64,000 nt of DNA from Tabrizicola sp. (GTDB taxonomy: Bacteria; Pseudomonadota; Alphaproteobacteria; Rhodobacterales; Rhodobacteraceae), in NCBI RefSeq assembly GCF_022842145.1, contig NZ_JALHQD010000001.1:316127-380126 (forward strand). Reading direction: 5' to 3'. Below, in pieces: positions 1 to 64,000 of the stretch. The notes under the pieces were generated by a model, which saw only the letters and a program-made list of their open reading frames with translations, was not told where the DNA came from and ran no database searches. The position numbers and the translations under genes were made by a program. Every line of letters begins with the position of its first letter. Within the stretch, counting starts at the first letter, position 1.

Positions 1-795
1 ATGTGGCGGTCATATGGCTTACCTCCCGGAGAGGCTGTGCGACCGAGAACCTGGTCATTGCCCGGGCAGCACTTGCTCGGGCCTGCGCAGTCACCGTCGG
101 TAACGGGACGTGCAGGACTCCGGAACACTTGGGCGCATCGCTTATTCGTCGCATATCGACGATGAGTCGTGGTGAGCCGTAGCGCTGATCTTCGATCATC
201 GTATTGTTGATCGCTTCAGCAACAAGGTGATCGTGTGCTTCCACACATGGAGATCTCCAGGCCATCCGGATCACGTCTGATGCTGGCCGTCGAGGCCCGG
301 TCAAGGAATCTCTGATGCACGCCGGATGAGAACCGTCCCGACGACTCCGACGCGGAGGAGTATCTTCAGGACATGGCGGCACACCTGCGCGAGCTTGCGT
401 TCGCTAGTGTTCGCCACCCGACAAGTGGTTTCAGTCTGCCGCGGTGCGTCTGGGTCGCTCAGTAGAGGTGCAGGTGTCAGCTATGCGGACCAAATTGCTG
501 TTGGAAAGTGAGCAGTCGGCCACAGCATCCGCGCAGCAACACCAAAGCATGAACAAGCTAAACCCATATGACTTCACACCCCTGACCCGCCAGGAGAAGT
601 CCGAGTGGGGGTCGGATAGGACTCCACGCATCCGGAACGCCTTTCCCGACCTCAGGACCCTGTCTCGGCCTTTACTTCGCCACAGCCAGCACCAAGTGAC
701 GGACCCTAGACGCACGTCAGCCGAAGGGGACACTGACATGGCTGAGAGAAGCGAGGCACTGACCGGCTTAAGGCTCTAGTCGGCTATGGCTGCTG
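1..795. other. stretch without a supportable gene
   Basis: I see no convincing gene here. The open frames (326-511 and 444-779 on plus, 431-739 on minus) overlap on opposite strands, have no clear ribosome binding site and resemble no family I know. Around 354-395 one plus frame spells an acidic helix-like run (EEYLQDMAAHLREL) that could be a remnant of a decayed gene, but stops surround it. Base use is less strongly GC3-biased than in the genes after 2300, which fits degraded or foreign DNA at the edge of an island. Confidence 0.4.
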
Positions 796-1401
796 TCACT
801 CCGTCAGGTCGCCCTGGCGGTTCCCCTCGCTGTCGATCCACCAGCAGCACAAACGACCTTCGTCGCGCCGGCGTCCCACATCGGCTGCGGGCACGCTGCT
901 GTGGTTGCGGTGGCACAGGAGGCCAGCGATCGTGAGCGTTCCGGTCGCGGAGTGGCCCAGATGGGCGTCAAAGACCTTGTCCACCAGATAGGCGGTCAAT
1001 TCAGTTGGCCGCGCGCGGACAGGATCGGCGATAATCTCGGCCAAACGCTCCCGCTTAGCGGCATCCGTCGCGAGGATCGCTGCAACCTCGGCACGAAAGG
1101 CAGCTTCGGTTGAGATATATGATTCCAACGCCGGAAGCGAGCGAGTGGGCGGTTTCTTTAGCTTCAGATGGCCGCCGTCATGCAGCATCTTCAGGATACG
1201 CGCCCCGATAGGCGAGGTCAGCTGCACATGCGCGTCATGGAAGGCCAGTTCGCGATCCTCGTCGGAAAGGCGCATCGTGGCGGGCCGACCTTCCAGCACC
1301 GCGCGGCGCAGGGCGGCCAGCGCCGGCGTGCGGTGCACGTTGGGGATCAGATCGATCACCTGCAGCGCGGGTTTCATGCGGGTGCGGATATCCCACAGCA
1401 C
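796..1401 (-). CDS. hypothetical protein, second gene of a two-gene unit
   Basis: A 201-residue protein of unknown function, predicted soluble. There is no signal peptide or membrane segment. The first 150 residues are helical and rich in Ala, Leu and Arg; the last 45 are Arg/Trp/Cys-rich and look less conserved, so the C-terminus may be altered. I chose the GTG start at 1401 because a GGGGG run lies just upstream and the stop of the preceding gene is only 4 bases away, suggesting translational coupling. An internal ATG at 1377 is an alternative. No family recognised. Confidence 0.55.
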   Translation of the reverse strand: MLWDIRTRMKPALQVIDLIPNVHRTPALAALRRAVLEGRPATMRLSDEDRELAFHDAHVQLTSPIGARILKMLHDGGHLKLKKPPTRSLPALESYISTEAAFRAEVAAILATDAAKRERLAEIIADPVRARPTELTAYLVDKVFDAHLGHSATGTLTIAGLLCHRNHSSVPAADVGRRRDEGRLCCWWIDSEGNRQGDLTE

Positions 1402-1405
1402 AGGG

Positions 1406-1879
1406 TCAGCCCCCGTTCATGGGGTCGGGAGCAAAGCCAGCGGGCGCCTGACGGACCAGCATGGCAGGAAGCCCTGCTTCGACCATCCGTTCGGTCGCCA
1501 TCGTGTCAGCATTCGGCCCGGCATTCAGAATCAACTGCCAGATGTCCTGCACGGGGCGGGCAATGCGGGGTTCCGTCACCGCGCGGGCGGTGTGCAGCCA
1601 GACGGCCAGACCGTCGCTCAGGTCATAATCGCGCGTCTTGCGCAGGACGGCAATGCGGGTCTGCGTCTTAGTCACGAAACGAACCACGGCAGCGGCAGGC
1701 CAGCTTGCGATTGCATAGAGGTCATTACCTTCAACCTGCAGGGAGGCCGCCCAAAACCACGCCGTCGCGGCGTAGCTGTCGACAACATGCGGTTTGGCCG
1801 CTGCAAGCCTGTCGGCCACCGCCTGCGCTTCACCGACCAGTGCTTCCGTCGCCTTTTCCTTTTGCCATGTGTTGAACAT
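1406..1879 (-). CDS. hypothetical protein, first gene of a two-gene unit
   Basis: A 157-residue protein with an Ala-rich, helical N-terminal half and several Trp residues. No family is recognised. The ATG at 1879 is preceded by AAGGAG at a spacing of 6, which is better than the upstream in-frame start at 1906. The stop lies 4 bases before the GTG of the next minus-strand gene, so the two are probably co-transcribed. Upstream at 1923-1949 there is a hairpin-like dyad (CAACCGT/ACGGTTG) that could be a regulatory site. Function unknown; the setting beside a truncated racemase suggests an accessory region. Confidence 0.6.
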   Translation of the reverse strand: MFNTWQKEKATEALVGEAQAVADRLAAAKPHVVDSYAATAWFWAASLQVEGNDLYAIASWPAAAVVRFVTKTQTRIAVLRKTRDYDLSDGLAVWLHTARAVTEPRIARPVQDIWQLILNAGPNADTMATERMVEAGLPAMLVRQAPAGFAPDPMNGG

Positions 1880-2033
1880 CGATACTCCTTGACCGTGTCT
1901 AAGCATTAAACGCGCAAGGTCACAACCGTTCCCGCCGTTCGGACGGTTGGCACCTGGGTGTGCTCGTCACGCTTTGTAGAAGAGGCACTAGCGGTTTTTC
2001 TCTCTTTCGGACAAGCAGACCTAACGATTTCAT

Positions 2034-2300
2034 GCAGCACCATGGTGCCGAGCGGACCGCAAGATCAGTGCCGAAATCGGCCGCGCTGTTGTTGAGGATC
2101 GGGCCGAGGCCATCGTCCTTGGCTGCGCTGGCATGGCCGATCTTGCCAGTGATCTGGCGGCGGAGCATGGGCTGCGTGTGCTGGACGGTGTGTCCTGCGC
2201 CGTGCGGCTGGCCGAGGCCATGGTGGGTCTTGGCCTGCGGACATCCCGGCTGGGTGGCTATGCACCCTCGCCCGCCCACAAGATCCTGACTCCGGCCTGA
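2034..2300 (+). pseudogene. 3' remnant of an Asp/Glu (hydantoin/allantoin-type) racemase gene
   Basis: The frame ending with TGA at 2298-2300 reads as the C-terminal third of an Asp/Glu racemase superfamily protein. It contains AIVLGCAGM, the segment carrying the second catalytic cysteine of hydantoin/allantoin racemases, then a LxxEHGLxVLDGVxCAVRLAE-like helix and a usual C-terminal tail. The frame is closed by a stop at 2022-2024. No start, no N-terminal domain and no first catalytic Cys are present. Homology seems to begin near 2061, so the 5' part was lost by deletion or by insertion of the DNA to the left. Confidence 0.7.
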
Positions 2301-2330
2301 AGGCGCTTTGCCACGCTGTCGTGGCGGTTG

Positions 2331-2357
2331 CCGATCCCGGTGAAAAACCGGGATCGG
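2331..2357. terminator. strong hairpin between convergent genes
   Basis: Perfect 11-bp inverted repeat (CCGATCCCGGT/ACCGGGATCGG) with a 5-base GAAAA loop. It lies 13 bases beyond the stop of the minus-strand SDR gene and 30 bases beyond the racemase remnant. There is no long U tract, so it may stabilise 3' ends as well as terminate. Confidence 0.6.
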
Positions 2358-2370
2358 TCGTTGGGGCCGG

Positions 2371-3135
2371 TCAGATCGACCCTGCCTCCACCATGTAGCT
2401 GCTGGCCGTGCACATCGCGGCGTCGTCGGAGGCGAGGAAAAGGACCATCCGCGCGACGTAGACCGGTTCGATCAGGTCGGGCAGGCACTGCCGGGCCTGG
2501 TGCGCGGCGAGGGCGTCCGGTTTGGCCCAGAGGGTCTTCTGCCGCTCGGTCATGATCCAACCGGGAACCACGGCGTTGACGCGGATGCGGTGCTTGCCCA
2601 GATCGCGGGCCATCGTGCGGGTCAGGCCATGCACGGCGGCCTTGGCGGTTGCATAGGCCGGAAAACCCCCGCCCGCTTCGAACCAGCTGTTCGAGCCCAT
2701 GTTGATGATCGACCCGCCGCCGCGTTCGATCATGTCCGGGGCCACGGCTTGCATGGCGAAGAACTGGTGGCGCAGGTTGGTCTCCATCCGCTCGTCCCAG
2801 TATTCGGGTGTCACGTCGGTCCAGGCGTGTCGGTCGTCGCGGGCGGCGTTGTTGACCAGAACATCGGCCGGACCGATCCGCGCTTTGAGAGCGGCGAATG
2901 CGGTGCGCAGGCTTTCGATGTCGCGCAGGTCGCAAATCTCATGCGTGACGTTCGGATGCGCCGCACAAAGCGCGGTGCTGCCGTCGGCGTCCAGATCGAC
3001 AAAGCCGACCATCGCGCCCTGATCGGCGAAGGCCGCGACGATCTCGGCCCCGATGCCCGAGGCACCACCCGTGACGTACACGACCTTTCCGGCAAGGCTG
3101 GGGTATCTGGCAAAGCGGTCGGACATGCGGTGCAT
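2371..3135 (-). CDS. SDR family NAD(P)-dependent oxidoreductase, probable sugar dehydrogenase
   Basis: A 254-residue classical short-chain dehydrogenase, cytoplasmic. Visible motifs are the cofactor glycine motif TGGASGIG near residue 21, an Asp at the end of beta-2 (VDLDAD, favouring NAD), NNAA near 92, the catalytic Ser in GSNS near 148 and YATAK near 161 as the YxxxK pair. It is transcribed away from the LacI regulator and sugar importer across a 215-bp gap, so it probably oxidises the imported sugar or polyol (inference). The substrate cannot be read from sequence; xylose/arabinose/fuconate-type dehydrogenases look alike. An alternative start is the ATG at 3126. Confidence 0.85.
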   Translation of the reverse strand: MHRMSDRFARYPSLAGKVVYVTGGASGIGAEIVAAFADQGAMVGFVDLDADGSTALCAAHPNVTHEICDLRDIESLRTAFAALKARIGPADVLVNNAARDDRHAWTDVTPEYWDERMETNLRHQFFAMQAVAPDMIERGGGSIINMGSNSWFEAGGGFPAYATAKAAVHGLTRTMARDLGKHRIRVNAVVPGWIMTERQKTLWAKPDALAAHQARQCLPDLIEPVYVARMVLFLASDDAAMCTASSYMVEAGSI

Positions 3136-3309
3136 CCATTTCTAGGCTGACGGATCGGGGCGGCCAAAGTGGCGGCAGCGGCGGGGATGGTCAAGCAGAG
3201 AAGGATTCATTTTCCTGTCGGTGTTTCGCGACGCGCCGTCTGGATTTCCCTTTCGGCCGTCCCCACCAGAGCTACCGTTGACTCGCGGCAAGTCCCTGTG
3301 CTGTCCTTG

Positions 3310-3334
3310 TAAAGCGGTTTAGTAAAGCGATTCA
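3310..3334. promoter_or_regulatory. tandem LacI-type operator candidates
   Basis: Two related 12-mers, TAAAGCGGTTTA (3310-3321) and TAAAGCGATTCA (3323-3334), have the central CG and A/T arms typical of LacI-family half-site pairs and are spaced 13 bp. They lie 16 bases before the LacI start codon and within the gap shared with the divergent SDR gene. Autoregulation and control of both transcripts is inferred. Confidence 0.5.
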
Positions 3335-3350
3335 CTAGACGGGATCACCG

Positions 3351-4367
3351 ATGTCAGTGGCAAGCCTAAGGGATGTGGCGCAGGCGGCGGGCGTGTCGGT
3401 CACAACCGTCTCGCGCTTCCTGAACGGCACGCTCGACCTGCCGGACCGCACGCGGACCGCGGTCGAGGCGGCGATCCATCAGCTGAACTACCAACCCAAC
3501 CCCCATGCCCGAAGGCTAAGTCGCGGCCGGTCCGATACCATCGGTCTGGTCATTCCCGACATCGCCACCCCGTTCTTCGCCACCCTTGTCGCGGCGGTCG
3601 AGGCCGAGGCGGACCGGCGCGGGCTGGGGCTGACCCTGCATGCCACGTTGAACCGGGGCGAGCGGGAGTTGTCATACCTGCAGGCGGTGCGGCGCAACCA
3701 GGTGGACGGGTTGATCTTCGTCACCAATCATCCCGACGACGGGACCCTGGCCCATGCGATCAACGTGAGTGGTCAGGTCGTCGTACTGGACGAAGACGTG
3801 GTGGGAACGTCGGTCCCGAAGCTCTTCTGCGACAACGAGCAGGGCGGGTACATGGCCGGGCGGCATCTGGCCGAGGCCGGCCATCGACGTACGCTGTTCA
3901 TTGGCGGGGTCGACGCCATGCTGAGCGGCGCGCGGCGCTTCGGCGGTTTCCAGCGCGCCATGACCGAGATCTGGGGGGCCGATGCCAAGATCGAGCGTTA
4001 CGAGGGCGAATATTCGATCGGGTTTGGCAGGTCTGCGGCCAAGCGCATGCTGGAGGCGCGGCTGGACGTCACCGCCGTCTTTGCGACCTCGGACGAGATC
4101 ACCACGGGGGTCCTTGAGGTGCTGAATGCCGCCGGCATCCGCGTGCCGAAAGACCTTTCCCTTGTCGGGTTCGACGATGTCGGCCCGCTGCATCTTTTCG
4201 CACCGGCTGTGACAGCGGTGCGGCAGCCGGTCCGGGCCTTGGGTATCCGGGCCCTGTCCCTGCTTCTGGATACCGACTGGACCGATCCGACCAAGCTCCC
4301 GCCAGAGGAGATCATGCCTGTCACTCTGATCACCCGGAACTCCGTTGCGCCGGTGATCAGGTCATGA
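3351..4367 (+). CDS. LacI family transcriptional regulator of a sugar locus
   Basis: A 338-residue regulator. The N-terminal helix-turn-helix (residues about 3-25: LRDVAQAAGVSVTTVSRFLNG) is followed by the hinge helix with NPHARRLSRG near 50-60. A periplasmic-binding-like effector domain runs from about 63 to the end, including IGLVIPDI, VFATSDE and VGFDDVGP. The length is normal for the family. Its stop overlaps an ATG of the following solute-binding-protein frame, so the regulator heads the importer operon. It most likely represses the cluster until a sugar ligand is present. Confidence 0.92.
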   Translation: MSVASLRDVAQAAGVSVTTVSRFLNGTLDLPDRTRTAVEAAIHQLNYQPNPHARRLSRGRSDTIGLVIPDIATPFFATLVAAVEAEADRRGLGLTLHATLNRGERELSYLQAVRRNQVDGLIFVTNHPDDGTLAHAINVSGQVVVLDEDVVGTSVPKLFCDNEQGGYMAGRHLAEAGHRRTLFIGGVDAMLSGARRFGGFQRAMTEIWGADAKIERYEGEYSIGFGRSAAKRMLEARLDVTAVFATSDEITTGVLEVLNAAGIRVPKDLSLVGFDDVGPLHLFAPAVTAVRQPVRALGIRALSLLLDTDWTDPTKLPPEEIMPVTLITRNSVAPVIRS

Positions 4368-4396
4368 ACTGCAACGGCCAACACAGGGATCTTAAA

Positions 4397-5353
4397 ATGA
4401 ACACCATGAAAATGACTGCCCTTTCGCGCCGGGGACTTGGAGTGCTGCTTGGCACGGCTTTGATCCTGACTGCAGTGCCGGGGATGGCCCAGGACAAGAA
4501 GAAGTTCGCGCTGGTGCAGATCAACCAGCAGGCGCTGTTCTTCAATCAGATGAACGAAGGCGCGCAGAAGGCGGCGGATGCGGCCGGGGTCGAGCTGGTG
4601 ATCTTCAACGCCAACAATGACCCGGCCGCGCAGAACAGTGCCATTGAGACCTACATCCAGGAAGGCGTGGACGGCATCGCCATCGTCGCCATCGACGTGA
4701 ACGGCATCATGCCGGCGGTCGATCAGGCGGCGGCAGCGGGTATCCCGGTCGTCGCCATCGACGCGATCCTGCCCGAGGACGGCAAGCAGTCGGCGGTGAT
4801 CGGAGTGGACAACGGCAAGGCCGGGGCCGACCTTGGCGCCTACTTCGTGGAATATGCCAAGGGTGCCGGTGGGGCCAAGCTGGGCGTCGTCGGTGCGCTG
4901 AACTCGTTCATCCAGAACCTTCGGATGGACGGCTTTACCGGCGTGCTGAACGGCGTCGAAGGCGTCACCATCGCCGGTACGGTTGATGGCCAGAACGTGC
5001 AGGATACCGCGCTGGCGGCTGCGGAAAACCTGATGACCGCGAACCCCGACATGACGGCGATCTATGCGACGGGCGAGCCTGCACTCCTGGGCGCAGTTGC
5101 GGCCGTGGAAAGCCAGGGACGCCAGGCTGACGTCAAGGTGTTCGGCTGGGACCTGACCGCCTCGGCCATCGCGGGGATCGACGCAGGCTACGTCGAGGCC
5201 GTCATCCAGCAGGACCCCGCAGGCATGGGTGGTGCGGCGGTCGACGCCCTGAAAACGCTCAGCGAAGGCGGCACGGTCGAACGGAACATCTCGGTTCCCG
5301 TGACCATCGTCACCAAGGCGAACGTCGACGACTTCCGGTCGATGTTCGAATGA
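4397..5353 (+). CDS. sugar ABC transporter substrate-binding protein (RbsB-like)
   Basis: A periplasmic binding protein of the peripla_BP_4 type, 318 residues from the ATG at 4397. The signal peptide is MNTMKMTALSRRGLGVLLG plus a hydrophobic stretch ending at AMAQ-like VPGMAQ. The mature part begins KKKFALVQINQQALFF, with DPAAQNSAIETYI, GVDGIAIVAIDVNG and GVDNGKAGADLG typical of ribose/xylose-type binding proteins. An upstream in-frame ATG at 4364 would add 11 hydrophilic residues before the signal and is less likely. It overlaps the ATPase gene by 4 bases. The ligand is probably a pentose, tetritol or related sugar; it cannot be specified. Confidence 0.9.
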   Translation: MNTMKMTALSRRGLGVLLGTALILTAVPGMAQDKKKFALVQINQQALFFNQMNEGAQKAADAAGVELVIFNANNDPAAQNSAIETYIQEGVDGIAIVAIDVNGIMPAVDQAAAAGIPVVAIDAILPEDGKQSAVIGVDNGKAGADLGAYFVEYAKGAGGAKLGVVGALNSFIQNLRMDGFTGVLNGVEGVTIAGTVDGQNVQDTALAAAENLMTANPDMTAIYATGEPALLGAVAAVESQGRQADVKVFGWDLTASAIAGIDAGYVEAVIQQDPAGMGGAAVDALKTLSEGGTVERNISVPVTIVTKANVDDFRSMFE

Positions 5354-6144
5354 CCGAAACGGCGCTTCATCCCGAAGCGTCCGATGCGGGAGGGGGTCGC
5401 CCCCTTCCGCACATCGTGCCGCTGGTGTCGTTGCGGGGGATTTCGCTGACCTTCGGGTCGCACCAGGCCTTGCGCGGCGTCGATCTGGACGTAATGCCGG
5501 GCGAATGTCTGGGCCTGATCGGCGACAATGCGGCGGGGAAATCCACACTGTCGAAGGTGATGTCGGGCACCTACATCCCGGATGAAGGCACCATCAGTAT
5601 CGAGGGTCAGCCTGTCCGCTTTTCCGGCCCCTCCGATGCGCGGGCGAGGGCCATCGAGATGGTGTTTCAGGACCTTAGCCTTTGCGACCACGTCGATGTC
5701 GTCGGCAACCTCTTCCTCGGGCGCGAGTTGACGCGCGGTCCGTTCCTCGATCAAAAGCGGATGCTGGCCGAGGGGCGGCAGATGCTGGACGCGCTGGAGA
5801 TTCGCATCCCGCGCCTGACAGCCAAGGTGGAAAAGCTGTCCGGTGGCCAGCGCCAGGCCATCGCCATCGCGCGGGCTGCCAGTTTCCAGCCCAAGGTCCT
5901 GATCATGGACGAGCCGACCTCGGCCCTTGCCGTGGCCGAAGTGGAGGCAGTGCTGGCGCTGATCAACCGGGTCAAGGCGAAGGGCGTGGGTGTGGTCCTG
6001 ATCACGCACCGCCTGCAGGACCTGTTCCGCGTCTGCGACCGGATCGCCGTGATGTATGAAGGCACCAAGGTGGCCGAACGCCGGATCGGCGAGACGAACC
6101 TGCAGGAACTGGTCGATCTGATCGTCGGAAAGGGGTCGCACTGA
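5350..6144 (+). CDS. sugar ABC transporter ATP-binding protein, single-domain RbsA type
   Basis: A 264-residue ATPase with one nucleotide-binding domain, whereas classical RbsA has two. Walker A GDNAAGKST lies near residue 58, the Q-loop near VFQDLSL, signature LSGGQRQ near 162, Walker B VLIMDEP near 180 and the switch His in LITHRLQDL near 218. The first 28 residues are an extension before SLRGISLTFGSHQAL. Such short CUT2 ATPases work as homodimers with an RbsC-like permease. The stop overlaps the permease start by one base. It energises import of the sugar bound by the preceding protein. Confidence 0.92.
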   Translation: MTETALHPEASDAGGGRPLPHIVPLVSLRGISLTFGSHQALRGVDLDVMPGECLGLIGDNAAGKSTLSKVMSGTYIPDEGTISIEGQPVRFSGPSDARARAIEMVFQDLSLCDHVDVVGNLFLGRELTRGPFLDQKRMLAEGRQMLDALEIRIPRLTAKVEKLSGGQRQAIAIARAASFQPKVLIMDEPTSALAVAEVEAVLALINRVKAKGVGVVLITHRLQDLFRVCDRIAVMYEGTKVAERRIGETNLQELVDLIVGKGSH

Positions 6145-7145
6145 TGTCCGCTTATTCCGAACGCGCCAAGGGGTCTCCGCTGGCTGATTTCGTGGCCGAG
6201 AATGCGCAGGTCCTTTCGATTGCAGTGTTCTTTTTGGCCTGCATGCTGCTTTTCGCCGTGCTGACGCCAACCTTCCTGACCGCTGGCAACCTTCTGAACA
6301 TCGTGCGCCAGGCCGCACCCGTGCTGATCGTGGCAGTGGCAATGACGCTGGTGATCACCACGGCGGGGATCGACCTTTCGGTCGGCTCAACCGTGGCCCT
6401 TGTGAACGCCGTGGCCGCCATTGCACTTGCGGCAGGACTGGACTGGCCTGTGGTCGTGGTGCTGATGCTGGTCCTCGGCGGACTGATCGGCGCGGTTCAG
6501 GGCTGGTTCATCGCCTATCAAGGAATCCCCGCCTTCATCGTGACGCTGGCGGGCCTGTCGATCCTGCGCGGCTATGCGCTGTATCTGACCGAGGGCTATT
6601 CGATCCCGATCAAGGACGTGCCCGGCTTCTTCTGGCTTGGGCGCGGGACACTTGGCGGGTTCCCGGTCCCTGCGCTGATCTCGATCCTGGTGGCGATCCT
6701 TGGCTTCGTCGTCATGCTGCGCACGCGTTACGGTCGGCAGGTGGTCGCCGTGGGGTCCAACATGGAGGCGGCGCGGCGGGTCGGCATGCCTGCACGCTGG
6801 ACGGTGGCGTCGGTCTACCTCGTCTCGGGTGTGGCCTGTGCGATTGCCGGCCTTCTGATCGCGGCCCGGCTCGGCTCGGGGTCCTCCAACGCGGCGGTGG
6901 GGTTTGAATTGCAGGTCATCGCCGCCGTGGTCCTGGGCGGCACGTCACTGATGGGCGGAAAGGCCAGCATGCTGGGCACCGTCCTGGGCACGATGACCAT
7001 CGCCGTGATCGGCAACGGGCTGATCCTGGTCCACATCTCGCCCTTCTTCACGCAGATCGTGACGGGGACGATCATCCTGCTGGCGATCTGGATGAACACA
7101 AAGCTTTTCAGCGGTGGCTTCAGGCTTGGAAGGAAACCGAAATGA
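6144..7145 (+). CDS. sugar ABC transporter permease, RbsC type
   Basis: A 333-residue inner-membrane permease of the CUT2/branched-chain family with about 8-10 hydrophobic helices. TTAGIDLSVGS near residue 72 is the typical family motif, and GGTSLMGGKASMLGTVLG near 270 is the usual cytoplasmic loop that contacts the ATPase. Overlaps of 1 base with the ATPase gene and 4 bases with the hydrolase gene indicate tight co-translation. Confidence 0.92.
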   Translation: MSAYSERAKGSPLADFVAENAQVLSIAVFFLACMLLFAVLTPTFLTAGNLLNIVRQAAPVLIVAVAMTLVITTAGIDLSVGSTVALVNAVAAIALAAGLDWPVVVVLMLVLGGLIGAVQGWFIAYQGIPAFIVTLAGLSILRGYALYLTEGYSIPIKDVPGFFWLGRGTLGGFPVPALISILVAILGFVVMLRTRYGRQVVAVGSNMEAARRVGMPARWTVASVYLVSGVACAIAGLLIAARLGSGSSNAAVGFELQVIAAVVLGGTSLMGGKASMLGTVLGTMTIAVIGNGLILVHISPFFTQIVTGTIILLAIWMNTKLFSGGFRLGRKPK

Positions 7146-8209
7146 CGGAACTGTCTGAGGCCCACATCGGGTCGGGTCTGGTGATGACCGTGAACGGCCC
7201 GATCAAAAGCGCCGATCTGGGTGTGACACTGATGCACGAGCATCTGCAGAACGACTGTTCCTGCTGGTGGCACCCGCCGAAGGACCCTGCCCGGCAGTAT
7301 CTGGTCGATGGTCCGGTGCGGATCGAGATTCTGTCCGAGCTGCGGCAAGACCCCTTCGTCAACAAGCACAACATCGCGCTGGACGAGCTGGACCTGTGCA
7401 TCGAGGAGGTCGGGGCGTTTGCGCAAGCTGGCGGCCGGACCATCGTGGACCCGACCTGTCGCGGCATCGGGCGTGACCCCACGAAGCTCCGGCGGATCGC
7501 GGCGGAAAGCGGGCTGAACATCGTGATGGGGGCGGGGTATTACCTCGCGTCCTCGATGCCCGAAGAGGTGGCGCGCCTGTCCATCGATGACATCGCCGAT
7601 CAGATTGTGGCCGAGGCGTTGCACGGCACCGACGGCACTGATGCAAAGATCGGGCTCATCGGCGAGATCGGGGTGTCGTCCGACTTCACCGCCGAGGAGG
7701 AGAAATCCCTTCGCGGCGCGGCGCGTGCACAGGTGCGGACCAAACTGCCGCTCATGGTGCATCTGCCGGGGTGGTTCCGCCTGGGTCACCGCGTTCTGGA
7801 CATTGTCGAGGAGGAGGGCGCGGACCTCCATCACACCGTCCTGTGCCACATGAACCCCTCGCATGACGACTGGGACTACCAGCGCACCGTCGCAGAGCGG
7901 GGAGCCTTCATCGAATTCGACATGATCGGCATGGACTACTTCTACGCCGACCAGCAGGTTCAGTGCCCCAGCGATGACGAGGTCGCGCGGGCGATCCTGC
8001 GGCTGGCCGACGCGGGGCATCTGGACAGGGTCCTCCTGTCGCAGGACGTGTTCATCAAGATGATGCTGACGCGCTATGGCGGGAACGGCTATGCCTTCGT
8101 GCAACGGCATTTCCTGCCGCGGCTGGCACGGCACGGGATGGACGCAGCTTCGCGTGATATGCTGATGAAAACCAACCCCCGGCGCGTGTTCGACGCGTCC
8201 ATTGCATGA
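7142..8209 (+). CDS. phosphotriesterase-family metal hydrolase, possible sugar lactonase
   Basis: A 355-residue TIM-barrel amidohydrolase of the phosphotriesterase family. The metal ligands can be followed: HxH in LMHEHL (residues 32 and 34), GEIG near 174 where a Glu replaces the carboxylated Lys bridge, His in MVHLPGW near 206, His in LCHMNPSH near 235 and Asp in LLSQDVF near 300. Members of this family include lactonases acting on sugar lactones and phospho-lactones. Position in a sugar import operon with an SDR dehydrogenase suggests hydrolysis of a lactone formed from the sugar (inference). Overlaps the permease gene by 4 bases. No signal peptide. Confidence 0.85.
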   Translation: MTELSEAHIGSGLVMTVNGPIKSADLGVTLMHEHLQNDCSCWWHPPKDPARQYLVDGPVRIEILSELRQDPFVNKHNIALDELDLCIEEVGAFAQAGGRTIVDPTCRGIGRDPTKLRRIAAESGLNIVMGAGYYLASSMPEEVARLSIDDIADQIVAEALHGTDGTDAKIGLIGEIGVSSDFTAEEEKSLRGAARAQVRTKLPLMVHLPGWFRLGHRVLDIVEEEGADLHHTVLCHMNPSHDDWDYQRTVAERGAFIEFDMIGMDYFYADQQVQCPSDDEVARAILRLADAGHLDRVLLSQDVFIKMMLTRYGGNGYAFVQRHFLPRLARHGMDAASRDMLMKTNPRRVFDASIA

Positions 8210-8216
8210 GGGCGGC

Positions 8217-8984
8217 ATGACAACCAAGGTGCTTCTGGTCGGTGAAAGCTGGGTTTCCTCGGCCACCCATTACAAGGGCTTCGATCAGTTCGGCAGTGTG
8301 ACCTTCCATCTGGGCGCGGAACCCTTGGTGGCGGCGCTGAAGGGGTCCGAGTTCGAGCTGACCTATATGCCCGCGCATGAGGCGGTCGAGGCATTCCCCT
8401 TCGAGATGGAGGGGCTGGACGCCTACGACGTCATCATCCTGTCCGACATCGGGGCCAATTCCTTCCTCCTACCGCCCGCCGTATGGCTGCGCTCGCAGAC
8501 CGTGCCGAACCGGCTGCGGCTGATCAAGGCCTGGGTCGAACGCGGCGGCGGGCTTCTGATGGTGGGCGGGTACTTCAGCTTTCAGGGCATCGACGGCAAG
8601 GCGCGGTGGCGTAAGACCCCGGTCGAGGATGTGTTGCCCGTCACCTGCCACCCCTGGGACGACCGGGTCGAAATGCCCGAAGGCGCGGTGGCCGAGGTGA
8701 TGCAACCCAACCATCCGGTCATGGAGGGGCTGGACGGCGCCTGGCCCTTCGTCCTCGGCGTCAACGAGGTCGAGGTGCGGGACGGCGCCCAGGTTCTGGC
8801 GCGGATACCGGAAGATCAGGGCGGGCATCCGCTGCTGGTTCTGGGTGGCTACGGCAAGGGGCGCACAGCGGCTTGGACCTCGGACATCGGCCCGCACTGG
8901 CTGTCACCGGCGTTCTGCGCTTGGGAGGGCTATGGGCGGCTGTGGAAGAACCTCCTCGGTTGGCTGGCGCATGACCCGGACTGA
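8217..8984 (+). CDS. GATase1-like family protein of unknown catalytic role
   Basis: A 255-residue cytoplasmic protein of the glutamine-amidotransferase-like class I fold. It has KVLLVGESWVS at the start, YDVIILSDIGAN near 78, GGGLLMVGGYFSF near 113 and VLGGYGKGRTAAWTSDIGPHW near 215. The Cys nucleophile of true amidotransferases is not evident after GGYFSF, so it is probably not a glutaminase. I chose the ATG at 8217 because GAGGG precedes it; the longer frame would overlap the hydrolase gene. It is the last plus-strand gene of the importer operon. A role on a sugar or lactone intermediate is only inferred. Confidence 0.7.
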   Translation: MTTKVLLVGESWVSSATHYKGFDQFGSVTFHLGAEPLVAALKGSEFELTYMPAHEAVEAFPFEMEGLDAYDVIILSDIGANSFLLPPAVWLRSQTVPNRLRLIKAWVERGGGLLMVGGYFSFQGIDGKARWRKTPVEDVLPVTCHPWDDRVEMPEGAVAEVMQPNHPVMEGLDGAWPFVLGVNEVEVRDGAQVLARIPEDQGGHPLLVLGGYGKGRTAAWTSDIGPHWLSPAFCAWEGYGRLWKNLLGWLAHDPD

Positions 8985-8990
8985 TGGCCG

Positions 8991-9872
8991 TCAGGGCTGG
9001 CGCAGGATGTCCGCCAGTTCAGCCTTGGTCGGGAAGGCGGCCCCTGTGCCCGGGCGCGATACGGTGATTGCCGCCGCCGCCGCCGCGTGGCGCAGGGCGC
9101 GCGCATCAAGGGCAACACACCGCAGGGCCGCGGAGGCCAGGGCGATCGCCATGAAGCAATCGCCTGCCCCGGTGGTGTCGACAACCTCGCAGGGCTGCGC
9201 GGAGACGTGGACATCCGCCGTCGCCGTGACCAACCGCGCGCCCTTCGCTCCCAACGTCAGAACCACTTGGGCGACGCCAGCGGCCATCAGCGCCTCGGTC
9301 CCGCCTAACGCGGCGGCCTCGCTTTCGTTGACGAAGGCGATGTCGACGAGCGGCCAGAGATCGGCAAAGAACTCACGCAGCGGCGAAGGGTTCAGCGCGG
9401 TCTGCATGCCCATCGCACGAGCTTGCCGAAGTGCAGCGCCGGTGGTTGCTGCCGACAGGTTGCCTTGTAGCACCAAAAGATCGCCCGGCACCGCGCCGGC
9501 AAAAGCGGCGCACGCCGCCTCCCCCGTCATCCCCGACGCTGCCGCATTGGTGGTGATGACCGCATTTTCACCCGCGGTCGTTCGTAGGATGATCGAGAAA
9601 TCGCTGGCCACCCCCGCCACGCGGACAAGGTCCGTTTCAATCGGTTCAGCCACCAGCCGTAGCAGAATGTCGTCGGCGCGACTGTCTTCCCCCACGGCGG
9701 CGCAAAATCGGCAGGGCAGCCCCGCCCGGCCCAAGACGATCGCCTGGTTTGCGCCCTTGCCGCCCAGGTCGATCGCCCCCGCCTCGGCATGGATCGATGC
9801 GCCGAAGGTGGGCGGTTCCGCCACCGTTACCGCCTCATCCAGTGCCACGTTGCCAATCACGAAGGCGCGCAT
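8991..9872 (-). CDS. PfkB-family carbohydrate kinase (ribokinase-like)
   Basis: A 293-residue kinase. The N-terminal substrate-binding motif GGKGANQAIVLGRAG lies near residue 38, and the C-terminal PfkB signature DTTGAGDCFMAIAL lies near 235 with the catalytic Asp of GAGD. Length and domain order match ribokinases. It lies on the minus strand, convergent with the preceding gene (6 bases apart), and its start is only 32 bases from the divergent btpA-like gene. I chose ATG 9872 with GGAAAG upstream; GTG at 9890 would add six residues. It probably phosphorylates the sugar or the acid made by this locus. Confidence 0.88.
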   Translation of the reverse strand: MRAFVIGNVALDEAVTVAEPPTFGASIHAEAGAIDLGGKGANQAIVLGRAGLPCRFCAAVGEDSRADDILLRLVAEPIETDLVRVAGVASDFSIILRTTAGENAVITTNAAASGMTGEAACAAFAGAVPGDLLVLQGNLSAATTGAALRQARAMGMQTALNPSPLREFFADLWPLVDIAFVNESEAAALGGTEALMAAGVAQVVLTLGAKGARLVTATADVHVSAQPCEVVDTTGAGDCFMAIALASAALRCVALDARALRHAAAAAAITVSRPGTGAAFPTKAELADILRQP

Positions 9873-9904
9873 GTCGTTGCCGCTTTCCACCTGAGGGACT
9901 TCCG

Positions 9905-10741
9905 ATGCAGACCATATCCAACCGCAGCTCTGGCGCGATAGGCGAAATCTTTGGGCGCGAAAAAGTCCTGATCGGGATGATCCATTGCCCGCCCTTTCCA
10001 GGGTCGCCCCGCTATCGGGGTGCGACTATGGAAAGTCTTTACGACGCCTGCCTGCGCGATGCCGAGGCGTTGATTGCGGGTGGGATGCACGGGCTGATCG
10101 TCGAGAACCACGGCGACATTCCGTTTTCCAAGCCCGAGGATATCGGGCCAGAGACCCCAGCCTTCCTGTCGGTCGTCACCGACCGGGTGCGCCGCGCCAC
10201 TGGGGTGCCGGTGGGGATCAACGTCCTCGCAAACGCCCCCTTGCCCGCGATTGCCACCGCAGTTGCGGGCGGGGCTGACTTCGTGCGGGTGAACCAGTGG
10301 GCCAACGCCTACGTGGCCAACGAAGGCTTCATGGAAGGCCGCGCCGGTGAGGCGCTGCGGTATCGTTCGCTTCTTCGGGCTGAGAACGTGCGCATCTTCG
10401 CGGACGCGCATGTGAAGCACGGCAGCCATGCCATTGTCGCCGACCGCTCCGTCACCGAACTGACCCGCGACCTTGCGTTCTTCGACGCCGATTGCGTCAT
10501 TGCGACCGGCCAGCGCACCGGCCATTCGGCAAGTCCCGAGGAGATCGACGAGATTGCCGCCGCGACGCACCTGCCGATCCTGGTCGGATCAGGCGTCACC
10601 GAGGACAACATCGCGGACATCCTGTCGCGCACGAACGGCGTCATCGTCGCGTCGTCGTTGAAGGTCGGCGGAGTCTGGTGGAACCCGGTGGAGCCGGAGC
10701 GTGTCAGGCGCTTCGTCGACCGCGCGGCGGCGGGGCTCTGA
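9905..10741 (+). CDS. BtpA/SgcQ-family TIM-barrel protein
   Basis: A 278-residue protein of the BtpA family. Visible features are FGREKVLIGMIHCPPFPGSPRY near residues 16-38, GLIVENHGDIPF, VPVGINVLANA, DFVRVNQWANAYVANEG and the C-terminal phosphate-binding-like ILVGSGVTEDNI plus VIVASSLKVGG. The C-terminal part resembles phosphate-binding TIM barrels. BtpA was named from a cyanobacterial photosystem I factor, but bacterial homologues such as SgcQ sit in sugar operons, as here. A role as aldolase, isomerase or phosphatase for a phosphorylated sugar is inference. Start chosen at ATG 9905, preceded by GAGGGA. Confidence 0.85.
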   Translation: MQTISNRSSGAIGEIFGREKVLIGMIHCPPFPGSPRYRGATMESLYDACLRDAEALIAGGMHGLIVENHGDIPFSKPEDIGPETPAFLSVVTDRVRRATGVPVGINVLANAPLPAIATAVAGGADFVRVNQWANAYVANEGFMEGRAGEALRYRSLLRAENVRIFADAHVKHGSHAIVADRSVTELTRDLAFFDADCVIATGQRTGHSASPEEIDEIAAATHLPILVGSGVTEDNIADILSRTNGVIVASSLKVGGVWWNPVEPERVRRFVDRAAAGL

Positions 10742-10769
10742 TCCCGCGAAAGCAGCCCCAGGGCAGTAA

Positions 10770-11597
10770 TCAATGCCGCGATGAGCCGAGGTTCGGGGCG
10801 CGAGGGGGAAAATCGCCCACCTCCGTTCCGGCAAGCATCGGATGGGCGATTTCACGGACCAGCTTGCGTTCGATGGACGCGGCAAAGGACGACAGGTCCG
10901 CGATCCCCATCACGAAAGCCCCGGAGCCGGTGAGAAGATGCTTGCTGTACCAGTCGGCAAGGTCCTTGATCTCGGACTGAATCGCGAGCGCGTTGACCGT
11001 CACATCCAGCAGTTCGGCACGCGCCCGGGCCGCGGCAAGCGTGACCTGGCTTCGTGATCTTGGGGCCTTGCTTTCCTTTCCATCGCCGGAAACGTTCACG
11101 ACGCGGCGATGCGCGCAGGGGCGGTCGTACTCGATCAGGTCAAGCGCCGTCCACAACCCGCGTCCGATGCCGGTGTTCCCCGTGACAGTCCGCTGGATCC
11201 GCAGGATCCGGTCGGCCAGATCCAGGGCCGCTGCAACGGAACTGACATCGCGAAACGGCTGGACCTGCGCTGCCATCTCGCCATCTGCCCAAAGCACCAC
11301 GGCCACGTCGACATCCCCAACCGACCGGATGGCCTGCTGCACGTCATGCGACCGGAAGGCGGCTGCATAGCCCTGAAGCTGGATCTTGAACTCGGCCTCC
11401 CCGATGCTTCCCGACGCGTCGATGGCCAGGACCAGAGCAAGATCGGCGCACCGGGCGACGGACGGGGTGGGCAGTGCCGTCAGCGCAAGCAGGGCCAGCG
11501 CGTGGAAGGCACGGCGCTGCGGGCTGCCCTTGCACACCCGGTGCCCGGAAGCCCTCACGGCGCCAACCCTGCCCTTGAGCACATTCCACAGCGTCAC
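10770..11597 (-). CDS. secreted DUF1194 / von Willebrand A domain protein
   Basis: A 275-residue protein with an N-terminal hydrophobic segment (about residues 29-45) that reads as a signal peptide or anchor. It is followed by a VWA-type domain: DLALVLAIDASGSIGEAEF carries the MIDAS DxSxS motif, with NTGIGRGLWTAL and RRVVNVSGDGKES downstream. DUF1194 proteins are common in Rhodobacterales and have no known function. The GTG start at 11597 has GAGGTGAA upstream and overlaps the stop of the transporter gene as GTGA, so translation is coupled. Confidence 0.85.
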   Translation of the reverse strand: MTLWNVLKGRVGAVRASGHRVCKGSPQRRAFHALALLALTALPTPSVARCADLALVLAIDASGSIGEAEFKIQLQGYAAAFRSHDVQQAIRSVGDVDVAVVLWADGEMAAQVQPFRDVSSVAAALDLADRILRIQRTVTGNTGIGRGLWTALDLIEYDRPCAHRRVVNVSGDGKESKAPRSRSQVTLAAARARAELLDVTVNALAIQSEIKDLADWYSKHLLTGSGAFVMGIADLSSFAASIERKLVREIAHPMLAGTEVGDFPPRAPNLGSSRH

Positions 11598-12559
11598 GGC
11601 TTCACCTCTTCCACACTGAGCAACACCGCAGGCCGACGGCCGCGCTCGGCTTCGCAAAGTGTCAGCATGGCCAGCATTACGAGCCCACAACCTGCCAGCT
11701 CGGTGGTGGACAGCCGTTCGTTCAGCACCGCCCAGGCCAAAAGCGCCGCAAATGCAGGCTCGATCATGGACGCGACCAGACCCACATTGGTGGACCGGCA
11801 CCGCGCCATTCCCGAACAATACAGCACGTAGGCCAAAGCCGTCGGGCCAAGGCCCAGATAAAGGATGAAGCCGGTCAGCTCCCACGGGATGCTTTGCCCC
11901 GACGCACCGGCATCAAAGCTGCTGAATGGCAGCAGCAGGCACATGAGAAGGGCCGACAGGGTCAGGCCCGTCCCCGCCACAAGCATCGGGCTGCTTGTCC
12001 GGCTGAGATGGCGGGCGGCCGAGGTCATCAGGACGAACGCCGCCGCGGCCAGGACCGCAAGGGCAAGTCCAAGCAGGCGCGAGCGGTCGAACCCAGATGA
12101 AAGACCGTCGAGGGTGAAGGCGGCAAGACCGAGGGTCCCGAGGCCCAAAGCAAAGAGCCCGCCCGGAGTCACGGTTCGATCTGCTTTTGCCAGCGAAACC
12201 GCCGTCGCAATCAAAGGCGGCAGGCAGACGGTGATGAAGACCGTCGTTGTCACCTCCAGCAGAACGAACGCCTGGAAGAGACATAGCTGAAACACGGTGC
12301 AGCCAAGGACAAAGGCCACGAGGCGCGCCGGATCAAGTGCGAAGACGGCTGAGAGCGAACTGCGTGCGATGACAAGGACAAGAAGCAGCAGGGCCGGACC
12401 ACCGACGGCCAGTCGTGCGAGGCTGAGCATCTCCTGCGGAACCATGCCCGCCGACGTGACCAGTTTGGTGGACACCCCCACCGTTCCCCACAGTCCGGCG
12501 GCCAGCATCACCTGCGCGATGCCGGTTGTGGTGGAGGCGCTGCCGCCAGTCTGCTCCAT
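11594..12559 (-). CDS. DMT superfamily (EamA) transporter
   Basis: A 321-residue inner-membrane protein with about ten hydrophobic helices arranged as two EamA repeats (residues roughly 15-145 and 155-305). The second repeat carries the characteristic LGPTALAYVLYCSGMARC and LVASMIEPAFAALLAWAVLNE. Likely an exporter of small metabolites or amino acids; substrate not predictable. Translationally coupled to the downstream VWA gene. Confidence 0.87.
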   Translation of the reverse strand: MEQTGGSASTTTGIAQVMLAAGLWGTVGVSTKLVTSAGMVPQEMLSLARLAVGGPALLLLVLVIARSSLSAVFALDPARLVAFVLGCTVFQLCLFQAFVLLEVTTTVFITVCLPPLIATAVSLAKADRTVTPGGLFALGLGTLGLAAFTLDGLSSGFDRSRLLGLALAVLAAAAFVLMTSAARHLSRTSSPMLVAGTGLTLSALLMCLLLPFSSFDAGASGQSIPWELTGFILYLGLGPTALAYVLYCSGMARCRSTNVGLVASMIEPAFAALLAWAVLNERLSTTELAGCGLVMLAMLTLCEAERGRRPAVLLSVEEVKP

Positions 12560-12746
12560 CGGGATCTCCTGCCACCGCAGTTCGCTGCAATAAGCGTGCG
12601 GCCATCAGGCAGGCTAGCAGTCCGACCGTGTGCAAATCGCTTGTCGGCCCCCGGTCCCCGGCCAGGAAGCGTTATTTCGGCGTGAATTCGGCTGTCCAAA
12701 CCGTGAATTTGCGCCGTCGAGGCCATTTCGGGCCGCGATTGTTTCC

Positions 12747-14711
12747 TTAGGGAAGACCGGCAGCGACAAGGGCGGACAGGAACCGGTTATTCAAAGCCGG
12801 GTCAAGGAACGGCTGGCCCTTTGCCCAAGCAGCGGAATTGAAGGCAGGGTCCAGTTTCATCACCCGGTTTGCCGCCTCTTCCGCCTCGTCTTTCCGGCTC
12901 AGTTCATGAAGCGCGATCACCCGGAACAGGTGCGCGTGGATATAGCCCGCGCTGCGGTCGATTGCGGCCTTGGACCAGATCAGAGATTGCGAGAGCTGGC
13001 CAAGCTGCAGATGCGCCTGCGCTAAGTCACCGGCATACCACGGCGGATAAACCGGACAGAGGTGCATGGCGCGTTCCGTCAGCCGAAGGGCCGCTTCCGG
13101 TTGACCCGAGAAATTCGCGACATTGGCGGCCACCGCATAGACCATCGCATGATTGCGGCCCAGCCGCATCGCTTCGCCAAGACAAAGCTCGGCGGCGGTG
13201 AAGTCCCGGTTCTGCATATGGGCAATTCCCATGACCACATGCGGCTCTGGATTGTCCGGATCAAGTGCGCTGCCCCGCGCTGCCGCTTCCAGTGCCGCGG
13301 CCACAGAAGCCTCCGGGGTGACGCTCCACCCGCAGAACGCCTGTCCCCAATGCCACCACCCCAGAAGGGTGTGCGCCGCGGCATAGGTTGGATCAAGCCG
13401 GATCGCCTCCGAGATGCAACGCAGCGCGGCGGGCGAGCAAATGCGGTCGTGACTTGAGATGAGTGTGGAGGCTTGAAGCACAAGTTCCCACGGCTCCAGC
13501 TGATTGGATTTGTTCAGCTTGGACAAAGCCTGGTCGCCTTGCAGCAGCGCCACGTTGATCGCCACCGCGACTTTCAGCGTGATTTCGTCCTGAGCCGCAA
13601 ATCCGTCCGCCAGGTTGACGTCATGCCGGTGGGAAAAGAGGTATTCCCCGGCCCTGCACGCCACAAGATGAACGTTGACGCGCACCCGCCCGTCGGCCGC
13701 CGTAAGCTGCCCCTCCAGCATGTAGTCGGCCGCCGATGCGCGATCCAAGGCGACAAGATCGTCCGGATGCTTGCTGCTTCTGCCAGCGGTTCCCATCGCG
13801 ACGACGCGTAGATAGGGGAGTTTTGACAAGGTGGTCACCAGGCTGCCCGAAAGCGAGGAGGCCAGAAGCAGGTTTTCCCGGCTGTCCGAAAGGCAGACCA
13901 GCGGATGCACGGCAAGAACCGGCGAGGCGGGGCTTCGTGCTTCCATCGTCGCGGCAGAGGTCGCGACCCTGGTCTGGGGCCGCTCGATGGCCCGGGCAAG
14001 GGCGGTGGTTTCCGGCGACACCTCGATGCCAAGTTCGCCCCTGTAGACTTCCTGCAGCGTCCGGAATTGCCGCAAGGCTTCGTCTCGCGCGCCGGTTTCC
14101 GTCAATGCTTCCATCAGAAACTGGTGGGCCTCTTCCCGGTAGGGATCAGCAGCAACCCAGCGCCGGGCCAATGAAACCCGCTCTTTCCCGAATGTCTGCG
14201 GGGCCAGAGTTTCAAGCGCCTGGGTGTAAAGGTCCTGCAGCGCACGCCGTTCTGCCGACGACCAGTCTTCGAAACAGGTGTCCCGAATGGAGGTGCCGTC
14301 CAGAAAGGGCCCCCGGTAAAGTCCCACGGCTTCGCGAAACTGGCCGGCGGCGATATGATCGCGGAATTGCGCCGCATCGCACCATATCCCGGTACGTTTA
14401 AGCCCAATCTCGTTGCGGCCGATCTGGAGGAAATTGTCCGACTCGTCCCGGAATGCGCGGCGGATCAGCGCAAGCGCCTGACGCAGGCTGCTTTTGGCCA
14501 AGGCATCGTCCGTCGTGCTCCACAACAGGCCCGCAATCTGGTCGCGGGCGACCGAACCACCGGGCGCGACCGCCAGAATTGCCAAAAGAGCCGAAGCTTT
14601 CTTCCCCAGGGCCAGGGACGAATTCCCCGGGCCTTTAATGGAAAGGCTGCCAAGGAGATTGAACTGTATCCTGTCCTCTGACCCCGGCTGCAAATGCGTC
14701 CTCCGTATCAA
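12747..14711 (-). CDS. SARP-type transcriptional regulator with BTAD and TPR region
   Basis: A 654-residue soluble regulator. Residues about 15-105 form the winged-helix DNA-binding domain of the OmpR/SARP kind (FNLLGSLSIKG, GKKASALLAILAV, SSLRQALALIRRAF). Residues about 110-245 form the bacterial transcriptional activation domain, ending LGIEVSPETTALAR. A TolB-like segment (LAVHPLVCLSDSRENLLLASSLSGSLVTTL) follows near 268, and TPR-like helices with AAAHTLLGWWHW and ALDPDNPEPHVVMGIAHMQ run to the C-terminus. This arrangement is known from proteobacterial BTAD regulators annotated as adenylate-cyclase-like; no cyclase domain is present. A 222-bp AT-richer gap upstream suggests its own promoter. 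Targets unknown. Confidence 0.82.
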   Translation of the reverse strand: MIRRTHLQPGSEDRIQFNLLGSLSIKGPGNSSLALGKKASALLAILAVAPGGSVARDQIAGLLWSTTDDALAKSSLRQALALIRRAFRDESDNFLQIGRNEIGLKRTGIWCDAAQFRDHIAAGQFREAVGLYRGPFLDGTSIRDTCFEDWSSAERRALQDLYTQALETLAPQTFGKERVSLARRWVAADPYREEAHQFLMEALTETGARDEALRQFRTLQEVYRGELGIEVSPETTALARAIERPQTRVATSAATMEARSPASPVLAVHPLVCLSDSRENLLLASSLSGSLVTTLSKLPYLRVVAMGTAGRSSKHPDDLVALDRASAADYMLEGQLTAADGRVRVNVHLVACRAGEYLFSHRHDVNLADGFAAQDEITLKVAVAINVALLQGDQALSKLNKSNQLEPWELVLQASTLISSHDRICSPAALRCISEAIRLDPTYAAAHTLLGWWHWGQAFCGWSVTPEASVAAALEAAARGSALDPDNPEPHVVMGIAHMQNRDFTAAELCLGEAMRLGRNHAMVYAVAANVANFSGQPEAALRLTERAMHLCPVYPPWYAGDLAQAHLQLGQLSQSLIWSKAAIDRSAGYIHAHLFRVIALHELSRKDEAEEAANRVMKLDPAFNSAAWAKGQPFLDPALNNRFLSALVAAGLP

Positions 14712-14933
14712 ACCAAAGATCGCCGAAAACTTTCACCTGCCGGAGCTTGTCCGGGACCCAATGCCCGAACGCAGATACATATAGATTTGTTTATTATTGA
14801 ACCGGGTTTCAAGGCCGCGAGTCAAGCATTGTGGAGCGTCTTGCGCAGCCTTGACCCAGTTGGGCCCATTCCGATCGAAATGCCTGTTCTGAACCTACCG
14901 CCGTGCCGCTTTGCTGTGCGGACACTCCCGCCG

Positions 14934-15839
14934 TCAGACCGCGCGATTGCGCCAGCGGTCCGCGATGTAGGTCGCCGTCATCAGGTCCAGATGCGCCCCG
15001 CCTCCGTTCTTGGCGATGGTGATCTCGTCGTCGGACCGGCGGGCGTAGAGCGCGGGGTCGTCGTAAAAATCGGCGATGACATCCGCCTCGGTGATCGCGC
15101 CCGAGGCGATGGGGTCCATCAGCTCACCGATGTGGTGAATCGTGGTGGCGCGGGCGTCCACGAAGATGCGGGCGCGGGCCATCGCGGTATCGTCGACCTC
15201 GCGCATGGCGGGCGTATAGGCACCGATCAGGTCGAGGTGCTGGCCCGGCTGCAGCCAGTCACCCTTGATCAGCGGCGCTTTTGCCATCGTTGCACAGCAG
15301 ATAATGTCGGCCGCACGCACCGCGGTTTCAAGATCATCGGCGACGGGCAGACCCATAGCTTCGGCCGTCGCGCGGGTCCGGCTCCAGGTGGTGAAGCGGG
15401 CCTCTGGGAAGATGCTGGAATAGGCCTGCACCATGTTCTGGGCAACGACGCCGGCGCCGACCAGCAGGATGTTGCGGCTGTCCTTCCGCGCCAGGCGGCT
15501 GGCCGACAGAAGACTGTCCCCCGCGGTCTTCCACTTGGTCACCAAGTGGAAATCGATCAGCGCTATGAGTTCGCCTGTCACGTCATCGAAGAGGTTGACG
15601 ATGCCGTTGATGGTGGGCACGCCCCTCGCCGTGTTGCCGGGAACGATGGTGCCGATCTTGACGAGCGAGCCCAGCCCGTCGATCCAGGCCGCCCGGTCCA
15701 GCAGGGTGTCGTCACGGCGGTACAGGAAGATATCCTTGATTTCTGCCTTGGGCATACGGTGCCCGGCCTCGAGCGCCCGGGTCAGGCCCTGCCAGTCCAG
15801 AAAACGCTCCGCGTCCTGTGCGATAGTTTCGACGGTCAT
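14934..15839 (-). CDS. ornithine cyclodeaminase / mu-crystallin family protein
   Basis: A 301-residue cytoplasmic enzyme. The N-terminal part has VPTINGIVNLFDDVTGELIAL, a Lys-rich substrate region VTKWKTAGDSLLSA near residue 105, the nucleotide motif ILLVGAGVVAQNM near 124 and DLIGAYTPAMREVD near 205. Family members are NAD(P)-dependent ornithine cyclodeaminases, imine reductases or 2,3-diaminopropionate synthases; the exact reaction cannot be assigned. The start overlaps the stop of the HAD gene (ATGA), placing it last in a DMT transporter-HAD-OCD operon. Confidence 0.85.
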   Translation of the reverse strand: MTVETIAQDAERFLDWQGLTRALEAGHRMPKAEIKDIFLYRRDDTLLDRAAWIDGLGSLVKIGTIVPGNTARGVPTINGIVNLFDDVTGELIALIDFHLVTKWKTAGDSLLSASRLARKDSRNILLVGAGVVAQNMVQAYSSIFPEARFTTWSRTRATAEAMGLPVADDLETAVRAADIICCATMAKAPLIKGDWLQPGQHLDLIGAYTPAMREVDDTAMARARIFVDARATTIHHIGELMDPIASGAITEADVIADFYDDPALYARRSDDEITIAKNGGGAHLDLMTATYIADRWRNRAV

Positions 15840-16459
15840 ATCCCTGCTTCCTTCCGGGTCAAAAGCCCTTCGGCCACCAGCCGTTCGGCCCAGCCCTCCC
15901 AGCTTTCGAACTGATGTGTGCGCCAGCCACGGCGGGCGGCGGCGGTGATGTTCTCGGCCTTGTCATCGGCGAACAGGAGGCGGTCGGGCGGAAGGGCGCA
16001 ATCGTCTTCCACCGCCTGATAGATGCGGGGGTCGGGTTTCGACACCTTCAACCGGCCCGAGACATATTCGCGGTCGAACTCGCCCAGGAAGTCCAGCTTG
16101 TCGCGGGCCTCCTCGTAGGAATAGCTGCCGAAATTGGTCAGGCAGAAGACCGGCACGCCCTTCACCCGCAAGGCCCGCAGCAAGGCGATGGAGCCTTCGA
16201 TCCGGGGGCTGGCAAGGTCGATCCAGCGGTCATACCACAGGCGGATTTCCGGGGCCCAGTCCGGGTGGCGGTCGGCCCAGTCGTAGATCGTTTCGCGGAA
16301 CAGTGCGCCGTCGTCGACAAGCGCGTTCATCCCGTGCAGGTCCACGGCGTCGAACAGGGCGCGGCGGCGGTCTTCGCCGAGGACGCGGTCGTAGAAGGCT
16401 TCGGGCTGCCACCGCGTCAACACGTTGCCGATGTCGAAGATCACCGCCTCAGGCTGCAT
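15836..16459 (-). CDS. HAD family hydrolase, YihX-like phosphatase
   Basis: A 207-residue HAD-IA phosphatase. Motif I is FDIGNVLTRW near residue 9 (the DxGN variant of YihX-like enzymes), motif II is CLTNFGS near 112, motif III Lys is in LKVSKPDPRIY near 139, and motif IV is LLFADDKAENI near 160. The helical cap lies between motifs I and II. Overlaps the transporter gene by 11 bases and the downstream cyclodeaminase gene by 4. Likely substrate is a small phosphate ester such as a sugar phosphate (family knowledge). Confidence 0.87.
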   Translation of the reverse strand: MQPEAVIFDIGNVLTRWQPEAFYDRVLGEDRRRALFDAVDLHGMNALVDDGALFRETIYDWADRHPDWAPEIRLWYDRWIDLASPRIEGSIALLRALRVKGVPVFCLTNFGSYSYEEARDKLDFLGEFDREYVSGRLKVSKPDPRIYQAVEDDCALPPDRLLFADDKAENITAAARRGWRTHQFESWEGWAERLVAEGLLTRKEAGI

Positions 16460-17384
16460 CGCCGCTCCGTTTCCGCACCGTTTCGCGCCAGATCACATAA
16501 AGGCCCGAGCCGCAGATCAGCGCAATCCCCACCCATGATACGGCGTCGGGGAAAGTTCCGAAGACCACAAGCCCCCAAAGGATTGCCAGAGGCATCCCGA
16601 CATATTCGAACGGCGCGATCAGGCCCGCTTCCGTGGTGCGGTAGGCTTGCGTCACCATCATCCCCCCGATGCCCACCGACAGGCCGGTGGCCAGGAAGAC
16701 CGGCCAGTCGTGCAGCGGCGGCCAGATCCAGGGGCGGAACAGGAAGGCCCAAAGCCCCTCGTCCGTCGCAAGGTGTCCGTCGCCGACCCAAAGGCCCATG
16801 CAGAGGCTGACCACGATGAAGCCCGCCTGCACGTAGAAGGACAGCGTCATCGCGCTTTCGGTGCCGCCCATGTGCCGCACCAGAAGGTTGCCGGCGGCGT
16901 ACATGACCGCCGAGATCAGGACGAGAAGCGCTGCGGGCTGGATCACTCCGGCACCGGGGCGCAGCATGACTATGACGCCGACCATGCCGATGATGACCGC
17001 CGCCCAGCGGCGCGGGCCGACCTTCTCGCGCAGGAACACGATGGACAGAAGAGTGATGATGATCGGGCTGACATAGGCCACCGCCACGGCGTCGGCCAAA
17101 GGCAGAGTGGCAAGCCCGACGAAGTAGGTCACGTTCGAGATCATCACGATGATGACCCGCAAAAGGTGCATCCTTGGCCGCCCGGTGACCAGTTGCGCAA
17201 AGCCGCGCTGCGAGAAGCCGATCACCGCCAGGATGAAGGCCATCGCCACGAAGGCCCGGATCAGGATCACCTGGTGCAGCGCGTAGCCGTCCGAGAGGAA
17301 CTTGATCGAGACGTCGTTGACCGAAAAGATCAGCGTGCCACCGATGGCGAAAAGGATGCCGGTCAGGGCTTGAGAGCGTGCCAT
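16449..17384 (-). CDS. DMT superfamily (EamA) transporter
   Basis: A 311-residue membrane protein with about ten transmembrane helices in two EamA repeats. It starts ILFAIGGTLIFSVNDVSIKFLSDG and contains LPLADAVAVAYVSPIIITLLS in the first repeat and TTEAGLIAPFEYVGMPLAILWG in the second. First gene of the three-gene minus-strand operon with a HAD phosphatase and an OCD-family enzyme. The substrate is unknown; the neighbours hint at amino-acid-related metabolites. Confidence 0.86.
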   Translation of the reverse strand: MARSQALTGILFAIGGTLIFSVNDVSIKFLSDGYALHQVILIRAFVAMAFILAVIGFSQRGFAQLVTGRPRMHLLRVIIVMISNVTYFVGLATLPLADAVAVAYVSPIIITLLSIVFLREKVGPRRWAAVIIGMVGVIVMLRPGAGVIQPAALLVLISAVMYAAGNLLVRHMGGTESAMTLSFYVQAGFIVVSLCMGLWVGDGHLATDEGLWAFLFRPWIWPPLHDWPVFLATGLSVGIGGMMVTQAYRTTEAGLIAPFEYVGMPLAILWGLVVFGTFPDAVSWVGIALICGSGLYVIWRETVRKRSGDAA

Positions 17385-17464
17385 CTGGGCAGGTGACCCG
17401 TGGCACCGGGTTCCGTCTGTCCCGCCCGCGTCAAGCGATGTCGCGGGCGGGCAAGGCAGCGAGG

Positions 17465-17926
17465 TCAGGGGTTGGCGGGCGCTGCCACCGCAAGCGCATC
17501 AACCTGCGCCTGGAGGGCGGCCTTTTCGGCTTCAAGGCCGGTGATCCTGTCGGTTAGCGCGACAAGCTCGGCCTGCGCGGTTTCGGCGGCCTTGGTGGCG
17601 TCCGCCTCAAGTGCCGCAACCTTCGCGGCGAGGTCCGCCTTTTCGGCTTCCAGGGTGCTGACCTTCTCCAGCATGGCTGCTGCATCGGCCTGAACCGTTG
17701 CCGCAGCATCGGAGGCCGCCTTCACCGCCGCCTCGCCCTCGGCCTTCAGCGCGGCAAGCTCTGCGGTCAGCGTCGCCTTCTCTGCCTCCAGCGCGGTGAC
17801 CGCCTCGGTCGTTGCGGCAAGGTCCGCACTTAGGGCATTGCCCTTCTGGCTGGACTGGTAGGCGAAGAAGCCCAGGATCGCCGCCACCACGACCAGCACC
17901 ATCGTCAGCAAATTCCGCATCGTCAC
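17465..17926 (-). CDS. membrane-anchored Ala/Glu-rich coiled-coil protein
   Basis: A 153-residue protein with a single N-terminal membrane segment (MRNLLTMVLVVVAAILGFFAY) followed by a heptad-like coiled coil. Near-repeats of LEAEKA(T/D/A)L(T/A)A occur about five times between residues 45 and 145, and the tail is AAPANP. The internally repeated DNA indicates growth by duplication of an 18- to 30-base unit. Probably periplasmic and envelope-associated; no enzymatic domain. Lies alone between the DMT operon and the CAP gene. Confidence 0.75.
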   Translation of the reverse strand: MTMRNLLTMVLVVVAAILGFFAYQSSQKGNALSADLAATTEAVTALEAEKATLTAELAALKAEGEAAVKAASDAAATVQADAAAMLEKVSTLEAEKADLAAKVAALEADATKAAETAQAELVALTDRITGLEAEKAALQAQVDALAVAAPANP

Positions 17927-18055
17927 ACCCCCCGTGTTTGCGCCGACGCTACCTGCAACCCGCCCCGCCGCACAACCCTGCAGCGGAAATCGGTCCGCAT
18001 GTCCACGAACAAGCCTTTGTCTGTGCCTACAATCGAAAGCGCCACAGGGGCAGCG

Positions 18056-18553
18056 TCAGCCAGGTGCCGCGAAGACCTGGACCCAGTAGTACCGCAAAGG
18101 GGCGGAGTTGCCCCGGATCGGCCGGTCGTCCGCCTGGTAGACCACGGCGATCCCGGTCTCGGTCATCCGGCAGTTCAGCATGTTCCGGCGGTGGCCTGCA
18201 CTTTTCAGCCAGCCCTGAACTGCCTGCAAAGCGGTCCTCTGCCCTGCCGCGATGTTCTCGGCTGCGCTGCGGTAACTGTAGCCCTGCCGCTTGATCCGGG
18301 AGGCGAACCTGCTGCCGTCCTTGCCTGCATGCCCGAAGAAATTCTGCTCGGCCATCGCAGCGGCGTGAGCATTCGCCGCCGCCGTCAGCCGGGCATTCAG
18401 CCGCAGAGGCTGGCACCCTGCCTTGGCGCGGGCGGAGTTGACCGCCGATAGCACCGTCTCGGCCGGGCTGACCGCCGCAGCGGGAGATCCCGCGACGGCA
18501 ATGGCAATCAAGAGGGCCTTAGCCCAGGAAAGCCTGGGCGTGGAAGGACACAT
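18056..18553 (-). CDS. secreted CAP-domain (SCP-like) protein
   Basis: A CAP superfamily protein of 165 residues from the ATG at 18553. A signal peptide covers about residues 8-27 (LSWAKALLIAIAVAGSPAAA). The CAP core shows ETVLSAVNSARAKAGC, the His of NFFGHAG, the AENIAAG motif and GHRRNMLN, which together form the conserved cleft. The start overlaps the end of the S-formylglutathione hydrolase gene by 35 bases; a longer frame from 18622 would overlap more and lose the signal-like start. Periplasmic or extracellular; function in bacteria is mostly unknown. Confidence 0.8.
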   Translation of the reverse strand: MCPSTPRLSWAKALLIAIAVAGSPAAAVSPAETVLSAVNSARAKAGCQPLRLNARLTAAANAHAAAMAEQNFFGHAGKDGSRFASRIKRQGYSYRSAAENIAAGQRTALQAVQGWLKSAGHRRNMLNCRMTETGIAVVYQADDRPIRGNSAPLRYYWVQVFAAPG

Positions 18554-19349
18554 GGTCTTCCATGAAGGTCGACACGAAGAAATAGCTGTGGTCATAGCCC
18601 TTCTGCATCCGGAACGTGCCACCCTGCCGCGCCTGCGCCATCGCTTCGGCCAGCGCTTCAGGGCGGAGTTTGTCGATAAACTGGTCGGCCGTCCCCTGGT
18701 CGATCAGCATCGGCCCGTCGAATCCCCGGCGCCGCATCAGCAAGGTCGCATCATGTGCGGCCCATGACGACTCGTCGGGTCCGAGATAGGCAGAAAATTG
18801 CGGACGGCCCCAATCGCTCGCCGTGGGGTTGCAGATCGGAGCGAAGGCGGAGACCGACTGGAAGCGGCCCGGAAAGCTCATCGCGATGGTCAGCGCGCCG
18901 TGGCCGCCCATCGAATGCCCCGTGATCCCCTGAACCTCTTCCGCCAGCGGGAAGGCGTTGAAAAGGACGCGAGGCAATTCCTCGGTCATGTAGTCCCACA
19001 TCTGGAAATGGCGCTCCCACGGCTTTTGCGTGGCATTCAGATAGAAGCCCGCCCCTTGGCCCAAGGCGAAGTCAGGGTCGTTTGCGACGCCCTCACCGCG
19101 CGGAGAGGTATCAGGAAAGCACAGCGCGATCCCGGCCTCGGCGGCCCAACGCTGCGCCCCCGCCTTGATCATCGCGTTCTCATGCGTGCAGGTCAGGCCC
19201 GACAGAAACCACAACAGCGGCACCGCCCCTTCCTCGGCCTGCTGCGGCAGGAAAAGGCCGAACGTCATGTCGCAGCCCGTGGATTGGGAGGCGTGCGTGT
19301 AGACGCCCTGCACTCCGCCAAAGGCCCGGTTCTCGGAAACGGTTTTCAT
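18519..19349 (-). CDS. fghA: S-formylglutathione hydrolase
   Basis: A 276-residue alpha/beta-hydrolase of the esterase D family, the usual length. The nucleophile elbow is GHSMGGHGAL near residue 148, the catalytic Asp is in DQGTADQF near 225 and the His is in KGYDHSYFF near 257. CFPDTSPRGEGV near 77 is typical for the family. It hydrolyses S-formylglutathione to formate and glutathione in the glutathione-dependent formaldehyde pathway. The partner dehydrogenase gene is not in this window. Its start overlaps the stop of the AEC transporter gene (ATGA). Confidence 0.93.
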   Translation of the reverse strand: MKTVSENRAFGGVQGVYTHASQSTGCDMTFGLFLPQQAEEGAVPLLWFLSGLTCTHENAMIKAGAQRWAAEAGIALCFPDTSPRGEGVANDPDFALGQGAGFYLNATQKPWERHFQMWDYMTEELPRVLFNAFPLAEEVQGITGHSMGGHGALTIAMSFPGRFQSVSAFAPICNPTASDWGRPQFSAYLGPDESSWAAHDATLLMRRRGFDGPMLIDQGTADQFIDKLRPEALAEAMAQARQGGTFRMQKGYDHSYFFVSTFMEDHVSFHAQAFLG

Positions 19350-20281
19350 GTGTAGCCTCCCTGGCTGATCAGCGCGATCACCGCTGTCACAGTCAGCACC
19401 GACCCGGCGGTGGACAGAAGGATCGCGGTGGAAACGCGTTGTGGTGCAACGCCGTAGTGTTGCGCAAGAATGAAGACGTTGCCCGCCACCGGCAAGGCCG
19501 CGGCGGCAATCATCACGCCGGCCTGATACCCCGTGACGCCGAACAGCCAGCAGGCCCCCGCGACCGCCAGCGGGTGCAGGATCAGCTTCGAGAACGACAG
19601 CCAGGCGGCGACCTCGACCCGTTCCGCAGACCGACCGGCCAGCGAAGCACCGATGGCGAAGAGGGCGCAAGGCGTGGCGGCGGCCCCCAGCAGCGTCAGG
19701 AATTCGTTCACCGGCACCGGCAACTCCAGTCCGGTCGATCCCCAAAGGATGCCAAGTCCGACCGACACGATCATCGGGTTCTTCACCAGGCCCATGCCAA
19801 GGATGCCGAAGGTTTGCGCGCTGACCCGGCCCGCCCGAAGTCCGGTGATCACCATCGTCAGGATCGACGAAAACACGATCAGGTCGACCGCCAGCACCAG
19901 AAGGACGGGACCGACCGCCTCTGGTCCCAAGAGAAGCGCCAGCATCGGAATGCCCAGGAAGCCCACATTGCCGATGACGCCGGTATGCGCCTCGAACACC
20001 GCCTCTTCGCGGCTGACCCGGCGGCCCAGGGCGACGGCAGCCACGACCAGCCAGACGACCGTGGTGGCAAGAAGATAGGCGAAGACGAAGGGCCAACTGA
20101 AGATCGCGGAGACGTCCAGATTCGCGGCAAAACCGAAAAGCATGGCCGACAGCGCGAAGTAGAAGACGAAGCGTGTGAGGTAGGCTGTCGCCTCCTCGGA
20201 GAAGAACCGGGTCCGCCCGGCAAGGTAGCCGACGCCGATGAGCGCAAAGAACGGCAGGGTTTTCAGAAAGATCGCCAGCAT
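19346..20281 (-). CDS. AEC family transporter
   Basis: A 311-residue membrane protein of the auxin-efflux-carrier family with about ten hydrophobic helices. There are two inverted repeats and a central, less hydrophobic loop. Characteristic segments are FFALIGVGYLAGR at the N-terminus, GNVGFLGIPML near 107 and KLILHPLAVAGACWLFG near 228. Family members export or take up carboxylates such as malate or malonate. It leads an operon with fghA and the CAP gene. Confidence 0.88.
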   Translation of the reverse strand: MLAIFLKTLPFFALIGVGYLAGRTRFFSEEATAYLTRFVFYFALSAMLFGFAANLDVSAIFSWPFVFAYLLATTVVWLVVAAVALGRRVSREEAVFEAHTGVIGNVGFLGIPMLALLLGPEAVGPVLLVLAVDLIVFSSILTMVITGLRAGRVSAQTFGILGMGLVKNPMIVSVGLGILWGSTGLELPVPVNEFLTLLGAAATPCALFAIGASLAGRSAERVEVAAWLSFSKLILHPLAVAGACWLFGVTGYQAGVMIAAAALPVAGNVFILAQHYGVAPQRVSTAILLSTAGSVLTVTAVIALISQGGYT

Positions 20282-20363
20282 GGGGCCGTCGTGTCACGGG
20301 TGGGCCGAAAGGGCAAGTCTGCGGGGCAGGGAATCGGGGGGTCCGGGGGCGCACTATCCCGAG

Positions 20364-20454
20364 ATCAAGAAACATTCAGCCGGCGCGATGTGGCAAAAGC
20401 AGGGCAAACCCTTACCCCGAAGGTGGGGGCCGCTAAGGCCAGTTGTTTCTTGAT
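20364..20454. promoter_or_regulatory. perfect 11-bp inverted repeat pair upstream of the kinase gene
   Basis: ATCAAGAAACA (20364-20374) and TGTTTCTTGAT (20444-20454) are exact reverse complements, 69 bases apart, in the 370-bp gap between the divergent AEC and kinase genes. The second copy runs into a TTGATATAGT promoter-like element. They may be two sites for one regulator acting on both directions. Nothing else in 20282-20651 looks like a gene. Confidence 0.4.
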
Positions 20455-20651
20455 ATAGTGGCAATCAGCGTCGCGAGGCGCAGATTTTCCCCTATTTCAC
20501 GATTGCTCCGCATCAGTCGCAACCAGCGGTCGCAAGGGATTGTGGCGAAAAACGATCGGAAAGCCTTCACGTTTTGGCCCAACTCATTGGCTACACGTGA
20601 AGAACCGCAAGTCCTTCATGGGGGCAAGAAGGACGCGGGTATGGGTGATTA

Positions 20652-22253
20652 ATGATGACCGCTGCCGCGCGCAAGTTTGACTCCGTCGACCTGGGAAGCA
20701 CAGCCGACGAGCTGCCGACCGGGACCAGACTGCTGTACGGGCAGTTCACCATCGAATCCTTCGTCAACAGCGGCGGCTTCGGGATCGTCTACATCGCGCG
20801 GGACTCGCTTGATCGGCAGGTGGTCATCAAGGAATGCTTCCCCTCGACCTTCTGCCGCCGGATCGGCACGACCGTCGGCGCACGCTCCAGGGCCCAGCAG
20901 GACGAGTTCCGGGCTGCGGTGAAAAGCTTCATGCAGGAAGCGGTGACGCTGTCGCAACTGGACCATCCCAACATCATCAAGGTCCACCACGTCTTCGAGG
21001 ACAACGAGACCGCCTATATGGCGATGGACTACATCGACGGCCCGGATCTGCTGCAAACGGTCGAGGGCACGGCGCGTCCGCTGACCCCGAAAGAGATCGT
21101 CTCGTTCCTGCACACGATGCTGGACGCGCTGGGTCATGTGCACGACCGGGGCCTTCTGCACCGCGACATCTCGCCTGACAACATGATCCTGAACAACGCC
21201 ACCGGCCAGCCGATCCTGATCGACTTCGGTGCCTCGCGGAAAGAGGTCACCCGGAAAAGCCGCGCGGTGTCGGGCCTGCGCGTGGTCAAGGACGGCTATT
21301 CCCCGCAAGAGTTCTACGTCAGCGGCAGCAAGCAGGCACCGTGCAGCGACCTTTATGCTCTGGCCGCCAGTTTCTACCACCTGATCACCGGCGAGACGCC
21401 GAAGACCTCGCAAGAGCGTCTGTCGGCCATTGCCGGGCGCGAAGGCGACCCGCTGCGCCCGCTGGCAGGCCGGTTCAAGACCTATCCCCGCGGCTTTCTG
21501 GACGCGATCGACAAGGCCATGGCGATCTTCCCGCGCGACCGTCTGCAGTCGGTCGAGGATTGGCGCCTGATGCTGACGGGCGATGCGGCTCGGCCGGTGT
21601 CGGAAACCGTGGTGCCCGCCGCATCGGTGGCGCGGACGGTTTCGGCCCCGCCGCCTGCGTCCCCGGTGCAAGCGGAAGCCAAGGCGCCCAGCGTTCCGGC
21701 ACAACCGGAGTTCGCGGCCGCCTCTGCGCCGTCCCCGGCACCGCTGCTGGTGATCCAGGCCCCCCGCGGTCCACGCGACTTCCTGATATCGTCGACGGCG
21801 GCCGTCCTGCTGCTTGTCGGACTGCTGTCCTTGCCGGGCCTCTTGAGCCGGGAACCGCAGGCACTGGCCCCGACCGCCACAGCCGGAACCGCTTCGGCGG
21901 ACGTCTTGGTTCCGGCCGTTCCCACCGCAACCGCTGCAGCGCCCACGATCCAGGAGCTTCTGCCCGTCACCAACGTCCTGCGCCTGCCCGGCGGCTATAC
22001 CTTCGAAGTGATCGAAACGCCAAACGCGACGCAGACCGTGGTCTCGGAACTTCCGGCCGACGTTCAAGGGTCGATCCAGGTCGGGGACATCCTGCTGGTC
22101 TATGCCCCGACGGGGGAAACCCTGGGCACCGCCACCGCGCTTCGCGAGATACTTCAGCGCGAGTTTGCAAGCGGTATTACAACTTACAGTTTTGTTATTC
22201 GCCGTGGTGACAGTACACTGGAAGCCGAGTTTCGGCTTGGGGTAGCGGGCTAG
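20652..22253 (+). CDS. transmembrane serine/threonine protein kinase with PDZ-like C-terminus
   Basis: A 533-residue Hanks-type kinase. The glycine loop NSGGFGIVY lies near residue 39, the ATP Lys is in VVIKECF near 58, the catalytic loop is HRDISPDN near 168 and DFGASRKE near 190 serves as the DFG segment. The kinase domain ends near 315. A Pro/Ala-rich linker leads to one membrane helix (about 376-398, LISSTAAVLLLVGLLSLPG). After the helix, about 130 residues end in a PDZ-like domain (LPGGYTFEVIETP, LPADVQGSIQVGDILL). Topology would put this part in the periplasm as a sensor (inference). It is followed by FHA and PP2C genes that complete a phospho-signalling module. A second ATG at 20655 is equally possible. 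Confidence 0.88.
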   Translation: MMTAAARKFDSVDLGSTADELPTGTRLLYGQFTIESFVNSGGFGIVYIARDSLDRQVVIKECFPSTFCRRIGTTVGARSRAQQDEFRAAVKSFMQEAVTLSQLDHPNIIKVHHVFEDNETAYMAMDYIDGPDLLQTVEGTARPLTPKEIVSFLHTMLDALGHVHDRGLLHRDISPDNMILNNATGQPILIDFGASRKEVTRKSRAVSGLRVVKDGYSPQEFYVSGSKQAPCSDLYALAASFYHLITGETPKTSQERLSAIAGREGDPLRPLAGRFKTYPRGFLDAIDKAMAIFPRDRLQSVEDWRLMLTGDAARPVSETVVPAASVARTVSAPPPASPVQAEAKAPSVPAQPEFAAASAPSPAPLLVIQAPRGPRDFLISSTAAVLLLVGLLSLPGLLSREPQALAPTATAGTASADVLVPAVPTATAAAPTIQELLPVTNVLRLPGGYTFEVIETPNATQTVVSELPADVQGSIQVGDILLVYAPTGETLGTATALREILQREFASGITTYSFVIRRGDSTLEAEFRLGVAG

Positions 22254-22291
22254 CTGCCTTAGCCGGAACACGATGACAGGGAGAGAAAGCC

Positions 22292-23137
22292 TTGAAGTTT
22301 CTTCGCACGATCTTTGGCGAGAATGGTGAAACCGGGCCTGCCGGTGGCCAGGTTGACGCAGGTCCCGACCCCGTGATGGCCGCCCTTGCCGAGCTTGAAG
22401 TGAAGCGCCTGCGCGAGGCGCTGGCCGCCGCGTCTCCGGCACCCGCTCCGGAACCGGAACCCGAGATTAGCTCTCCTGCCAGCGTGGCGCGTCCCAGCCG
22501 GGTCGTGAAGGTGAAAGCCCCGCTGCCGGAAGGCGTCAGCACATCCACCCGGGGTATCTGGGATCTTGAGGACGACGCCCCGCCCGCAGCGCCGGTCGCT
22601 GCGCCGGCCTACGGCGACGCGCCGCGCCGTCCGACGCGCGCCAAGACCCGCGTCCTTGGCTTCGAGGCCCAGCCGACCGCTGTGGTCCCCCTGTTCGACG
22701 GCATCGAGTCCGCGGCAATCGTTCCGGCTGCACCGGCCCAGGGCAAGGGTTACGTGATGTTCCCCGCCGGTTGGCTGGTGGTCAAGGACGGCCCCGGCAA
22801 GGGTGCCTCGTTTGCGTTGAGCCAGGGCGTCTCGCAGATCGGTCGCGCCGTGGACCAGACTATTTCACTGGATTTCGGCGACATGGCGATCTCGCGCCAG
22901 AACCATGCCGCCATCGCCTACGATGCCGCCACGCATGAATTCCACGTGGGGCACGGCGGCAAGTCCAACCTCGTCCGGCTGAACGGCCGTCCGCTCCTGG
23001 CAACCGAAACCGCCGCCGACGGGGACGAGATCCAGATCGGCGAAACGACCCTCGTGTTGAAAGTCCTTTGTTCGCCCGAGTTCAACTGGTCGTCGTTCGA
23101 GGCGGAAGGAGACGGGCATGATATGGCGATCGCGTGA
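22292..23137 (+). CDS. FHA domain protein
   Basis: A 281-residue cytoplasmic protein. Residues 1-160 are low-complexity, Pro/Ala/Glu-rich, with a helical MAALAELEVKRLREAL segment. Residues about 165-262 form a forkhead-associated domain with IGRAVDQ, ISRQNHAAI (the S-R-x-x-H phospho-Thr pocket) and NGRPLL. The start is TTG at 22292, preceded by GGGAG. It overlaps the phosphatase gene by 20 bases. The FHA domain likely binds phosphothreonine made by the preceding kinase; the N-terminal tail may itself be a substrate. Confidence 0.87.
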   Translation: MKFLRTIFGENGETGPAGGQVDAGPDPVMAALAELEVKRLREALAAASPAPAPEPEPEISSPASVARPSRVVKVKAPLPEGVSTSTRGIWDLEDDAPPAAPVAAPAYGDAPRRPTRAKTRVLGFEAQPTAVVPLFDGIESAAIVPAAPAQGKGYVMFPAGWLVVKDGPGKGASFALSQGVSQIGRAVDQTISLDFGDMAISRQNHAAIAYDAATHEFHVGHGGKSNLVRLNGRPLLATETAADGDEIQIGETTLVLKVLCSPEFNWSSFEAEGDGHDMAIA

Positions 23138-24146
23138 ACCGCGTTACGACGTCGCCTCGGGAATCAGCCAGGGCGCGCGTGACTATCAGGAAGACGCGAT
23201 AACGGCTGACTTTCCGGTCGGGGCCGAAGCCGGTTTCGTGGTGCTTGCCGACGGGATGGGCGGCCATGCTGCTGGTGACGTCGCCTCGAAGATCGTGCTG
23301 ACCGAAGTCTACTCCGAGCTGAAATTCCAGTTCGCCAACGTTGCGTCGTTCGAAGCCAACGCGCCAGAGATTCTGCGCGGCGTGGCAAGCCATGCCAACG
23401 ACACGTTGCGCCATCATTCCCGCATCCATCCGGAAACCAATGGCATGGGGGCCACCCTGGTGGTTCCCGCGCTGGTCGAGAACCGGCTCTGGTGGATCTC
23501 GGTCGGGGACTCGCCGCTGTTTCTGTTCCGCAACGGCAAGCTTCACCAACTGAACGAAGATCATTCGATGGCACCGCAGATTGACCTGATGGTGCAGGCC
23601 GGACTGCTGGACGCCCAAACCGCCGCCACGCACCCCGACCGCAATTGTCTGATTTCGGTGCTGATGGGGTCGAAGGTTGCGCGGATCGACTGTCCGGCCC
23701 AACCGTTCGAACTGAAGGCGGGCGACATCGTCGTCTGTGCCTCGGACGGCCTGCAGTACCTGACCAATGCCCAGATCGAAAAGGTGCTGACGCGGTACCG
23801 CAAGGTTCGCTCGACCGAAATCGCCGAACGGCTACTGGAAGAGCTGATGCGTCTGGACGACCCGGATCAGGACAACATCAGCTTCACGGTGATCAAGGTC
23901 AATGATGCGTCCGTCCGGCCGATGCCCGACCGCCCGATGCGTGAGGCGATGGCCGTCACCACCCGGCCGCGCGGCCTGACCACCGTGGCACCCGAGCCGG
24001 TGCTGGTGCCGCTTCCCGTGGCGGAACCGTTGCAGCTTGTCGTGCCGGAGTCCGAACCTGACCAGAGGGTCGAGCCTGCGGCGGAAGAGGCGGATCAGGA
24101 CGCACCCTCGCCCGTGGTCCCGCGCCGCTTCGCGGCCCTTGGCTAG
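23118..24146 (+). CDS. PP2C-type serine/threonine phosphatase
   Basis: A 342-residue protein. The PP2C catalytic core (about residues 10-260) has all metal-binding motifs: RDYQEDA near 20, LADGMGGHAAGD near 40, ISVGDSPLFLF near 130, CASDGL near 205 and DQDNISFTVIKV near 253. A Pro/Glu-rich tail of about 75 residues follows. It should reverse phosphorylation by the kinase two genes upstream. It ends 3 bases before the stop of the convergent nitroreductase gene. Confidence 0.92.
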   Translation: MIWRSREPRYDVASGISQGARDYQEDAITADFPVGAEAGFVVLADGMGGHAAGDVASKIVLTEVYSELKFQFANVASFEANAPEILRGVASHANDTLRHHSRIHPETNGMGATLVVPALVENRLWWISVGDSPLFLFRNGKLHQLNEDHSMAPQIDLMVQAGLLDAQTAATHPDRNCLISVLMGSKVARIDCPAQPFELKAGDIVVCASDGLQYLTNAQIEKVLTRYRKVRSTEIAERLLEELMRLDDPDQDNISFTVIKVNDASVRPMPDRPMREAMAVTTRPRGLTTVAPEPVLVPLPVAEPLQLVVPESEPDQRVEPAAEEADQDAPSPVVPRRFAALG

Positions 24147-24149
24147 GCG

Positions 24150-24842
24150 CTAGCGGAAAACGCTCATGATCTGGTCCAGCGGTTTTTTCCGCTTGGCCAC
24201 GGCCGGAACGGTCGCCCGGTCGGCGGGATAGCCTACCGGCAGGATCATCACCGGCTTTTCATGCTCGGGCCGCCCGCACAGCGGACCCAGGAATTTCATC
24301 GGGTTGGGGGTGTGCTCCAGGCAGACGAGGCCGGCATGATGGATCGCCGAGATCAGCATCCCGGTCGCGATCCCGACGCTTTCGGGCACGTAGTAGTTCT
24401 TGTAACGCGTGCCGTCCTCGGTCAGCCCGTAACGCTGCGCGAAAACCACGATCAGCCAGGGTGCATCGGTCAGATGCGGTTTCGAGACACCTGTCCCGAT
24501 CGGCTCCAGCGCCGACAGCCACTCATCCCCTGCCCCGCCCTGATAGAACGCCCGCTCCTCCTCCTCGGCACCCTGGCGGATGCGGGCCTTCATTGTGGGA
24601 TCGCTGATTGCCGCGAAGTGCCAGGGTTGATGGTTCGCCCCCGAGGGCGCCGTCCCCGCTGCCGCAATGCAGGCTGCAATCACCGCCTCGGGCACGGGCC
24701 GCGAGGAATAGTCCCGCACCGAGTGGCGCTTGCGCATATAGTCCCGGAACCGTTCGGCCGCCGCAAGCGAGGCGTCCTCGTCCAGCTGCACCCGGTCGGG
24801 CAACGGCAGCGGCTGATAGCTCACCTCACCCTTGCGATACAT
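24150..24842 (-). CDS. nitroreductase family protein
   Basis: A 230-residue flavin enzyme of the nitroreductase fold. It has the FMN-binding RHSVRDYSSRPVP near residue 38, GTAPSGANHQPWHF near 65, an active-site lid with YYVPESVGIATGMLISAIHHAGL near 150 and GYPAD near 205. This pattern is close to iodotyrosine-deiodinase/BluB-like members; I cannot say which electron acceptor it uses. The ATG at 24842 overlaps the stop of mbfA (ATGA), so it is co-transcribed with the iron gene and may also be iron-responsive. Confidence 0.83.
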   Translation of the reverse strand: MYRKGEVSYQPLPLPDRVQLDEDASLAAAERFRDYMRKRHSVRDYSSRPVPEAVIAACIAAAGTAPSGANHQPWHFAAISDPTMKARIRQGAEEEERAFYQGGAGDEWLSALEPIGTGVSKPHLTDAPWLIVVFAQRYGLTEDGTRYKNYYVPESVGIATGMLISAIHHAGLVCLEHTPNPMKFLGPLCGRPEHEKPVMILPVGYPADRATVPAVAKRKKPLDQIMSVFR

Positions 24843-25819
24843 CAGCCGCCTCCGATCAAGACCCCTGCGGCAAAGACCAAAGCACCGCCTAGCACGACCT
24901 GCAAGGCCGCGCGCAGGAAGGGAGTCTCCATGTAACGGTTCTGGATCCATGCGATGGCCCAAAGCTCGACGAAGACGACGATCATGGCGATGGTGGTGGC
25001 GGTCCAGAAGTCCGGGATCAGGTAGGGCAGTGCGTGGCCAAGCCCGCCGATGGTGGTCATAACGCCTGAGGCAAGGCCGCGTTTGAACGGAGAGCCGCGG
25101 CCCGACAGAACTCCGTCATCATGCGCGGCCTCGGTGAAGCCCATCGAGATGCCCGCGCCGACCGAAGCGGCCGTACCGACAAGGAAGGTCGTCCAGGTGT
25201 CCTGCGTGGCGAAGGCCGTCGCGAAGATCGGCGCCAGGGTCGATACCGAGCCGTCCATCAGCCCTGCCAGACCCGGCTGCACCCAGGTCAGGATGAACTG
25301 GCGCTTGGCGGTCTGGTTTTCCTCGTCCCGCGCATCCTGCGGCAGGTGCGTTTCCTCCAACCGTTGCGCATGGCGTTCGTGCCCGGCCTCGGCCGCAGCC
25401 AGATCACCCAGCAGCTTCCGGGTAGCAGCGTCCTGAGTCCGTGCGGCCGCCCGCAGGTAGAAGTCATGGGCGGTCTTCTCCATCGTCGCCGCCTCACCGC
25501 GCATCACGTCCAGCGACAGGTTCTGCGACAGCCAGATGGGGCGTCGGGCGTAGAAACCGGCCACATGCTCGCGGCGGAGCAGGGGGATGACATCGCCGAA
25601 GCGCCCGCGGTGCAGGTCGATCAGGCGCTGGCGGTGGCCGTCCTCCTCGACCGCCATCCCGTCAAAGACCGCCGCCGATGAGGGATAATCGGCCCTGAGT
25701 CGCTCGGCGAAGGTGCGGTAGATGCGGGCATCGTCCTCCTCGGAGGAGATTGCGAGGGCGAGCACCTCCTGTTCCGAGAGGTCGCTGAAACGGCGGCGAA
25801 AGGTCAGGGCAGACAGCAC
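24842..25819 (-). CDS. mbfA: membrane-bound ferritin MbfA (ferritin-like domain fused to VIT1-type transporter)
   Basis: A 325-residue fusion. The N-terminal ferritin-like domain carries the di-iron ligands in SSEEDDARIY, AVEEDGHRQRL and AAAEAGHERHAQRL. The C-terminal VIT1/CCC1 domain has about five membrane helices with GLAGLMDGSVSTLAPIFATAFA near 185 and GISMGFTEAAHDDG. MbfA exports iron and is known in Rhizobiales as an Irr-repressed iron and peroxide defence gene. I chose the GTG at 25819 because AAGGTG lies 6 bases upstream; the open frame from 25861 would run through the iron-control element. Heads an operon with the nitroreductase. Confidence 0.88.
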   Translation of the reverse strand: MLSALTFRRRFSDLSEQEVLALAISSEEDDARIYRTFAERLRADYPSSAAVFDGMAVEEDGHRQRLIDLHRGRFGDVIPLLRREHVAGFYARRPIWLSQNLSLDVMRGEAATMEKTAHDFYLRAAARTQDAATRKLLGDLAAAEAGHERHAQRLEETHLPQDARDEENQTAKRQFILTWVQPGLAGLMDGSVSTLAPIFATAFATQDTWTTFLVGTAASVGAGISMGFTEAAHDDGVLSGRGSPFKRGLASGVMTTIGGLGHALPYLIPDFWTATTIAMIVVFVELWAIAWIQNRYMETPFLRAALQVVLGGALVFAAGVLIGGG

Positions 25820-25834
25820 GGCGTGCACCTTAGA

Positions 25835-25849
25835 TTGGAATGATTCTAA
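25835..25849 (-). promoter_or_regulatory. iron control element (ICE/Irr box) candidate
   Basis: TTGGAATGATTCTAA fits TTAGAA-N3-TTCTAA, the core of the alphaproteobacterial iron control element, with one mismatch. It lies 15 bases before the proposed mbfA start. Irr binding here would repress mbfA when iron is scarce, as established for mbfA in Bradyrhizobium and Agrobacterium. Confidence 0.6.
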
Positions 25850-25885
25850 TCTATCTCGCACGCCCGCCGCTGCAATGACAGATTC

Positions 25886-25959
25886 TGAACTTTACGGTTC
25901 ATTTTTTCTTGCGAAACTGAACTCTTCGGTTTAGATAGGAATCTGAACCGTAGAGTTCA
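25886..25959 (+). promoter_or_regulatory. three TetR-type palindromes TGAAC-N6-GTTCA
   Basis: Copies at 25886-25901 (perfect arms), 25918-25933 (right arm GTTTA) and 25944-25959 (perfect arms, extending to TCTGAAC/GTTCAGA), spaced 32 and 26 bp. The middle copy lies between the -35 and -10 of the promoter and the third covers the predicted transcription start. The TetR gene 250 bases downstream is the obvious candidate regulator. The sites also face mbfA on the other strand. Confidence 0.65.
25909..25937 (+). promoter_or_regulatory. sigma-70-type promoter of the small peptide gene
   Basis: TTGCGA (25909-25914), a 17-base spacer and TAGATA (25932-25937). The -35 is the same hexamer as in the SRP RNA promoter of this window. 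An operator palindrome fills the spacer, which would give direct steric repression. Confidence 0.6.
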
Positions 25960-25973
25960 GAATGGAGATCACG

Positions 25974-26159
25974 ATGACCCGCTTCGCCCTTGCCCTTGCT
26001 GCCAGCCTTGCCCTTGTCGCCCCCATCGCAACCCCGGTCGCGGCGGATTCTCTGGCGGTCCTTCTGCCGACGCTCACCTTCCCCGACACCACCGTGACCA
26101 CCTCGACCAAGGGCTGCGCTGCGCCTGCGACGCCGACGACCTGCCAACTGGCCGAGTGA
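25974..26159 (+). CDS. small secreted peptide with two C-terminal cysteines
   Basis: A 61-residue protein. The first 25 residues form a clear signal peptide (MTRFALALAASLALVAP, cleavage near PVAA/DS). The 36-residue mature part is Thr/Pro-rich with a hydrophobic patch and two Cys nine residues apart (KGCAAPATPTTCQ) that could form a disulfide. The ATG at 25974 is preceded by GGAG; an ATG at 25962 lies within the operator and is less likely. The gene lies between three operator palindromes and a TetR gene. No family known. Confidence 0.65.
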   Translation: MTRFALALAASLALVAPIATPVAADSLAVLLPTLTFPDTTVTTSTKGCAAPATPTTCQLAE

Positions 26160-26215
26160 CCGTCCGGGTTGCCGCGCCGGATCGCGATGGTCTATGGTCC
26201 CCGCCAGGGGGTCCG

Positions 26216-26854
26216 ATGAACGCCATCCACGATCACGAGGTCCGGCGCGGCCGGAAGTTCGACCAGGTGCTGGAAGGCGCCCGGACGATCTTCATGCGGG
26301 ACGGGTTCGAGCGCGCCTCGGTCGACGACATCGCGCGTGAGGCTGGGGTCTCGAAGGCGACGATCTACGCTTATTTCCCGGACAAGCAGCTCCTGTTCCT
26401 GGAAGTAGCGCGCTGCGAATGCCACCGCCAAACCGAAGAGGCAGAAGCGATGGTCGAAGGCGACGCCCCGGTCCGGGTGGCGCTGACCATCGCGGCCGAA
26501 CGGATCGTGGCCTTCCAGCTGTCGGACTTCGGTCAGCGCATGTTCCGCATCGTGGTCGGCGAGGGTGAGCGTTTTCCGGGCCTTGGCCGCCAGTTCTATG
26601 ATTTCGGGCCGGGCCTCATCCACCAGAGGCTGGTGCATCACCTGGGCTCCTATGTCGAAAGCGGGCAGCTGAGTATCGCCGACCTGGACCTTGCCGCCGA
26701 CCAGTTCGCGCAGCTGTGCAAGGCGACGATCCACGAAAAGCTGATCTTCGGGATGACCGAAACGATCACGCCAGAACTGGCGCACCGGTCAGTGCATGGC
26801 GCCGTGGACATGTTCCTGGCGCGCTACGGGATCGCCCAGACCCAAACTTCTTGA
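26216..26854 (+). CDS. TetR/AcrR family transcriptional regulator
   Basis: A 212-residue regulator. The N-terminal helix-turn-helix (residues about 15-58) shows RTIFMRDGFERASVDDIAREAGVSKATIYAYF, the usual TetR pattern. The C-terminal ligand domain, with LVHHLGSYVESGQLSIADLDLAADQFAQL, matches the AefR-like subgroup. Start taken at ATG 26216; the longer frame lacks support. Located 56 bases after the small peptide gene and probably in its operon. It likely binds the TGAAC-N6-GTTCA palindromes upstream (inference). Confidence 0.9.
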   Translation: MNAIHDHEVRRGRKFDQVLEGARTIFMRDGFERASVDDIAREAGVSKATIYAYFPDKQLLFLEVARCECHRQTEEAEAMVEGDAPVRVALTIAAERIVAFQLSDFGQRMFRIVVGEGERFPGLGRQFYDFGPGLIHQRLVHHLGSYVESGQLSIADLDLAADQFAQLCKATIHEKLIFGMTETITPELAHRSVHGAVDMFLARYGIAQTQTS

Positions 26855-26868
26855 GCAAGAATTTTGGC

Positions 26869-26890
26869 AAATTCCTTGCATAAGGAATTT
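26869..26890. terminator. bidirectional hairpin between tetR and folC
   Basis: Perfect 9-bp inverted repeat AAATTCCTT/AAGGAATTT with a GCAT loop, 14 bases after the TetR stop and 6 bases before the folC stop on the opposite strand. A/T ends on both sides allow termination in either direction. Confidence 0.6.
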
Positions 26891-26896
26891 GGGCGC

Positions 26897-28168
26897 CTAG
26901 CCATTCTCCCGCAGCACTGATCCGGCCAGATACAGCGACCCGCAGATCAGCGCCCGGGCTTCCGGCAACGTCGCGGCGATGGCTGCCAGTGCTTCGGCGA
27001 CCGATCCGGCCGCGACAGCATCAATCCCGACCGACAGGGCCGCATCGCGGGTAACCTCGGCGGGAAGCGTGTTTTTCTCGCCCGGGATTGACACTGCATG
27101 CAGGCGCGTCACCTGCGGGGCCAGGGGGCGCATGTAGCCGGTCACATCCTTGGTGTTCAGCATCCCGCAGATCAGATGCGTCTCGCGCTGTGGCATCCGC
27201 GCCAGCGTCGCCGCCACCGCCTCGCCCCCCGCCGGGTTGTGCCCACCGTCGAGCCAGAGTTCCACCTGCGGCGCGATCTCCACCAGCGGACCCTGCCGCA
27301 AGCGCTGCATCCGGGCGGGCCATGCGGCATGGGTGACGGCTGCTTCGCAGGCCGCTTCCCCCTTGCCCAGCAGTCGCAGCGCCGCAATGGCAGCCCCCGC
27401 GTTCTGCACCTGGTGTGGCCCCGGCAGGTTCGGCAAAGGCAGGTCCAGAAGTCCGTTCTCGTCCTGATAGATCAGCCGCCCGCGTTCCTCCCACACGTTC
27501 CAGTGCTGGCCATAAACCCAGAGCGGTGCCCCCACGGCGGCCGCCTTCGCCTCGATCACCGCCAGCCCGTCGGGGTGCTGCGGCCCAACGATGCAAGGCA
27601 CGCCGCGCTTGATGATCCCGGCCTTTTCACCTGCGATCTTCGCAATGGTATCGCCAAGAAAGGCTTCGTGATCCATCGACACCGGCGTGATGATCGTCAG
27701 CCGGGGTTTTTCGACCACGTTGGTCGCATCCAGCCGTCCGCCAAGACCGACCTCTAGAAGCGTCCAGTCCGCCTTTGTCCGCGCAAAAGCCAGAAAGGCC
27801 GCGCAGGTGGTGATCTCGAAAAAGGTGATCTCGTCCGGCCCGTTCACCCGGACGCATTCGTCCAGAAGTGCTGTCAGCGCGGGCTCCGAGATCAACTCAC
27901 CCGCCAGCCGGATGCGTTCATGGAACCGCGCAAGGTGCGGCGAGGTATACGCGTGGACCGTCTCGTCCCCCGCCTCCAGCCCCGCCCGGATCATCGCCTG
28001 GGTCGAGCCCTTGCCATTCGTCCCTGCGATGTGGATCACCGGCGGGATCGACTTTTCGGGGTTCCCCAGGGCCAGAAGCAGCCGGTCGACGCGCGCCAGC
28101 GTCAGGTCGATGACCTTGGGGTGCAGCGTCATCATCCGCTCCAGGATGACGTCAGAGCCTTGTGTCAT
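26897..28168 (-). CDS. folC: bifunctional folylpolyglutamate synthase/dihydrofolate synthase
   Basis: A 423-residue Mur-ligase-family enzyme of normal length. The ATP loop is HIAGTNGKGSTQAMI near residue 47, followed by TSPHLARFHERI near 75, LLEVGLGGRLDATNV near 137 and LDGGHNPAGGEAVAATL near 307. It adds glutamate to dihydropteroate or folates in the cytoplasm. It follows accD by 3 bases, the accD-folC pairing common in proteobacteria. Confidence 0.96.
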   Translation of the reverse strand: MTQGSDVILERMMTLHPKVIDLTLARVDRLLLALGNPEKSIPPVIHIAGTNGKGSTQAMIRAGLEAGDETVHAYTSPHLARFHERIRLAGELISEPALTALLDECVRVNGPDEITFFEITTCAAFLAFARTKADWTLLEVGLGGRLDATNVVEKPRLTIITPVSMDHEAFLGDTIAKIAGEKAGIIKRGVPCIVGPQHPDGLAVIEAKAAAVGAPLWVYGQHWNVWEERGRLIYQDENGLLDLPLPNLPGPHQVQNAGAAIAALRLLGKGEAACEAAVTHAAWPARMQRLRQGPLVEIAPQVELWLDGGHNPAGGEAVAATLARMPQRETHLICGMLNTKDVTGYMRPLAPQVTRLHAVSIPGEKNTLPAEVTRDAALSVGIDAVAAGSVAEALAAIAATLPEARALICGSLYLAGSVLRENG

Positions 28169-28171
28169 GGA

Positions 28172-29092
28172 TCAGGCGCTCGCTTCGACTTTGCCCACAG
28201 CCGGCGCTTCGGTGGGAGCAGGCAGGTCGCCCTTGATCGCCGGGGGCTGGCCCGTCAGCATCCGGACCAGCGTGACCAGTTCGTCCTTCATTGCCTTCCG
28301 GTGGATGACGCGGTCCAGCATCCCGTGGTCCAGAAGGTATTCGGCGCGCTGGAAGCCTTCGGGCAGCTTTTCGCGGATGGTCTGTTCGATGACCCGGGCT
28401 CCGGCGAAGCCGATCTGTGCATTCGGCTCGGCGATCTGCACGTCACCCAGCATGGCATAGCTGGCGGTAACGCCGCCCGTCGTGGGGTGGGTCAGGACGA
28501 CGATATAGGGCAGCCCCGCCTCTTTCAGCAGCTGCACGGCGACCGTGGTCCGCGGCATCTGCATCAAGGACAGCATTCCCTCCTGCATCCGCGCCCCGCC
28601 CGAGGCGCTGAACAGGATCAGCGGCCGCTTGAGTTTGACCGCGCGCTCGGCCGCCGCGATGATCGCGTTGCCGACATACATGCCCATCGACCCGGCCATG
28701 AAGCTGAAGTCCTGCGCGGCGGCGACGATGGGGGTGCGGTTGATCTCGCCCTCGGCGACCAGCATCGCGTCCTTCTCTCCGCTCGCCTTCTGGGCGGCCT
28801 TGATCCGGTCGGTGTATTTCTTCTGGTCGCGGAAATGCAGCGGGTCGACCACGGGCTCGGGCACCTTCACCTCGGTGAAGATTCCGCCGTCGAACAGCGC
28901 GCCAAAGCGTTCGCGCGGGCTGATCGCCACGTGGTGTTCACAATTGGTGCAGACGTTGATGTTGGCCGCGAGTTCCCGGTGGAACAACATCGTCCCGCAC
29001 TCCGGGCACTTCGTCCAAAGATTTTCGGGCACCTCGCGGCGCGAGAAAAGCGAGTTGATCTTCGGACGGACGTAGTTGGTGATCCAGTTCAT
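28172..29092 (-). CDS. accD: acetyl-CoA carboxylase carboxyltransferase subunit beta
   Basis: A 306-residue subunit. The N-terminal zinc ribbon has CPEC near residue 27 and CTNC near 46. The crotonase-like carboxyltransferase core shows APIVAAAQDFSFMAGSMGMYVG, SASGGARMQEGMLSLMQMP and VLTHPTTGGVTASYAMLGD, and ARVIEQTIREKLPEGFQRAEYLLDHGMLD near the end. It makes malonyl-CoA together with AccA. Start taken at ATG 29092 before NWITNYVRPKI, the usual N-terminus; the 20-residue upstream extension is not conserved-looking. Confidence 0.96.
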   Translation of the reverse strand: MNWITNYVRPKINSLFSRREVPENLWTKCPECGTMLFHRELAANINVCTNCEHHVAISPRERFGALFDGGIFTEVKVPEPVVDPLHFRDQKKYTDRIKAAQKASGEKDAMLVAEGEINRTPIVAAAQDFSFMAGSMGMYVGNAIIAAAERAVKLKRPLILFSASGGARMQEGMLSLMQMPRTTVAVQLLKEAGLPYIVVLTHPTTGGVTASYAMLGDVQIAEPNAQIGFAGARVIEQTIREKLPEGFQRAEYLLDHGMLDRVIHRKAMKDELVTLVRMLTGQPPAIKGDLPAPTEAPAVGKVEASA

Positions 29093-29231
29093 GCGGTGCC
29101 TGCTGCCCCTTCGGTCAGCCTCCGAAATAAGCCGCGGGGCGGCGAAATGCAATCAGCGGTGATCCGCCACGCCCTGTGAAACTTTGCGCGTCCTGCTCTC
29201 GTTCCTTCGGTGTTGCAGCCAGAGGTTCGCC

Positions 29232-30023
29232 ATGCCCCAGGGTCCCGTTGTCTACCGCCAGAAGCTGGCTACCCGCTTGGCGCATTGGCTTTGGGCGGTC
29301 AGCCTCTTCTTCCTGATGCTGACTGGCCTGCAGATCTTCAACGCGTTTCCCAGCCTGCACATCGGGCAGGAGTCCGGCTTTGACTATGACAATGCCATTC
29401 TGGCCATCGGCGCGCGCGAGACAGGGTCAGGCCTGCAGGGCGTGACCCGCATCCTTGGCACCGAGTTCGATACGACCGGCGTTCTTGGTGTCTCGGGCGG
29501 CGAAATCCGGGCCTTTCCCGCAGCCCTTACCATTCCATCCCGGACCAGCCTTGCCACCGGACGGCTGATCCATTTCTTCTTCGCCTGGGTTCTGGTGGGG
29601 ACCCTGGGCGTCTGGTTGCTGGCTTCGGCCGTGAACGGGCACCTCAGCCAGCTTGTTCCGACATTCGCCGACCTCAAGGCTCTGCCACGGGACCTCGCAG
29701 ATCATGCAAGGCTGCGCATTCACCACACCGCCGGCTACAACGTGCTGCAGAAGCTGGCCTACGCCTCGGTCCTGTTTCTGGCCCTGCCGCTGATGATCCT
29801 GACGGGCCTTTCGATGTCCCCCGGCTTCAATGCGGCAGCACCCTGGCTTCTGGACCTGTTCCAGGGTCGCCAGACAGCGCGGACGATCCACTTCCTGACC
29901 ATGCTGGGTCTACTGGGCTTCTTTGTTGTCCACATGGCGATGATCCTCCTGGCGGGTCCCTTGAACGAAATGCGGTCGATCCTGACCGGCTGGTATCGCA
30001 CCGATGGAGACGACCATGCTTGA
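29232..30023 (+). CDS. cytochrome b561-type membrane protein, partner of a molybdoenzyme
   Basis: A 263-residue integral membrane cytochrome b with about four long helices. Candidate heme ligands are His in TRLAHWLWAVSLFFLMLTG near residue 18, RLIHFFFAWVLVGT near 114, RIHHTAGYNVLQKLAYA near 164 and IHFLTMLGLLGFFVVHMAMI near 222. Start taken at ATG 29232. It overlaps the following molybdopterin oxidoreductase gene by 8 bases. It should transfer electrons between the quinone pool and that periplasmic enzyme, comparable to YedZ/MsrQ in role but of a different cytochrome b type. Confidence 0.85.
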   Translation: MPQGPVVYRQKLATRLAHWLWAVSLFFLMLTGLQIFNAFPSLHIGQESGFDYDNAILAIGARETGSGLQGVTRILGTEFDTTGVLGVSGGEIRAFPAALTIPSRTSLATGRLIHFFFAWVLVGTLGVWLLASAVNGHLSQLVPTFADLKALPRDLADHARLRIHHTAGYNVLQKLAYASVLFLALPLMILTGLSMSPGFNAAAPWLLDLFQGRQTARTIHFLTMLGLLGFFVVHMAMILLAGPLNEMRSILTGWYRTDGDDHA

Positions 30024-30780
30024 TCGACGCAGGCTTCTGCTTGGCGGGGCGGCGCTGGCGCTGTCCGGATGCAAGGTGTTCGACAGCGCGACCGAGCCGG
30101 ACAGCCGCCTGCGCGCGCTCTTTGCCGGCCACGAAAGCCTGACCCGCAGCGCCCAGCGCGCGGTGATGGGCGACCGGCTTGCGCCCGAGTTTTCCGAGGC
30201 CGACATCCGCCAGGGGCAGCGGCCGAACGGATCGACCGACCCCGACAGTGCCGACTATCGCCGGATGGCCGGCTCAGGATTTCAGGACTATCGCCTGACC
30301 GTCGCGGGCCTGGTCGACCACCCGCAAAGCCTGTCGCTGGCCGACCTGACCTTGCTGCCCTCGCGGACCCAGATCACGCGGCACGACTGCGTCGAGGGCT
30401 GGAGCTGCATTGCCAAATGGCAGGGTGTGCCGCTGGGCACGGTGCTGGACCAGGCGCGGCCCAAACTCATGGCGCGCTATGCTGTCTTTCACTGCTTCGA
30501 CGCGATCGAGCGAAGCTTGTCGGGCGAGGTGTTCTATTACGAATCCATCGACCTCATCGACGCTTACCATCCCCAGACGATCCTGGCCTATGCGATGAAC
30601 GGCGCCGCCTTGCCGGTCGCCAACGGTGCGCCCTTGCGCCTTCGGGTGGAACGGCAGCTTGGATACAAGATGGCGAAGTACGTCCACACCATCGAACTGA
30701 CGGACAGTCTGGTGGACCTGGGCTCCGGGAAGGGCAGCTACTGGGCCGACCGGGGCTATGAATGGTACGCGGGGATCTGA
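30016..30780 (+). CDS. periplasmic molybdopterin-dependent oxidoreductase (sulfite oxidase/MsrP fold)
   Basis: A 254-residue enzyme with only the oxidoreductase molybdopterin-binding domain. The N-terminus DRRRLLLGGAALALSGC combines a twin-arginine-like motif with a lipobox (LSGC), suggesting a Tat-exported lipoprotein. The Mo-coordinating Cys is probably in HDCVEGWSCIAKW near residue 125, with GEVFYYESIDLIDAYHPQTILAYAMNG typical of the fold downstream. ATG 30016 has GGAG upstream. Forms a pair with the preceding cytochrome b. The substrate could be a sulfoxide or another oxo compound. Confidence 0.85.
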   Translation: MLDRRRLLLGGAALALSGCKVFDSATEPDSRLRALFAGHESLTRSAQRAVMGDRLAPEFSEADIRQGQRPNGSTDPDSADYRRMAGSGFQDYRLTVAGLVDHPQSLSLADLTLLPSRTQITRHDCVEGWSCIAKWQGVPLGTVLDQARPKLMARYAVFHCFDAIERSLSGEVFYYESIDLIDAYHPQTILAYAMNGAALPVANGAPLRLRVERQLGYKMAKYVHTIELTDSLVDLGSGKGSYWADRGYEWYAGI

Positions 30781-30787
30781 CGGGGCG

Positions 30788-30855
30788 CTCGTTGATGACT
30801 TCGTCATTCCTCGCTTGTCGGCCTGCCCTCCGACGAGAAGAAAAAGTCGCACGAG
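30788..30855. repeat. intergenic imperfect palindrome, copy A
   Basis: A 68-base nested inverted repeat beginning CTCGTTGATGACTTCGTCAT and ending near GTCGCACGAG, with inner arms CTCGCTTGTCGG and CCGACGAG. It lies between the convergent molybdoenzyme and map genes. It shares CTCGT, ACTTCGT and CCTC blocks with the palindromes at 35753-35796 and 39326-39388, so these appear to be one repeat family that also acts at gene ends. Confidence 0.5.
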
Positions 30856-30871
30856 GAGGTTTTCCGCAGGC

Positions 30872-31681
30872 TCACCCCCAGGTCGGGTGGAACTTGCCGG
30901 CCGGGGACTGGGTGAAGATCTCGCAGCCCGTGGCCGTGACGCCGACCGAATGTTCGAACTGCGCCGAAAGCGACTTGTCGCGGGTCACCGCGGTCCAGTC
31001 ATCGGCCAGAACCTTCGTCTCGGGACGGCCAAGGTTCACCATCGGTTCGATGGTGAAGAACATGCCTTCCTCCAGGACCGGGCCGGCCCCCGCACGACCG
31101 TAGTGCAGAACGTTCGGCGGCGCGTGGAACACCCGGCCAAGCCCGTGACCGCAGAAGTCGCGCACGACACTCATCCGCTGCGCCTCGACGTAAGCCTGGA
31201 TCGCGTAACCGATATCCCCGAAGGTATTGCCCGGCTTAACCGCGGCGATCCCGCGCATCAGGCCCTCATGCGTGACCTCGATCAATCGCTCGGCCTTCCG
31301 AGCCAACTGGCCCGCCACATACATCCGGCTGGTGTCGCCATACCAGCCATCGACGATCACCGTGACGTCGACATTCAAAATGTCGCCATCCATCAGAAGT
31401 TTCTGGCCGGGAATCCCGTGGCAGACCACATGGTTCACGCTGATGCAAGACGCGTGCTTGTAGCCCTTGTAGCCGATGGTGGCCGAGGTGACCCCGCGCC
31501 GCCTGATTTCGTCGGTGATGAAGTCGTCGATGACCGCCGTGGTCGTTCCCGGCACGACCAGAGGGGCCACCGCGTCCAGGATTTCCGCCGCCACGCGACC
31601 GGCTGCGCGCATACCGGCAAAGTCCGCATCCTCGTAGATGCGGATGCCGTCCTTGGTGATGCGGGCTCGCAGGTCGTCCAC
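30872..31681 (-). CDS. map: methionine aminopeptidase, type I
   Basis: A 269-residue M24 peptidase with the complete metal set: Asp in NVDVTVIVDGWYGDTSRMY near residues 104 and 115, His in FCGHGLGRVFH near 178, Glu in FFTIEPMVN near 211 and a final Glu in TGCEIFT near 254. The substrate His is in NHVVCHGIP near 86. It removes N-terminal Met from nascent proteins in the cytoplasm. Monocistronic-looking, convergent with the molybdoenzyme gene. Confidence 0.96.
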   Translation of the reverse strand: MDDLRARITKDGIRIYEDADFAGMRAAGRVAAEILDAVAPLVVPGTTTAVIDDFITDEIRRRGVTSATIGYKGYKHASCISVNHVVCHGIPGQKLLMDGDILNVDVTVIVDGWYGDTSRMYVAGQLARKAERLIEVTHEGLMRGIAAVKPGNTFGDIGYAIQAYVEAQRMSVVRDFCGHGLGRVFHAPPNVLHYGRAGAGPVLEEGMFFTIEPMVNLGRPETKVLADDWTAVTRDKSLSAQFEHSVGVTATGCEIFTQSPAGKFHPTWG

Positions 31682-31796
31682 AGGCAGTCTCCTTGGCCCC
31701 TACATAGTTGCCTCGCGCGGAATTGGCCAGAGGTCGGGGTTTGAAAGCCCGCCCGCGAAGGCTATACCCGACCGAAAGACCGCGAGGAGACAGGCC

Positions 31797-32516
31797 ATGA
31801 CCAACCCGACAGCCGCAATTCTGGTGATCGGCGACGAAATCCTTTCGGGCCGCACCCGCGATTCGAACATGCATTTTCTGGCCGAAGAGCTGACCCGTAT
31901 CGGCATCACCCTGCGCGAGGCGCGGATGGTGGCCGACATCCATTCTGAAATCGTCGATGCCGTGCGCACCTTGTCGTCGAAATACACGCATGTCTTCACC
32001 TCGGGCGGGATCGGTCCGACCCATGACGACATCACTGCCGACGCCGTGGCCGAGGCGATGGGCGCGCCGATCAGCCACCGCGCCGACGCGATGGCGCTCT
32101 TGCAGGCGCATTACGACCGCTCGGGCCTGCCGTTCAACGAAGCCCGGCAGCGGATGGCACGCATCCCGGACGGGGCGACGCTGATCGACAACCCAGTCTC
32201 CACCGCGCCCGGCTTTACCATCGGGAATGTGCACGTGATGGCCGGGGTGCCGAACATCTTTCAGGCGATGGTCGCGTCGGTCCTGCCGAACCTGACCGGC
32301 GGCCCGCCGCTTCTTTCTCAGTCCCTTCGCGTAAACCGGGGCGAGGGCGAGATCGCGGGTCCCTTCGGTGCGCTGGCATCCGAGTTCCCGGAACTGTCGA
32401 TGGGGTCGTATCCCTTCATCCAGAACGGGGCGCATGGCACCAACCTGGTGGTGCGGGGCACCGATCCAGGGCAGCTCGACGCAGCAATGGTCAAGCTGAC
32501 TAGGCTGTTCGGATGA
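31797..32516 (+). CDS. molybdopterin-binding (CinA N-domain/MoaB-like) protein
   Basis: A 239-residue cytoplasmic protein consisting of the MoCF-type domain alone. Visible are VIGDEILSGRTRDSN near residue 10, VFTSGGIGPTHDDITADAVAEA near 65 and NPVSTAPGFTIGNVHVMAGVPNIFQAM near 128. This pattern is shared by CinA and molybdopterin adenylyltransferases; the CinA deamidase domain is absent. ATG 31797 is preceded by GAGGAG. It overlaps the acetyltransferase gene by 4 bases. Confidence 0.87.
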   Translation: MTNPTAAILVIGDEILSGRTRDSNMHFLAEELTRIGITLREARMVADIHSEIVDAVRTLSSKYTHVFTSGGIGPTHDDITADAVAEAMGAPISHRADAMALLQAHYDRSGLPFNEARQRMARIPDGATLIDNPVSTAPGFTIGNVHVMAGVPNIFQAMVASVLPNLTGGPPLLSQSLRVNRGEGEIAGPFGALASEFPELSMGSYPFIQNGAHGTNLVVRGTDPGQLDAAMVKLTRLFG

Positions 32517-33208
32517 CGCCGGCACTGCTGGCCGAGGTGATGGAGGCGACCTGGCCCCCCGCCAGCAGCTGGCAGTTCGGCCCCTTTACCCTTCGGGACG
32601 GGGCGGGTGGCGGCAAGCGCGTCTCTGCTGCCAGTCTGGATGGATCGTTCACCAAGGCCGATCTCGATGCGCTGGAAGCCGCGATGCCTGCGCCCCTGAT
32701 GCTGGTCCGCGCCGGAGAGACCGCGCTTGACGCAGCACTTGACGCCCGTGGCTGGCAGATCGTCGACCCGGTCGTGGCCTATGCCGCGCCGGTCGACCGA
32801 CTGGCCGCCGATCTTCCGCGGCTCACTGCCTTCCCACACTGGCCCCCACTTGAAATTGCCCGCTCGGTCTGGGCCGAGGGCGGTATCGGGCCAGCCCGCA
32901 TCGCGGTGATGGAGCGGGTTCAGGCACCAAAGGCGGCCCTCCTTGGTCGGATCGACGATCGATCCGCTGGCGTGGCCTTCGTCGCCTGCCACGGGGACGA
33001 GGCGATGCTGCACGCCCTTGAGGTGCGGCAGAGCCATCGTCGACTGGGCCTGGGGAAAAACTTGCTTCATGCCGCGGCCAACTGGGCGGCCGCGCAGCAG
33101 GCCAGGCGGCTGTCGCTGGTCGTGACCCGGCAGAACGCCGCCGCGCGCGCGCTCTATGCTCGCCTTGGCATGGAAGTTGTGGGAGAGTACCATTACCGAA
33201 TGAAATGA
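32513..33208 (+). CDS. GNAT family N-acetyltransferase
   Basis: A 231-residue protein whose C-terminal 100 residues form the GNAT acetyl-CoA site: VAFVACHGDEAMLHALEVRQSHRRLGLGKNLLHAA, with the A-motif pyrophosphate loop RRLGLGKNL, and LVVTRQNAAARALYARLGMEVVGEY at the end. The N-terminal half is a diverged GNAT-like fold. Substrate unknown. Co-translated with the preceding molybdopterin-binding protein gene. Confidence 0.87.
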   Translation: MTPALLAEVMEATWPPASSWQFGPFTLRDGAGGGKRVSAASLDGSFTKADLDALEAAMPAPLMLVRAGETALDAALDARGWQIVDPVVAYAAPVDRLAADLPRLTAFPHWPPLEIARSVWAEGGIGPARIAVMERVQAPKAALLGRIDDRSAGVAFVACHGDEAMLHALEVRQSHRRLGLGKNLLHAAANWAAAQQARRLSLVVTRQNAAARALYARLGMEVVGEYHYRMK

Positions 33209-33230
33209 TCGCGGAAAGCGACCCCCGGCA

Positions 33231-34175
33231 GTGCCCAAGGCTTACCTTCCCCTCCTGCTTTGTGCCGTTCTGGCCAATTCCGCCAACGCTCTGACCCTGA
33301 ACCTGCCCGCCCGCGTGCTGGGCGAGGAAACCCGCAGTCAGATTCCCGGCAGTTACGACCTTCCAACCGCACCCTTCGACGGATCAATCGTTCCCGCTCA
33401 GCCAGTCGAGGGCGCGTTGGACCAGCGCGCCTACCGGCTGGAAGCCGACGGCATGACCACGCTCGCGATCCTTGACCCGTTGCGCGACCAGGTGCGCAGC
33501 GCAGGCTACGACATCGTCTTCGAATGCGACGGAAAGTCCTGCGGCGGCTTCGATTTCCGGTTCAACACCGATGTGATGCCGGAACCCGACATGCACGTCG
33601 ACCTTGGGGATTTCCGGTTCCTGTCGGCGCGGAAGGGGGCCGAGGCGGTTTCCATCCTGGTCAGCCGCAGCTCGGGGGCTGCCTATGTCCAGATCACCCG
33701 GGTCAGTGCGGCGCCGGTGACCGATCCGGCCAACCGGACAGTGGTGGACCTTGAATATCCGGAAATTCCCAGCACCGTCGAACAACCCGCATCGACCGAT
33801 GCCATCGGCGCCGCACTTGATGCGGTCGGGTTGGCGGTCCTGGAAGATCTGGTCTTCGCCAGTGGCGCCGCTGCGCTGACCGACGGGAACTACCCTTCGC
33901 TCGCCGCCGTCGCGGCCTGGCTGGCGGCCAATCCCGAAGGCACGGTTGCCCTTGTCGGCCATACCGATGCTTCGGGAAGCCTTGCTGCGAACCTCGCCTT
34001 GTCCGAACGCAGGGCCGAAGCGGTGGCCGAGGCGCTGATCCAGACCTATGGGGCCGATTCCGCCCGTATCACGGCCGAGGGCGTCGGGTTCCTCTCCCCG
34101 CGCGCCACCAACCAGACCGAGGAAGGCCGCCAGAAAAACCGACGGGTCGAAGTGATTGTCACTTCGACCCGCTAG
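33231..34175 (+). CDS. OmpA-family outer membrane/peptidoglycan-associated protein
   Basis: A 314-residue exported protein. The GTG start gives a signal peptide (AYLPLLLCAVLANSANA). Residues 20-185 are a periplasmic domain without recognised homology. Residues about 200-314 are an OmpA_C domain: LEDLVFASGAAALTDGNYPSLAAVAAWL, VALVGHTDASG and ALSERRAEAVAEAL, ending NRRVEVIV. The NLALSERRA region binds diaminopimelate in this family. It anchors the envelope to peptidoglycan. Convergent with the LysR gene. Confidence 0.87.
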   Translation: MPKAYLPLLLCAVLANSANALTLNLPARVLGEETRSQIPGSYDLPTAPFDGSIVPAQPVEGALDQRAYRLEADGMTTLAILDPLRDQVRSAGYDIVFECDGKSCGGFDFRFNTDVMPEPDMHVDLGDFRFLSARKGAEAVSILVSRSSGAAYVQITRVSAAPVTDPANRTVVDLEYPEIPSTVEQPASTDAIGAALDAVGLAVLEDLVFASGAAALTDGNYPSLAAVAAWLAANPEGTVALVGHTDASGSLAANLALSERRAEAVAEALIQTYGADSARITAEGVGFLSPRATNQTEEGRQKNRRVEVIVTSTR

Positions 34176-34202
34176 TGGACGCTCCTTGAGGGGGGAGGGA
34201 CG

Positions 34203-35108
34203 TCACCAGTTGTCAGGACCCTTGTCGGCATAGCGCCGTGCGAGGAAGTCGATGAAGGCCCGCACCTTGGGCTGGGTGAACCGCCCCGGCGGATAGACCG
34301 CATAGATGCCCAGCGTTTCGACCGGCAGGCCGGGGATCGCCTCTTCCACCAGCCGCTGCCGCATCGCGTCGGCGTAAAGGAACGAGGGCAGGTAGGCGAT
34401 GCCAAGGCCCGAGACAGCCGCGTTCAGAAGGCTTTGTCCGTCGTTCACCGTCAGCCAGCCCACCGAGCGAACCTGCCGCTTCTCGCCCGAGGGCGCGGTG
34501 ATCTTCCAGACGTTGCCGTTGGCCTGGTTGGAATAATGCAGAAGCTTGTGGTCGTTCAGATCATCGATCTTCTGCGGCCGGCCGAACTTTTGGAAATAGC
34601 TCGGCGCCCCGATCATGCGCTTGGTCGTTTCGGTCAGCTTGCGGGCCCGCAGCGAACTGTCTTCCAGCTCTCCGACGCGGATCGCCATGTCGAAGCCTTC
34701 GCTGATCAGTTCGACGTAACGGTTGTTCAGCACCATGTTCACGGTGATGTCCGGGTATTCCAGCAGGAAGTCCCCCAGGATCGGCGACAGAAGGTTCACG
34801 CCGAAATCCGTTGCGACCGACACACGCAGCAGGCCCGAGGGCGCTGATTGCATCGACGTCACGAGGGCATCCGCCTCGCCAGCGTCGTTCAGCACGCGGC
34901 GGGCGCGGTCGTAGTAGGCCAGGCCGATCTCGGTGGGCGACACGCGGCGGGTGGTTCTGTTCAGCAACCGGGCGCCGAGTCGGGCCTCCAGCGCGGATAC
35001 GTGTTTGGAGACAGCGGATTTGGAAATCCCCATCTTCTTGGCTGCATCGGTGAAGCCGCCCTGGTCCACTACCGTGGCAAAGGCCTCCATCTCTGTCAGT
35101 CGATCCAT
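34203..35108 (-). CDS. LysR family transcriptional regulator
   Basis: A 301-residue regulator. The N-terminal winged helix-turn-helix has MEAFATVVDQGGFTDAAKKMGISKSAVSKHVSALEARLGARLLNRTTRRV, a standard LysR start. The effector domain includes GLLRVSVATDFGVNLLSPIL and VELISEGFDMAIRVGELEDSSLRARKL of the AaeR/DsdC-like subgroup. ATG 35108 is the natural start; 58 upstream residues in the open frame are not conserved-looking. No divergent target gene is nearby except the EF-hand protein 370 bases away. Confidence 0.93.
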   Translation of the reverse strand: MDRLTEMEAFATVVDQGGFTDAAKKMGISKSAVSKHVSALEARLGARLLNRTTRRVSPTEIGLAYYDRARRVLNDAGEADALVTSMQSAPSGLLRVSVATDFGVNLLSPILGDFLLEYPDITVNMVLNNRYVELISEGFDMAIRVGELEDSSLRARKLTETTKRMIGAPSYFQKFGRPQKIDDLNDHKLLHYSNQANGNVWKITAPSGEKRQVRSVGWLTVNDGQSLLNAAVSGLGIAYLPSFLYADAMRQRLVEEAIPGLPVETLGIYAVYPPGRFTQPKVRAFIDFLARRYADKGPDNW

Positions 35109-35477
35109 ATTGTCCTCTTCGGGAGCAGACACGCACATTTTGTTAAGAACAGGTTTCGCCGCCAAATCGGGCAGGAAGGCGGCGATCAGGCGTCCGATCC
35201 GGGGTATTGTGAGGGATCGTTGATGGCAGCGAAACGCTGCAGGCCTCTCCACCCTCGGCAGCACCTTGCCGGAAAGCGGCAAGAAACTAGGCGGCGCAGG
35301 AAGGGAGTCTGTCGGTCGGGGGAAATCGTTCCAAGACTGTTCACGAAATGGCGGCGATTCGCAGCGGATTTGCTGAATTGTCCTCAGGCTATGGAATGTC
35401 CTTCCGCAGGCAGATAGCTCGGCCCGGCGGCGGGAACCTTCGCGCCGCGCAATCGTGGATAGAAAAAAGAGACTTCC

Positions 35478-35735
35478 ATGAAACGCTTTGCAATCGCACT
35501 TGCACCGCTTGCCCTCGCTTCGGCCGCTTTCGCGCAGACCCTGCCGGACGTGCCCGACACCGACTCCAACGGCAACTGGTCGCTGGTCGAGCTTCAGGCG
35601 GTCTGGACGGATCTGACGGAAGAGACCTTCAAGACCATCGACACCAGCGCCGATGGTGCAGTCGATGCAACCGAGCTTCAGGCCGCGCTCGACGGTGGCG
35701 TCATCCCGGCGCCGGGCGAAGCCTCGGGCGGCTGA
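35478..35735 (+). CDS. secreted EF-hand calcium-binding small protein
   Basis: An 85-residue protein. Signal peptide MKRFAIALAPLALASAAFAQ is cleaved near residue 20. Two canonical 12-residue EF-hand loops follow, DTDSNGNWSLVE (about 27-38) and DTSADGAVDATE (about 54-65), both ending in the bidentate Glu. The mature form is acidic and periplasmic. Such EF-hand peptides are frequent in Rhodobacterales; they may buffer or sense calcium. Confidence 0.85.
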   Translation: MKRFAIALAPLALASAAFAQTLPDVPDTDSNGNWSLVELQAVWTDLTEETFKTIDTSADGAVDATELQAALDGGVIPAPGEASGG

Positions 35736-35752
35736 CGCAACCGCCCGTCGAG

Positions 35753-35796
35753 GACGTCGTCTCTCCTCACTGATGTCCGACGAGGGAGATGACGTC
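35753..35796. repeat. intergenic imperfect palindrome, copy B
   Basis: Hairpin with arms GACGTCGTCTCTCCTC and GAGGGAGATGACGTC (two differences) around a 13-base loop, between the convergent EF-hand and fadH genes. Together with the flanking CGTCGAGG and CCTCGTTC it resembles the palindromes at 30788-30855 and 39326-39388. It probably serves as a bidirectional terminator. Confidence 0.5.
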
Positions 35797-35813
35797 GAAC
35801 GAGGAGGCTTTCG

Positions 35814-37838
35814 TTAAAGCCTTGCCGCCAGGCGCGCCGCCTGATCAATGGCGCGCTTGGCATCCAGTTCAGACGCGACATCCGCCCCGCCGATCCGGTG
35901 ATGGCGGATGCCGCGCCGCTCCAGCTCGGCCGACAGCCCTCGCTCGGGTTCCTGTCCTGCACAGAGAACCACCGCGTCGACCGCAAGCAGTTCTTCCCCT
36001 TCGCGGTTCGGCCCGTGGCTGATCACCAGCCCGTCAGCCGTGATCCGTTCATAGTTCACGCCGCCCTGCATCTTCACCCGCTTCATCGCCAGGCTGGCGC
36101 GGTGGATCCATCCCGTCGTCTTGCCCAGGTGCCGACCCGGCTTTTCCGCCTTGCGTTGCAGCAGATACACCTCGCGCGCCGGAGGATGCGGTTGCGGTCC
36201 CGCCGGCTCCAGCCCGCCACGATCCTCCCACGGTGCCGAGACGCCCCATTCGGCGCGCCAAAGGCCTGGGTCCAGCGTCGGGCTCACCCCATCCTGCACC
36301 AGCGTCTCGGCCACATCGAAACCGATCCCGCCCGCACCCACCACGGCCACCCGGCGCCCCACGGGGGCACCCTTCAGCACGTCGATGTAGGACAGGACCT
36401 TCGCCCCGGCCTCCACCACGATGCCCGGATCACGCGGGGTCACGCCGGTGGCGATCACCACCTCGTCGAAGCCTTCCAGATCCTCTGCCCCAGCCTCACG
36501 GCCCAGCCGCAATTCGATCCCCGGCCCGCGCAGCATGGTGGCGAACCAGTCGACCAGCCCGTGGAACTCTTCCTTGCCCGGCACCTGACGCGCCAGGTTC
36601 AACTGGCCGCCAACCTGTTCGGCCTTGTCGAACAGCGTGACCTGGTGTCCGCGCTGGCTCGCGACGATGGCCGTCATCATACCGGCCGGACCGGCCCCCA
36701 CGACAGCCACCCGTTTCGCCACCTCGGCGGGCGTATAGGCAAGCTCCGTCTCATGGCAGGCCCGCGGGTTCACCAGACAAGATGTCAGCTTGCCGCTGAA
36801 GGTATGGTCGAGGCAGGCCTGGTTGCAGGCGATGCAGGGCGCTATTTCGGCGGCGCGGCCCGACGCGGCCTTGGCGATGAAATCCTGATCCGCCAGCCAG
36901 GGCCGGGCCATCGACACCATGTCCGCCGCACCAGAGGCCAGGAGCCCCTCGGCCACCTCCGGCGTATTGATCCGGTTTGAGGTAATCACGGGAATCGAAA
37001 CCTCCGGCCGCAGCCGCGCCGTCAGATGCGCGAACCCCGCCCGGGGAACCGATGTCGCAATCGTGGGCACCCGTGCCTCGTGCCAGCCGATGCCGGTGTT
37101 CAGCACCGAAGCCCCGGCCGCCTCGACCGCCTTTGCCAACTGGACCACCTCGTCCCAGGTGGACCCCTCCGGCACTAGGTCGATCAACGAAATGCGATAG
37201 ACCAGAACGGCCCCCGGACCCATCGCCGCGCGCACCCGCCGGACAACCTCGACCGGTAGCCGCATCCGGTTCTCGTAAGCCCCGCCCCATGCGTCCGTGC
37301 GGCGGTTGGTGTGGGTGACCAGGAACTGGTTCAGAAAGTACCCTTCCGACCCCATCACCTCGACCCCGTCATACCCGGCCTCGATGGCTCGCGCTGCTGC
37401 CGTTGCGATGTCGGCGATCTGCTTCTCGATCCCATCCTCGTCCAGCTCGCGCGGCGGGAAGGGCGAGATCGGCGACTTCACTGCCGAAGGTGCCACACAT
37501 TCCTTGCCATAGGCGTAGCGCCCCGCGTGCAGGATCTGCATCGCGATCAGCCCGCCCTCGGCATGGACGGCGTCCGTCACCCGCCGGTGATTGACGATGT
37601 CCTGATCGGTGAACAGCCCCGCCGCTCCCGGAAACACCCCGCCTTCCCGGTTCGGAGCCATGCCGCCCGTCACGATCAGCCCCGCGCCACCCTTCGCCCG
37701 CGCCGCGTAGAAGGCGGCGACCCGACCCCAATCCCCGGTCTCTTCCAGCCCCGTGTGCATCGAGCCCATCAGGCTGCGGTTCCTCAGTGTCACTCCGCCA
37801 AGGGTGATCGGCGACAGAAGGTGCGGATAGTCGGTCAT
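35814..37838 (-). CDS. fadH: NADPH-dependent 2,4-dienoyl-CoA reductase type flavoprotein
   Basis: A 674-residue enzyme of full length. Residues 1-370 form the FMN-binding old-yellow-enzyme barrel (LSPITLGGVTLRNRSLMGSMHTG). The 4Fe-4S cluster Cys are in CIACNQACLDHTF plus a Cys near CLVNP (about residues 338-358). An FAD motif VAVVGAGPAGMMTAIVAS lies near 385 and an NAD motif VAVVGAGGIGFDVAETLV near 505. The family reduces 2,4-dienoyl-CoA in unsaturated fatty acid breakdown; trimethylamine dehydrogenase and histamine-type enzymes are related alternatives. Confidence 0.9.
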   Translation of the reverse strand: MTDYPHLLSPITLGGVTLRNRSLMGSMHTGLEETGDWGRVAAFYAARAKGGAGLIVTGGMAPNREGGVFPGAAGLFTDQDIVNHRRVTDAVHAEGGLIAMQILHAGRYAYGKECVAPSAVKSPISPFPPRELDEDGIEKQIADIATAAARAIEAGYDGVEVMGSEGYFLNQFLVTHTNRRTDAWGGAYENRMRLPVEVVRRVRAAMGPGAVLVYRISLIDLVPEGSTWDEVVQLAKAVEAAGASVLNTGIGWHEARVPTIATSVPRAGFAHLTARLRPEVSIPVITSNRINTPEVAEGLLASGAADMVSMARPWLADQDFIAKAASGRAAEIAPCIACNQACLDHTFSGKLTSCLVNPRACHETELAYTPAEVAKRVAVVGAGPAGMMTAIVASQRGHQVTLFDKAEQVGGQLNLARQVPGKEEFHGLVDWFATMLRGPGIELRLGREAGAEDLEGFDEVVIATGVTPRDPGIVVEAGAKVLSYIDVLKGAPVGRRVAVVGAGGIGFDVAETLVQDGVSPTLDPGLWRAEWGVSAPWEDRGGLEPAGPQPHPPAREVYLLQRKAEKPGRHLGKTTGWIHRASLAMKRVKMQGGVNYERITADGLVISHGPNREGEELLAVDAVVLCAGQEPERGLSAELERRGIRHHRIGGADVASELDAKRAIDQAARLAARL

Positions 37839-37901
37839 ATGGGTCTCCCTTGCGGGCGGAGAATGGCGAAACCCGCGAGAGACGTCACCACGAACGCCGC
37901 G

Positions 37902-39275
37902 TCACAGGACCACCACCTGCGCGGGGTCCAGAAGCCAGGGCGCGATGATGCCGCAAGTGTCGGCCAGGGGCAGCAGGCTATTCGGCACATCCATTCCGAT
38001 CACCCGACGCATGAACTCGGCCCGCAAGGCACAGCGCCGCGCCGCGTTCGGGTGCTTTTGGGCCAATTCCTCCCGCAGGCCCTCGTCCGCGATGACATAG
38101 CCGTCCTCCATCCGGGTCGAGCCCCAGCGTGGATGCGCCGGGATCACGTCCATCTGCATCGCCATGCCCGAGGCAAGGGGGATGCCCGACTCCGGCATGA
38201 TGGGCGAGGACATCCATTCGTCGAGGCCGATCAGGTGGCCGGGGTTCAGCGTGATGCCGAAATCGGCCGGCAAACGGTCATGGATCATCGCCCAGACCGC
38301 GCCCCCGGCCACGCCCGGCCGCATCATCCCGCACCAGTCCGACATCGCTTGCGTGTAAGGATAGACGAATTCCTCCAGGTATCCCGCCGCCGATGCCGGC
38401 AGGTCTTCTGCCCCCCGCGCCATCCAGCCCGCGCGGCAGATGTTCGATCCCCAATGCGCGATATTGAAGCTGGCAGGAACGCCCCGCCTGATCCGGTCGC
38501 CAACCGGCCCGGACAGGCCCGGCGTGTCGCCCATCGCGAAGGTCGAATGACAGCCCAACGGCAGGCCTCCCACCCGCGCCGCCTCGACGGCCGCGAAGTC
38601 GGTCATTCCTTCCCGGAAGGCGAAGACCATCCGGCGCAAGGCCGCCGCGGCCATGTGGTTCGAAAACTCCAGCCGCGCGATCTCGTTCGCGGTCACCCGG
38701 GCCCGCAGCCCATGGGCGGGATGCATGAAAATTGCAGTGGCATTCTCGACCCGCCCGGCACGCTGGCGCAGCGGATCGGCCAGGAAAGCCGGGATGTCCA
38801 GCGCCAGCGCCGGGTCCTGGCCGGGGGCAAGCTCGTCCGAGCCATACCATTTCCATCCCACTGCCCCGACCTTCGCTCCCGCTGGAACCAGCTCGTCCAG
38901 CCATTCCCAAAGCCGACGCGACCCTCGCGGCTGGCTGGGCAACGACAACGAGGCGCAAAGCCCGGTCCGCACCTGCCCGGCTGCGACCAATGGCGAGACC
39001 ACCGTGTAGGCCAGGCACTCGTTCCCCGCGATCAGCAGGGCATCACCCTCGGTCACGACCAGCACCGCCTCTTCGAAGCGCGGGTCAAACCCGGTCAGCC
39101 AATGCAGGTTCGCCGCATGCTCCCGGTCACCATAGACCACCAGCGCCGCATAGCCCGCCGCCGACATCGCCGCCCTGACCGCAAGAAGCCGCGCCTCGGC
39201 CTCCGCAAGCGTGAAAGGCGGCGGCAGGTCCGGCGTTCCGTGGTCCGGCCAGTCCAGGCGTTGCAGTCGCGTCAT
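37902..39275 (-). CDS. M24-fold (creatinase/prolidase-like) protein without the metal Asp pair
   Basis: A 457-residue protein with the creatinase N-terminal domain (AARLLAVRAAMSAAGYAALVVYGDREH, about residues 25-55) and the pita-bread domain after about 195. The position that carries the two metal Asp in peptidases reads SFNIAHWGSNICRAG, with Asn at both likely places. His in LNPGHLIGLDEW is kept, the first Glu is Asp in MQMDVIPA, and the last Glu in RMEDGYVI is kept. Creatinase also lacks the metal Asp residues. It may be a metal-independent hydrolase rather than a dipeptidase. The substrate is unknown. Confidence 0.75.
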   Translation of the reverse strand: MTRLQRLDWPDHGTPDLPPPFTLAEAEARLLAVRAAMSAAGYAALVVYGDREHAANLHWLTGFDPRFEEAVLVVTEGDALLIAGNECLAYTVVSPLVAAGQVRTGLCASLSLPSQPRGSRRLWEWLDELVPAGAKVGAVGWKWYGSDELAPGQDPALALDIPAFLADPLRQRAGRVENATAIFMHPAHGLRARVTANEIARLEFSNHMAAAALRRMVFAFREGMTDFAAVEAARVGGLPLGCHSTFAMGDTPGLSGPVGDRIRRGVPASFNIAHWGSNICRAGWMARGAEDLPASAAGYLEEFVYPYTQAMSDWCGMMRPGVAGGAVWAMIHDRLPADFGITLNPGHLIGLDEWMSSPIMPESGIPLASGMAMQMDVIPAHPRWGSTRMEDGYVIADEGLREELAQKHPNAARRCALRAEFMRRVIGMDVPNSLLPLADTCGIIAPWLLDPAQVVVL

Positions 39276-39325
39276 CTTGAATTCCCCCCGGGTTCAGGCT
39301 CGCAGGATCGCATCCCCCGGCCCTG

Positions 39326-39388
39326 CTCGTCGAGCACTCCGTGCACTCCTCGCGCGTATCCGGAGGAGGACACGAAGTGAACGACGAG
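39326..39388. repeat. intergenic imperfect palindrome, copy C
   Basis: A 63-base hairpin: the 26-base arms 39326-39351 and 39363-39388 pair at 21 of 26 positions around the loop GCGCGTATCCG. The outer arms are CTCGTCG/CGACGAG. It resembles the palindromes at 30788 and 35753. It sits just before the SRP RNA promoter and behind the start of the divergent M24-fold gene. Confidence 0.55.
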
Positions 39389-39414
39389 GCAACCGGCAGC
39401 TACGCCAGACCTTC

Positions 39415-39443
39415 TTGCGAATCCCGCAACCCCGGCCTATATG
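39415..39443 (+). promoter_or_regulatory. promoter of the SRP RNA gene
   Basis: TTGCGA (39415-39420), a 17-base spacer and TATATG (39438-39443), placing the transcription start near 39450, where the base-paired end of the RNA begins. Confidence 0.7.
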
Positions 39444-39447
39444 AGCC

Positions 39448-39545
39448 TCGAGAGGTTGGCGCGGGCAGGCACCTCGCCAACCCGGTCAGGTCCGGAAGGA
39501 AGCAGCCGTAACGAGCCCCGCTTGGGTCGTTGTCCAGCCTCTCAC
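39448..39545 (+). ncRNA. ffs: small (4.5S-type) signal recognition particle RNA
   Basis: The conserved apical segment GGTCAGGTCCGGAAGGAAGC (39484-39503) followed by AGCCGTAACGAG is diagnostic for bacterial SRP RNA: it contains the GGAA tetraloop and the symmetric and asymmetric loops bound by Ffh. The ends pair as GAGAGGTTGG (39450-39459) with CCAGCCTCTC (39534-39543). About 97 nucleotides, typical for alphaproteobacteria. It directs membrane protein insertion with Ffh and FtsY. The exact 5' and 3' ends are estimated. Confidence 0.95.
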
Positions 39546-39822
39546 CTTTCCCCCTTCACGTCGTTCAATTTTCAGAAACTTCTGCAGACAGGGGGTTATG
39601 CCACATACGCAGGGCGCCGGGTCGCGCTCTGACGACGCATCCCGGATGATCGCGAGCCACGCACGCTCATTGTCGGTGGCGCCCGCCCGAAGCAGCGGAC
39701 TGATGATCCTCAGTATTCTGCCCGGCATAGAGCTGCGTAGATTGAGGTCGGCGCGCGTCGATACCCGGCTCTTCGTTCGACCGGCGGGTTCGTCACGGTG
39801 CGCATTTTGTGCCAGCGCCAAG
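39546..39822. other. gap between ffs and the TRAP operon
   Basis: No gene is supported in the stretch between the SRP RNA and the dctP terminator. The plus frame at 39598-39942 would run through the terminator and into dctP on the opposite strand, and its translation is Arg/Ser-rich without family resemblance. Confidence 0.5.
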
Positions 39823-39851
39823 GCTGCAGGCAAGCAATGCTTGCCTGCAGC
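39823..39851 (-). terminator. hairpin after dctP
   Basis: Perfect 13-bp stem, GCTGCAGGCAAGC paired with GCTTGCCTGCAGC, with a 3-base loop, beginning 8 bases beyond the dctP stop on the minus strand. No clear U tract follows, so it may mainly protect the operon 3' end. Confidence 0.65.
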
Positions 39852-39858
39852 GAACTTC

Positions 39859-40920
39859 TTAGTTCACCTCGGCTGCGCGGTCAGCAGCGACAGCTGTTTC
39901 TGCAGATGCTACGGCCGCTGTGAATGCGTCCAGCACTTCTGATCCTCCTTTTACGTTCGCCTTGAACCATTCGAAGACCGGCTCCACCGCGGACTTAAAG
40001 GCGGCCTTCTCCTCGGCGGTCGGCACGTAGATCTCACCGCCAGCTGCGCGGAAATCGGCATAGGCCTGGATTTCCTTGCGCTTGGGGCTGGCGAAGGTCG
40101 CCTGTTGCAGAGCAGCAAAGCCATCGACGACGATCTGCTGCTGTTCCGGTGTCAGCGCCTTGAAGCGATCGTTGCCCATCCACCAGAAGGCGCCCATGTA
40201 GCTGTGGCCGTCGAGCGTCAGATACTTGATGCCGGCGTCGGTGAACTTCATCGACATGATGTCGGTTATCCCGTTTGCGGTGCCTTCCACGACCCCGGTC
40301 TGCAGCGAAGTGAACAGTTCCGGCCACGGGATCGGCGTGGGCGATGCGCCCAGCGTCGTGGCCAGCGTCTGCGGCAGGTCAGCGGGGACCGTGCGCATCT
40401 TCAGCCCGGCCAGATCACCTGGGGCTGCAATCCGCTTCTTGGTGTTGGCGTAGTTCCGCCAGCCGCCGGTGTTGCCGATGGTCATCAGCCGGATCTTGTC
40501 GCCCGAGTCTGCCAGCGCCATTGCGCGCAGCTTGGCGGTGAAGTCGGTACCGGTCAGCACCTCTTCGGCCACGCGGTCATCCGACATCAGGTAGGGCAGA
40601 TCAAGGACCTGGATATAGGGGAACAGACCAGCCGCGCCGCCCGAGGTGGAGATGTAGATGTCGATCGTGCCATCGGCCACGCCCGCCAAGCACTCGTCGC
40701 CCTTGGCGCAGATCTGGGTGCCCATGAAGATTTCCACACCGATGGCACCGTTCGAGGCGTTCTCGACATAGTTCTTGAACACGACGAGACCGTCGTAATC
40801 CTCGTCCTGTTCGTTCGAATTTGCGGTGGCGCGCAGCATGATGTCCTGCGCCAGGGCCGCCCCGGCGGTGCCCGCCAGAAGCGCCGCCAGCGCAAGGGAT
40901 TTCAGGGATGATTTAAACAT
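39859..40920 (-). CDS. dctP: TRAP transporter substrate-binding protein DctP
   Basis: A 353-residue periplasmic binding protein of the DctP family. A signal peptide ends at AGAALAQ (about residue 24). The ligand-anchoring Arg is likely in LKMRTVPADLPQTLATTLGASPTPIPWPELFTSLQTG near residue 175, the family hallmark. It also has VVEGTANGITDI and EEKAAFKSAVEPVFEW near the end. TRAP binding proteins carry acidic ligands, including the sulfonates taurine, isethionate and dihydroxypropanesulfonate. Last gene of an operon with dctMQ and the monooxygenase genes, so a sulfonated sugar ligand is proposed (inference). Confidence 0.92.
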   Translation of the reverse strand: MFKSSLKSLALAALLAGTAGAALAQDIMLRATANSNEQDEDYDGLVVFKNYVENASNGAIGVEIFMGTQICAKGDECLAGVADGTIDIYISTSGGAAGLFPYIQVLDLPYLMSDDRVAEEVLTGTDFTAKLRAMALADSGDKIRLMTIGNTGGWRNYANTKKRIAAPGDLAGLKMRTVPADLPQTLATTLGASPTPIPWPELFTSLQTGVVEGTANGITDIMSMKFTDAGIKYLTLDGHSYMGAFWWMGNDRFKALTPEQQQIVVDGFAALQQATFASPKRKEIQAYADFRAAGGEIYVPTAEEKAAFKSAVEPVFEWFKANVKGGSEVLDAFTAAVASAETAVAADRAAEVN

Positions 40921-40956
40921 GGTTCCTCCTTTTGGTTTCTTGTCGGCGTTGAAAGG

Positions 40957-42246
40957 TCAGTCCACGAACCCCAGAAGTCGGGGCAGGGTCAGGGAAATGG
41001 CCGGGATGTAGGTGATGAGAAGGATCACCAGGAACTCCACAGCCAGAAACGGCATGACGGCGCGGGCGATGGTTTCCACCCTCAGGCCCGAGACGGCCGA
41101 GGTGGCAAACAGAACCAGTCCCATCGGGGGGGTCAAAAGGCCGACGGTCAGGTTCACCACCATCACGATGGCGAAGTGCACCGGGTCGACACCCATCGAC
41201 GCAAAGATCGGACCCAGGATCGGACCGAGGATGATGATCGCAGGCCCGGCGTCCAGGAACATGCCGACGACGAACAAGAGGAGGTTCACCAGCAGCAGCA
41301 GCAAAAGCGGATTCTCGGTGATGCTGAGCAGCGTCGAGGCCAAGAGTTCCGGCGTGTGTGCCAGCGCTGCCACGGTCTTGAAGGCCATCGCCGCGCCGAC
41401 CAGCAGCATGACGACCGAACTGGTGATGCCCGCGCGGGTCAGCACACCCGGGATGTCACGCCAGGTCAGGGTCTTCAGGACGAAGATCGAGATGATGAAG
41501 CTGTAACCCACTGCGACCGCAGCCGCCTCGGTCGGGGTGAAGACGCCCGACAGGATGCCCCCCATCAGGAGGATCGGGGTCATCAGGGGCCAGAAGGCGG
41601 CGGCACCGGCGCGGGCCGCATCGACCCAGGTTGCACGAGGCTGGGCGGCGGGCAGCTTGTAGCGGTCGGCCATAAGCTTGATCGTGATCATCAGCGCGAT
41701 GCCGATCAGCACACCCGGCACGATCCCGGCCAGAAAAAGCGCCGCGACGCTTTCGCCCATCACGTAGGCGTAGATGATCATGATGCCCGACGGCGGGATG
41801 ATCGGGCCGATGATCGCGCTTGCGGCGGTAATCGCGGCGGCGAAGGGCTTGGGATAGCCCTTCTTTTCCATCTGCGGGATGATGATCGACCCCAGCGCCG
41901 AGACATCGGCCACCGCCGAGCCCGAGATCCCCGCAAAGAGCATCGAGTCGACCACGTTCACCTGCGCCAGCCCGCCCCGGAAGTGGCCGACCATCGCCTG
42001 GGCAAACCCGACGATCCTGGCCGAGATGCCGCCGCGGTTCATCAACTCTCCGGCCAGCATGAAGAACGGGATCGCCATCAGCGGGAACGAGTTCATCCCT
42101 TCATAGACGTTGCGGTAGAGAAGCGTGATGTCGCGTTCCTGCCCGTTCAGCCACAGAAGGATCGCGGGGGCCGCCAGAAGGCCAAAGACCACCGGCAGGC
42201 CCAGCATCAGGAAAACCAGGAACAGGGGAAGGAAGAAGCTGAGCAT
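40957..42246 (-). CDS. dctM: TRAP transporter large permease DctM
   Basis: A 429-residue membrane protein with about 12 hydrophobic helices, the usual DctM length. Typical segments are NSFPLMAIPFFMLAGELMNRGGIS near residue 52, SMLFAGISGSAVADVSALGSIIIPQM near 100 and AAITAASAIIGPIIPPSGIMIIYAY near 137. It forms the Na+-coupled channel of the TRAP system with DctQ. Directly abuts the dctQ stop. Confidence 0.94.
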   Translation of the reverse strand: MLSFFLPLFLVFLMLGLPVVFGLLAAPAILLWLNGQERDITLLYRNVYEGMNSFPLMAIPFFMLAGELMNRGGISARIVGFAQAMVGHFRGGLAQVNVVDSMLFAGISGSAVADVSALGSIIIPQMEKKGYPKPFAAAITAASAIIGPIIPPSGIMIIYAYVMGESVAALFLAGIVPGVLIGIALMITIKLMADRYKLPAAQPRATWVDAARAGAAAFWPLMTPILLMGGILSGVFTPTEAAAVAVGYSFIISIFVLKTLTWRDIPGVLTRAGITSSVVMLLVGAAMAFKTVAALAHTPELLASTLLSITENPLLLLLLVNLLLFVVGMFLDAGPAIIILGPILGPIFASMGVDPVHFAIVMVVNLTVGLLTPPMGLVLFATSAVSGLRVETIARAVMPFLAVEFLVILLITYIPAISLTLPRLLGFVD

Positions 42247-42843
42247 CTATTCCGCCCCCGATCCCAGAGTGATCGTCCCGGCAATCGCGCGCAGTGGCTC
42301 CGGCCCCCAGACCAGGGCGTAAAGGTTGCGCAAGGTCAGCTCGACCGCGACCAGCAGCAGAAGCGCCACGCCGACCAGAAGCGAGGCCATCATCCAGGAC
42401 TTCGGAACCTTCATCCAGACGCCAAGGTCCAGGCTGACCGGCACGCGAAGCGAGTCCGTCTCGAACCGACCGCCAAGGCCCGTGACCTCGGACCAGCCGA
42501 TGCCAAGAGCGATCCAAAGGACCAGGATCGTCACGGCCATCAGGAAGACCGACAGCCCGGTTGCGACAAGGCGCGGCAGAAGGCGGATCACCATGTCGAT
42601 GGCAACGAAACCGCCGCGCCGGAAGGCGGTCGGGGCCATCAGGGCGGTGGACCACATCATCAGGAACCGCGAGGCTTCTTCGGGCCAGGGCAGGGCGTTG
42701 TTCAGGACGTAACGGAAGAAGACTTGCGCCAGGATCACCACGACCATCAGGCCAAGGCAGACAGCGCCGACCCAGCGGCCAAGCGCCAGAAACGCGCCGT
42801 TGATCAGGCCCAGGCCGTTGCAGATGGCCAGAAGTGCGGTCAC
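42247..42843 (-). CDS. dctQ: TRAP transporter small permease DctQ
   Basis: A 198-residue protein with four membrane helices. ALPWPEEASRFLMMWSTALMAPTAFRRGGFVAIDM near residue 55 is the standard DctQ signature between helices 2 and 3. The loop between the last helices is longer than usual (about residues 120-145). Partner of DctM. Confidence 0.92.
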   Translation of the reverse strand: MTALLAICNGLGLINGAFLALGRWVGAVCLGLMVVVILAQVFFRYVLNNALPWPEEASRFLMMWSTALMAPTAFRRGGFVAIDMVIRLLPRLVATGLSVFLMAVTILVLWIALGIGWSEVTGLGGRFETDSLRVPVSLDLGVWMKVPKSWMMASLLVGVALLLLVAVELTLRNLYALVWGPEPLRAIAGTITLGSGAE

Positions 42844-42878
42844 GTCTCCTCCCTTCGCCCCCTCTCCCTGGGGGTGTT

Positions 42879-43388
42879 TCAGCCGGCAAAGCCTCCGAAC
42901 CTGCCTTTCGCGAAAACCAGCGGCTCGCCCTCCTCCAGGGCCAGCCGCAGGACCTGTCCCACGATGATCAGATGGTCGCCGCCGTCATGCGTCGCGTGCT
43001 GGGCGCAGTCGAAGCGGGCAAGGGCACCGGCCAAGGTCGGCACCCCCTCGGCGTTCACCTGCCAATCAAGCCCTTCGAAGCCCAGGCCGCCCCGGGACAA
43101 CCGGGCAGGCAACTCGGCCTGGTGCTGCCCCAGAACGTGGATGGCGTAATGCCGTGCTGCCACAAAGAACGGATAGCGCTGCGAGGCCTTGGCCGGCGAC
43201 CACAACACCAGGGCGGGGTCCAGTGACAGGCTGGCGAAACTGTTGGCCGTGAAGCCCATCGGACCGTCCGGCCCCATAATCGTGACCACCGTCACTCCGG
43301 TGGCAAAGCGCCCCAGCGCATCGCGGAAGACCCGCGCGTTGGCGGCGTCGGGCACGATCTCTGTCGTGTAGATGCCGCCATCCGCCAT
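42879..43388 (-). CDS. flavin reductase, proposed FMNH2 supplier of the SsuD-like monooxygenase (SmoA-like)
   Basis: A 169-residue flavin-reductase-like protein. It has FRDALGRFATGVTVVT near residue 20, GFTANSFASLSLDPALVLWSPAKAS near 45 and the GDH motif in HDGGDHLIIVGQV near 140. It reduces FMN with NAD(P)H for two-component monooxygenases. The start overlaps the aldo/keto reductase stop by one base. The order flavin reductase-AKR-SsuD-like matches SmoA-SmoB-SmoC of the sulfoquinovose monooxygenase (sulfo-SMO) pathway, which is the basis for the assignment. Confidence 0.85.
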   Translation of the reverse strand: MADGGIYTTEIVPDAANARVFRDALGRFATGVTVVTIMGPDGPMGFTANSFASLSLDPALVLWSPAKASQRYPFFVAARHYAIHVLGQHQAELPARLSRGGLGFEGLDWQVNAEGVPTLAGALARFDCAQHATHDGGDHLIIVGQVLRLALEEGEPLVFAKGRFGGFAG

Positions 43389-44284
43389 CAGGCCACCTCA
43401 TGCCCCTGGGCGAGCGTCAGAAGCTCGAACCAGGTCTGGCGGTCCATCGGCACGCGCTGCGCGTCCGAGATCGTGGCTATGCGCGACAAGGTGTTGGTGC
43501 CGAGGACGGGAATGATCCTTGCCGGATGATGCAGAAGCCAGGCCACGGCGACGGCGGTCCAATCGGTGCCTGCCGCCTTGCCGATTGCGTCCAGCCGGGC
43601 GCTGAGACCGTCATTCGCCTCGGCGCGTAGGTGGCCACCGGCCAGCGGGCTCCAGGCCATCGGGGCAATCCCGCGTTCCTGCAGGAAAGCGAGATCGCCG
43701 TTGGTAAAGGGGTCACGGCAGTTCAGCGACAGTTCGATCTGGTTGGTCACCAAGGGCTGCGACATGGCCGATTGCAACAGCGAGACATCCCACGGTCGGA
43801 AGTTCGACACGCCGACGGCCCGCACCTTCCCGCTGGCGACAAGGGCATCCAGCGTGCGGCCCGTCTCGTGGTGGTCCATCAAGGGGTCGGGGCGGTGGAT
43901 CAGCAGCAGGTCGATCCGGTCCGTCGCCATCTCGCGCAACGACGCTTCAACCGACGCCGTGATATGCGCAGCCGTAGTGTCGTAGTACTTCACCCGCGCG
44001 GCCGAGTGGCGACCCACCGGCGCGACGATGTCGCATTTGGTGACGATCTCGATCCGGTCGCGCAGACCCGGAGCGGCCCGCAGCGCCGCGCCCAGCAGCG
44101 TCTCGGCGGTGTAGCCCCCGTAGATATCAGCCTGGTCCATCGTGGTGATGCCCTGCGCCAGGCAAGCCTCGACCTTGGCCTGCACATGGCCCGGCGACGT
44201 ATCGGGATCATCGCCCAGGCGCCACATGCCGTATACTAGGCGGGACATCGTGATCTGCCCCAGGGTGACACGTTCCATCGTCAT
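43388..44284 (-). CDS. aldo/keto reductase, proposed 6-dehydroglucose reductase (SmoB-like)
   Basis: A 298-residue TIM-barrel reductase related to YdhF. The catalytic tetrad is visible: Asp and Tyr in TTMDQADIYGGY near residues 47-52, Lys in IVTKCD near 80 and His in LLLIHRPDPL near 127. The NADPH-binding end is PVLGTNTLSRI near 265. In the sulfo-SMO pathway an AKR reduces 6-dehydro-D-glucose to glucose after desulfonation; the gene order supports that role here. Start at 44284 overlaps the stop of the monooxygenase gene; ATG 44278 is an alternative. Confidence 0.85.
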   Translation of the reverse strand: MTMERVTLGQITMSRLVYGMWRLGDDPDTSPGHVQAKVEACLAQGITTMDQADIYGGYTAETLLGAALRAAPGLRDRIEIVTKCDIVAPVGRHSAARVKYYDTTAAHITASVEASLREMATDRIDLLLIHRPDPLMDHHETGRTLDALVASGKVRAVGVSNFRPWDVSLLQSAMSQPLVTNQIELSLNCRDPFTNGDLAFLQERGIAPMAWSPLAGGHLRAEANDGLSARLDAIGKAAGTDWTAVAVAWLLHHPARIIPVLGTNTLSRIATISDAQRVPMDRQTWFELLTLAQGHEVA

Positions 44285-45441
44285 CAACGGCGCACTCCGG
44301 TTCCAAGGGGGGTGGCGGGGGGCGACGACGGGACCCGGCCATAGGCATGAGGCAAGGAGCAGGTCTTGAGGCCGGGCATCACTTTGGTGCCGAAATGGTC
44401 GCACTCGTCCAGATGCGGATAGCCCGAGAAGATGAAGGCCCGGATACCCATTGCCCTATACTCTTCCAGTTTGGACATAACCTGATCGACCGATCCGACA
44501 AGCGCCGCCCCGCAGCCCGACCGCGCCCGCCCGATCCCGGTCCAGAGGTGGGGCTCGACGTAGCCGAACTGGTCCGCCAGTTCCCGCGCCTGGGACTGAT
44601 GCGCGACGCCAAGGCTGATCGAGTCATGCGCCCGGTCGCGGATCATGCGCCCATATTCGTCGTCCAGCTTGGACACGATGTAGTCGGCATAGTCCCGTGC
44701 CTCGGCTTCGGTGTCGCGCACGATCATGTGGACGCGCAGCCCGTAATCCAGCGTCCGGCCATGCGCGGCGGCGCGGGCGTGAACGTCCTGCATCCGCTTG
44801 GCGAGCATCTCCTTGGGCTCCGGCCACATCAGATAGACGTCGCATTGCGCACCGCAAAGCTCCAGCGCGTCAGGGGAATAGCCGCCGAAATACAGAAGCG
44901 GCCCGCCGTTCTGCTGGTAGGGCCGAGCGGGGTCTGTGGTGATCTTGGAAATCTGGTAGACGTCGCCCGCATACTCGATGTGGTCGCGCGTCCAAGCCTG
45001 ACGCAGGATCTCCACAACCTCGTGGCTGCGCTTGTAACGATAGGCGCTGTCGGCGACCTCTCCCGGGAAATCTGATGAAATCACGTTCAACGTTAGGCGC
45101 CCCTGCAGCATGTGGTCCAGCGTGGCGACCGTGCGGGCCAGCATCACGGGCTGCATCTCGCCGCAGCGGATGGCGGCGAGAAAGTTGATGCGGTCGGTGA
45201 TCGGCGCGCAGCCCGCGACGAAGGACAGCGTATCCTGCCCCACCTGATACGAGGACGGGCAAAGGATGTTGCGGAACCCGTGGCCTTCAGCCCGCTTCAC
45301 GATCGACGAGCAATGCGCCCAGCTTGAGCGCAGGTCACCGTCCGGCACGCCGAGGAACTGGTAGTCGTCCGAACACAAAGCAGCAAACCAGCTGACCTCG
45401 CAGGCGTCCAGGTCAGGCGAGGTGATCGGGACGACCGACAT
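44284..45441 (-). CDS. SsuD-like FMNH2-dependent sulfonate monooxygenase, proposed sulfoquinovose monooxygenase (SmoC-like)
   Basis: A 385-residue LLM-class flavin monooxygenase. SsuD-like segments are NILCPSSYQVGQDTLSF near residue 47, GRLTLNVISSDFPGEVADSAYRYKRSHEV near 110 and, near 310, LWTGIGRARSGCGAALVGS followed by FIFSGYPHLDE. It should cleave a C-S bond of a sulfonate, releasing sulfite and an aldehyde. ATG 45441 starts a good N-terminus; the extra 20 residues of the longer frame would use the operator. First gene of the six-gene minus operon that ends with dctP. The substrate is inferred from gene order. Confidence 0.85.
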   Translation of the reverse strand: MSVVPITSPDLDACEVSWFAALCSDDYQFLGVPDGDLRSSWAHCSSIVKRAEGHGFRNILCPSSYQVGQDTLSFVAGCAPITDRINFLAAIRCGEMQPVMLARTVATLDHMLQGRLTLNVISSDFPGEVADSAYRYKRSHEVVEILRQAWTRDHIEYAGDVYQISKITTDPARPYQQNGGPLLYFGGYSPDALELCGAQCDVYLMWPEPKEMLAKRMQDVHARAAAHGRTLDYGLRVHMIVRDTEAEARDYADYIVSKLDDEYGRMIRDRAHDSISLGVAHQSQARELADQFGYVEPHLWTGIGRARSGCGAALVGSVDQVMSKLEEYRAMGIRAFIFSGYPHLDECDHFGTKVMPGLKTCSLPHAYGRVPSSPPATPLGTGVRR

Positions 45442-45486
45442 GATTCTCTGTCTCCGGCTGCGGCTTTCCTCTTGCGTAGCACTGGC

Positions 45487-45502
45487 ATTGATGTAGATCA
45501 AT
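45487..45502. promoter_or_regulatory. GntR-type operator candidate
   Basis: Perfect palindrome ATTGAT-GTAG-ATCAAT in the 87-bp gap between the divergent monooxygenase and gntR genes. A third ATCAAT follows at 45508-45513 as a direct repeat (ATCAATCATG, ATCAATTATG). The size and A/T content fit HutC/GntR operators; it would control both directions. Confidence 0.5.
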
Positions 45503-45528
45503 CATGTATCAATTATGGATGCGACGGA

Positions 45529-46230
45529 ATGGCTCACCCTGGATCGCTGCCGCTGTATCAGCAGATCGCCGAACTTCTGATCCGCGACATCGCGGCCGGT
45601 CGTTTGATCGATGGCGAGCGATTGGCGCCAGAACGGGACATGGCGGCAAACCTTGGGATCGCGGTCGGAACGCTGCGGCAGGCGCTGAAGTCATTGACGG
45701 AAAAGGGTCTTCTGGACCGGGTACAGGGGTCGGGCAACTATATCCGGGCCAAGGCGGACGCAGCTTCGGTCTATGCGCTGTTCCGGCTGGAGCGGGTGGA
45801 AGGCGGCGGCTTGCCCACCGCGCGCGTGCTGTCGGTGGACCGCTGCACCAAGAACCCCGCCCTGCCTGCGTTCGGCACCAGCACCGAAGGCCACCGCATC
45901 AGACGCCTGCGCTTCCTGTCCGGCCGGGTCGCCGCGGTCGAGGAGATCTGGCTCGACGGGGCCGAGGTGGACCGGATCGCCCCCGGAGACCTGTCCGAGT
46001 CGCTCTACCTTTACTACCGCCAGCGCCTCGGGATCTGGATCTCGCGCGCCGAAGACAGCATCGGCCAGGGCCCCCTGCCCTCTTGGGCCCCATCCGAATT
46101 TCCCCACCCGCCGGGCACGGCCCTGCCGCTGATCACCCGCGTCAGCTGGGCGCAGGACGGCCGTTCGGTCGAGGCCTCGCTGACCTGGTATGACCCCGCA
46201 ACCGTGCGCTATGTCGCGCGCCTGAAATAG
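45529..46230 (+). CDS. GntR family regulator with UTRA effector domain
   Basis: A 233-residue HutC-type regulator. The winged helix-turn-helix covers residues about 5-72 (LPLYQQIAELLIRDIAAGRLIDGERLAPERDMAANLGIAVGTLRQALKSL). The UTRA effector domain covers about 85-230 with RIRRLRFLSGRVAAVEEIWLDG and SLYLYYRQRLGIWISRAEDSI. ATG 45529 was chosen; the longer frame runs through the operator. Probably a repressor released by a sugar or sulfonate ligand. The following Gfo/Idh/MocA gene lies 10 bases downstream. Confidence 0.9.
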   Translation: MAHPGSLPLYQQIAELLIRDIAAGRLIDGERLAPERDMAANLGIAVGTLRQALKSLTEKGLLDRVQGSGNYIRAKADAASVYALFRLERVEGGGLPTARVLSVDRCTKNPALPAFGTSTEGHRIRRLRFLSGRVAAVEEIWLDGAEVDRIAPGDLSESLYLYYRQRLGIWISRAEDSIGQGPLPSWAPSEFPHPPGTALPLITRVSWAQDGRSVEASLTWYDPATVRYVARLK

Positions 46231-46240
46231 GACGAACCAA

Positions 46241-47356
46241 ATGCTGCACTACGGGATCATCGGTTGCGGGATGATGGGGCAGGAACACCTGCGCAACATT
46301 GCCCTTCTGGAAGACGCCTCGGTCGCCGCGATCTTTGAACCCGACGCCGGCATGCGCGCCGCCGCCGCCGCCTTGATGCCTGGCGCGCGGATGGTGGGTT
46401 CGGTGGCCGAAGTTCTGGCTGTGCCGGAGGTCAACTGCCTGCTGATCGCCAGCCCCAACCACCTCCATCTTGGCCAGGTGGAGGAGATCGCGCGCATCCG
46501 CCCGCTGCCGGTCCTGTGCGAAAAGCCGCTCTTCACCAATCCCGCCGATGCCCCGCGCCTTGCCGCCCTGCGCGCCGCCTACCCCGCGCCGATCTGGGTA
46601 GCGATGGAGTACCGCTACATGCCCCCCGTCGCCCATCTTCTGCGCGAGGCGCGGGCCGCGACGGGCGGGGTGAAGATGCTGACCATCCGCGAACACCGCT
46701 TTCCCTTCCTGCAAAAGGTCGGTGACTGGAACCGGTTCAACCGGAATACCGGTGGCACTCTGGTCGAAAAATGCTGCCACTTCTTCGACCTCATGCGCCT
46801 TGTTGCAGGTTGCAACCCGGTCAGCGTCATGGCCAGCGGTGGGCAGGCAGTAAACCACGTGGACGAGGTCTACGCCGGACAGCGATCCGACATCTGGGAC
46901 CATGCCTATGTGATCGTCGACTTCGAAAACGGCATGCGGGCGATGCTGGAACTGTGCATGTTCGCCGAAGGTAGCCGCTATCAGGAGGAAATCTCGGCTG
47001 TGGGACCCAAGGGCAAGATCGAGTGCCTCGTGCCGGGCCCGGGACGGTTCTGGCCCGCCCATCTGGGCGCCCCCCCGGTGCCCAAGGTCATCGTTAGTCC
47101 GCGCAGCCCCGCCGGACCCGTGGAGCTGGATATCCCCGTTGATCCCGCTTTGTTGGCAGCCGGTGACCACAACGGATCTACCTTCTTCCAGCATCAGGGC
47201 TTTCAACGGGCAGCTATAGGGATGCAGGAACCCGAGGTTTCGCTGAACGATGGTTGGTGGGCCGTCGCAATGGGACAGGCGGCCCAGGAAAGTGCAAGGT
47301 CTAGCCAATTGGTAAGTCTCGACAATATACCCTACACACCCAGACTCACGGCCTAG
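46241..47356 (+). CDS. Gfo/Idh/MocA family protein, possible NAD-dependent sulfoquinovosidase (GH188-like)
   Basis: A 371-residue protein. The Rossmann domain (residues 1-120) has IIGCGMMGQEH and the CEKPLFT motif near 92 with the conserved Lys. The C-terminal domain has VAMEYRYMPPVAHLL, REHRFPFLQKVGDWNRFNRNTGGTLVEKCCHFFDLM (residues near 145-185) and IWDHAYVIVDFENG. The GGTLVEKCCH variant differs from the GGGxLxDxGxH of ordinary sugar dehydrogenases. NAD-dependent sulfoquinovosidases of family GH188 belong to this superfamily and occur in sulfoquinovose clusters, so that role is plausible but unproved. Co-operonic with gntR. Confidence 0.75.
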   Translation: MLHYGIIGCGMMGQEHLRNIALLEDASVAAIFEPDAGMRAAAAALMPGARMVGSVAEVLAVPEVNCLLIASPNHLHLGQVEEIARIRPLPVLCEKPLFTNPADAPRLAALRAAYPAPIWVAMEYRYMPPVAHLLREARAATGGVKMLTIREHRFPFLQKVGDWNRFNRNTGGTLVEKCCHFFDLMRLVAGCNPVSVMASGGQAVNHVDEVYAGQRSDIWDHAYVIVDFENGMRAMLELCMFAEGSRYQEEISAVGPKGKIECLVPGPGRFWPAHLGAPPVPKVIVSPRSPAGPVELDIPVDPALLAAGDHNGSTFFQHQGFQRAAIGMQEPEVSLNDGWWAVAMGQAAQESARSSQLVSLDNIPYTPRLTA

Positions 47357-47399
47357 CGATGACGGAAAGCCGACAGGAATTGGAATGGTCCTGATCCAA

Positions 47400-47417
47400 A
47401 TCGGCTGCACAGCCGAT
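47400..47417. terminator. hairpin downstream of the Gfo/Idh/MocA gene
   Basis: ATCGGCTG-CA-CAGCCGAT, a perfect 8-bp stem, 44 bases beyond the stop. No U tract follows, so termination is only probable. Confidence 0.4.
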
Positions 47418-47880
47418 GCAAGCTGCGGATGATGGACTCCTCTGCTCCATGATCCCTGCCGCAAAGCAGGGCAACGCCCCAACTGCTGTTCGTATTTGGC
47501 GTTGAGCAACTCACAATGTCAGCCAAGGGCTGCTAACGGCCCCTGACTGAACCGGGAGTGGAAGGTTCAGGCTTCCGCAACCGGCTGGGGCAGGACGCAC
47601 CCCATCGTGGTCAGCCGGATTTCCCAGGACTTCGCTTCCGGACTTGGTCCTGACACCTCACTCATACGCGTCGCCCAAACGCTCTGACGCACTCCAGTAA
47701 GTAAGTCATGCGACCGACCGAATAGCCCTATTAGATCATCGAAACCACGGAACTGATCGCCCTTCGGAAGGTTGCCCATCAGTCAAATCGATGACGTAGC
47801 GTGAGGCATCTCCAAGCAGCCGTGGCTCCGACCAGAAGTTTCGACTATCGTAGCCGTGATCAGGTCTGGAGAGTGGCAAA
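47418..47880. other. gap without a supported gene
   Basis: The only open frame of note (47567-47779, minus, 70 residues) has no clear ribosome binding site and no known family; it could be a degenerate gene. A short dyad, AGGAC/GTCCT, lies near 47625-47653. The region before the histidine kinase probably contains its promoter, but no convincing elements were found. Confidence 0.4.
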
Positions 47881-50241
47881 ATGGAAGATATCGGCCACTA
47901 CGGCATGCATCATGACCGTCTGGTCAAGATCATCGAGGATTCGACAGGCGAGATTTTCATCTTCCGGCATGATGACTTCCGCTTTGTCTTCATGAACCGC
48001 GGGGCGCAGGAAAACCTCGGGTACTCTGCCAAAGAGCTCCTCGAAATGAGCCCCCTCGACATCAAGCCGCTGTTCACCGAGGAGACGTTTCGCGCTCTGG
48101 TTGAGCCCGTTGTCACTGGGGCCGTGGGCCACATTGACTTCGAGACCTTGCATCGGCGCAAGGACGGGACGACCTACGGCTGCGCCATCCGGCTGCAGTT
48201 GATCGCCGGGGATGAGCCGCTGTTCTATGCCTCGGTGCTCGACATTTCCGACCGCATGGTTGCCGAGAACGAGCTGCGGGAAACCTCCCAGCGCCTGAAT
48301 GCGATTCTGGCAAACACCACGATGGCCGTCTTCCTGATGGATGAACGGCAGCATTGCGTTTTCATGAACCGGGCAGCCGAACAGCTGACCGGATACACGC
48401 TGGCGGAGACGGTGGGACGCCCGTTGCACGACGTCGTGCACCACACCCACCCCGATGGCACGGCGTTTCCCATCGAGGACTGCGCCATCGACCGTGCCTT
48501 GCCAGAGCGGATGCAGATGCAGGGCCGTGAGGTCTTCGTCCACAAGGACGGGCATTTCTACAATGTGGGCTTCACCGCAAGTCCGATCCTTGATGCCAGC
48601 GGCCGCCCGGTGGGCACCGTCATCGAGGCGCGCGACATCGCCGAGGAGCTCCGGGCCGAGGCCAGGGCGAAGGCCTTCAACGAAGAGCTGGCCGAACAGG
48701 TCAGCCTTGCCGTGGCGGAGCGGGAGGCGCTGACCCGGCAGCTCATCCAGTCGCAGAAGATGGAAGCTATCGGCAACCTGACCGGCGGGATCGCGCATGA
48801 CTTCAACAACCTTCTGCAGGTCGTTTCCGGGAACCTTGACCTCCTCGCGCGGATGGTCCGTGGAGATGAGCGCGCGACGGCCCGGGTCGAGGCGGCACGC
48901 GCCGGCGTGGTGCGCGGCGGGCGGCTCGCCTCGCAGCTTCTGTCCTTCGCAAGGCGGCAGCCGCTCCAGCCCCTGGTCCTGAACGCCGGCAGGTTGATCC
49001 GTGGCATGAACGAAATGCTTCGCAGCACTCTTGGTGAGGCCGTGGAGCTTGAGTGCGTGATCGCGGGCGGTTTGTGGGCGACCGCCATCGACGCGACGCA
49101 ACTTGAGAGCGCCTTGCTGAACCTCGCGATCAATGCCCGCGACGCGATGGACGGCCAGGGCAAGCTCACCATCGAGGCCGGCAACGCACATCTCGATGAC
49201 TCTTATTGCCGAGAACATGTGGATGTCCTGCCAGGACAGTATGTGGTGATCGCTGTCACCGATACCGGTCCCGGCATGACCCTCGAAGTGCAGGAGAAGG
49301 CGTTTGAGCCCTTCTTCACCACCAAGCCCGAGGGGCAAGGCACAGGCCTGGGCCTGAGCATGGTGTATGGCTTCGTCAAGCAATCGGGCGGGCACATCAA
49401 GATTTACACCGAGCAAGGCGAAGGCACGACCATACGCATCTACCTGCCCCGCTCGGGCGAGCAGGAGGCCGCACTCCCCACCAGGTCTGACAAGCCCCCG
49501 GTTGGCGGGACCGAAACCATCCTGGTCGTGGACGATGATGACGAGGTTGCCGCCACGGCTGTCGCGATGCTGACGGATCTTGGCTACAGCGTCGTCAAGG
49601 CGCGGAGTGCGGATGCGGCCCTGACTGTCCTGGAAAGCGGGATACACATTGACCTGCTCTTCACAGACGTCGTCATGCCCGGAAAGTTGCGCAGTCCCGA
49701 ACTTGCGCGGCTGGCAAGGGTACGGCTTCCCGGGATCAAGGTGCTCTTCACATCCGGCTACACCCAGAACGCGATCGTCCACGGCGGGAAACTGGACCGT
49801 GACGTCGAACTGTTGAGCAAGCCCTATTCCAGCGACGCCCTCGCCTGGAAGGTCCGGTCGATGCTTGGGGAAGCGGCATCTCCCGTGCCGAACACGCCAG
49901 TCAAGCTGCGGATCCTCGTGGTAGAGGACGATGCCTTGATCCTGATGTCGACGGTCGACATGCTGATGGACTTGGGCCACGAGGTCGAACAGGCGATGAA
50001 CCTCGCACAGGCTCGGGTTGTTGTTGCATCCAAGTCGATCGATCTAGTTCTCGTCGACGTAGGTCTGCCGGACGGCAACGGACTGGACTTCGCGCATCAG
50101 CTGCGCGAGCAGCAACCCAAGCTAAGGATAATTGTTGCCTCCGGGCATAGGGTTGAGGCCAGCGAAAACCTGGGCGTAATCCAGAAACCTTACATGGAAG
50201 CCGATTTGGCGTCAGCTATTGGCTTTCTCTTCGGAAAGTGA
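47881..50241 (+). CDS. hybrid PAS sensor histidine kinase with two receiver domains
   Basis: A 786-residue cytoplasmic kinase. PAS 1 lies at about 10-125, PAS 2 at about 135-255 ([22 protein letters not shown]) and the HisKA domain at about 285-350 with the phospho-His in [11 protein letters not shown]. HATPase follows at about 395-525 ([31 protein letters not shown]). REC 1 is at about 540-655 (ILVVDDDDE, Asp in LFTDVVMPG, Lys in LLSKPY) and REC 2 at about 670-785 (ILVVEDDA, Asp in [12 protein letters not shown], Lys in VIQKPY). There is no membrane segment and no output domain, so output must go to a separate phosphotransfer or response partner. No partner gene is adjacent. Confidence 0.92.
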
Positions 50242-50461
50242 GCCGGAGCAGACCCGAGGGCTTTTCGCGGTGAGGATCATCTCCTGACTGGTCGTCGCAG
50301 CAGCTTCGTGATCACGCTCTACCCCGACCAACCGCGAACGAGTGACTGATCTTCACTGGGCTGTGGTCCAACATGGCGGATCGTTAAGGCAGACTGCGTC
50401 CGAACTTGACCGAAGAAGAGTCACGCTCCGGGACCATCCGACTGTGGCGCGCCATGAGAAA

Positions 50462-51295
50462 CTAGACCTCGAAAATCGCCACCAGGAAGCGGAGGCACAC
50501 CGCTGCCAGAAAAAGGCCAAACATCAGTTCCAGATTTCGGCGGCTCAGCCGGTGCGCAAGCGCCACGCCAAAACGCGTGGTCAGGAGCGATGTCGGGATA
50601 GTCAGAGCAAACGTCGCCAGTGAAACAAAGCCTATCGCATCCGATGGAAGGTCCGCACGGCCCCAACCTGCGGCCATGTATCCCAATGTGCCCGGGATGG
50701 CGATCAGCACGCCCACTCCGGCGGATGTCGAGACGGCCCGATGGATTGGCACGTTGTGCAAGGTGAGGATAAGGTTCGACACTGCACCGCCACCGATGCC
50801 CATGAGCGCCGAGACCAAACCCACACCAACGCCATAGGTCCGCAGGACTGGTTTTGCGGGCAGGCTGTCGCTCAGCCGCCAACCCGATCCACCCGAGAGA
50901 AGTTTCGCCGCATTCACGGCAGCCACGGCGGCAAAGACCAGTTGGAAGACCTGCGGCTCGGCATAGCGGGCGATGACCGAGCCGACGGCCACGCCCAGCA
51001 GCACTGGCAGCACCCAAGCCCGCAACAAGTCCATGTCCACCGTCCCGCGCAGGAAATGCCCGCGCGAGGACTGGATGGACGTCGGAATGATCACCGCCAG
51101 CGAAGTGCCGACAGCCATAGGCATCGCCACTTCCGGCGCGTGGCCAAGCGACTGGAAGACCTCGTAGAATACGGGGACCGAGATCGCCCCGCCTCCGATG
51201 CCGAAAAGACCGGCCAGAAAACCGATCAGCGCCCCGGCCACCGCGAGCGCGGCAATCAAGGGAAGAAGTGTCGCGGGGTCCAGAATATCGGTCAC
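50462..51295 (-). CDS. TauE/SafE family sulfite/anion exporter
   Basis: A 277-residue membrane protein with about eight helices in two repeats, each with the family motif: AGLFGIGGGAISVPVFYE near residue 26 and SALMGIGGGAVSNLILTL near 168. The GTG start at 51295 overlaps the stop of the dehydrogenase gene as GTGA; the longer frame would read through that gene. TauE/SafE proteins export sulfite, sulfoacetate or similar organic anions. It is the last gene of the FAH-RraA-dehydrogenase operon. It may also relieve sulfite released by the SsuD-like monooxygenase 5 kb away (inference). Confidence 0.85.
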   Translation of the reverse strand: MTDILDPATLLPLIAALAVAGALIGFLAGLFGIGGGAISVPVFYEVFQSLGHAPEVAMPMAVGTSLAVIIPTSIQSSRGHFLRGTVDMDLLRAWVLPVLLGVAVGSVIARYAEPQVFQLVFAAVAAVNAAKLLSGGSGWRLSDSLPAKPVLRTYGVGVGLVSALMGIGGGAVSNLILTLHNVPIHRAVSTSAGVGVLIAIPGTLGYMAAGWGRADLPSDAIGFVSLATFALTIPTSLLTTRFGVALAHRLSRRNLELMFGLFLAAVCLRFLVAIFEV

Positions 51296-52158
51296 TTCCC
51301 CGCCGCCCGCCGCGTCAGGCTGGCGCCATCGAAGCCGCCAAGTCCGGCGGAAAGCGCCGCCGCATAGCGGGACTGGACTGATCGGGACAGGGGCATCTCT
51401 GCGCCCTCGGACTCGCCGAGTCGCAGGGCAAGTCCCAGGTCCTTGGCCAGCCCGGCGATATCGAAGGTTCCGGGCTGGTCGGTCCCGGCCAGGGAGTCGA
51501 CCACGATCTGTGCGCGGTTCTTCAGCACTGTGGGACCGGCGGAACTGTCGGCGATCAGGCTGATCGCCAGATCGTCCGGCACTCCTGCACCGCGAAGAAG
51601 CGCAAGGCTTTCGCCTAGCACTTGCCAGTAGATCGCCAGCGGCAGGTTCACCGCCAGCTTCATCCGCGCCGCCGCCCCGACCGTCCCTAGATGCTCGACG
51701 CGGCGGCACAACTGGCCCAGCACAGGCTTTGCCCGGTCAAAGGACGTCGCAGTCCCGCCGGCCATACCCAAAAGCTGGCCCTTCAGTGCCGGCGCGACCG
51801 TGCCGCCCACCGGACAATGCACGAAGTCGGCCCCGGCCACCTGCGCCATTGCCGCCAGACCCTCGGCCTCGTCGGGCAGAAGCGTGGACATCTCTATGAC
51901 CATCCGCCCCTGCAGACCGGCAATGGTCAGGCTGCGCAGGACCGATTGCGATGCGGCGGCATCGGTCAGCGACAGGAGGATCACGTCGCACTCTGCCAGG
52001 TGCGCCAGATCCACCGCCTCGGCCCCCGCCGACACGGCCGCGGCTGTCCGCGCTGCGTTGCGGTTCCAGACCTGGACCTTGTTGCCCGTCTCGATCAGTC
52101 GGCGGGTGAAGGCGGTGCCCATCCGGCCGGTCCCCGCAATCCCGATTGCAACGGTCAT
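51292..52158 (-). CDS. 3-hydroxyisobutyrate-dehydrogenase-like NAD(P)-dependent oxidoreductase
   Basis: A 288-residue beta-hydroxyacid dehydrogenase. The N-terminal Rossmann motif is GIAGTGRMGTAFTRRLIETGNKVQVWNRN, the substrate segment HCPVGGTVAPALKGQL lies near 116, and the catalytic Lys is in GTVGAAARMKLAVNL near 170. Residues after 175 are the helical C-terminal domain. It oxidises a 3-hydroxy acid or reduces the corresponding semialdehyde. Overlaps both neighbours by 4 bases in an FAH-RraA-HIBADH-TauE operon. Confidence 0.88.
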   Translation of the reverse strand: MTVAIGIAGTGRMGTAFTRRLIETGNKVQVWNRNAARTAAAVSAGAEAVDLAHLAECDVILLSLTDAAASQSVLRSLTIAGLQGRMVIEMSTLLPDEAEGLAAMAQVAGADFVHCPVGGTVAPALKGQLLGMAGGTATSFDRAKPVLGQLCRRVEHLGTVGAAARMKLAVNLPLAIYWQVLGESLALLRGAGVPDDLAISLIADSSAGPTVLKNRAQIVVDSLAGTDQPGTFDIAGLAKDLGLALRLGESEGAEMPLSRSVQSRYAAALSAGLGGFDGASLTRRAAGK

Positions 52159-52769
52159 GATGTTGCCTTTCCTGACAGTCCAAGGATCGAAAGCGTCGTC
52201 TCGCCCTTACGCAATCGCCCCATGATCCGGGCTTCGCGCTCGGCGCGAGTTCGGGCTGCGTCCAGCGCCGGGGCAAGGTCCCCGGCCGAAAGGACAAGGA
52301 TGGCGTCGGCGTCGGCAAGGACAAGGTCGCCCGCCGCAATCTCGACCCCGCCCAGTATGACCGGCATCCCGATCCGACCGGCATCCTGCTTTACCGTGCC
52401 GCGGATGTTCACGCCGCGCGCAAAGACCGGGAATCCCAGGTCCGCAATCTGCGCGCTGTCCCGCACGGCGCCGTCGATGACCAGGCCGGCGATCCCACGC
52501 ATCTGGCAAGCTAGCGCCATGATCTCACCGAAGGGGCCGCTGTCCAGACTGCCGCCATAGTCGACCACCAGCACGTCGCCCGGCCGGGCCACGGCTATCG
52601 CAAGATGCAGCGCGAGGTTGTCACCGGGTCGACACCGGACGGGAAGCGCCGTCCCCGCCAGGGTCATTCCCAGTGCCAGCGGCCGGATCGGTGCCAAGAC
52701 CAGCCGAGCGGCCGGCCATGCCTCGCCGACCGTGGCCGTGCCAAGTGCCAGAAGGTCCGGCGGGCTCAC
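52155..52769 (-). CDS. RraA-like (HMG/CHA aldolase-fold) protein
   Basis: A 204-residue protein of the RraA/4-hydroxy-4-methyl-2-oxoglutarate aldolase family. It contains PGDNLALHLAIAVARPGDVLVVDYGGSLDSGPFGEIMALACQ near 60-100 and GLVIDGAVRDSAQI with the D-G-x-x-R-D motif near 110 that binds the metal and substrate. GGVEIAAGDLVLADADAILVL follows. Likely a class II pyruvate aldolase or oxaloacetate decarboxylase rather than an RNase E inhibitor. The GTG start 52769 overlaps the preceding stop (GTGA). Confidence 0.83.
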   Translation of the reverse strand: MSPPDLLALGTATVGEAWPAARLVLAPIRPLALGMTLAGTALPVRCRPGDNLALHLAIAVARPGDVLVVDYGGSLDSGPFGEIMALACQMRGIAGLVIDGAVRDSAQIADLGFPVFARGVNIRGTVKQDAGRIGMPVILGGVEIAAGDLVLADADAILVLSAGDLAPALDAARTRAEREARIMGRLRKGETTLSILGLSGKATS

Positions 52770-53461
52770 GCGGCCTTGGGGCCGATGCGCACCTGCATCG
52801 GCTGGACGCCATCCATGCTGCAATCCAGCTCATCTCCCGTGACCACCGCGCCCACGCCCGCAGGCGTGCCGGTCATGATGATGTCGCCGGGCATCAGCCG
52901 GTGCTGCTCGGACAGCTTCGAGATGATCTCGTCCACCTTCCAGATCATCAGCGAAATGTCGGCGTCCTGCTTGACCGCGCCGTTCACCTTCAAGCGCACA
53001 TGTCCCGAGGTCAGGATACCGCAGTCGCTGGCACGTGTGATCGGGCCAATGGGGGCGGAGTGGTCGAAACCCTTGGTCACTTCCCAGGGCAGGCCCTTTG
53101 CCAGGGCTGCCGCCTGATGGTCGCGACGCGTCATGTCCAGGCCGATGGCATAGCCGTAGATGTGGCTGGAAGCCTCGGACACCGGGATGTTGTAACCACC
53201 GGATTTCAGCGCCACCACCAGTTCGCACTCGTAGTGGAAGTTGGTGGTAAAGACCGGATAGGGGATCTCTCCCCCGTTCTTCACGATGGCATCCGTCGGC
53301 TTCATGAAGATCACCGGCGGATCGCGTTCGTCAGCGTTCATCTCGATGATGTGGGCGACATAGTTCTTGCCGATGCAGTAGATCCGCCGGACCGGATACT
53401 TCTCGTCCGTGCCGGTGATGTCGAGATGCGCCTGCGCGGGCGGGGTCAGTGCAAAGGCCAC
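52766..53461 (-). CDS. fumarylacetoacetate hydrolase family protein (FAHD1-like)
   Basis: A 231-residue FAH-fold enzyme. Catalytic and metal residues are visible in RIYCIGKNYVAHIIEM near 26, VIFMKPTDAI near 50, YECELVVAL near 77, GLDMTRRDHQ near 105, WEVTKGFDHSAPIGP near 123 and DIIMTGTPAGVG near 195. The family hydrolyses acylpyruvates or decarboxylates oxaloacetate. GTG 53461 follows AGGAG. First gene of the operon that ends with the TauE/SafE exporter and divergent from an ABC importer, so it probably acts on a ring-cleavage or keto-acid intermediate of the imported compound. Confidence 0.88.
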   Translation of the reverse strand: MAFALTPPAQAHLDITGTDEKYPVRRIYCIGKNYVAHIIEMNADERDPPVIFMKPTDAIVKNGGEIPYPVFTTNFHYECELVVALKSGGYNIPVSEASSHIYGYAIGLDMTRRDHQAAALAKGLPWEVTKGFDHSAPIGPITRASDCGILTSGHVRLKVNGAVKQDADISLMIWKVDEIISKLSEQHRLMPGDIIMTGTPAGVGAVVTGDELDCSMDGVQPMQVRIGPKAA

Positions 53462-53682
53462 GATGAAAAACTCCTGTTCAGCCGGGCAAGCGCCGCGGGA
53501 TTGCCGAGTCACGGTGGCGGCAGGATTTCCCGCTTCGGCCCGCAGATCAAGATACGAAATGCTGATTTTACAAGTTTCATATATTTTTTTGCATTCTGTG
53601 ACGAATCATATAGCCTGCTGAGAGGGACCGGCCACGCGACGGGAAACGGGCGGGCGGCCTGCGGTTATCGGGAGGAAACCAG

Positions 53683-54714
53683 ATGAAGAACATGACCAGA
53701 CTGAGTCGTCGGAGCTTCGGACTTCTGACGGCGGGCGGGGCGGCAAGCCTTGTCCTTGGGGCCCCGGCCATTGTCCGGGCGCAGACGGCGGTGACCTTTG
53801 CCGTGCCCAACCCCTCGGCGCTGACCTGGCTTCCCTATTGGGTGGCGGTTGGCGAGGGCTACTTCGCGGAAGAGGGCCTTGACCTGCGGCTGGAGGCGAT
53901 CGACGGATCGTCGGCGGTCCTGCAAGCAATGTCGGCAGGTCAGGCGCAGATCGGCGCGCCGGGACCGGGGCCGACCTTGGGCGCGCGGTCGCGCGGGGTC
54001 GACGTGAAGTTCCTTTACAACCTGTATCCCAAGTCGGTCTTCGGCATTCTGGTCAAGGATGAAAGCCCCTACCAGACACCCGCCGACCTCAAGGGCACAA
54101 TCATCGGCGTCGGCACGGCGGACGGGGCGGAAGTGTCGTTCAGCAAGGCGATCATGACCGACCTCGGAATGACAGAAGGCACCGATTACACCTTCCTGCC
54201 GGTCGGTGACGGCGGCACGGCAGCGGTCGCCTTCCTGCGCGACGAGGTCGGTTCCTATGCCGGCGCCGTCTCGGATGCCGCGATCCTGGCTTCGCGCGGT
54301 CTGACCCTGCGCGAGATCACGCCGGAAGCCTACCTCGGCTTCTTTGGCAACGGCATCGCGATGTTGGAAAGCCAGATGGCGGCAACGCCTGACCTTGCCC
54401 CGAAGTTCGGTCGGGCGTTGGTCAGGGGCACGCGTTTCGCCTCGGACCCCGCGAACAAGGAAAAGGCACTTGCGCATTGCGCGGCCGGCAACCCACAGGA
54501 AGGCGAGCAGGATTATGCGCCGTCGCTCTATGATGGCGTCGTCAACCGGATGACCCCGACCGACGCCTTCATCGGCCAGGGCTACGGCTACCAGCCGCCG
54601 GAACACTGGCAGGCGATCCACGACAGCGCCGTCGCCTCAGGCGCGCTGGAGGCTCCGCTGCCCGACCTGGCGGCTGTCTACACGAACGAGTTCGTGGCAG
54701 GCTGGAAAGCCTGA
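53683..54714 (+). CDS. ABC transporter substrate-binding protein, NMT1/SsuA-like
   Basis: A 343-residue periplasmic binding protein with a twin-arginine-type signal (LSRRSFGLLTAGGAASLVLGAPAIVRAQ). The mature domain has LTWLPYWVAVGEGYFAEEGLDLRLE, VLQAMSAGQAQIGAPGPGP and LKGTIIGVGTADGAEV, typical of the NMT1/THI5/SsuA group that binds thiamine precursors, nitrate, taurine, sulfonates or aromatic acids. The stop overlaps the ATPase start by one base. It is divergent from the FAH operon, suggesting the ligand is degraded there. Confidence 0.88.
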   Translation: MKNMTRLSRRSFGLLTAGGAASLVLGAPAIVRAQTAVTFAVPNPSALTWLPYWVAVGEGYFAEEGLDLRLEAIDGSSAVLQAMSAGQAQIGAPGPGPTLGARSRGVDVKFLYNLYPKSVFGILVKDESPYQTPADLKGTIIGVGTADGAEVSFSKAIMTDLGMTEGTDYTFLPVGDGGTAAVAFLRDEVGSYAGAVSDAAILASRGLTLREITPEAYLGFFGNGIAMLESQMAATPDLAPKFGRALVRGTRFASDPANKEKALAHCAAGNPQEGEQDYAPSLYDGVVNRMTPTDAFIGQGYGYQPPEHWQAIHDSAVASGALEAPLPDLAAVYTNEFVAGWKA

Positions 54715-55529
54715 TGACCATGGCTGAGCCCCGTCCCCTGACCGCCAGTCCGGCCGCGCCAACGCGACCGGTCTACGAGATCGCGAGGCTGTCGAAGACC
54801 TACGCCCGGAATATGCTGACTGCGCTGACCGATGTGAACCTGACCCTCCACAAGGGCGAATTCGTGTCGGTCGTGGGCTCCTCCGGCTGCGGGAAATCGA
54901 CACTTCTCAAGATCATGGCGGGGCTCATGCCGCCCACCACAGGACGTGTCGTGCTGGAAGGCAAGCCCGTTACCGGCCCACGGGCCGATATCGGGATGAT
55001 GTTCCAGCAGGCGACACTTCTGCCGTGGAAGACCACAGTGGAAAACATCGTCCTGCCGATCGAGATCCGCGAGGGACGTGCTGCCGCGAAAGCCGCACAT
55101 CCCCGCGCACTTGAACTTTTGAAACTCGTTGGCCTTGGCGACTTTGCCAATGTCTATCCGGGTGAGCTGTCCGGCGGGATGGCACAGCGCGCCTCGATCT
55201 GCCGGATGTTGATCGCCAACCCCGCCGTTCTCCTGCTGGACGAACCCTTTTCGGCGCTGGACGAGTTGACCCGCGACTTCATGAACATGGAGCTGCAGCG
55301 CATCTGCGCCGAACAGCAGTCCACCGCCTTCCTCGTTACGCACTCCTTGGCCGAGGCTGTGATCCTTTCGGACCGCATCCTGGTGATGAAGCCGCGCCCC
55401 GGTCGTATCGTCGAGGAAATCGTGATCGACCTGCCCCGCCCCCGCACGCTGGAAATGATCAACACCCCCCGCTTCGGCCAGATCGTCGCCCATATCCGCG
55501 ACCTTCTGGGCAAGGAGGCCTTCCAATGA
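54714..55529 (+). CDS. ABC transporter ATP-binding protein, SsuB/TauB type
   Basis: A 271-residue ATPase. Walker A is GSSGCGKST near residue 58, the Q-loop is in MFQQATLLPWKTT near 98, the signature is LSGGMAQR near 152, Walker B is VLLLDEPFSALDE near 171 and the switch His is in LVTHSLAEAV near 207. Pairs with the permease gene that it overlaps by 4 bases. Confidence 0.93.
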   Translation: MTMAEPRPLTASPAAPTRPVYEIARLSKTYARNMLTALTDVNLTLHKGEFVSVVGSSGCGKSTLLKIMAGLMPPTTGRVVLEGKPVTGPRADIGMMFQQATLLPWKTTVENIVLPIEIREGRAAAKAAHPRALELLKLVGLGDFANVYPGELSGGMAQRASICRMLIANPAVLLLDEPFSALDELTRDFMNMELQRICAEQQSTAFLVTHSLAEAVILSDRILVMKPRPGRIVEEIVIDLPRPRTLEMINTPRFGQIVAHIRDLLGKEAFQ

Positions 55530-56386
55530 CCGCCAAACCAGAATTGATGGGCGATCCGAACAAGGACACCGTATGGGTCGAACATGTCGCTCTGATCGAC
55601 CGCATCCCGCGCTGGCTGGCGATGCTGGCGCTGGCCGTCATCGTCATCGGCATCTGGGACCTTGCGACCGCCCGGATGAACTGGGTCTCGCCCATCATCC
55701 TGCCGAGCCCCGGCGAGACGCTGGATGACCTGATCTTCGTCGGCAAGAACCTTGTCACCGGCGGCTACATGCTGGACGCGCTCTGGACCACGACCCGCAC
55801 TGTCTTCTGGGCATTCCTGATAGCCGCCAGCGTCGGCTTCTCGCTGGGCGTCCTGGTCGGCGAGACGAAGTTCGGCGAACGGGCCGTGATGCCTTATCTC
55901 GTCGCGATCGACACCATGCCCAAGGTGGCCTTTGCGCCCCTCTTCATCGCTTGGCTGGGCTTCGACATCGCCTCGAAGGTCGCGCTTGCTGCCTTCATCG
56001 CCACTTTCCCGATCATCGTCTCGACCGCCGCCGGCTTCTATGCAGCGTCCGAGAACGAGCGGATGCTCTTCAAGGCGATGGGGGCCAGCCGCTGGCAGAC
56101 CCTGATCCGCCTGAAACTGCCCACTGGCCTGCCCTATATCTTCACGGGCTTGAAGATCGCCTCCGTCGGCGTCATGGCCGGCGCCATCACGGGCGAGTTC
56201 CTCGGTGGCGGCAAGGGGTTCGGCGCCCTCATCCGCGAATCTGCCAGCATGCTTGACACGCCTCGGGTTTTCTCATTGATCCTTTATCTTAGTCTGCTGG
56301 GTCTAGCGCTTTTCTTCCTTGTCGCTTGGGTGCAAAGACGGCTGGTGTTCTGGAACAAGGCCGACCGGCCGGGTGGAGTTGGCTAA
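55526..56386 (+). CDS. ABC transporter permease, SsuC/TauC type
   Basis: A 286-residue membrane protein with six to seven helices. The EAA loop for ATPase contact is in ENERMLFKAMGASRWQTLIRLKLPTGLPYIFTGLK near 175-210. FIAWLGFDIASKVALAAFIATFPI near 140 is typical of the family. Its stop TAA shares a base with the gntR start (TAATG). Confidence 0.92.
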   Translation: MTAKPELMGDPNKDTVWVEHVALIDRIPRWLAMLALAVIVIGIWDLATARMNWVSPIILPSPGETLDDLIFVGKNLVTGGYMLDALWTTTRTVFWAFLIAASVGFSLGVLVGETKFGERAVMPYLVAIDTMPKVAFAPLFIAWLGFDIASKVALAAFIATFPIIVSTAAGFYAASENERMLFKAMGASRWQTLIRLKLPTGLPYIFTGLKIASVGVMAGAITGEFLGGGKGFGALIRESASMLDTPRVFSLILYLSLLGLALFFLVAWVQRRLVFWNKADRPGGVG

Positions 56387-57090
56387 TGAATGCCCCTGAC
56401 AAGGCATTGAACGATACGCGCAACCTGTCGGAACAGGCGCACGAGCGTATCCGGCGCGACATTTTGAATGGCGAGCTGTTTCCCGGCGAAAAGCTGCAGA
56501 TCGAGGCGATTTCCGACCGCTACGGGATCGGCATCGCGCCCGTGCGCGAAGCGCTGAACCGCCTGTCCTCGGAAGGGCTGGTCGAACGCAAAAGCCAGCG
56601 CGGCTTCTTCGTCGCTGAAATTTCGATGACTTCGCTCGAAGAATTGGTCAAGACCCGGATCTGGCTGGAAACACTCGCCCTGCGCGAAGCGATCCAGAAC
56701 GCGACCGAAGCCTGGGAAGAGCAGCTGGTGCTCGCCTATCACCGTCTGGCGCGCACCAACCGCCGCATGCCCGCCGAGGCAGGCCGCGAGATTTCAGAAG
56801 AATGGGAACAGCGTCACAAGGAATTTCACATGCTGCTGCTAGACCGCTGCGGGTCCAGCTGGCTTCTCGGCTTCTGCTCGACCATGATGGACCAGGCGGT
56901 CCGCTATCGCAGCCTATCAATGAACGTGCATCCCAGTCTCCTGCGTCGCGAGGGTGCCGCGGCCGAACATCAGGCACTTTTGAACGCAGTCATCGACCGG
57001 GACGCCGATCGCGCGTGTCGGCTTCTTGCGGATCACTACAATACGACGCTCGAAGGCTTGCGCGCGGTTATCGAACACGGTGAGAAGTGA
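56386..57090 (+). CDS. GntR family regulator with FCD effector domain
   Basis: A 234-residue FadR-type regulator. The winged helix-turn-helix (about residues 12-82) has QAHERIRRDILNGELFPGEKLQIEAISDRYGIGIAPVREALNRLSSEGLV. The all-helical FCD domain (about 90-225) carries the metal-binding His pattern in EFHMLLLDRCGS and EHQALLNAVIDRDADRACRLLADHY. It probably controls the upstream ABC importer and the divergent catabolic operon in response to a carboxylate. Confidence 0.9.
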   Translation: MNAPDKALNDTRNLSEQAHERIRRDILNGELFPGEKLQIEAISDRYGIGIAPVREALNRLSSEGLVERKSQRGFFVAEISMTSLEELVKTRIWLETLALREAIQNATEAWEEQLVLAYHRLARTNRRMPAEAGREISEEWEQRHKEFHMLLLDRCGSSWLLGFCSTMMDQAVRYRSLSMNVHPSLLRREGAAAEHQALLNAVIDRDADRACRLLADHYNTTLEGLRAVIEHGEK

Positions 57091-57560
57091 TCCGCTTCGG
57101 GGTCACACATGTGAACCATCGTGGCCTTCCATGCTCGGACCGATCGCGCCTCACAACCTGAGTTGACGCGCTTCGTCGGGGACGGCGTTCCCTGCAACCA
57201 GTTCCAGGGCTTCGGTCAATCCGAGACGCGAGCCGCGCCCATGCACATGCAAGTTCCCAGGTGGACAAGTTTGTGAGAGCCACGATGCTCGACACGACAT
57301 CAAACTGCCAGCCGCTCCAAATAATCCTTCCAAGCCACTGAAGATAGAGCGCTTGAAGACCAGGAAAGTTCCAGAGGTGGTAGTTTTCCCGCAAATCTTG
57401 GTTTCCCCGACGCTCTCAGAGATCGGGCCTGGTTTTCTGTGCTGATCGCCCTGACGAAGGGTATGCCCCACAACTTGCCTCTCCGCTGCGTCTAACTGGT
57501 CGACGCCTGTCAACGGAACTTCGCAATGTCGGGTCGGCAAAAAAATCTCGGCGGCCGGTC
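57091..57560. other. gap without a supported gene
   Basis: No convincing gene. Minus-strand frames (57068-57394 and 57151-57639) overlap each other, lack ribosome binding sites, and the second would read through the copper-responsive promoter. Codon use is irregular, so decayed coding DNA is possible, but I recognise no family. Confidence 0.45.
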
Positions 57561-57591
57561 TTGACCTTCCCATGGTGGGAAGCCCCATCTC
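57561..57591 (+). promoter_or_regulatory. CueR-type copper promoter of the copZ-like gene
   Basis: TTGACC (-35, 57561-57566) and CATCTC (-10, 57586-57591) are separated by 19 bases, the long spacer of MerR-regulated promoters. The spacer holds the dyad CTTCCCA-TGG-TGGGAAG, close to known CueR/HmrR sites. The first gene starts 41 bases downstream. Confidence 0.75.
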
Positions 57592-57631
57592 TCCCTTGCC
57601 GGGCCAATCCGCCCGGCCAAAGGAGTTCACC

Positions 57632-57823
57632 ATGATCATGCTTCAAATCCCCAACATGAACTGCGGCGGCTGCGCGCGTGGTGTGGCGGCTGCAATCCTC
57701 CAGGTCGATGCCTCGGCCCAGGTCGAACCTGATCTGCAGGGTCGCACCGTGGCGGTCAAATCCGTGGCGCCCGAAGCGCAGCTGCGGGAGGCACTGGCAG
57801 AGGCAGGCTTTGCGCCGGCCTGA
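57632..57823 (+). CDS. copZ: CopZ-like heavy-metal-associated domain chaperone
   Basis: A 63-residue single HMA domain. The metal loop is NMNCGGCARGV near residue 8 with the CxxC copper ligands, and the rest follows the beta-alpha-beta-beta-alpha-beta pattern. ATG 57632 is preceded by AGGAG. Lies directly behind a CueR-type promoter. It should carry Cu(I) in the cytoplasm, for example to the P-type ATPase starting at 63616. Confidence 0.9.
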   Translation: MIMLQIPNMNCGGCARGVAAAILQVDASAQVEPDLQGRTVAVKSVAPEAQLREALAEAGFAPA

Positions 57824-57935
57824 CAGATCGGGTCGGCAAAGGCTGCCGACCCGCAGCGGCACCCATTGATCCAGGTCATTCCCAACCAGGCACGACCGAT
57901 AGAGTGTTGGACAGACAGCAAGGACGGTTCGGACA

Positions 57936-58268
57936 ATGGCGCGGCTCCTCGGCATCCTTATGCTCCTCCTGACGGTGAGTTTCGCCGTCAGGGCCGGTGC
58001 CGAGGATTTCGGAAGGTGCCAGGGCTCGATGCATGCCGCGCAGGTCCAGCACGGCCCGCTTCACGCCAATCCGACGGCGACGGACGGGGATCACGCTGCA
58101 ATGGCCGGCGTGTGCAAGATGGTTTGCGGAACGATTGCCGTGTTGCTGTCGGGTACATCCACCGTGCAGGTCCTGCGACCCGAAGTCCGGGTGCCGGTGC
58201 CGGACGGCAGTCCAATCCGATCCATCGGGCCCAACCCCTTTGAACGCCCGCCCCGACCCCTGATCTGA
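57936..58268 (+). CDS. secreted Cys/Met/His-containing hypothetical protein of the copper cluster
   Basis: A 110-residue protein with a signal peptide (residues 1-22, LLGILMLLLTVSFAVRAGA). The mature part has Cys at CQGSMH and CKMVC, several His and Met (MHAAQVQHGPLHANP, GDHAAMAG) and a Pro-rich tail. No family is recognised. The Cys/Met/His content and the position between a copper chaperone and a multicopper oxidase suggest periplasmic copper binding (inference). Confidence 0.65.
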   Translation: MARLLGILMLLLTVSFAVRAGAEDFGRCQGSMHAAQVQHGPLHANPTATDGDHAAMAGVCKMVCGTIAVLLSGTSTVQVLRPEVRVPVPDGSPIRSIGPNPFERPPRPLI

Positions 58269-58324
58269 ACCGCTACCCCCTTTCAGATCATCGGCGCCAG
58301 ATGCGCCCAATTCGGAGCGATCCC

Positions 58325-59797
58325 ATGACCCATCTTTCCCGTCGCGGCTTTCTTGCTGCCACAGCGGCCGCAGCCGCCCCGCTTTTCCTGCCAGCCCGGG
58401 CTTTTGCCTCACCGCCCGCCCTCACCCTTCGCGCCACGACGAGGACGCTCGACATCGCGGGGCGGGCCGTAACCGTGAAAGGTCTTCTCGACCCGCAGGG
58501 GCTCAGCGGGCTGGTCCTCGACCCTGCCCAGCCTTTCCGCGTCGATCTCGTCAACGACCTTGCCACCGAGACCAGCATCCACTGGCACGGCCAGGTGCCC
58601 CCGAACGCCCAGGATGGCGTTCCCGGCGCGCCGCAGCCAGCATTGCAGCCGGGCGAAATGCGCAGCTTCGATTTCGCGGCCTATCCCGGCACGCACTGGA
58701 TGCACTCGCATATTCCGGTGCAGGAAATGGAGCTTCTCGCCGCACCGCTGATCGTCCGCCGGACCGAGGATCTGGCAGCCGACCGGCAAGAGGTGACGAT
58801 CCTCTTGCACGACCTCAGCTTCCGCCCGGCAGAGGAGGTTCTGGCCGAAATCACCGGCGGCGCGATGGCCGGAATGGACCACGGCGCAGGCCACGGGGCG
58901 CAGGGCCAGGGCGGCGGTATGGGGGGCATGATGGGCGGGATGTCCGGCATGGACCACGGCGCGATGGGCGCAATGGGGGGAATGGACCTCAACGACTTCG
59001 ATTTCGACGCCTATCTTGCCAACGACCGCACGCTGGACGACCCCGAGGTGGTGCGGGTGGAGAAGGGCGGCCGGATCCTTCTGCGCGTCATCAACGGCTC
59101 GGCGGCGACGGTGTTCTGGATCGACACCGACAGCCTCCTGGGCCGGGCAGTCGCGACCGACGGCAACCCGATCCAGCCGGTGCCCGGCGCGCGGTTCGGC
59201 CTTGCGATGGGCCAGCGGCTCGACATCGAACTGGAAGTTCCCGCGGAAGGTGGTGCTTTCCCGATCCTCGCGTTGCGCGAGGGTGCGTTGGAAAGGACCG
59301 GGATCATCCTTGCGACCTCTGGCGCGGCCGTGGGGAAGATTTCAGGCGTATCGGACGAAGCGCATCCAGCGTTTTCAGCCGACCTGGAGCAGGAATCGGG
59401 CTTTCAGGCGCTGATACCACTTGCGGATCGTCCCTTTGATCGCAGCGACGCCCTGATGCTGGGCGGATCGATGATGCCCTACCTCTGGACCATCGACGGG
59501 CAAAGCTGGGGAACCCATCGGGCAATCGAGGCGCGGTCCGGCGAACGCGTGGGGCTGACCTTCCACAACATGTCCATGATGGCGCATCCGATGCACCTGC
59601 ACGGGCACCACTTCCAGGTCGTCGCCCTGAACGGCTCCCCCCTCCGCGGAGCGATGCGGGACACCGTGCACATACCGCCCATGAGCATGGTGACGGTTGC
59701 GCTCGACGCGGGGGAAGCCGCCCGCTGGATGCTGCACTGCCACCACATGCCGCACCTGTCGACCGGCATGATGACCGAGTTCGTGGTCGCAGCCTGA
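58325..59797 (+). CDS. Tat-exported multicopper oxidase (CueO/CopA type)
   Basis: A 490-residue periplasmic oxidase. The Tat signal is LSRRGFLAATAAAAAPLFLP. Copper motifs are HWHG near residue 87, HWMHSH near 128, HPMHLHGHHF near 420 and HCHHMPHLSTGM near 470, the last with the T1 Cys. A Met/His/Gly-rich insert lies near residues 178-218 (GMDHGAGHG, GGMGGMMGGMSGMDHG), as in cuprous oxidases. It oxidises Cu(I) to Cu(II) in the periplasm. The start at 58325 places the Arg pair near the N-terminus. Confidence 0.92.
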   Translation: MTHLSRRGFLAATAAAAAPLFLPARAFASPPALTLRATTRTLDIAGRAVTVKGLLDPQGLSGLVLDPAQPFRVDLVNDLATETSIHWHGQVPPNAQDGVPGAPQPALQPGEMRSFDFAAYPGTHWMHSHIPVQEMELLAAPLIVRRTEDLAADRQEVTILLHDLSFRPAEEVLAEITGGAMAGMDHGAGHGAQGQGGGMGGMMGGMSGMDHGAMGAMGGMDLNDFDFDAYLANDRTLDDPEVVRVEKGGRILLRVINGSAATVFWIDTDSLLGRAVATDGNPIQPVPGARFGLAMGQRLDIELEVPAEGGAFPILALREGALERTGIILATSGAAVGKISGVSDEAHPAFSADLEQESGFQALIPLADRPFDRSDALMLGGSMMPYLWTIDGQSWGTHRAIEARSGERVGLTFHNMSMMAHPMHLHGHHFQVVALNGSPLRGAMRDTVHIPPMSMVTVALDAGEAARWMLHCHHMPHLSTGMMTEFVVAA

Positions 59798-59808
59798 AAG
59801 GCACCTGA

Positions 59809-60258
59809 ATGACCATACCCACCGCCCCTGCCCTGAAATGGCGCACATTCTGGCGCTTCCTTCTGGTCGTGGCGGTGGGAAACCTGCTGTGGGAGATCGC
59901 GCATGTCCCACTTTACACCATCTGGCTCAGCGGAAGCGGCGCCGAAATCGCCTATGCGGTGGTGCACTGCACGGCAGGGGACGTGCTGATCGCGGCCACC
60001 TCGCTTGGGCTTGCTTTGGCCCTGTTCGGTCGGACGGGCTGGCCTGCCCGCGCCTACGGTGCCGTCGCGCTCACAATGATCCTCTTCGCCGTCAGTTACA
60101 CCGTCTTCTCGGAATGGCTGAACGTCGAAGTGCGCGCCGCCTGGGCATACCGCGACCTGATGCCTCGCCTGCCTTGGCTTGGCACCGGTCTGACGCCCGT
60201 CCTGCAGTGGATATTCGTGCCCGCGGCGGCGTTCTGGTGGGCGCGCCCACCCGGGTAG
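59809..60258 (+). CDS. hypothetical four-helix membrane protein linked to the multicopper oxidase
   Basis: A 149-residue integral membrane protein with about four hydrophobic segments (near 13-35, 45-70, 80-102, 122-145). Acidic, Trp and His residues lie near the helix ends (WEIAHVPLY, VVHCTAGDV). Starts 11 bases after the multicopper oxidase stop, so co-transcription is likely. No family identified; a role in copper or redox handling at the inner membrane is inferred from position. Confidence 0.75.
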   Translation: MTIPTAPALKWRTFWRFLLVVAVGNLLWEIAHVPLYTIWLSGSGAEIAYAVVHCTAGDVLIAATSLGLALALFGRTGWPARAYGAVALTMILFAVSYTVFSEWLNVEVRAAWAYRDLMPRLPWLGTGLTPVLQWIFVPAAAFWWARPPG

Positions 60259-60322
60259 CCGACAGTTGCAAGGCGGCCCCAAGACGCGCCATGATCCGGT
60301 CCATCCAAGCCAGGTCGGGGAT

Positions 60323-61216
60323 ATGGACAAGCTTTCCGCCATGCAGGCCTACTGCCGGATCGTCGAGCGTGGAAGCTTCACCCGCGCCGCCGAGGATCTG
60401 GGTGTCTCTGCCGCGCTTCTCAGCCGCGAGATCAGCCGGTTGGAGGCCAGCCTTGGCATCGCCCTTCTCAGCCGCTCCACGCGGCGGATGACCCTGACCG
60501 AGGCCGGCCGCAGCTACTACGATGAAGCGCAGGCTATCCTGCAGGCCGTCGGCAGCTTCGAAGACCGGATCCGCCAGACGTCCGGGGTGGTCACCGGCCA
60601 CCTGAAAGTGAACGCGCCATCCTCGTTCGGACAGGTCGTCGTCGCGCCGATGTTGCCGGGGTTCTGCCGACAGTATCCCGATCTCCGCGTCAGCCTGACC
60701 CTGGATGACAGGGTGCTCGACATGGTCGAGGGCGGCTTCGACCTGACGCTCAGAATCCGGTCCAGCCTCAAGGATTCAACCCTTCGTGCCCGCAAGCTGG
60801 GCGAGGTGCGCGTGGGCATCTTCGCCTCACCCGACTATCTGGCACGCAACGGAACCCCCGCTGCGCCCGATGACATTCGCCACCACCAGACCTGCGGCTA
60901 TCTCTTGTCCGAGCATCTGGAGACCTGGGACCTGACCGGACCAACAGGGGCAGTCTCGGTGGCGGTCGACCCGAAGGTCAGGGTCGGCAACAGCTTTGCC
61001 TTGCTGGATCTTCTGGCCGCCGGGATGGGCCTCGGCACCCTTCCTGACTTCATCTCCCACCCAGCCGAGAAAGCGGGCCAGCTGGTCCGCGTGCTGCCCG
61101 ATCACGAGCTTCCGGTCCGCTTTGTCTGGGCGGTGCTTCCCGGCGGCTCGCGGCAGGACGCCCGGATTGCCGCCTTCCTGCAGGCGCTGGCGCTTGCCAT
61201 TCCTGATCCTGCGTAA
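60323..61216 (+). CDS. LysR family transcriptional regulator
   Basis: A 297-residue LysR protein. The helix-turn-helix is in MQAYCRIVERGSFTRAAEDLGVSAALLSREISRLEASLGIALLSRSTRRMTLT. The effector domain has GHLKVNAPSSFGQVVVAPMLPGF and MVEGGFDLTLRIRSSLKDSTLRARKLGEVRVGIFASPDYL. ATG 60323 follows a GGGGAT context. Followed after 85 bases by wrbA on the same strand. A short GCGGA-TTTT-TCCGC dyad at 61235-61248 separates them. Confidence 0.92.
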   Translation: MDKLSAMQAYCRIVERGSFTRAAEDLGVSAALLSREISRLEASLGIALLSRSTRRMTLTEAGRSYYDEAQAILQAVGSFEDRIRQTSGVVTGHLKVNAPSSFGQVVVAPMLPGFCRQYPDLRVSLTLDDRVLDMVEGGFDLTLRIRSSLKDSTLRARKLGEVRVGIFASPDYLARNGTPAAPDDIRHHQTCGYLLSEHLETWDLTGPTGAVSVAVDPKVRVGNSFALLDLLAAGMGLGTLPDFISHPAEKAGQLVRVLPDHELPVRFVWAVLPGGSRQDARIAAFLQALALAIPDPA

Positions 61217-61301
61217 AGACTGATTTGCCGCAGGGCGGATTTTTCCGCGGCCGTCGATGACCGATCTCTGGGACAGCGAAACACCTGCCCCAGAGGAAAT
61301 C

Positions 61302-61925
61302 ATGCCCCGCATTCTAGTTCTCTACTATTCCAGCTACGGCCATGTCCGCGCGATGGCGCAGGCCGTGGCCGATGGCGCAGCCACTGTCCCCGGCGCCATC
61401 GTCGACGTGAAACGCGTGCCGGAAACCGTCCCGGAAGCCGTGCGCAAAGCCTCGGGCTTCATCGACGACGACACCATCGAAGCACTGCCGTCGGACCTTG
61501 CCGAGTACGACGGCATCGTCTTCGGCACCCCGACGCGGTTCGGCCTGATGGCGGGGCAGATGAAGCAGTTCCTCGACCAAGCAGGCGGCCTCTGGGCCCG
61601 AAACGCCCTGGTCGGCAAGGTCGGCGCGGTCTTCGCCTCGACCGGATCGCAGCACGGCGGGCACGAGGCGACGCTTCTGTCGACGCAGATCCCGCTCCAG
61701 CACTTCGGGATGCTGATCGCCGGGCTGCCCTACAGCTTTGCCGGCCAGACCACGTCCGAGCGCATCATCGGCGGCGCACCCTATGGCGCAGGCACCATCG
61801 CCGGCGGCGACGGCTCGCTCGTTCCCAACGAGGTCGAGCTTCAGGGCGCGCGCTTCCTTGGGGCGCATGTCGCCGAGATCGCCGCAAAGCTTTCCGCCGG
61901 TGCCGCCCTGCGCGCCGCCGCCTGA
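61302..61925 (+). CDS. wrbA: NAD(P)H:quinone oxidoreductase type IV (WrbA)
   Basis: A 207-residue flavodoxin-fold protein. FMN-binding segments are [22 protein letters not shown] at the N-terminus, [25 protein letters not shown] near 72 and [36 protein letters not shown] near 110. Length and motifs match WrbA. It reduces quinones by two electrons and protects against redox-cycling compounds. ATG 61302 has GAGGAAA upstream. Confidence 0.94.
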
Positions 61926-61950
61926 GTTTCCAACCAGAAAGGAACCCACC

Positions 61951-62106
61951 ATGCTTCGCAGGTATCTTCGTGCCATGCGGACCCGCCGGGCCGTGGCCGC
62001 AGCAGACGCACTTGCCCTCAAGGTAGGCCCGCATATCGCGCGTGACATCGGGCTGGACTATCCCGCCGGGCGGGCCGTTCGCATCTGCCTGAACCCGATC
62101 ATCTAG
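61951..62106 (+). CDS. small basic protein, DUF1127-like
   Basis: A 51-residue Arg-rich protein: basic N-terminal helix (RRYLRAMRTRRAVAAADALALK) and a C-terminal HIARDIGLDYPAG segment with the RDIGL motif seen in DUF1127/YjiS proteins. AAAGGA precedes the ATG. It lies 25 bases after wrbA and 10 before the DMT gene. Small DUF1127 proteins can act as RNA-binding or phosphate-related regulators in alphaproteobacteria; here the function is unknown. Confidence 0.7.
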   Translation: MLRRYLRAMRTRRAVAAADALALKVGPHIARDIGLDYPAGRAVRICLNPII

Positions 62107-62116
62107 GGGGCAGAAG

Positions 62117-62977
62117 ATGAGACGCGCGGCAGACCTGGCGCTGACTGCCATGGCCCCGGCGGTCTGGGGCACCACCTATCTGGTGACGACGGAATGGCTG
62201 CCCGAAGGGTATCCGCTGACCGTCGCTGCCCTTCGGGCCTTGCCCGCGGGGCTGCTCCTTCTGCTGGTCATCCGCAAGTTTCCGGCGAAGGACTGGATCG
62301 GCCGCGTCTTCGTGCTGGGAACGCTCAACTTCACCATCTTCTGGGGACTTCTCTTCGTGGCGGCCTACCGGCTGCCCGGTGGCGCGGCTGCCACCATCGG
62401 CGCGCTGCAACCGCTGATCGTCATGGCCTTCGCGTGGGGTCTGCTGGGCCAATCCCTGCGGCCGATGGCCGTGGCGGCGGCGCTTGCCGGGGCGGCGGGC
62501 GTGGCGCTGATGCTGGTCGGCCCCGATACCGCCTATGATCCCCTTGGCGTTGCGGCGGCGGCGGCGGCCACGGTCTCCATGTCCGCAGGCACCGTCCTCA
62601 GCCGGAAATGGCAACCCGACGTTCCGATCCTGGCCTTCACCGCCTGGCAGTTGACCGCGGGCGGACTGGTGCTGACGGTCCTCGCCCTTCTGTTCGAACC
62701 GCCGCTTCCTGACCTCACGCTTCCCCATATCGCGGGCTTTCTGTGGCTCGGGCTGATCGGGGCCGCGCTGACCTACGGGCTCTGGTTGCGCGGCATCGCG
62801 CGGCTGGAACCGCAGACCGTTTCCCTGCTGGGAATGCTGAGTCCTGTCGTTGCCGTAGCCCTTGGCTGGCAGTTTCTCGGGCAAGCCCTCGGCCCCGTTC
62901 AGGTGCTGGGCGCAGTCGCGGTTCTGGCCTCGATCTGGGTCGGCCAGCGGGCGTCTCGGCCCGTGGCAGGAAGCTGA
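62117..62977 (+). CDS. DMT superfamily (EamA) transporter
   Basis: A 286-residue membrane protein with about ten helices and two EamA domains. It starts LALTAMAPAVWGTTYLVTTEWLPEG, has LFVAAYRLPGGAAATIGALQPLIVMAF in repeat one and LGLIGAALTYGLWLRGIARLEPQTVSLLGMLSPVVAVALGW in repeat two, a standard pattern. Likely a metabolite or drug exporter in the wrbA operon. Confidence 0.88.
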   Translation: MRRAADLALTAMAPAVWGTTYLVTTEWLPEGYPLTVAALRALPAGLLLLLVIRKFPAKDWIGRVFVLGTLNFTIFWGLLFVAAYRLPGGAAATIGALQPLIVMAFAWGLLGQSLRPMAVAAALAGAAGVALMLVGPDTAYDPLGVAAAAAATVSMSAGTVLSRKWQPDVPILAFTAWQLTAGGLVLTVLALLFEPPLPDLTLPHIAGFLWLGLIGAALTYGLWLRGIARLEPQTVSLLGMLSPVVAVALGWQFLGQALGPVQVLGAVAVLASIWVGQRASRPVAGS

Positions 62978-63014
62978 ACTCCAAGCCTGCCCTCGGGCTG
63001 CAAATTGTAGATGT

Positions 63015-63046
63015 AGGTGGGCCACCCCGACAGGAGCGGCCCACCT
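63015..63046. terminator. hairpin between convergent transporter and small peptide genes
   Basis: Perfect 9-bp stem AGGTGGGCC/GGCCCACCT with a 14-base loop, 38 bases after the DMT stop and 9 bases after the stop of the minus-strand peptide gene. Suited to termination from both sides. Confidence 0.6.
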
Positions 63047-63055
63047 TGCCATGTC

Positions 63056-63217
63056 TTAGTGGCCCGCGTGGGCATCACCGCCCGCTGCGACCACGGGTTT
63101 GGTTTCGGTCGGCGCGGAGGGGACCGAGCCGGCCTGAACCAGCTGCACCTGGACCGAAGCCAGGGACAGCGCGATCACCACCGCGGTGGCGAGAAAGCCG
63201 AAGGACAGACGCGACAT
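63056..63217 (-). CDS. tiny exported peptide with His-rich tail in a copper operon
   Basis: A 53-residue protein. The N-terminal hydrophobic segment (LSFGFLATAVVIALSLASVQV) is a signal or membrane anchor, followed by a Pro/Thr linker and the tail AAGGDAHAGH. It starts 10 bases after the MerP-like gene stop, on the same transcript behind a CueR-type promoter. The His/Asp tail could bind Cu ions (inference). No family recognised. Confidence 0.65.
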   Translation of the reverse strand: MSRLSFGFLATAVVIALSLASVQVQLVQAGSVPSAPTETKPVVAAGGDAHAGH

Positions 63218-63226
63218 CGTCGGCCT

Positions 63227-63427
63227 CTACGCGGCTTGGACCGCGGCGGGGTAACCCGCTTCGGCAAGGACAGCCTCGATCTTTGCGCGCGTGGCCGAGG
63301 TCTCGACCTCGACCTTGCGGCTGTCCGGATCGGCCTTCACCACCGCGTCCCGGTCGACCGACTGGATCGCCGCAGTCACGCTGCGGGCGCAGCCGAAGCA
63401 GGTCATGTTCTGGATGTGGAATTGCAT
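63227..63427 (-). CDS. MerP/CopZ-like heavy-metal-associated domain protein
   Basis: A 66-residue HMA domain without signal peptide. The metal loop is NMTCFGCARSV near residue 7 with CxxC, followed by VDRDAVVKADPDSRKVEVET. ATG 63427 is preceded by AGGAG. A MerR-type promoter on the minus strand (63469-63489) lies immediately upstream. A second Cu(I) chaperone besides the protein at 57632-57823, adjacent to the P-type ATPase. Confidence 0.88.
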   Translation of the reverse strand: MQFHIQNMTCFGCARSVTAAIQSVDRDAVVKADPDSRKVEVETSATRAKIEAVLAEAGYPAAVQAA

Positions 63428-63468
63428 GTTCGCCTCCTGAGTTTGTTTGGCGAAAGGACAGATGGGCG

Positions 63469-63489
63469 CTCCCAGTGTTGGAGGGTCAA
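63469..63489 (-). promoter_or_regulatory. CueR-type promoter of the MerP-like gene
   Basis: On the minus strand: TTGACC (-35, 63489-63484) and the dyad CTCCAA-CAC-TGGGAG (one mismatch) ending at 63469. It is related to the dyads at 57566-57582 and 63556-63570 and lies about 40 bases before the start codon. Confidence 0.65.
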
Positions 63490-63549
63490 GAGGATGGCAG
63501 CGGCTTTTTCTTCCCCGTCCAGATGCCCTTCGAAAATCCCCGGAACCTC

Positions 63550-63580
63550 TTGACCCTCCCAAGATGGGAGACCCCATGTC
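63550..63580 (+). promoter_or_regulatory. CueR-type promoter of the copper ATPase gene
   Basis: TTGACC (63550-63555), 19-base spacer with the perfect dyad CTCCCA-AGA-TGGGAG (63556-63570) and CATGTC (-10, 63575-63580). The ATPase start codon is 36 bases downstream. Confidence 0.72.
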
Positions 63581-63615
63581 CTTGTGCATCACGCCTTATC
63601 CGAAGGGAATCAGCC

Positions 63616-64000
63616 ATGAATGCGCGAACCAGTTTCAATCCCGAGACCATCTTTCTTCCCATCGAGGGGATGACCTGCGCCTCCTGCGTCGGGCGCGTCG
63701 AGCGGGCGCTGAAGGGTATCGCAGGCGTTGCCGAAGCCAGCGTCAATCTCGCCACCGAACGCGCCGAGCTGCGCTTGTCCTCGCCGGTCACGCGGTCGGA
63801 CCTGATCCGCGCCGTCGAGAACGTGGGCTATGCGGTGACCGCCGCGACGGTAGAGCTGTCCATCGACGGCATGACCTGCGCCTCTTGCGTCGGGCGGGTC
63901 GAGCGTGCGTTGCGCGCCGTTCCGGGTGTCTCGGACGCCTCGGTCAACCTCGCGACCGAACGTGCCACCGTGAAAGGCAGCGCCGATGCAGCCACCCTGA
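63616..64000 (+). CDS. copA: copper-translocating P-type ATPase CopA, N-terminal part (runs off the window)
   Basis: Only the first 128 residues are present. Two tandem heavy-metal-associated domains are visible, each with GMTCASCVGRVERAL (near residues 18 and 87) carrying CxxC Cu(I) ligands, and about 70 residues apart. The near-identical sequence of the two domains indicates recent duplication. The ATPase core lies beyond 64000. The gene has its own CueR-type promoter and is divergent from the MerP-like chaperone gene. It should export Cu(I) from the cytoplasm. Confidence 0.9.
   Translation, partial: MNARTSFNPETIFLPIEGMTCASCVGRVERALKGIAGVAEASVNLATERAELRLSSPVTRSDLIRAVENVGYAVTAATVELSIDGMTCASCVGRVERALRAVPGVSDASVNLATERATVKGSADAATL

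Follow-up and report, generated by a model that had tools for sequence, protein, structure and literature searches.

A TRAP transporter encoded with sulfo-SMO enzymes in Tabrizicola sp. is a candidate importer of sulfoquinovosyl glycosides

Results

A probable sulfo-SMO operon that includes a complete TRAP system

The 64,000-nucleotide stretch of Tabrizicola sp. DNA analysed here (the window) probably contains a sulfo-SMO locus for sulfoquinovosyl glycosides, in which a GH188 enzyme takes the place of GH31 and a TRAP system that of an ABC transporter, with DctPQM importing sulfoquinovosyl glycerol (SQGro) and/or sulfoquinovose (SQ). The gene content and order, the orthology of the enzymes, the GH188 contact residues, the conservation of the arrangement and the sharing of the TRAP genes are all evident from sequence.

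The locus comprises a six-gene operon, transcribed from the minus strand in the order smoC-smoB-smoA-dctQ-dctM-dctP (45441 to 39859), and a plus-strand gntR-sqgA pair that diverges from it. The first gene, smoC (44284..45441, minus strand), is predicted to encode an FMNH2-dependent sulfoquinovose monooxygenase of 385 aa with a Bac_luciferase match in Pfam/NCBIfam. It is followed by smoB (43388..44284, minus strand), whose product is an aldo/keto reductase (Aldo_ket_red domain) and the proposed 6-dehydroglucose reductase, and by the flavin reductase gene smoA (42879..43388, minus strand; Pfam Flavin_Reduct, 117 bits). The smoC/smoB and smoB/smoA frames overlap by one base, the start codons of smoC and smoB being picked by eye, and the spacing of the minus-strand frames is operon-like throughout. 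The TRAP genes, also on the minus strand, encode the small permease (dctQ, 42247..42843; Pfam DctQ, 78.6 bits, with no match in the NCBIfam profile search), the large permease (dctM, 40957..42246; Pfam DctM, 393 bits, and TIGR00786, 429 bits, over its cut-off) and the solute-binding protein (dctP, 39859..40920; Pfam DctP, 177 bits), which has a signal-peptide-like start by eye. The flavin reductase, aldo/keto reductase and SsuD-like monooxygenase listed by the initial annotation are all present as minus-strand open frames, in agreement with Pfam and NCBIfam. Its claim of a complete DctPQM system within the smo operon is likewise borne out: the three TRAP parts occur together, each over its Pfam cut-off, with operon-like spacing, and they are conserved together with the smo genes.

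In the window, dctP is followed, as the next long open frame, by an M24 peptidase-like gene (37902-39275), with an OYE/FadH-like gene (35814-37838) also downstream; neither found a match in 86 related loci, which reach up to 10 kb to each side, many being shorter. In the same loci, the hybrid histidine kinase (47881-50241) and the TauE/SafE gene (50462-51340) found a single match each, of 29% (L039) and 28% (L102). None of these four genes was considered part of the system. In some relatives (L042, L058, L112, L113 and L117), dctP is followed by a gene for a putative sulfate exporter (Cons_hypoth698).

Identity of the desulfonation enzymes

SmoC is 82.3% identical (316/384; 749 bits) to PDB entry 7olf and 81.2% identical (312/384) to 7oh2, both of which we take to be SmoC proteins. 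SmoB is 73.3% identical (217/296; 478 bits) to 7bby, presumably SmoB itself, as against 199 bits for YdhF. The PDB's own names are methanesulfonate sulfonatase / alkanesulfonate monooxygenase for 7olf/7oh2 and aryl-alcohol dehydrogenase for 7bby. By these scores, SmoC and SmoB are orthologs of sulfo-SMO-type enzymes, well above SsuD or YdhF, and the sulfo-SMO reading proposed initially was upheld. SmoA scored 230.7 bits with the NCBIfam model FerA, below the cut-off of 260, and its best PDB match was 4xhy (183.5 bits); on the strength of its Flavin_Reduct domain, it is the predicted flavin reductase that a sulfo-SMO cluster requires.

SmoC belongs to the SsuD/SfnG superfamily, and could on that ground be a simple alkanesulfonate or dimethylsulfone monooxygenase serving sulfur scavenging. 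This explanation is scarcely credible, however. SmoC scored only 201 bits with SsuD against 749 with 7olf, and it lies under the curated NCBIfam equivalog cut-offs for both SsuD (241 vs 518 bits) and SfnG (143 vs 383 bits). It is 36% identical to an SsuD of the same genus (L201; itself over the SsuD cut-off at 579.7 bits) as compared with 82% to 7olf. In a SmoC tree built by a quick method, with L116 omitted, 35 of 107 rows unlabelled and the SsuD and L002 rows on very long branches, this SsuD placed outside the SmoC clade. Thus, by sequence, the protein does not group with alkanesulfonate or dimethylsulfone monooxygenases, a grouping that the initial annotation had named as refuting its reading. 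The genes adjoining two SmoC relatives of about 80% identity also bear on the substrate. In L104 the neighbour matches PDB 7nbz (456 bits), a molecule named SmoF, the SQGro-binding protein; in L065 it is a GH31 protein matching the YihQ entries 5ohs (1205 bits) and 5aed (also named sulfoquinovosidase; 718 bits). Because of these SmoF-like and YihQ-like neighbours, the SmoC clade can be tied to SQ.

The divergent gene sqgA encodes a GH188-type protein

While the interval 39859..47356 had been correctly credited with sulfo-SMO enzymes and a TRAP system, its glycosidase had been missed and its GntR/UTRA regulator passed over. The product of sqgA (46241..47356, plus strand), a Gfo/Idh/MocA protein, resembles an NAD+-dependent sulfoquinovosidase of family GH188; by eye, no signal peptide could be made out. 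In a PDB sequence search, it scored 527 bits with 8zn9 and 351-360 bits with 8qc2/8qc3, and it is 49% identical to 8QC2 over 357 columns. The SQ-contact and catalytic residues listed for 8QC2 (PMC10755693) are kept in all eight cases: K107, Y136, R166, L170, K172, E189, H193 and H321 correspond to K95, Y124, R153, L157, K159, E176, H180 and H310 of SqgA. Neither an ABC SQGro importer nor a GH31 sulfoquinovosidase was found among the operon, the divergent genes and the adjacent genes examined; a GH31 query, run without a positive control, found no match in the organism's own genome. Since the operon diverges from a gene for a GH188-type sulfoquinovosidase, a sulfoquinovosyl glycoside is the likely cargo; preference for the glycoside over free SQ as the main cargo would follow from this arrangement.

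The initial annotation had also allowed for a related pathway acting on a different sulfonated sugar. Examples would be sulfofucose or another 6-sulfo-sugar, degraded by a sulfo-SMO-like route. A separate pathway for sulfofucose has been described in a Paracoccus strain (PMC12421959), and SMO enzymes could tolerate stereoisomers. The sulfofucose clusters described, however, go with ABC transporters and other enzymes (PMC12421959), whereas here the SQ contacts of GH188, the closeness of SmoC to 7olf, the SmoF- and YihQ-like genes linked to SmoC relatives and the occurrence of the same TRAP system in SQ-isomerase-like clusters (see below) all disfavour a different sugar, which we regard as very improbable.

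Linkage of the TRAP genes to smoC

Among 395 genomes sampled in the family, SmoC was found in 166 and a DctP ortholog (E up to 1e-100) in 148; 115 genomes have both, 51 SmoC only, 33 DctP only and 196 neither, the Fisher test of this co-occurrence taking no account of shared ancestry among the genomes. SmoC coordinates are available among the matches listed for 153 of the 166 genomes, and 9 of the 115 lack them, leaving 106; in 101 of these 106, DctP lies 4.37-5.10 kb from SmoC. The annotated gene order is the same in plasmid records L112, L113, L114 and L117; it is kept without smoB, smoA and sqgA in plasmid record L115, and record L116 has only a 50% SmoC relative without the cassette. As the gene order is conserved in relatives, a chance arrangement can be excluded. 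The proposed new transport variant holds in so far as TRAP genes replace ABC genes, but it is not unusual, the majority of SmoC genomes in the family (115/166) having DctP.

Locus comparisons were made with the best 80 of 88 related loci, a biased sample found with the query's own peptides. SqgA was present in all 29 loci where TRAP genes were found. Elsewhere, genes of MFS, ABC or SSS transporters are found near smoC, while for 23 of the 80 loci no transporter of the kinds queried could be assigned; 15 or 18 loci, in two separate counts, are too short to be judged, the 23 being longer. The ABC numbers differ between the two counts because of their thresholds (3, or 2 and 3 of two kinds), one match, in L084, lying 10 kb from smoC.

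The ligand of DctP could not be read from homology because its PDB relatives are all distant (best match 4p47, 119 bits). Aligned with 4p47, DctP has R155, R176 and N216 at the canonical anion-binding positions, and the three residues are invariant in a 40-row alignment. An AlphaFold2 model made from 16 sequences had low confidence (mean pLDDT 67.6, with values below 50 for residues 152-238) and gave no pocket evidence. The Arg/Arg/Asn triad would suit either a carboxylate or a sulfonate, and it is the family's usual carboxylate site (PMC11668362). It is therefore conceivable that the enzymes degrade SQ while the TRAP system is just a genomic neighbour with another cargo, for instance a C3 sulfonate, a sugar acid or a dicarboxylate, and SQ enters through a different transporter. 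The sulfo-SMO pathway can indeed do without this DctP, since 51 of the 166 SmoC genomes have none at E up to 1e-100, and the organism's own genome has eight matches to sugar-ABC-type binding proteins, of which the closest shares 37% identity with the SmoF-like protein of L104. Nonetheless, we judge a different cargo to be unlikely, given the tight linkage (101/106 within 5.1 kb), the position inside one operon and the recurrence of the same TRAP system beside other apparent SQ genes in 23 loci.

The same DctP in a second gene context

GH188 is present in 26 of the 33 DctP loci that lack SmoC, and 23 of the 33 carry an isomerase, a kinase and an aldolase together. Of the window genes searched for in those 23 loci, none recurs but the TRAP genes and GH188. 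For an example of the isomerase, the sole NCBIfam match at E up to 1e-8 was the SQ isomerase SftI (279 bits; cut-off 700), and a sequence search of the PDB gave no match. The aldolase of this second route is a tagatose-bisphosphate-type enzyme, whereas sulfo-EMP2 has been described with a class II aldolase (PMC9594981); we therefore call the route sulfo-EMP-like. In a tree of 46 DctP sequences plus one outgroup (the L048 sequence being cut by the locus end), 6 changes between the smo and sulfo-EMP-like contexts were counted (bootstrap 6-8), at least 5 of them forced by supported branches; at 136 of 353 positions, no fewer than 45 of the 46 sequences, drawn from both contexts, agree. Elsewhere, DctP is not beside SQ genes in L214 and L215, though the contigs are long enough to show them, and no SQ gene appears in 20 kb of L183. 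The second context is the strongest pointer to the ligand: a substrate that the two routes have in common would be SQ or an SQ glycoside. The TRAP system is shared by two sets of apparent SQ genes and is therefore probably a sulfoquinovose transporter.

A conserved site in the divergent promoter

The gntR gene (45529..46230, plus strand) encodes a GntR/UTRA-family regulator (Pfam GntR and UTRA), and smoC has a homolog of it as a neighbour in 76 of 80 related loci (L032-L111), no match being found in L073, L077, L080 and L105. Between gntR and smoC lies a conserved site, AATTGATACANNATTGATCTACATCAA (45488..45514, minus strand), which is the sole match in the window at 0 mismatches and has none in shuffled sequence; with 1 mismatch allowed, a 20-base core has a single occurrence in the 4.33 Mb genome. 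In 65 of the related loci (the best 80 of 88), the core ATTGATNNANNATTGAT lies no more than 200 bases upstream of smoC; the 15 that lack it include one TRAP locus (L089) and 4 of 5 ABC loci (L084, L096, L102 and L104). We propose this site of the divergent promoter as a putative GntR operator.

Discussion

The pathway that we propose begins with DctPQM, which would import SQGro and/or free SQ. Cytoplasmic SqgA, using catalytic NAD+, would release SQ from the glycoside, and SmoC, with O2 and reduced flavin provided by SmoA, would cleave the C-S bond to yield sulfite and 6-dehydroglucose, which SmoB would reduce to glucose. The conversion of SQ to glucose and sulfite is inferred by analogy with known SmoA, SmoB, SmoC and SqgA reactions. 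The divergent GntR/UTRA regulator may govern both sides through one operator.

The sulfo-SMO enzymes and their link with GH188 are already known; the TRAP route for SQ is the part suggested by gene context, and no description of TRAP import of SQ was found in the papers that could be searched. TRAP systems run on an ion gradient. We consider it likely that DctPQM is a dedicated sulfoquinovosyl-glycoside importer, the gradient-driven equivalent of SmoEFGH, an ABC system, and that it is a module that has moved between two unrelated routes, the oxygenolytic sulfo-SMO and a sulfo-EMP-like one, with GH188 as its usual partner. If so, it would be, as far as we could find, the first TRAP system for a sulfosugar, and the sulfonates handled by TRAP systems would no longer be small ones only but include sulfosugars. 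With 115/166 SmoC genomes, it would also be a candidate for the most frequent sulfo-SMO-linked uptake system for sulfosugars in the family. A DctP ortholog together with GH188 would then mark SQ use even in genomes without SmoC. SQ is a sulfosugar of plants and algae. About 10 billion tons of it are produced each year (PMC10755693), and its named degraders include bacteria of the Roseobacter clade and their relatives (PMC13372026, PMC12890257); a TRAP system common to two SQ gene sets offers a concrete importer candidate for SQ glycosides.

The sulfo-SMO (sulfo-ASMO) pathway of Agrobacterium tumefaciens (SmoA-SmoI) shares with this locus the monooxygenase, the aldo/keto reductase, the flavin reductase and C-S cleavage to sulfite and glucose (PMC9594981, PMC12890257). 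The Agrobacterium cluster, however, has an ABC SQGro importer and a GH31 sulfoquinovosidase where this one has DctPQM and GH188. The sulfo-SMO clusters of the Roseobacter clade have the same enzymes, with a GH188 that Kaur et al. (2023, PMC10755693) report as near-universal; neither "transporter" nor "TRAP" occurs in the main text of that paper, though its figures or supplement may draw TRAP genes. SmoF, the SQGro-binding protein (7nbz), has the same role as that proposed for DctP but is of the ABC class (SBP_bac_1), unrelated to TRAP; a relative is the neighbour of SmoC in L104 but is not part of the window. The isethionate-binding protein IseP (PDB 8t9t), by contrast, is a TRAP binding protein for a sulfonate and has the Arg/Arg/Asn triad (PMC11668362). 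It scores 95 bits with this DctP and its ligand is a C2 sulfonate, whereas the proposed ligand of DctP is a sulfosugar or its glycerol glycoside.

Organization of the locus and identity of its enzymes

Six consecutive genes occupy the minus strand with intergenic gaps of at most 36 bases: smoC (45441-44284), smoB (44284-43388) and smoA (43388-42879), for a monooxygenase, an aldo-keto reductase and a flavin reductase, followed by the TRAP genes dctQ (42843-42247), dctM (42246-40957) and dctP (40920-39859). Divergent from this run, on the plus strand, are gntR (45529-46230) and the Gfo/Idh/MocA gene sqgA (46241-47356). Domain assignments are clear for all of these genes, and each member of the six-gene run has an open frame. 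The arrangement bears out the proposal, made in the initial annotation, that a complete TRAP system lies in one operon with SMO-type enzymes. The host genome is close to Tabrizicola, its SmoC and that of Tabrizicola aquatica (L032; L-numbers designate related loci from other genomes) sharing 96% identity.

SmoC is 82.3% identical to PDB entry 7olf (749 bits) and 81.2% to 7oh2 (740 bits), against only 201 bits for solved SsuD; SmoB is 73% identical to 7bby/7bbz (478 bits), against 199 bits for YdhF. We take 7olf/7oh2 to be SmoC and 7bby/7bbz to be SmoB of the sulfo-SMO pathway, the oxygenolytic route from sulfoquinovose (SQ) to glucose and sulfite. The sulfo-SMO identity first proposed for these enzymes thus held. 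The alternative that SmoC groups with SsuD or SfnG finds no support: its score falls far under the NCBIfam cut-offs of both, and in a quick-method tree of 107 sequences an SsuD of the same genus (L201, over the SsuD cut-off) was placed, at the end of a very long branch, apart from all 105 SmoC-type rows. In the same tree the window SmoC lies within a supported 48-row set that includes L104 and L065. In L104 (Aliihoeflea aestuarii, SmoC about 80% identical), the adjoining ABC binding protein scores 456 bits against SmoF, which the PDB names a sulfoquinovosyl glycerol-binding protein; in L065 (Rhizobiales, about 81%), the adjoining GH31 protein matches the YihQ entries 5ohs (1205 bits) and 5aed (718 bits), the 5aed chain also carrying the name sulfoquinovosidase. 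As judged by sequence, these neighbors are an independent tie of the SmoC clade to SQ.

The glycosidase of the locus had initially gone unnamed; by its matches, the Gfo/Idh/MocA protein SqgA is of the GH188 type. Its best PDB match is 8zn9 (527 bits), followed by 8qc2/8qc3 at 351-360 bits, 8QC2 being a GH188 crystal structure (PMC11465081). All eight SQ-touching residues given in the available part of Kaur et al. (PMC10755693) are kept: K107, Y136, R166, L170, K172, E189, H193 and H321 in 8QC2 numbering. Inspected by eye, SqgA begins straight with the Rossmann fold and no signal peptide is apparent; SqgA should therefore act in the cytoplasm, so that the glycoside would be imported intact. Altogether, the locus is of the sulfo-SMO type with GH188 and a TRAP importer; it is real, well conserved and mostly explained.

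Several flanking genes were also noted. A gene of the TauE/SafE sulfite exporter family (50465-51340, minus strand) lies about 3 kb from sqgA and is not a conserved neighbor of the cassette. Downstream of dctP (35814-39275, minus strand), a gene resembling FadH/old yellow enzyme and another with a weak match to M24 peptidases showed no conservation with the cassette among related loci. No tie to the SQ locus was seen for the adjoining 3-hydroxyisobutyrate-dehydrogenase-like, RraA-like, FAA hydrolase and NMT1-type binding protein genes at 51295-54711.

A putative operator between smoC and gntR

The sequence AATTGATACATGATTGATCTACATCAA (45488-45514, minus strand) lies between the divergent smoC and gntR genes and, by eye, overlaps a −35-like hexamer of smoC. 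It matches once in the window and never in shuffles; with one mismatch allowed, a 20-base core of it has a single occurrence in the 4.33 Mb genome. Of 80 related loci (the best 80 of 88, retrieved with the window's own peptides), 65 have a shorter core, ATTGATNNANNATTGAT, no more than 200 bases upstream of smoC; the right half of the site varies more. The shorter core persists in L185 and L194, which lost smoC. We propose this site as a putative GntR operator. By transporter, the core accompanies TRAP in 28/29 loci (two also with MFS), MFS alone in 7/7, SSS in 1/1 and ABC in 1/5; four of the five ABC loci, more distant ones, lack it, which speaks against a universal role.

Exchange of transporters around a stable enzyme set

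Among 395 sampled genomes of the host family, 166 have SmoC (E up to 1e-80) and 148 have an ortholog of DctP (E up to 1e-100, with at least 64% identity in every case but one). The two coincide in 115 genomes; 51 have only SmoC, 33 only DctP and 196 neither (Fisher odds ratio 13.4, p 1.6e-29, a statistic that ignores shared ancestry). In 101 of the 106 two-gene genomes with coordinates listed for both, the genes share a contig, at a distance of 4.37-5.10 kb. The remaining five have them on separate contigs: L214 and L215 look truly unlinked, and L216, L217 and L218 are cut off by contig breaks.

TRAP genes are present in 29 of the best 80 of 88 related loci, always with sqgA (29/29). The same 80 include seven loci with MFS (plus two with MFS and TRAP), two and three with two kinds of ABC transporter (one match of the latter kind standing 10 kb away) and one with SSS; no transporter could be assigned in 23, and 15 are too short to judge. 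Along supported branches of the SmoC tree, the TRAP label switches eight times or more, which argues that the enzymes are stable and the transporter is exchanged.

By eye, a conserved MFS-like gene lies beyond sqgA in L043 (5660-6895) and at similar positions in L039, L045, L047, L051, L052 and L055; in these TRAP-less clusters it is a candidate for alternative SQ transport. Both this gene and TRAP are present in L048 and L050. A sodium:solute-symporter-like gene directly follows smoA in a Hyphomonas MAG (L064, 12545-14257; by eye). Among plasmid records, that of Qingshengfaniella alkalisoli (L115, 10001-14310) carries smoC, gntR and TRAP genes, with smoB, smoA and sqgA absent from the 21 kb shown. 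The plasmid of the root-nodule Rhizobium sp. SL42 (L112, 7999-16885) carries the whole cassette at 53-83% identity gene by gene, which suggests transfer between orders. A putative sulfate exporter gene follows dctP in L112 (15926-16885, Cons_hypoth698), L113 (15841-16848) and L117 (15703-16728), where it is a plausible sulfite outlet; it is absent next to dctP in the window.

The same transporter in a second gene context

Loci were taken for all 33 family genomes with DctP and no SmoC match. In 23 (L167, L169-L177, L179, L181, L182, L184, L187, L189-L191, L193, L196-L199), the stretch contains DctPQM with an isomerase, a PfkB-type kinase, a tagatose-bisphosphate-type aldolase and GH188, a sulfo-EMP-like set; L188 has isomerase, kinase and GH188 with no aldolase match. 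GH188 is present in 26 of the 33. In L181, taken as an example, the isomerase has sulfoquinovose isomerase SftI as its sole NCBIfam match, scoring 279 bits, short of the cut-off of 700; a PDB sequence search gave no match for the isomerase of such a cluster. For the aldolase, matches are to 8tnf (306 bits) and to tagatose-bisphosphate aldolases; for the GH188 protein, to 8qc2 (373 bits). L181 also has a DeoR-type regulator; other sulfo-EMP-like loci add aldehyde dehydrogenase and mutarotase genes.

Parts of the smo cluster other than smoC persist in five more loci: smoB in L168, smoA in L186, both in L192, and, along with TRAP genes, gntR, sqgA, smoB and smoA in L185 and gntR and sqgA in L194 (smoB/smoA not seen). 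None of these genes was seen in L178, L183, L195 and L200, contig ends restricting the view in L178 and L200; L195, the 53% DctP outlier, has a kinase match alone.

In a tree built from 22 DctP sequences of sulfo-SMO and 24 of sulfo-EMP-like context, six context changes are needed, at least five of them forced, and the two contexts are separated in 0 of 200 bootstrap trees; across the 46 proteins, 136 of 353 positions agree in 45 or more. Since two unrelated routes exchange one transporter and share GH188, their common substrate would be SQ or its glycosides. This sharing is the best evidence for DctPQM as a probable importer of SQ or sulfoquinovosyl glycerol, a role that gene context strongly supports.

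Comparison with known systems

By alignment, the 4P47 counterparts of DctP residues R155, R176 and N216 are Arg152, Arg173 and Asn213, positions described in the available text of PMC11668362 as the anion-binding triad of the TRAP binding-protein family; they correspond to Arg156, Arg177 and Asn217, which hold the sulfonate in the isethionate protein IseP (same source). The triad would fit sulfonate or carboxylate alike. The predicted structure model of DctP is of poor quality.

We recognized no report of a TRAP system for SQ in the literature searched, which covered texts, so that an earlier drawing in figures or supplements is possible. Among the papers searched, only PMC10507020 has both sulfoquinovose and TRAP transporter, its topic, in the part available, being taurine and sulfolactate; neither PMC13372026 nor PMC10755693 uses the word transporter in its main text. 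A variant in which the TRAP transporter of the sulfo-SMO locus is the putative SQ importer is strongly supported. For sulfo-EMP2, a class II aldolase is described (PMC9594981, available part), whereas the clusters found here have a tagatose-bisphosphate-type aldolase instead. Because GH188 is reported as near-universal in roseobacter sulfo-SMO clusters (PMC10755693, available part), the set of sulfo-SMO enzymes plus GH188 is already known; what would be new to a specialist is the reuse of the TRAP transporter by a second apparent SQ pathway.
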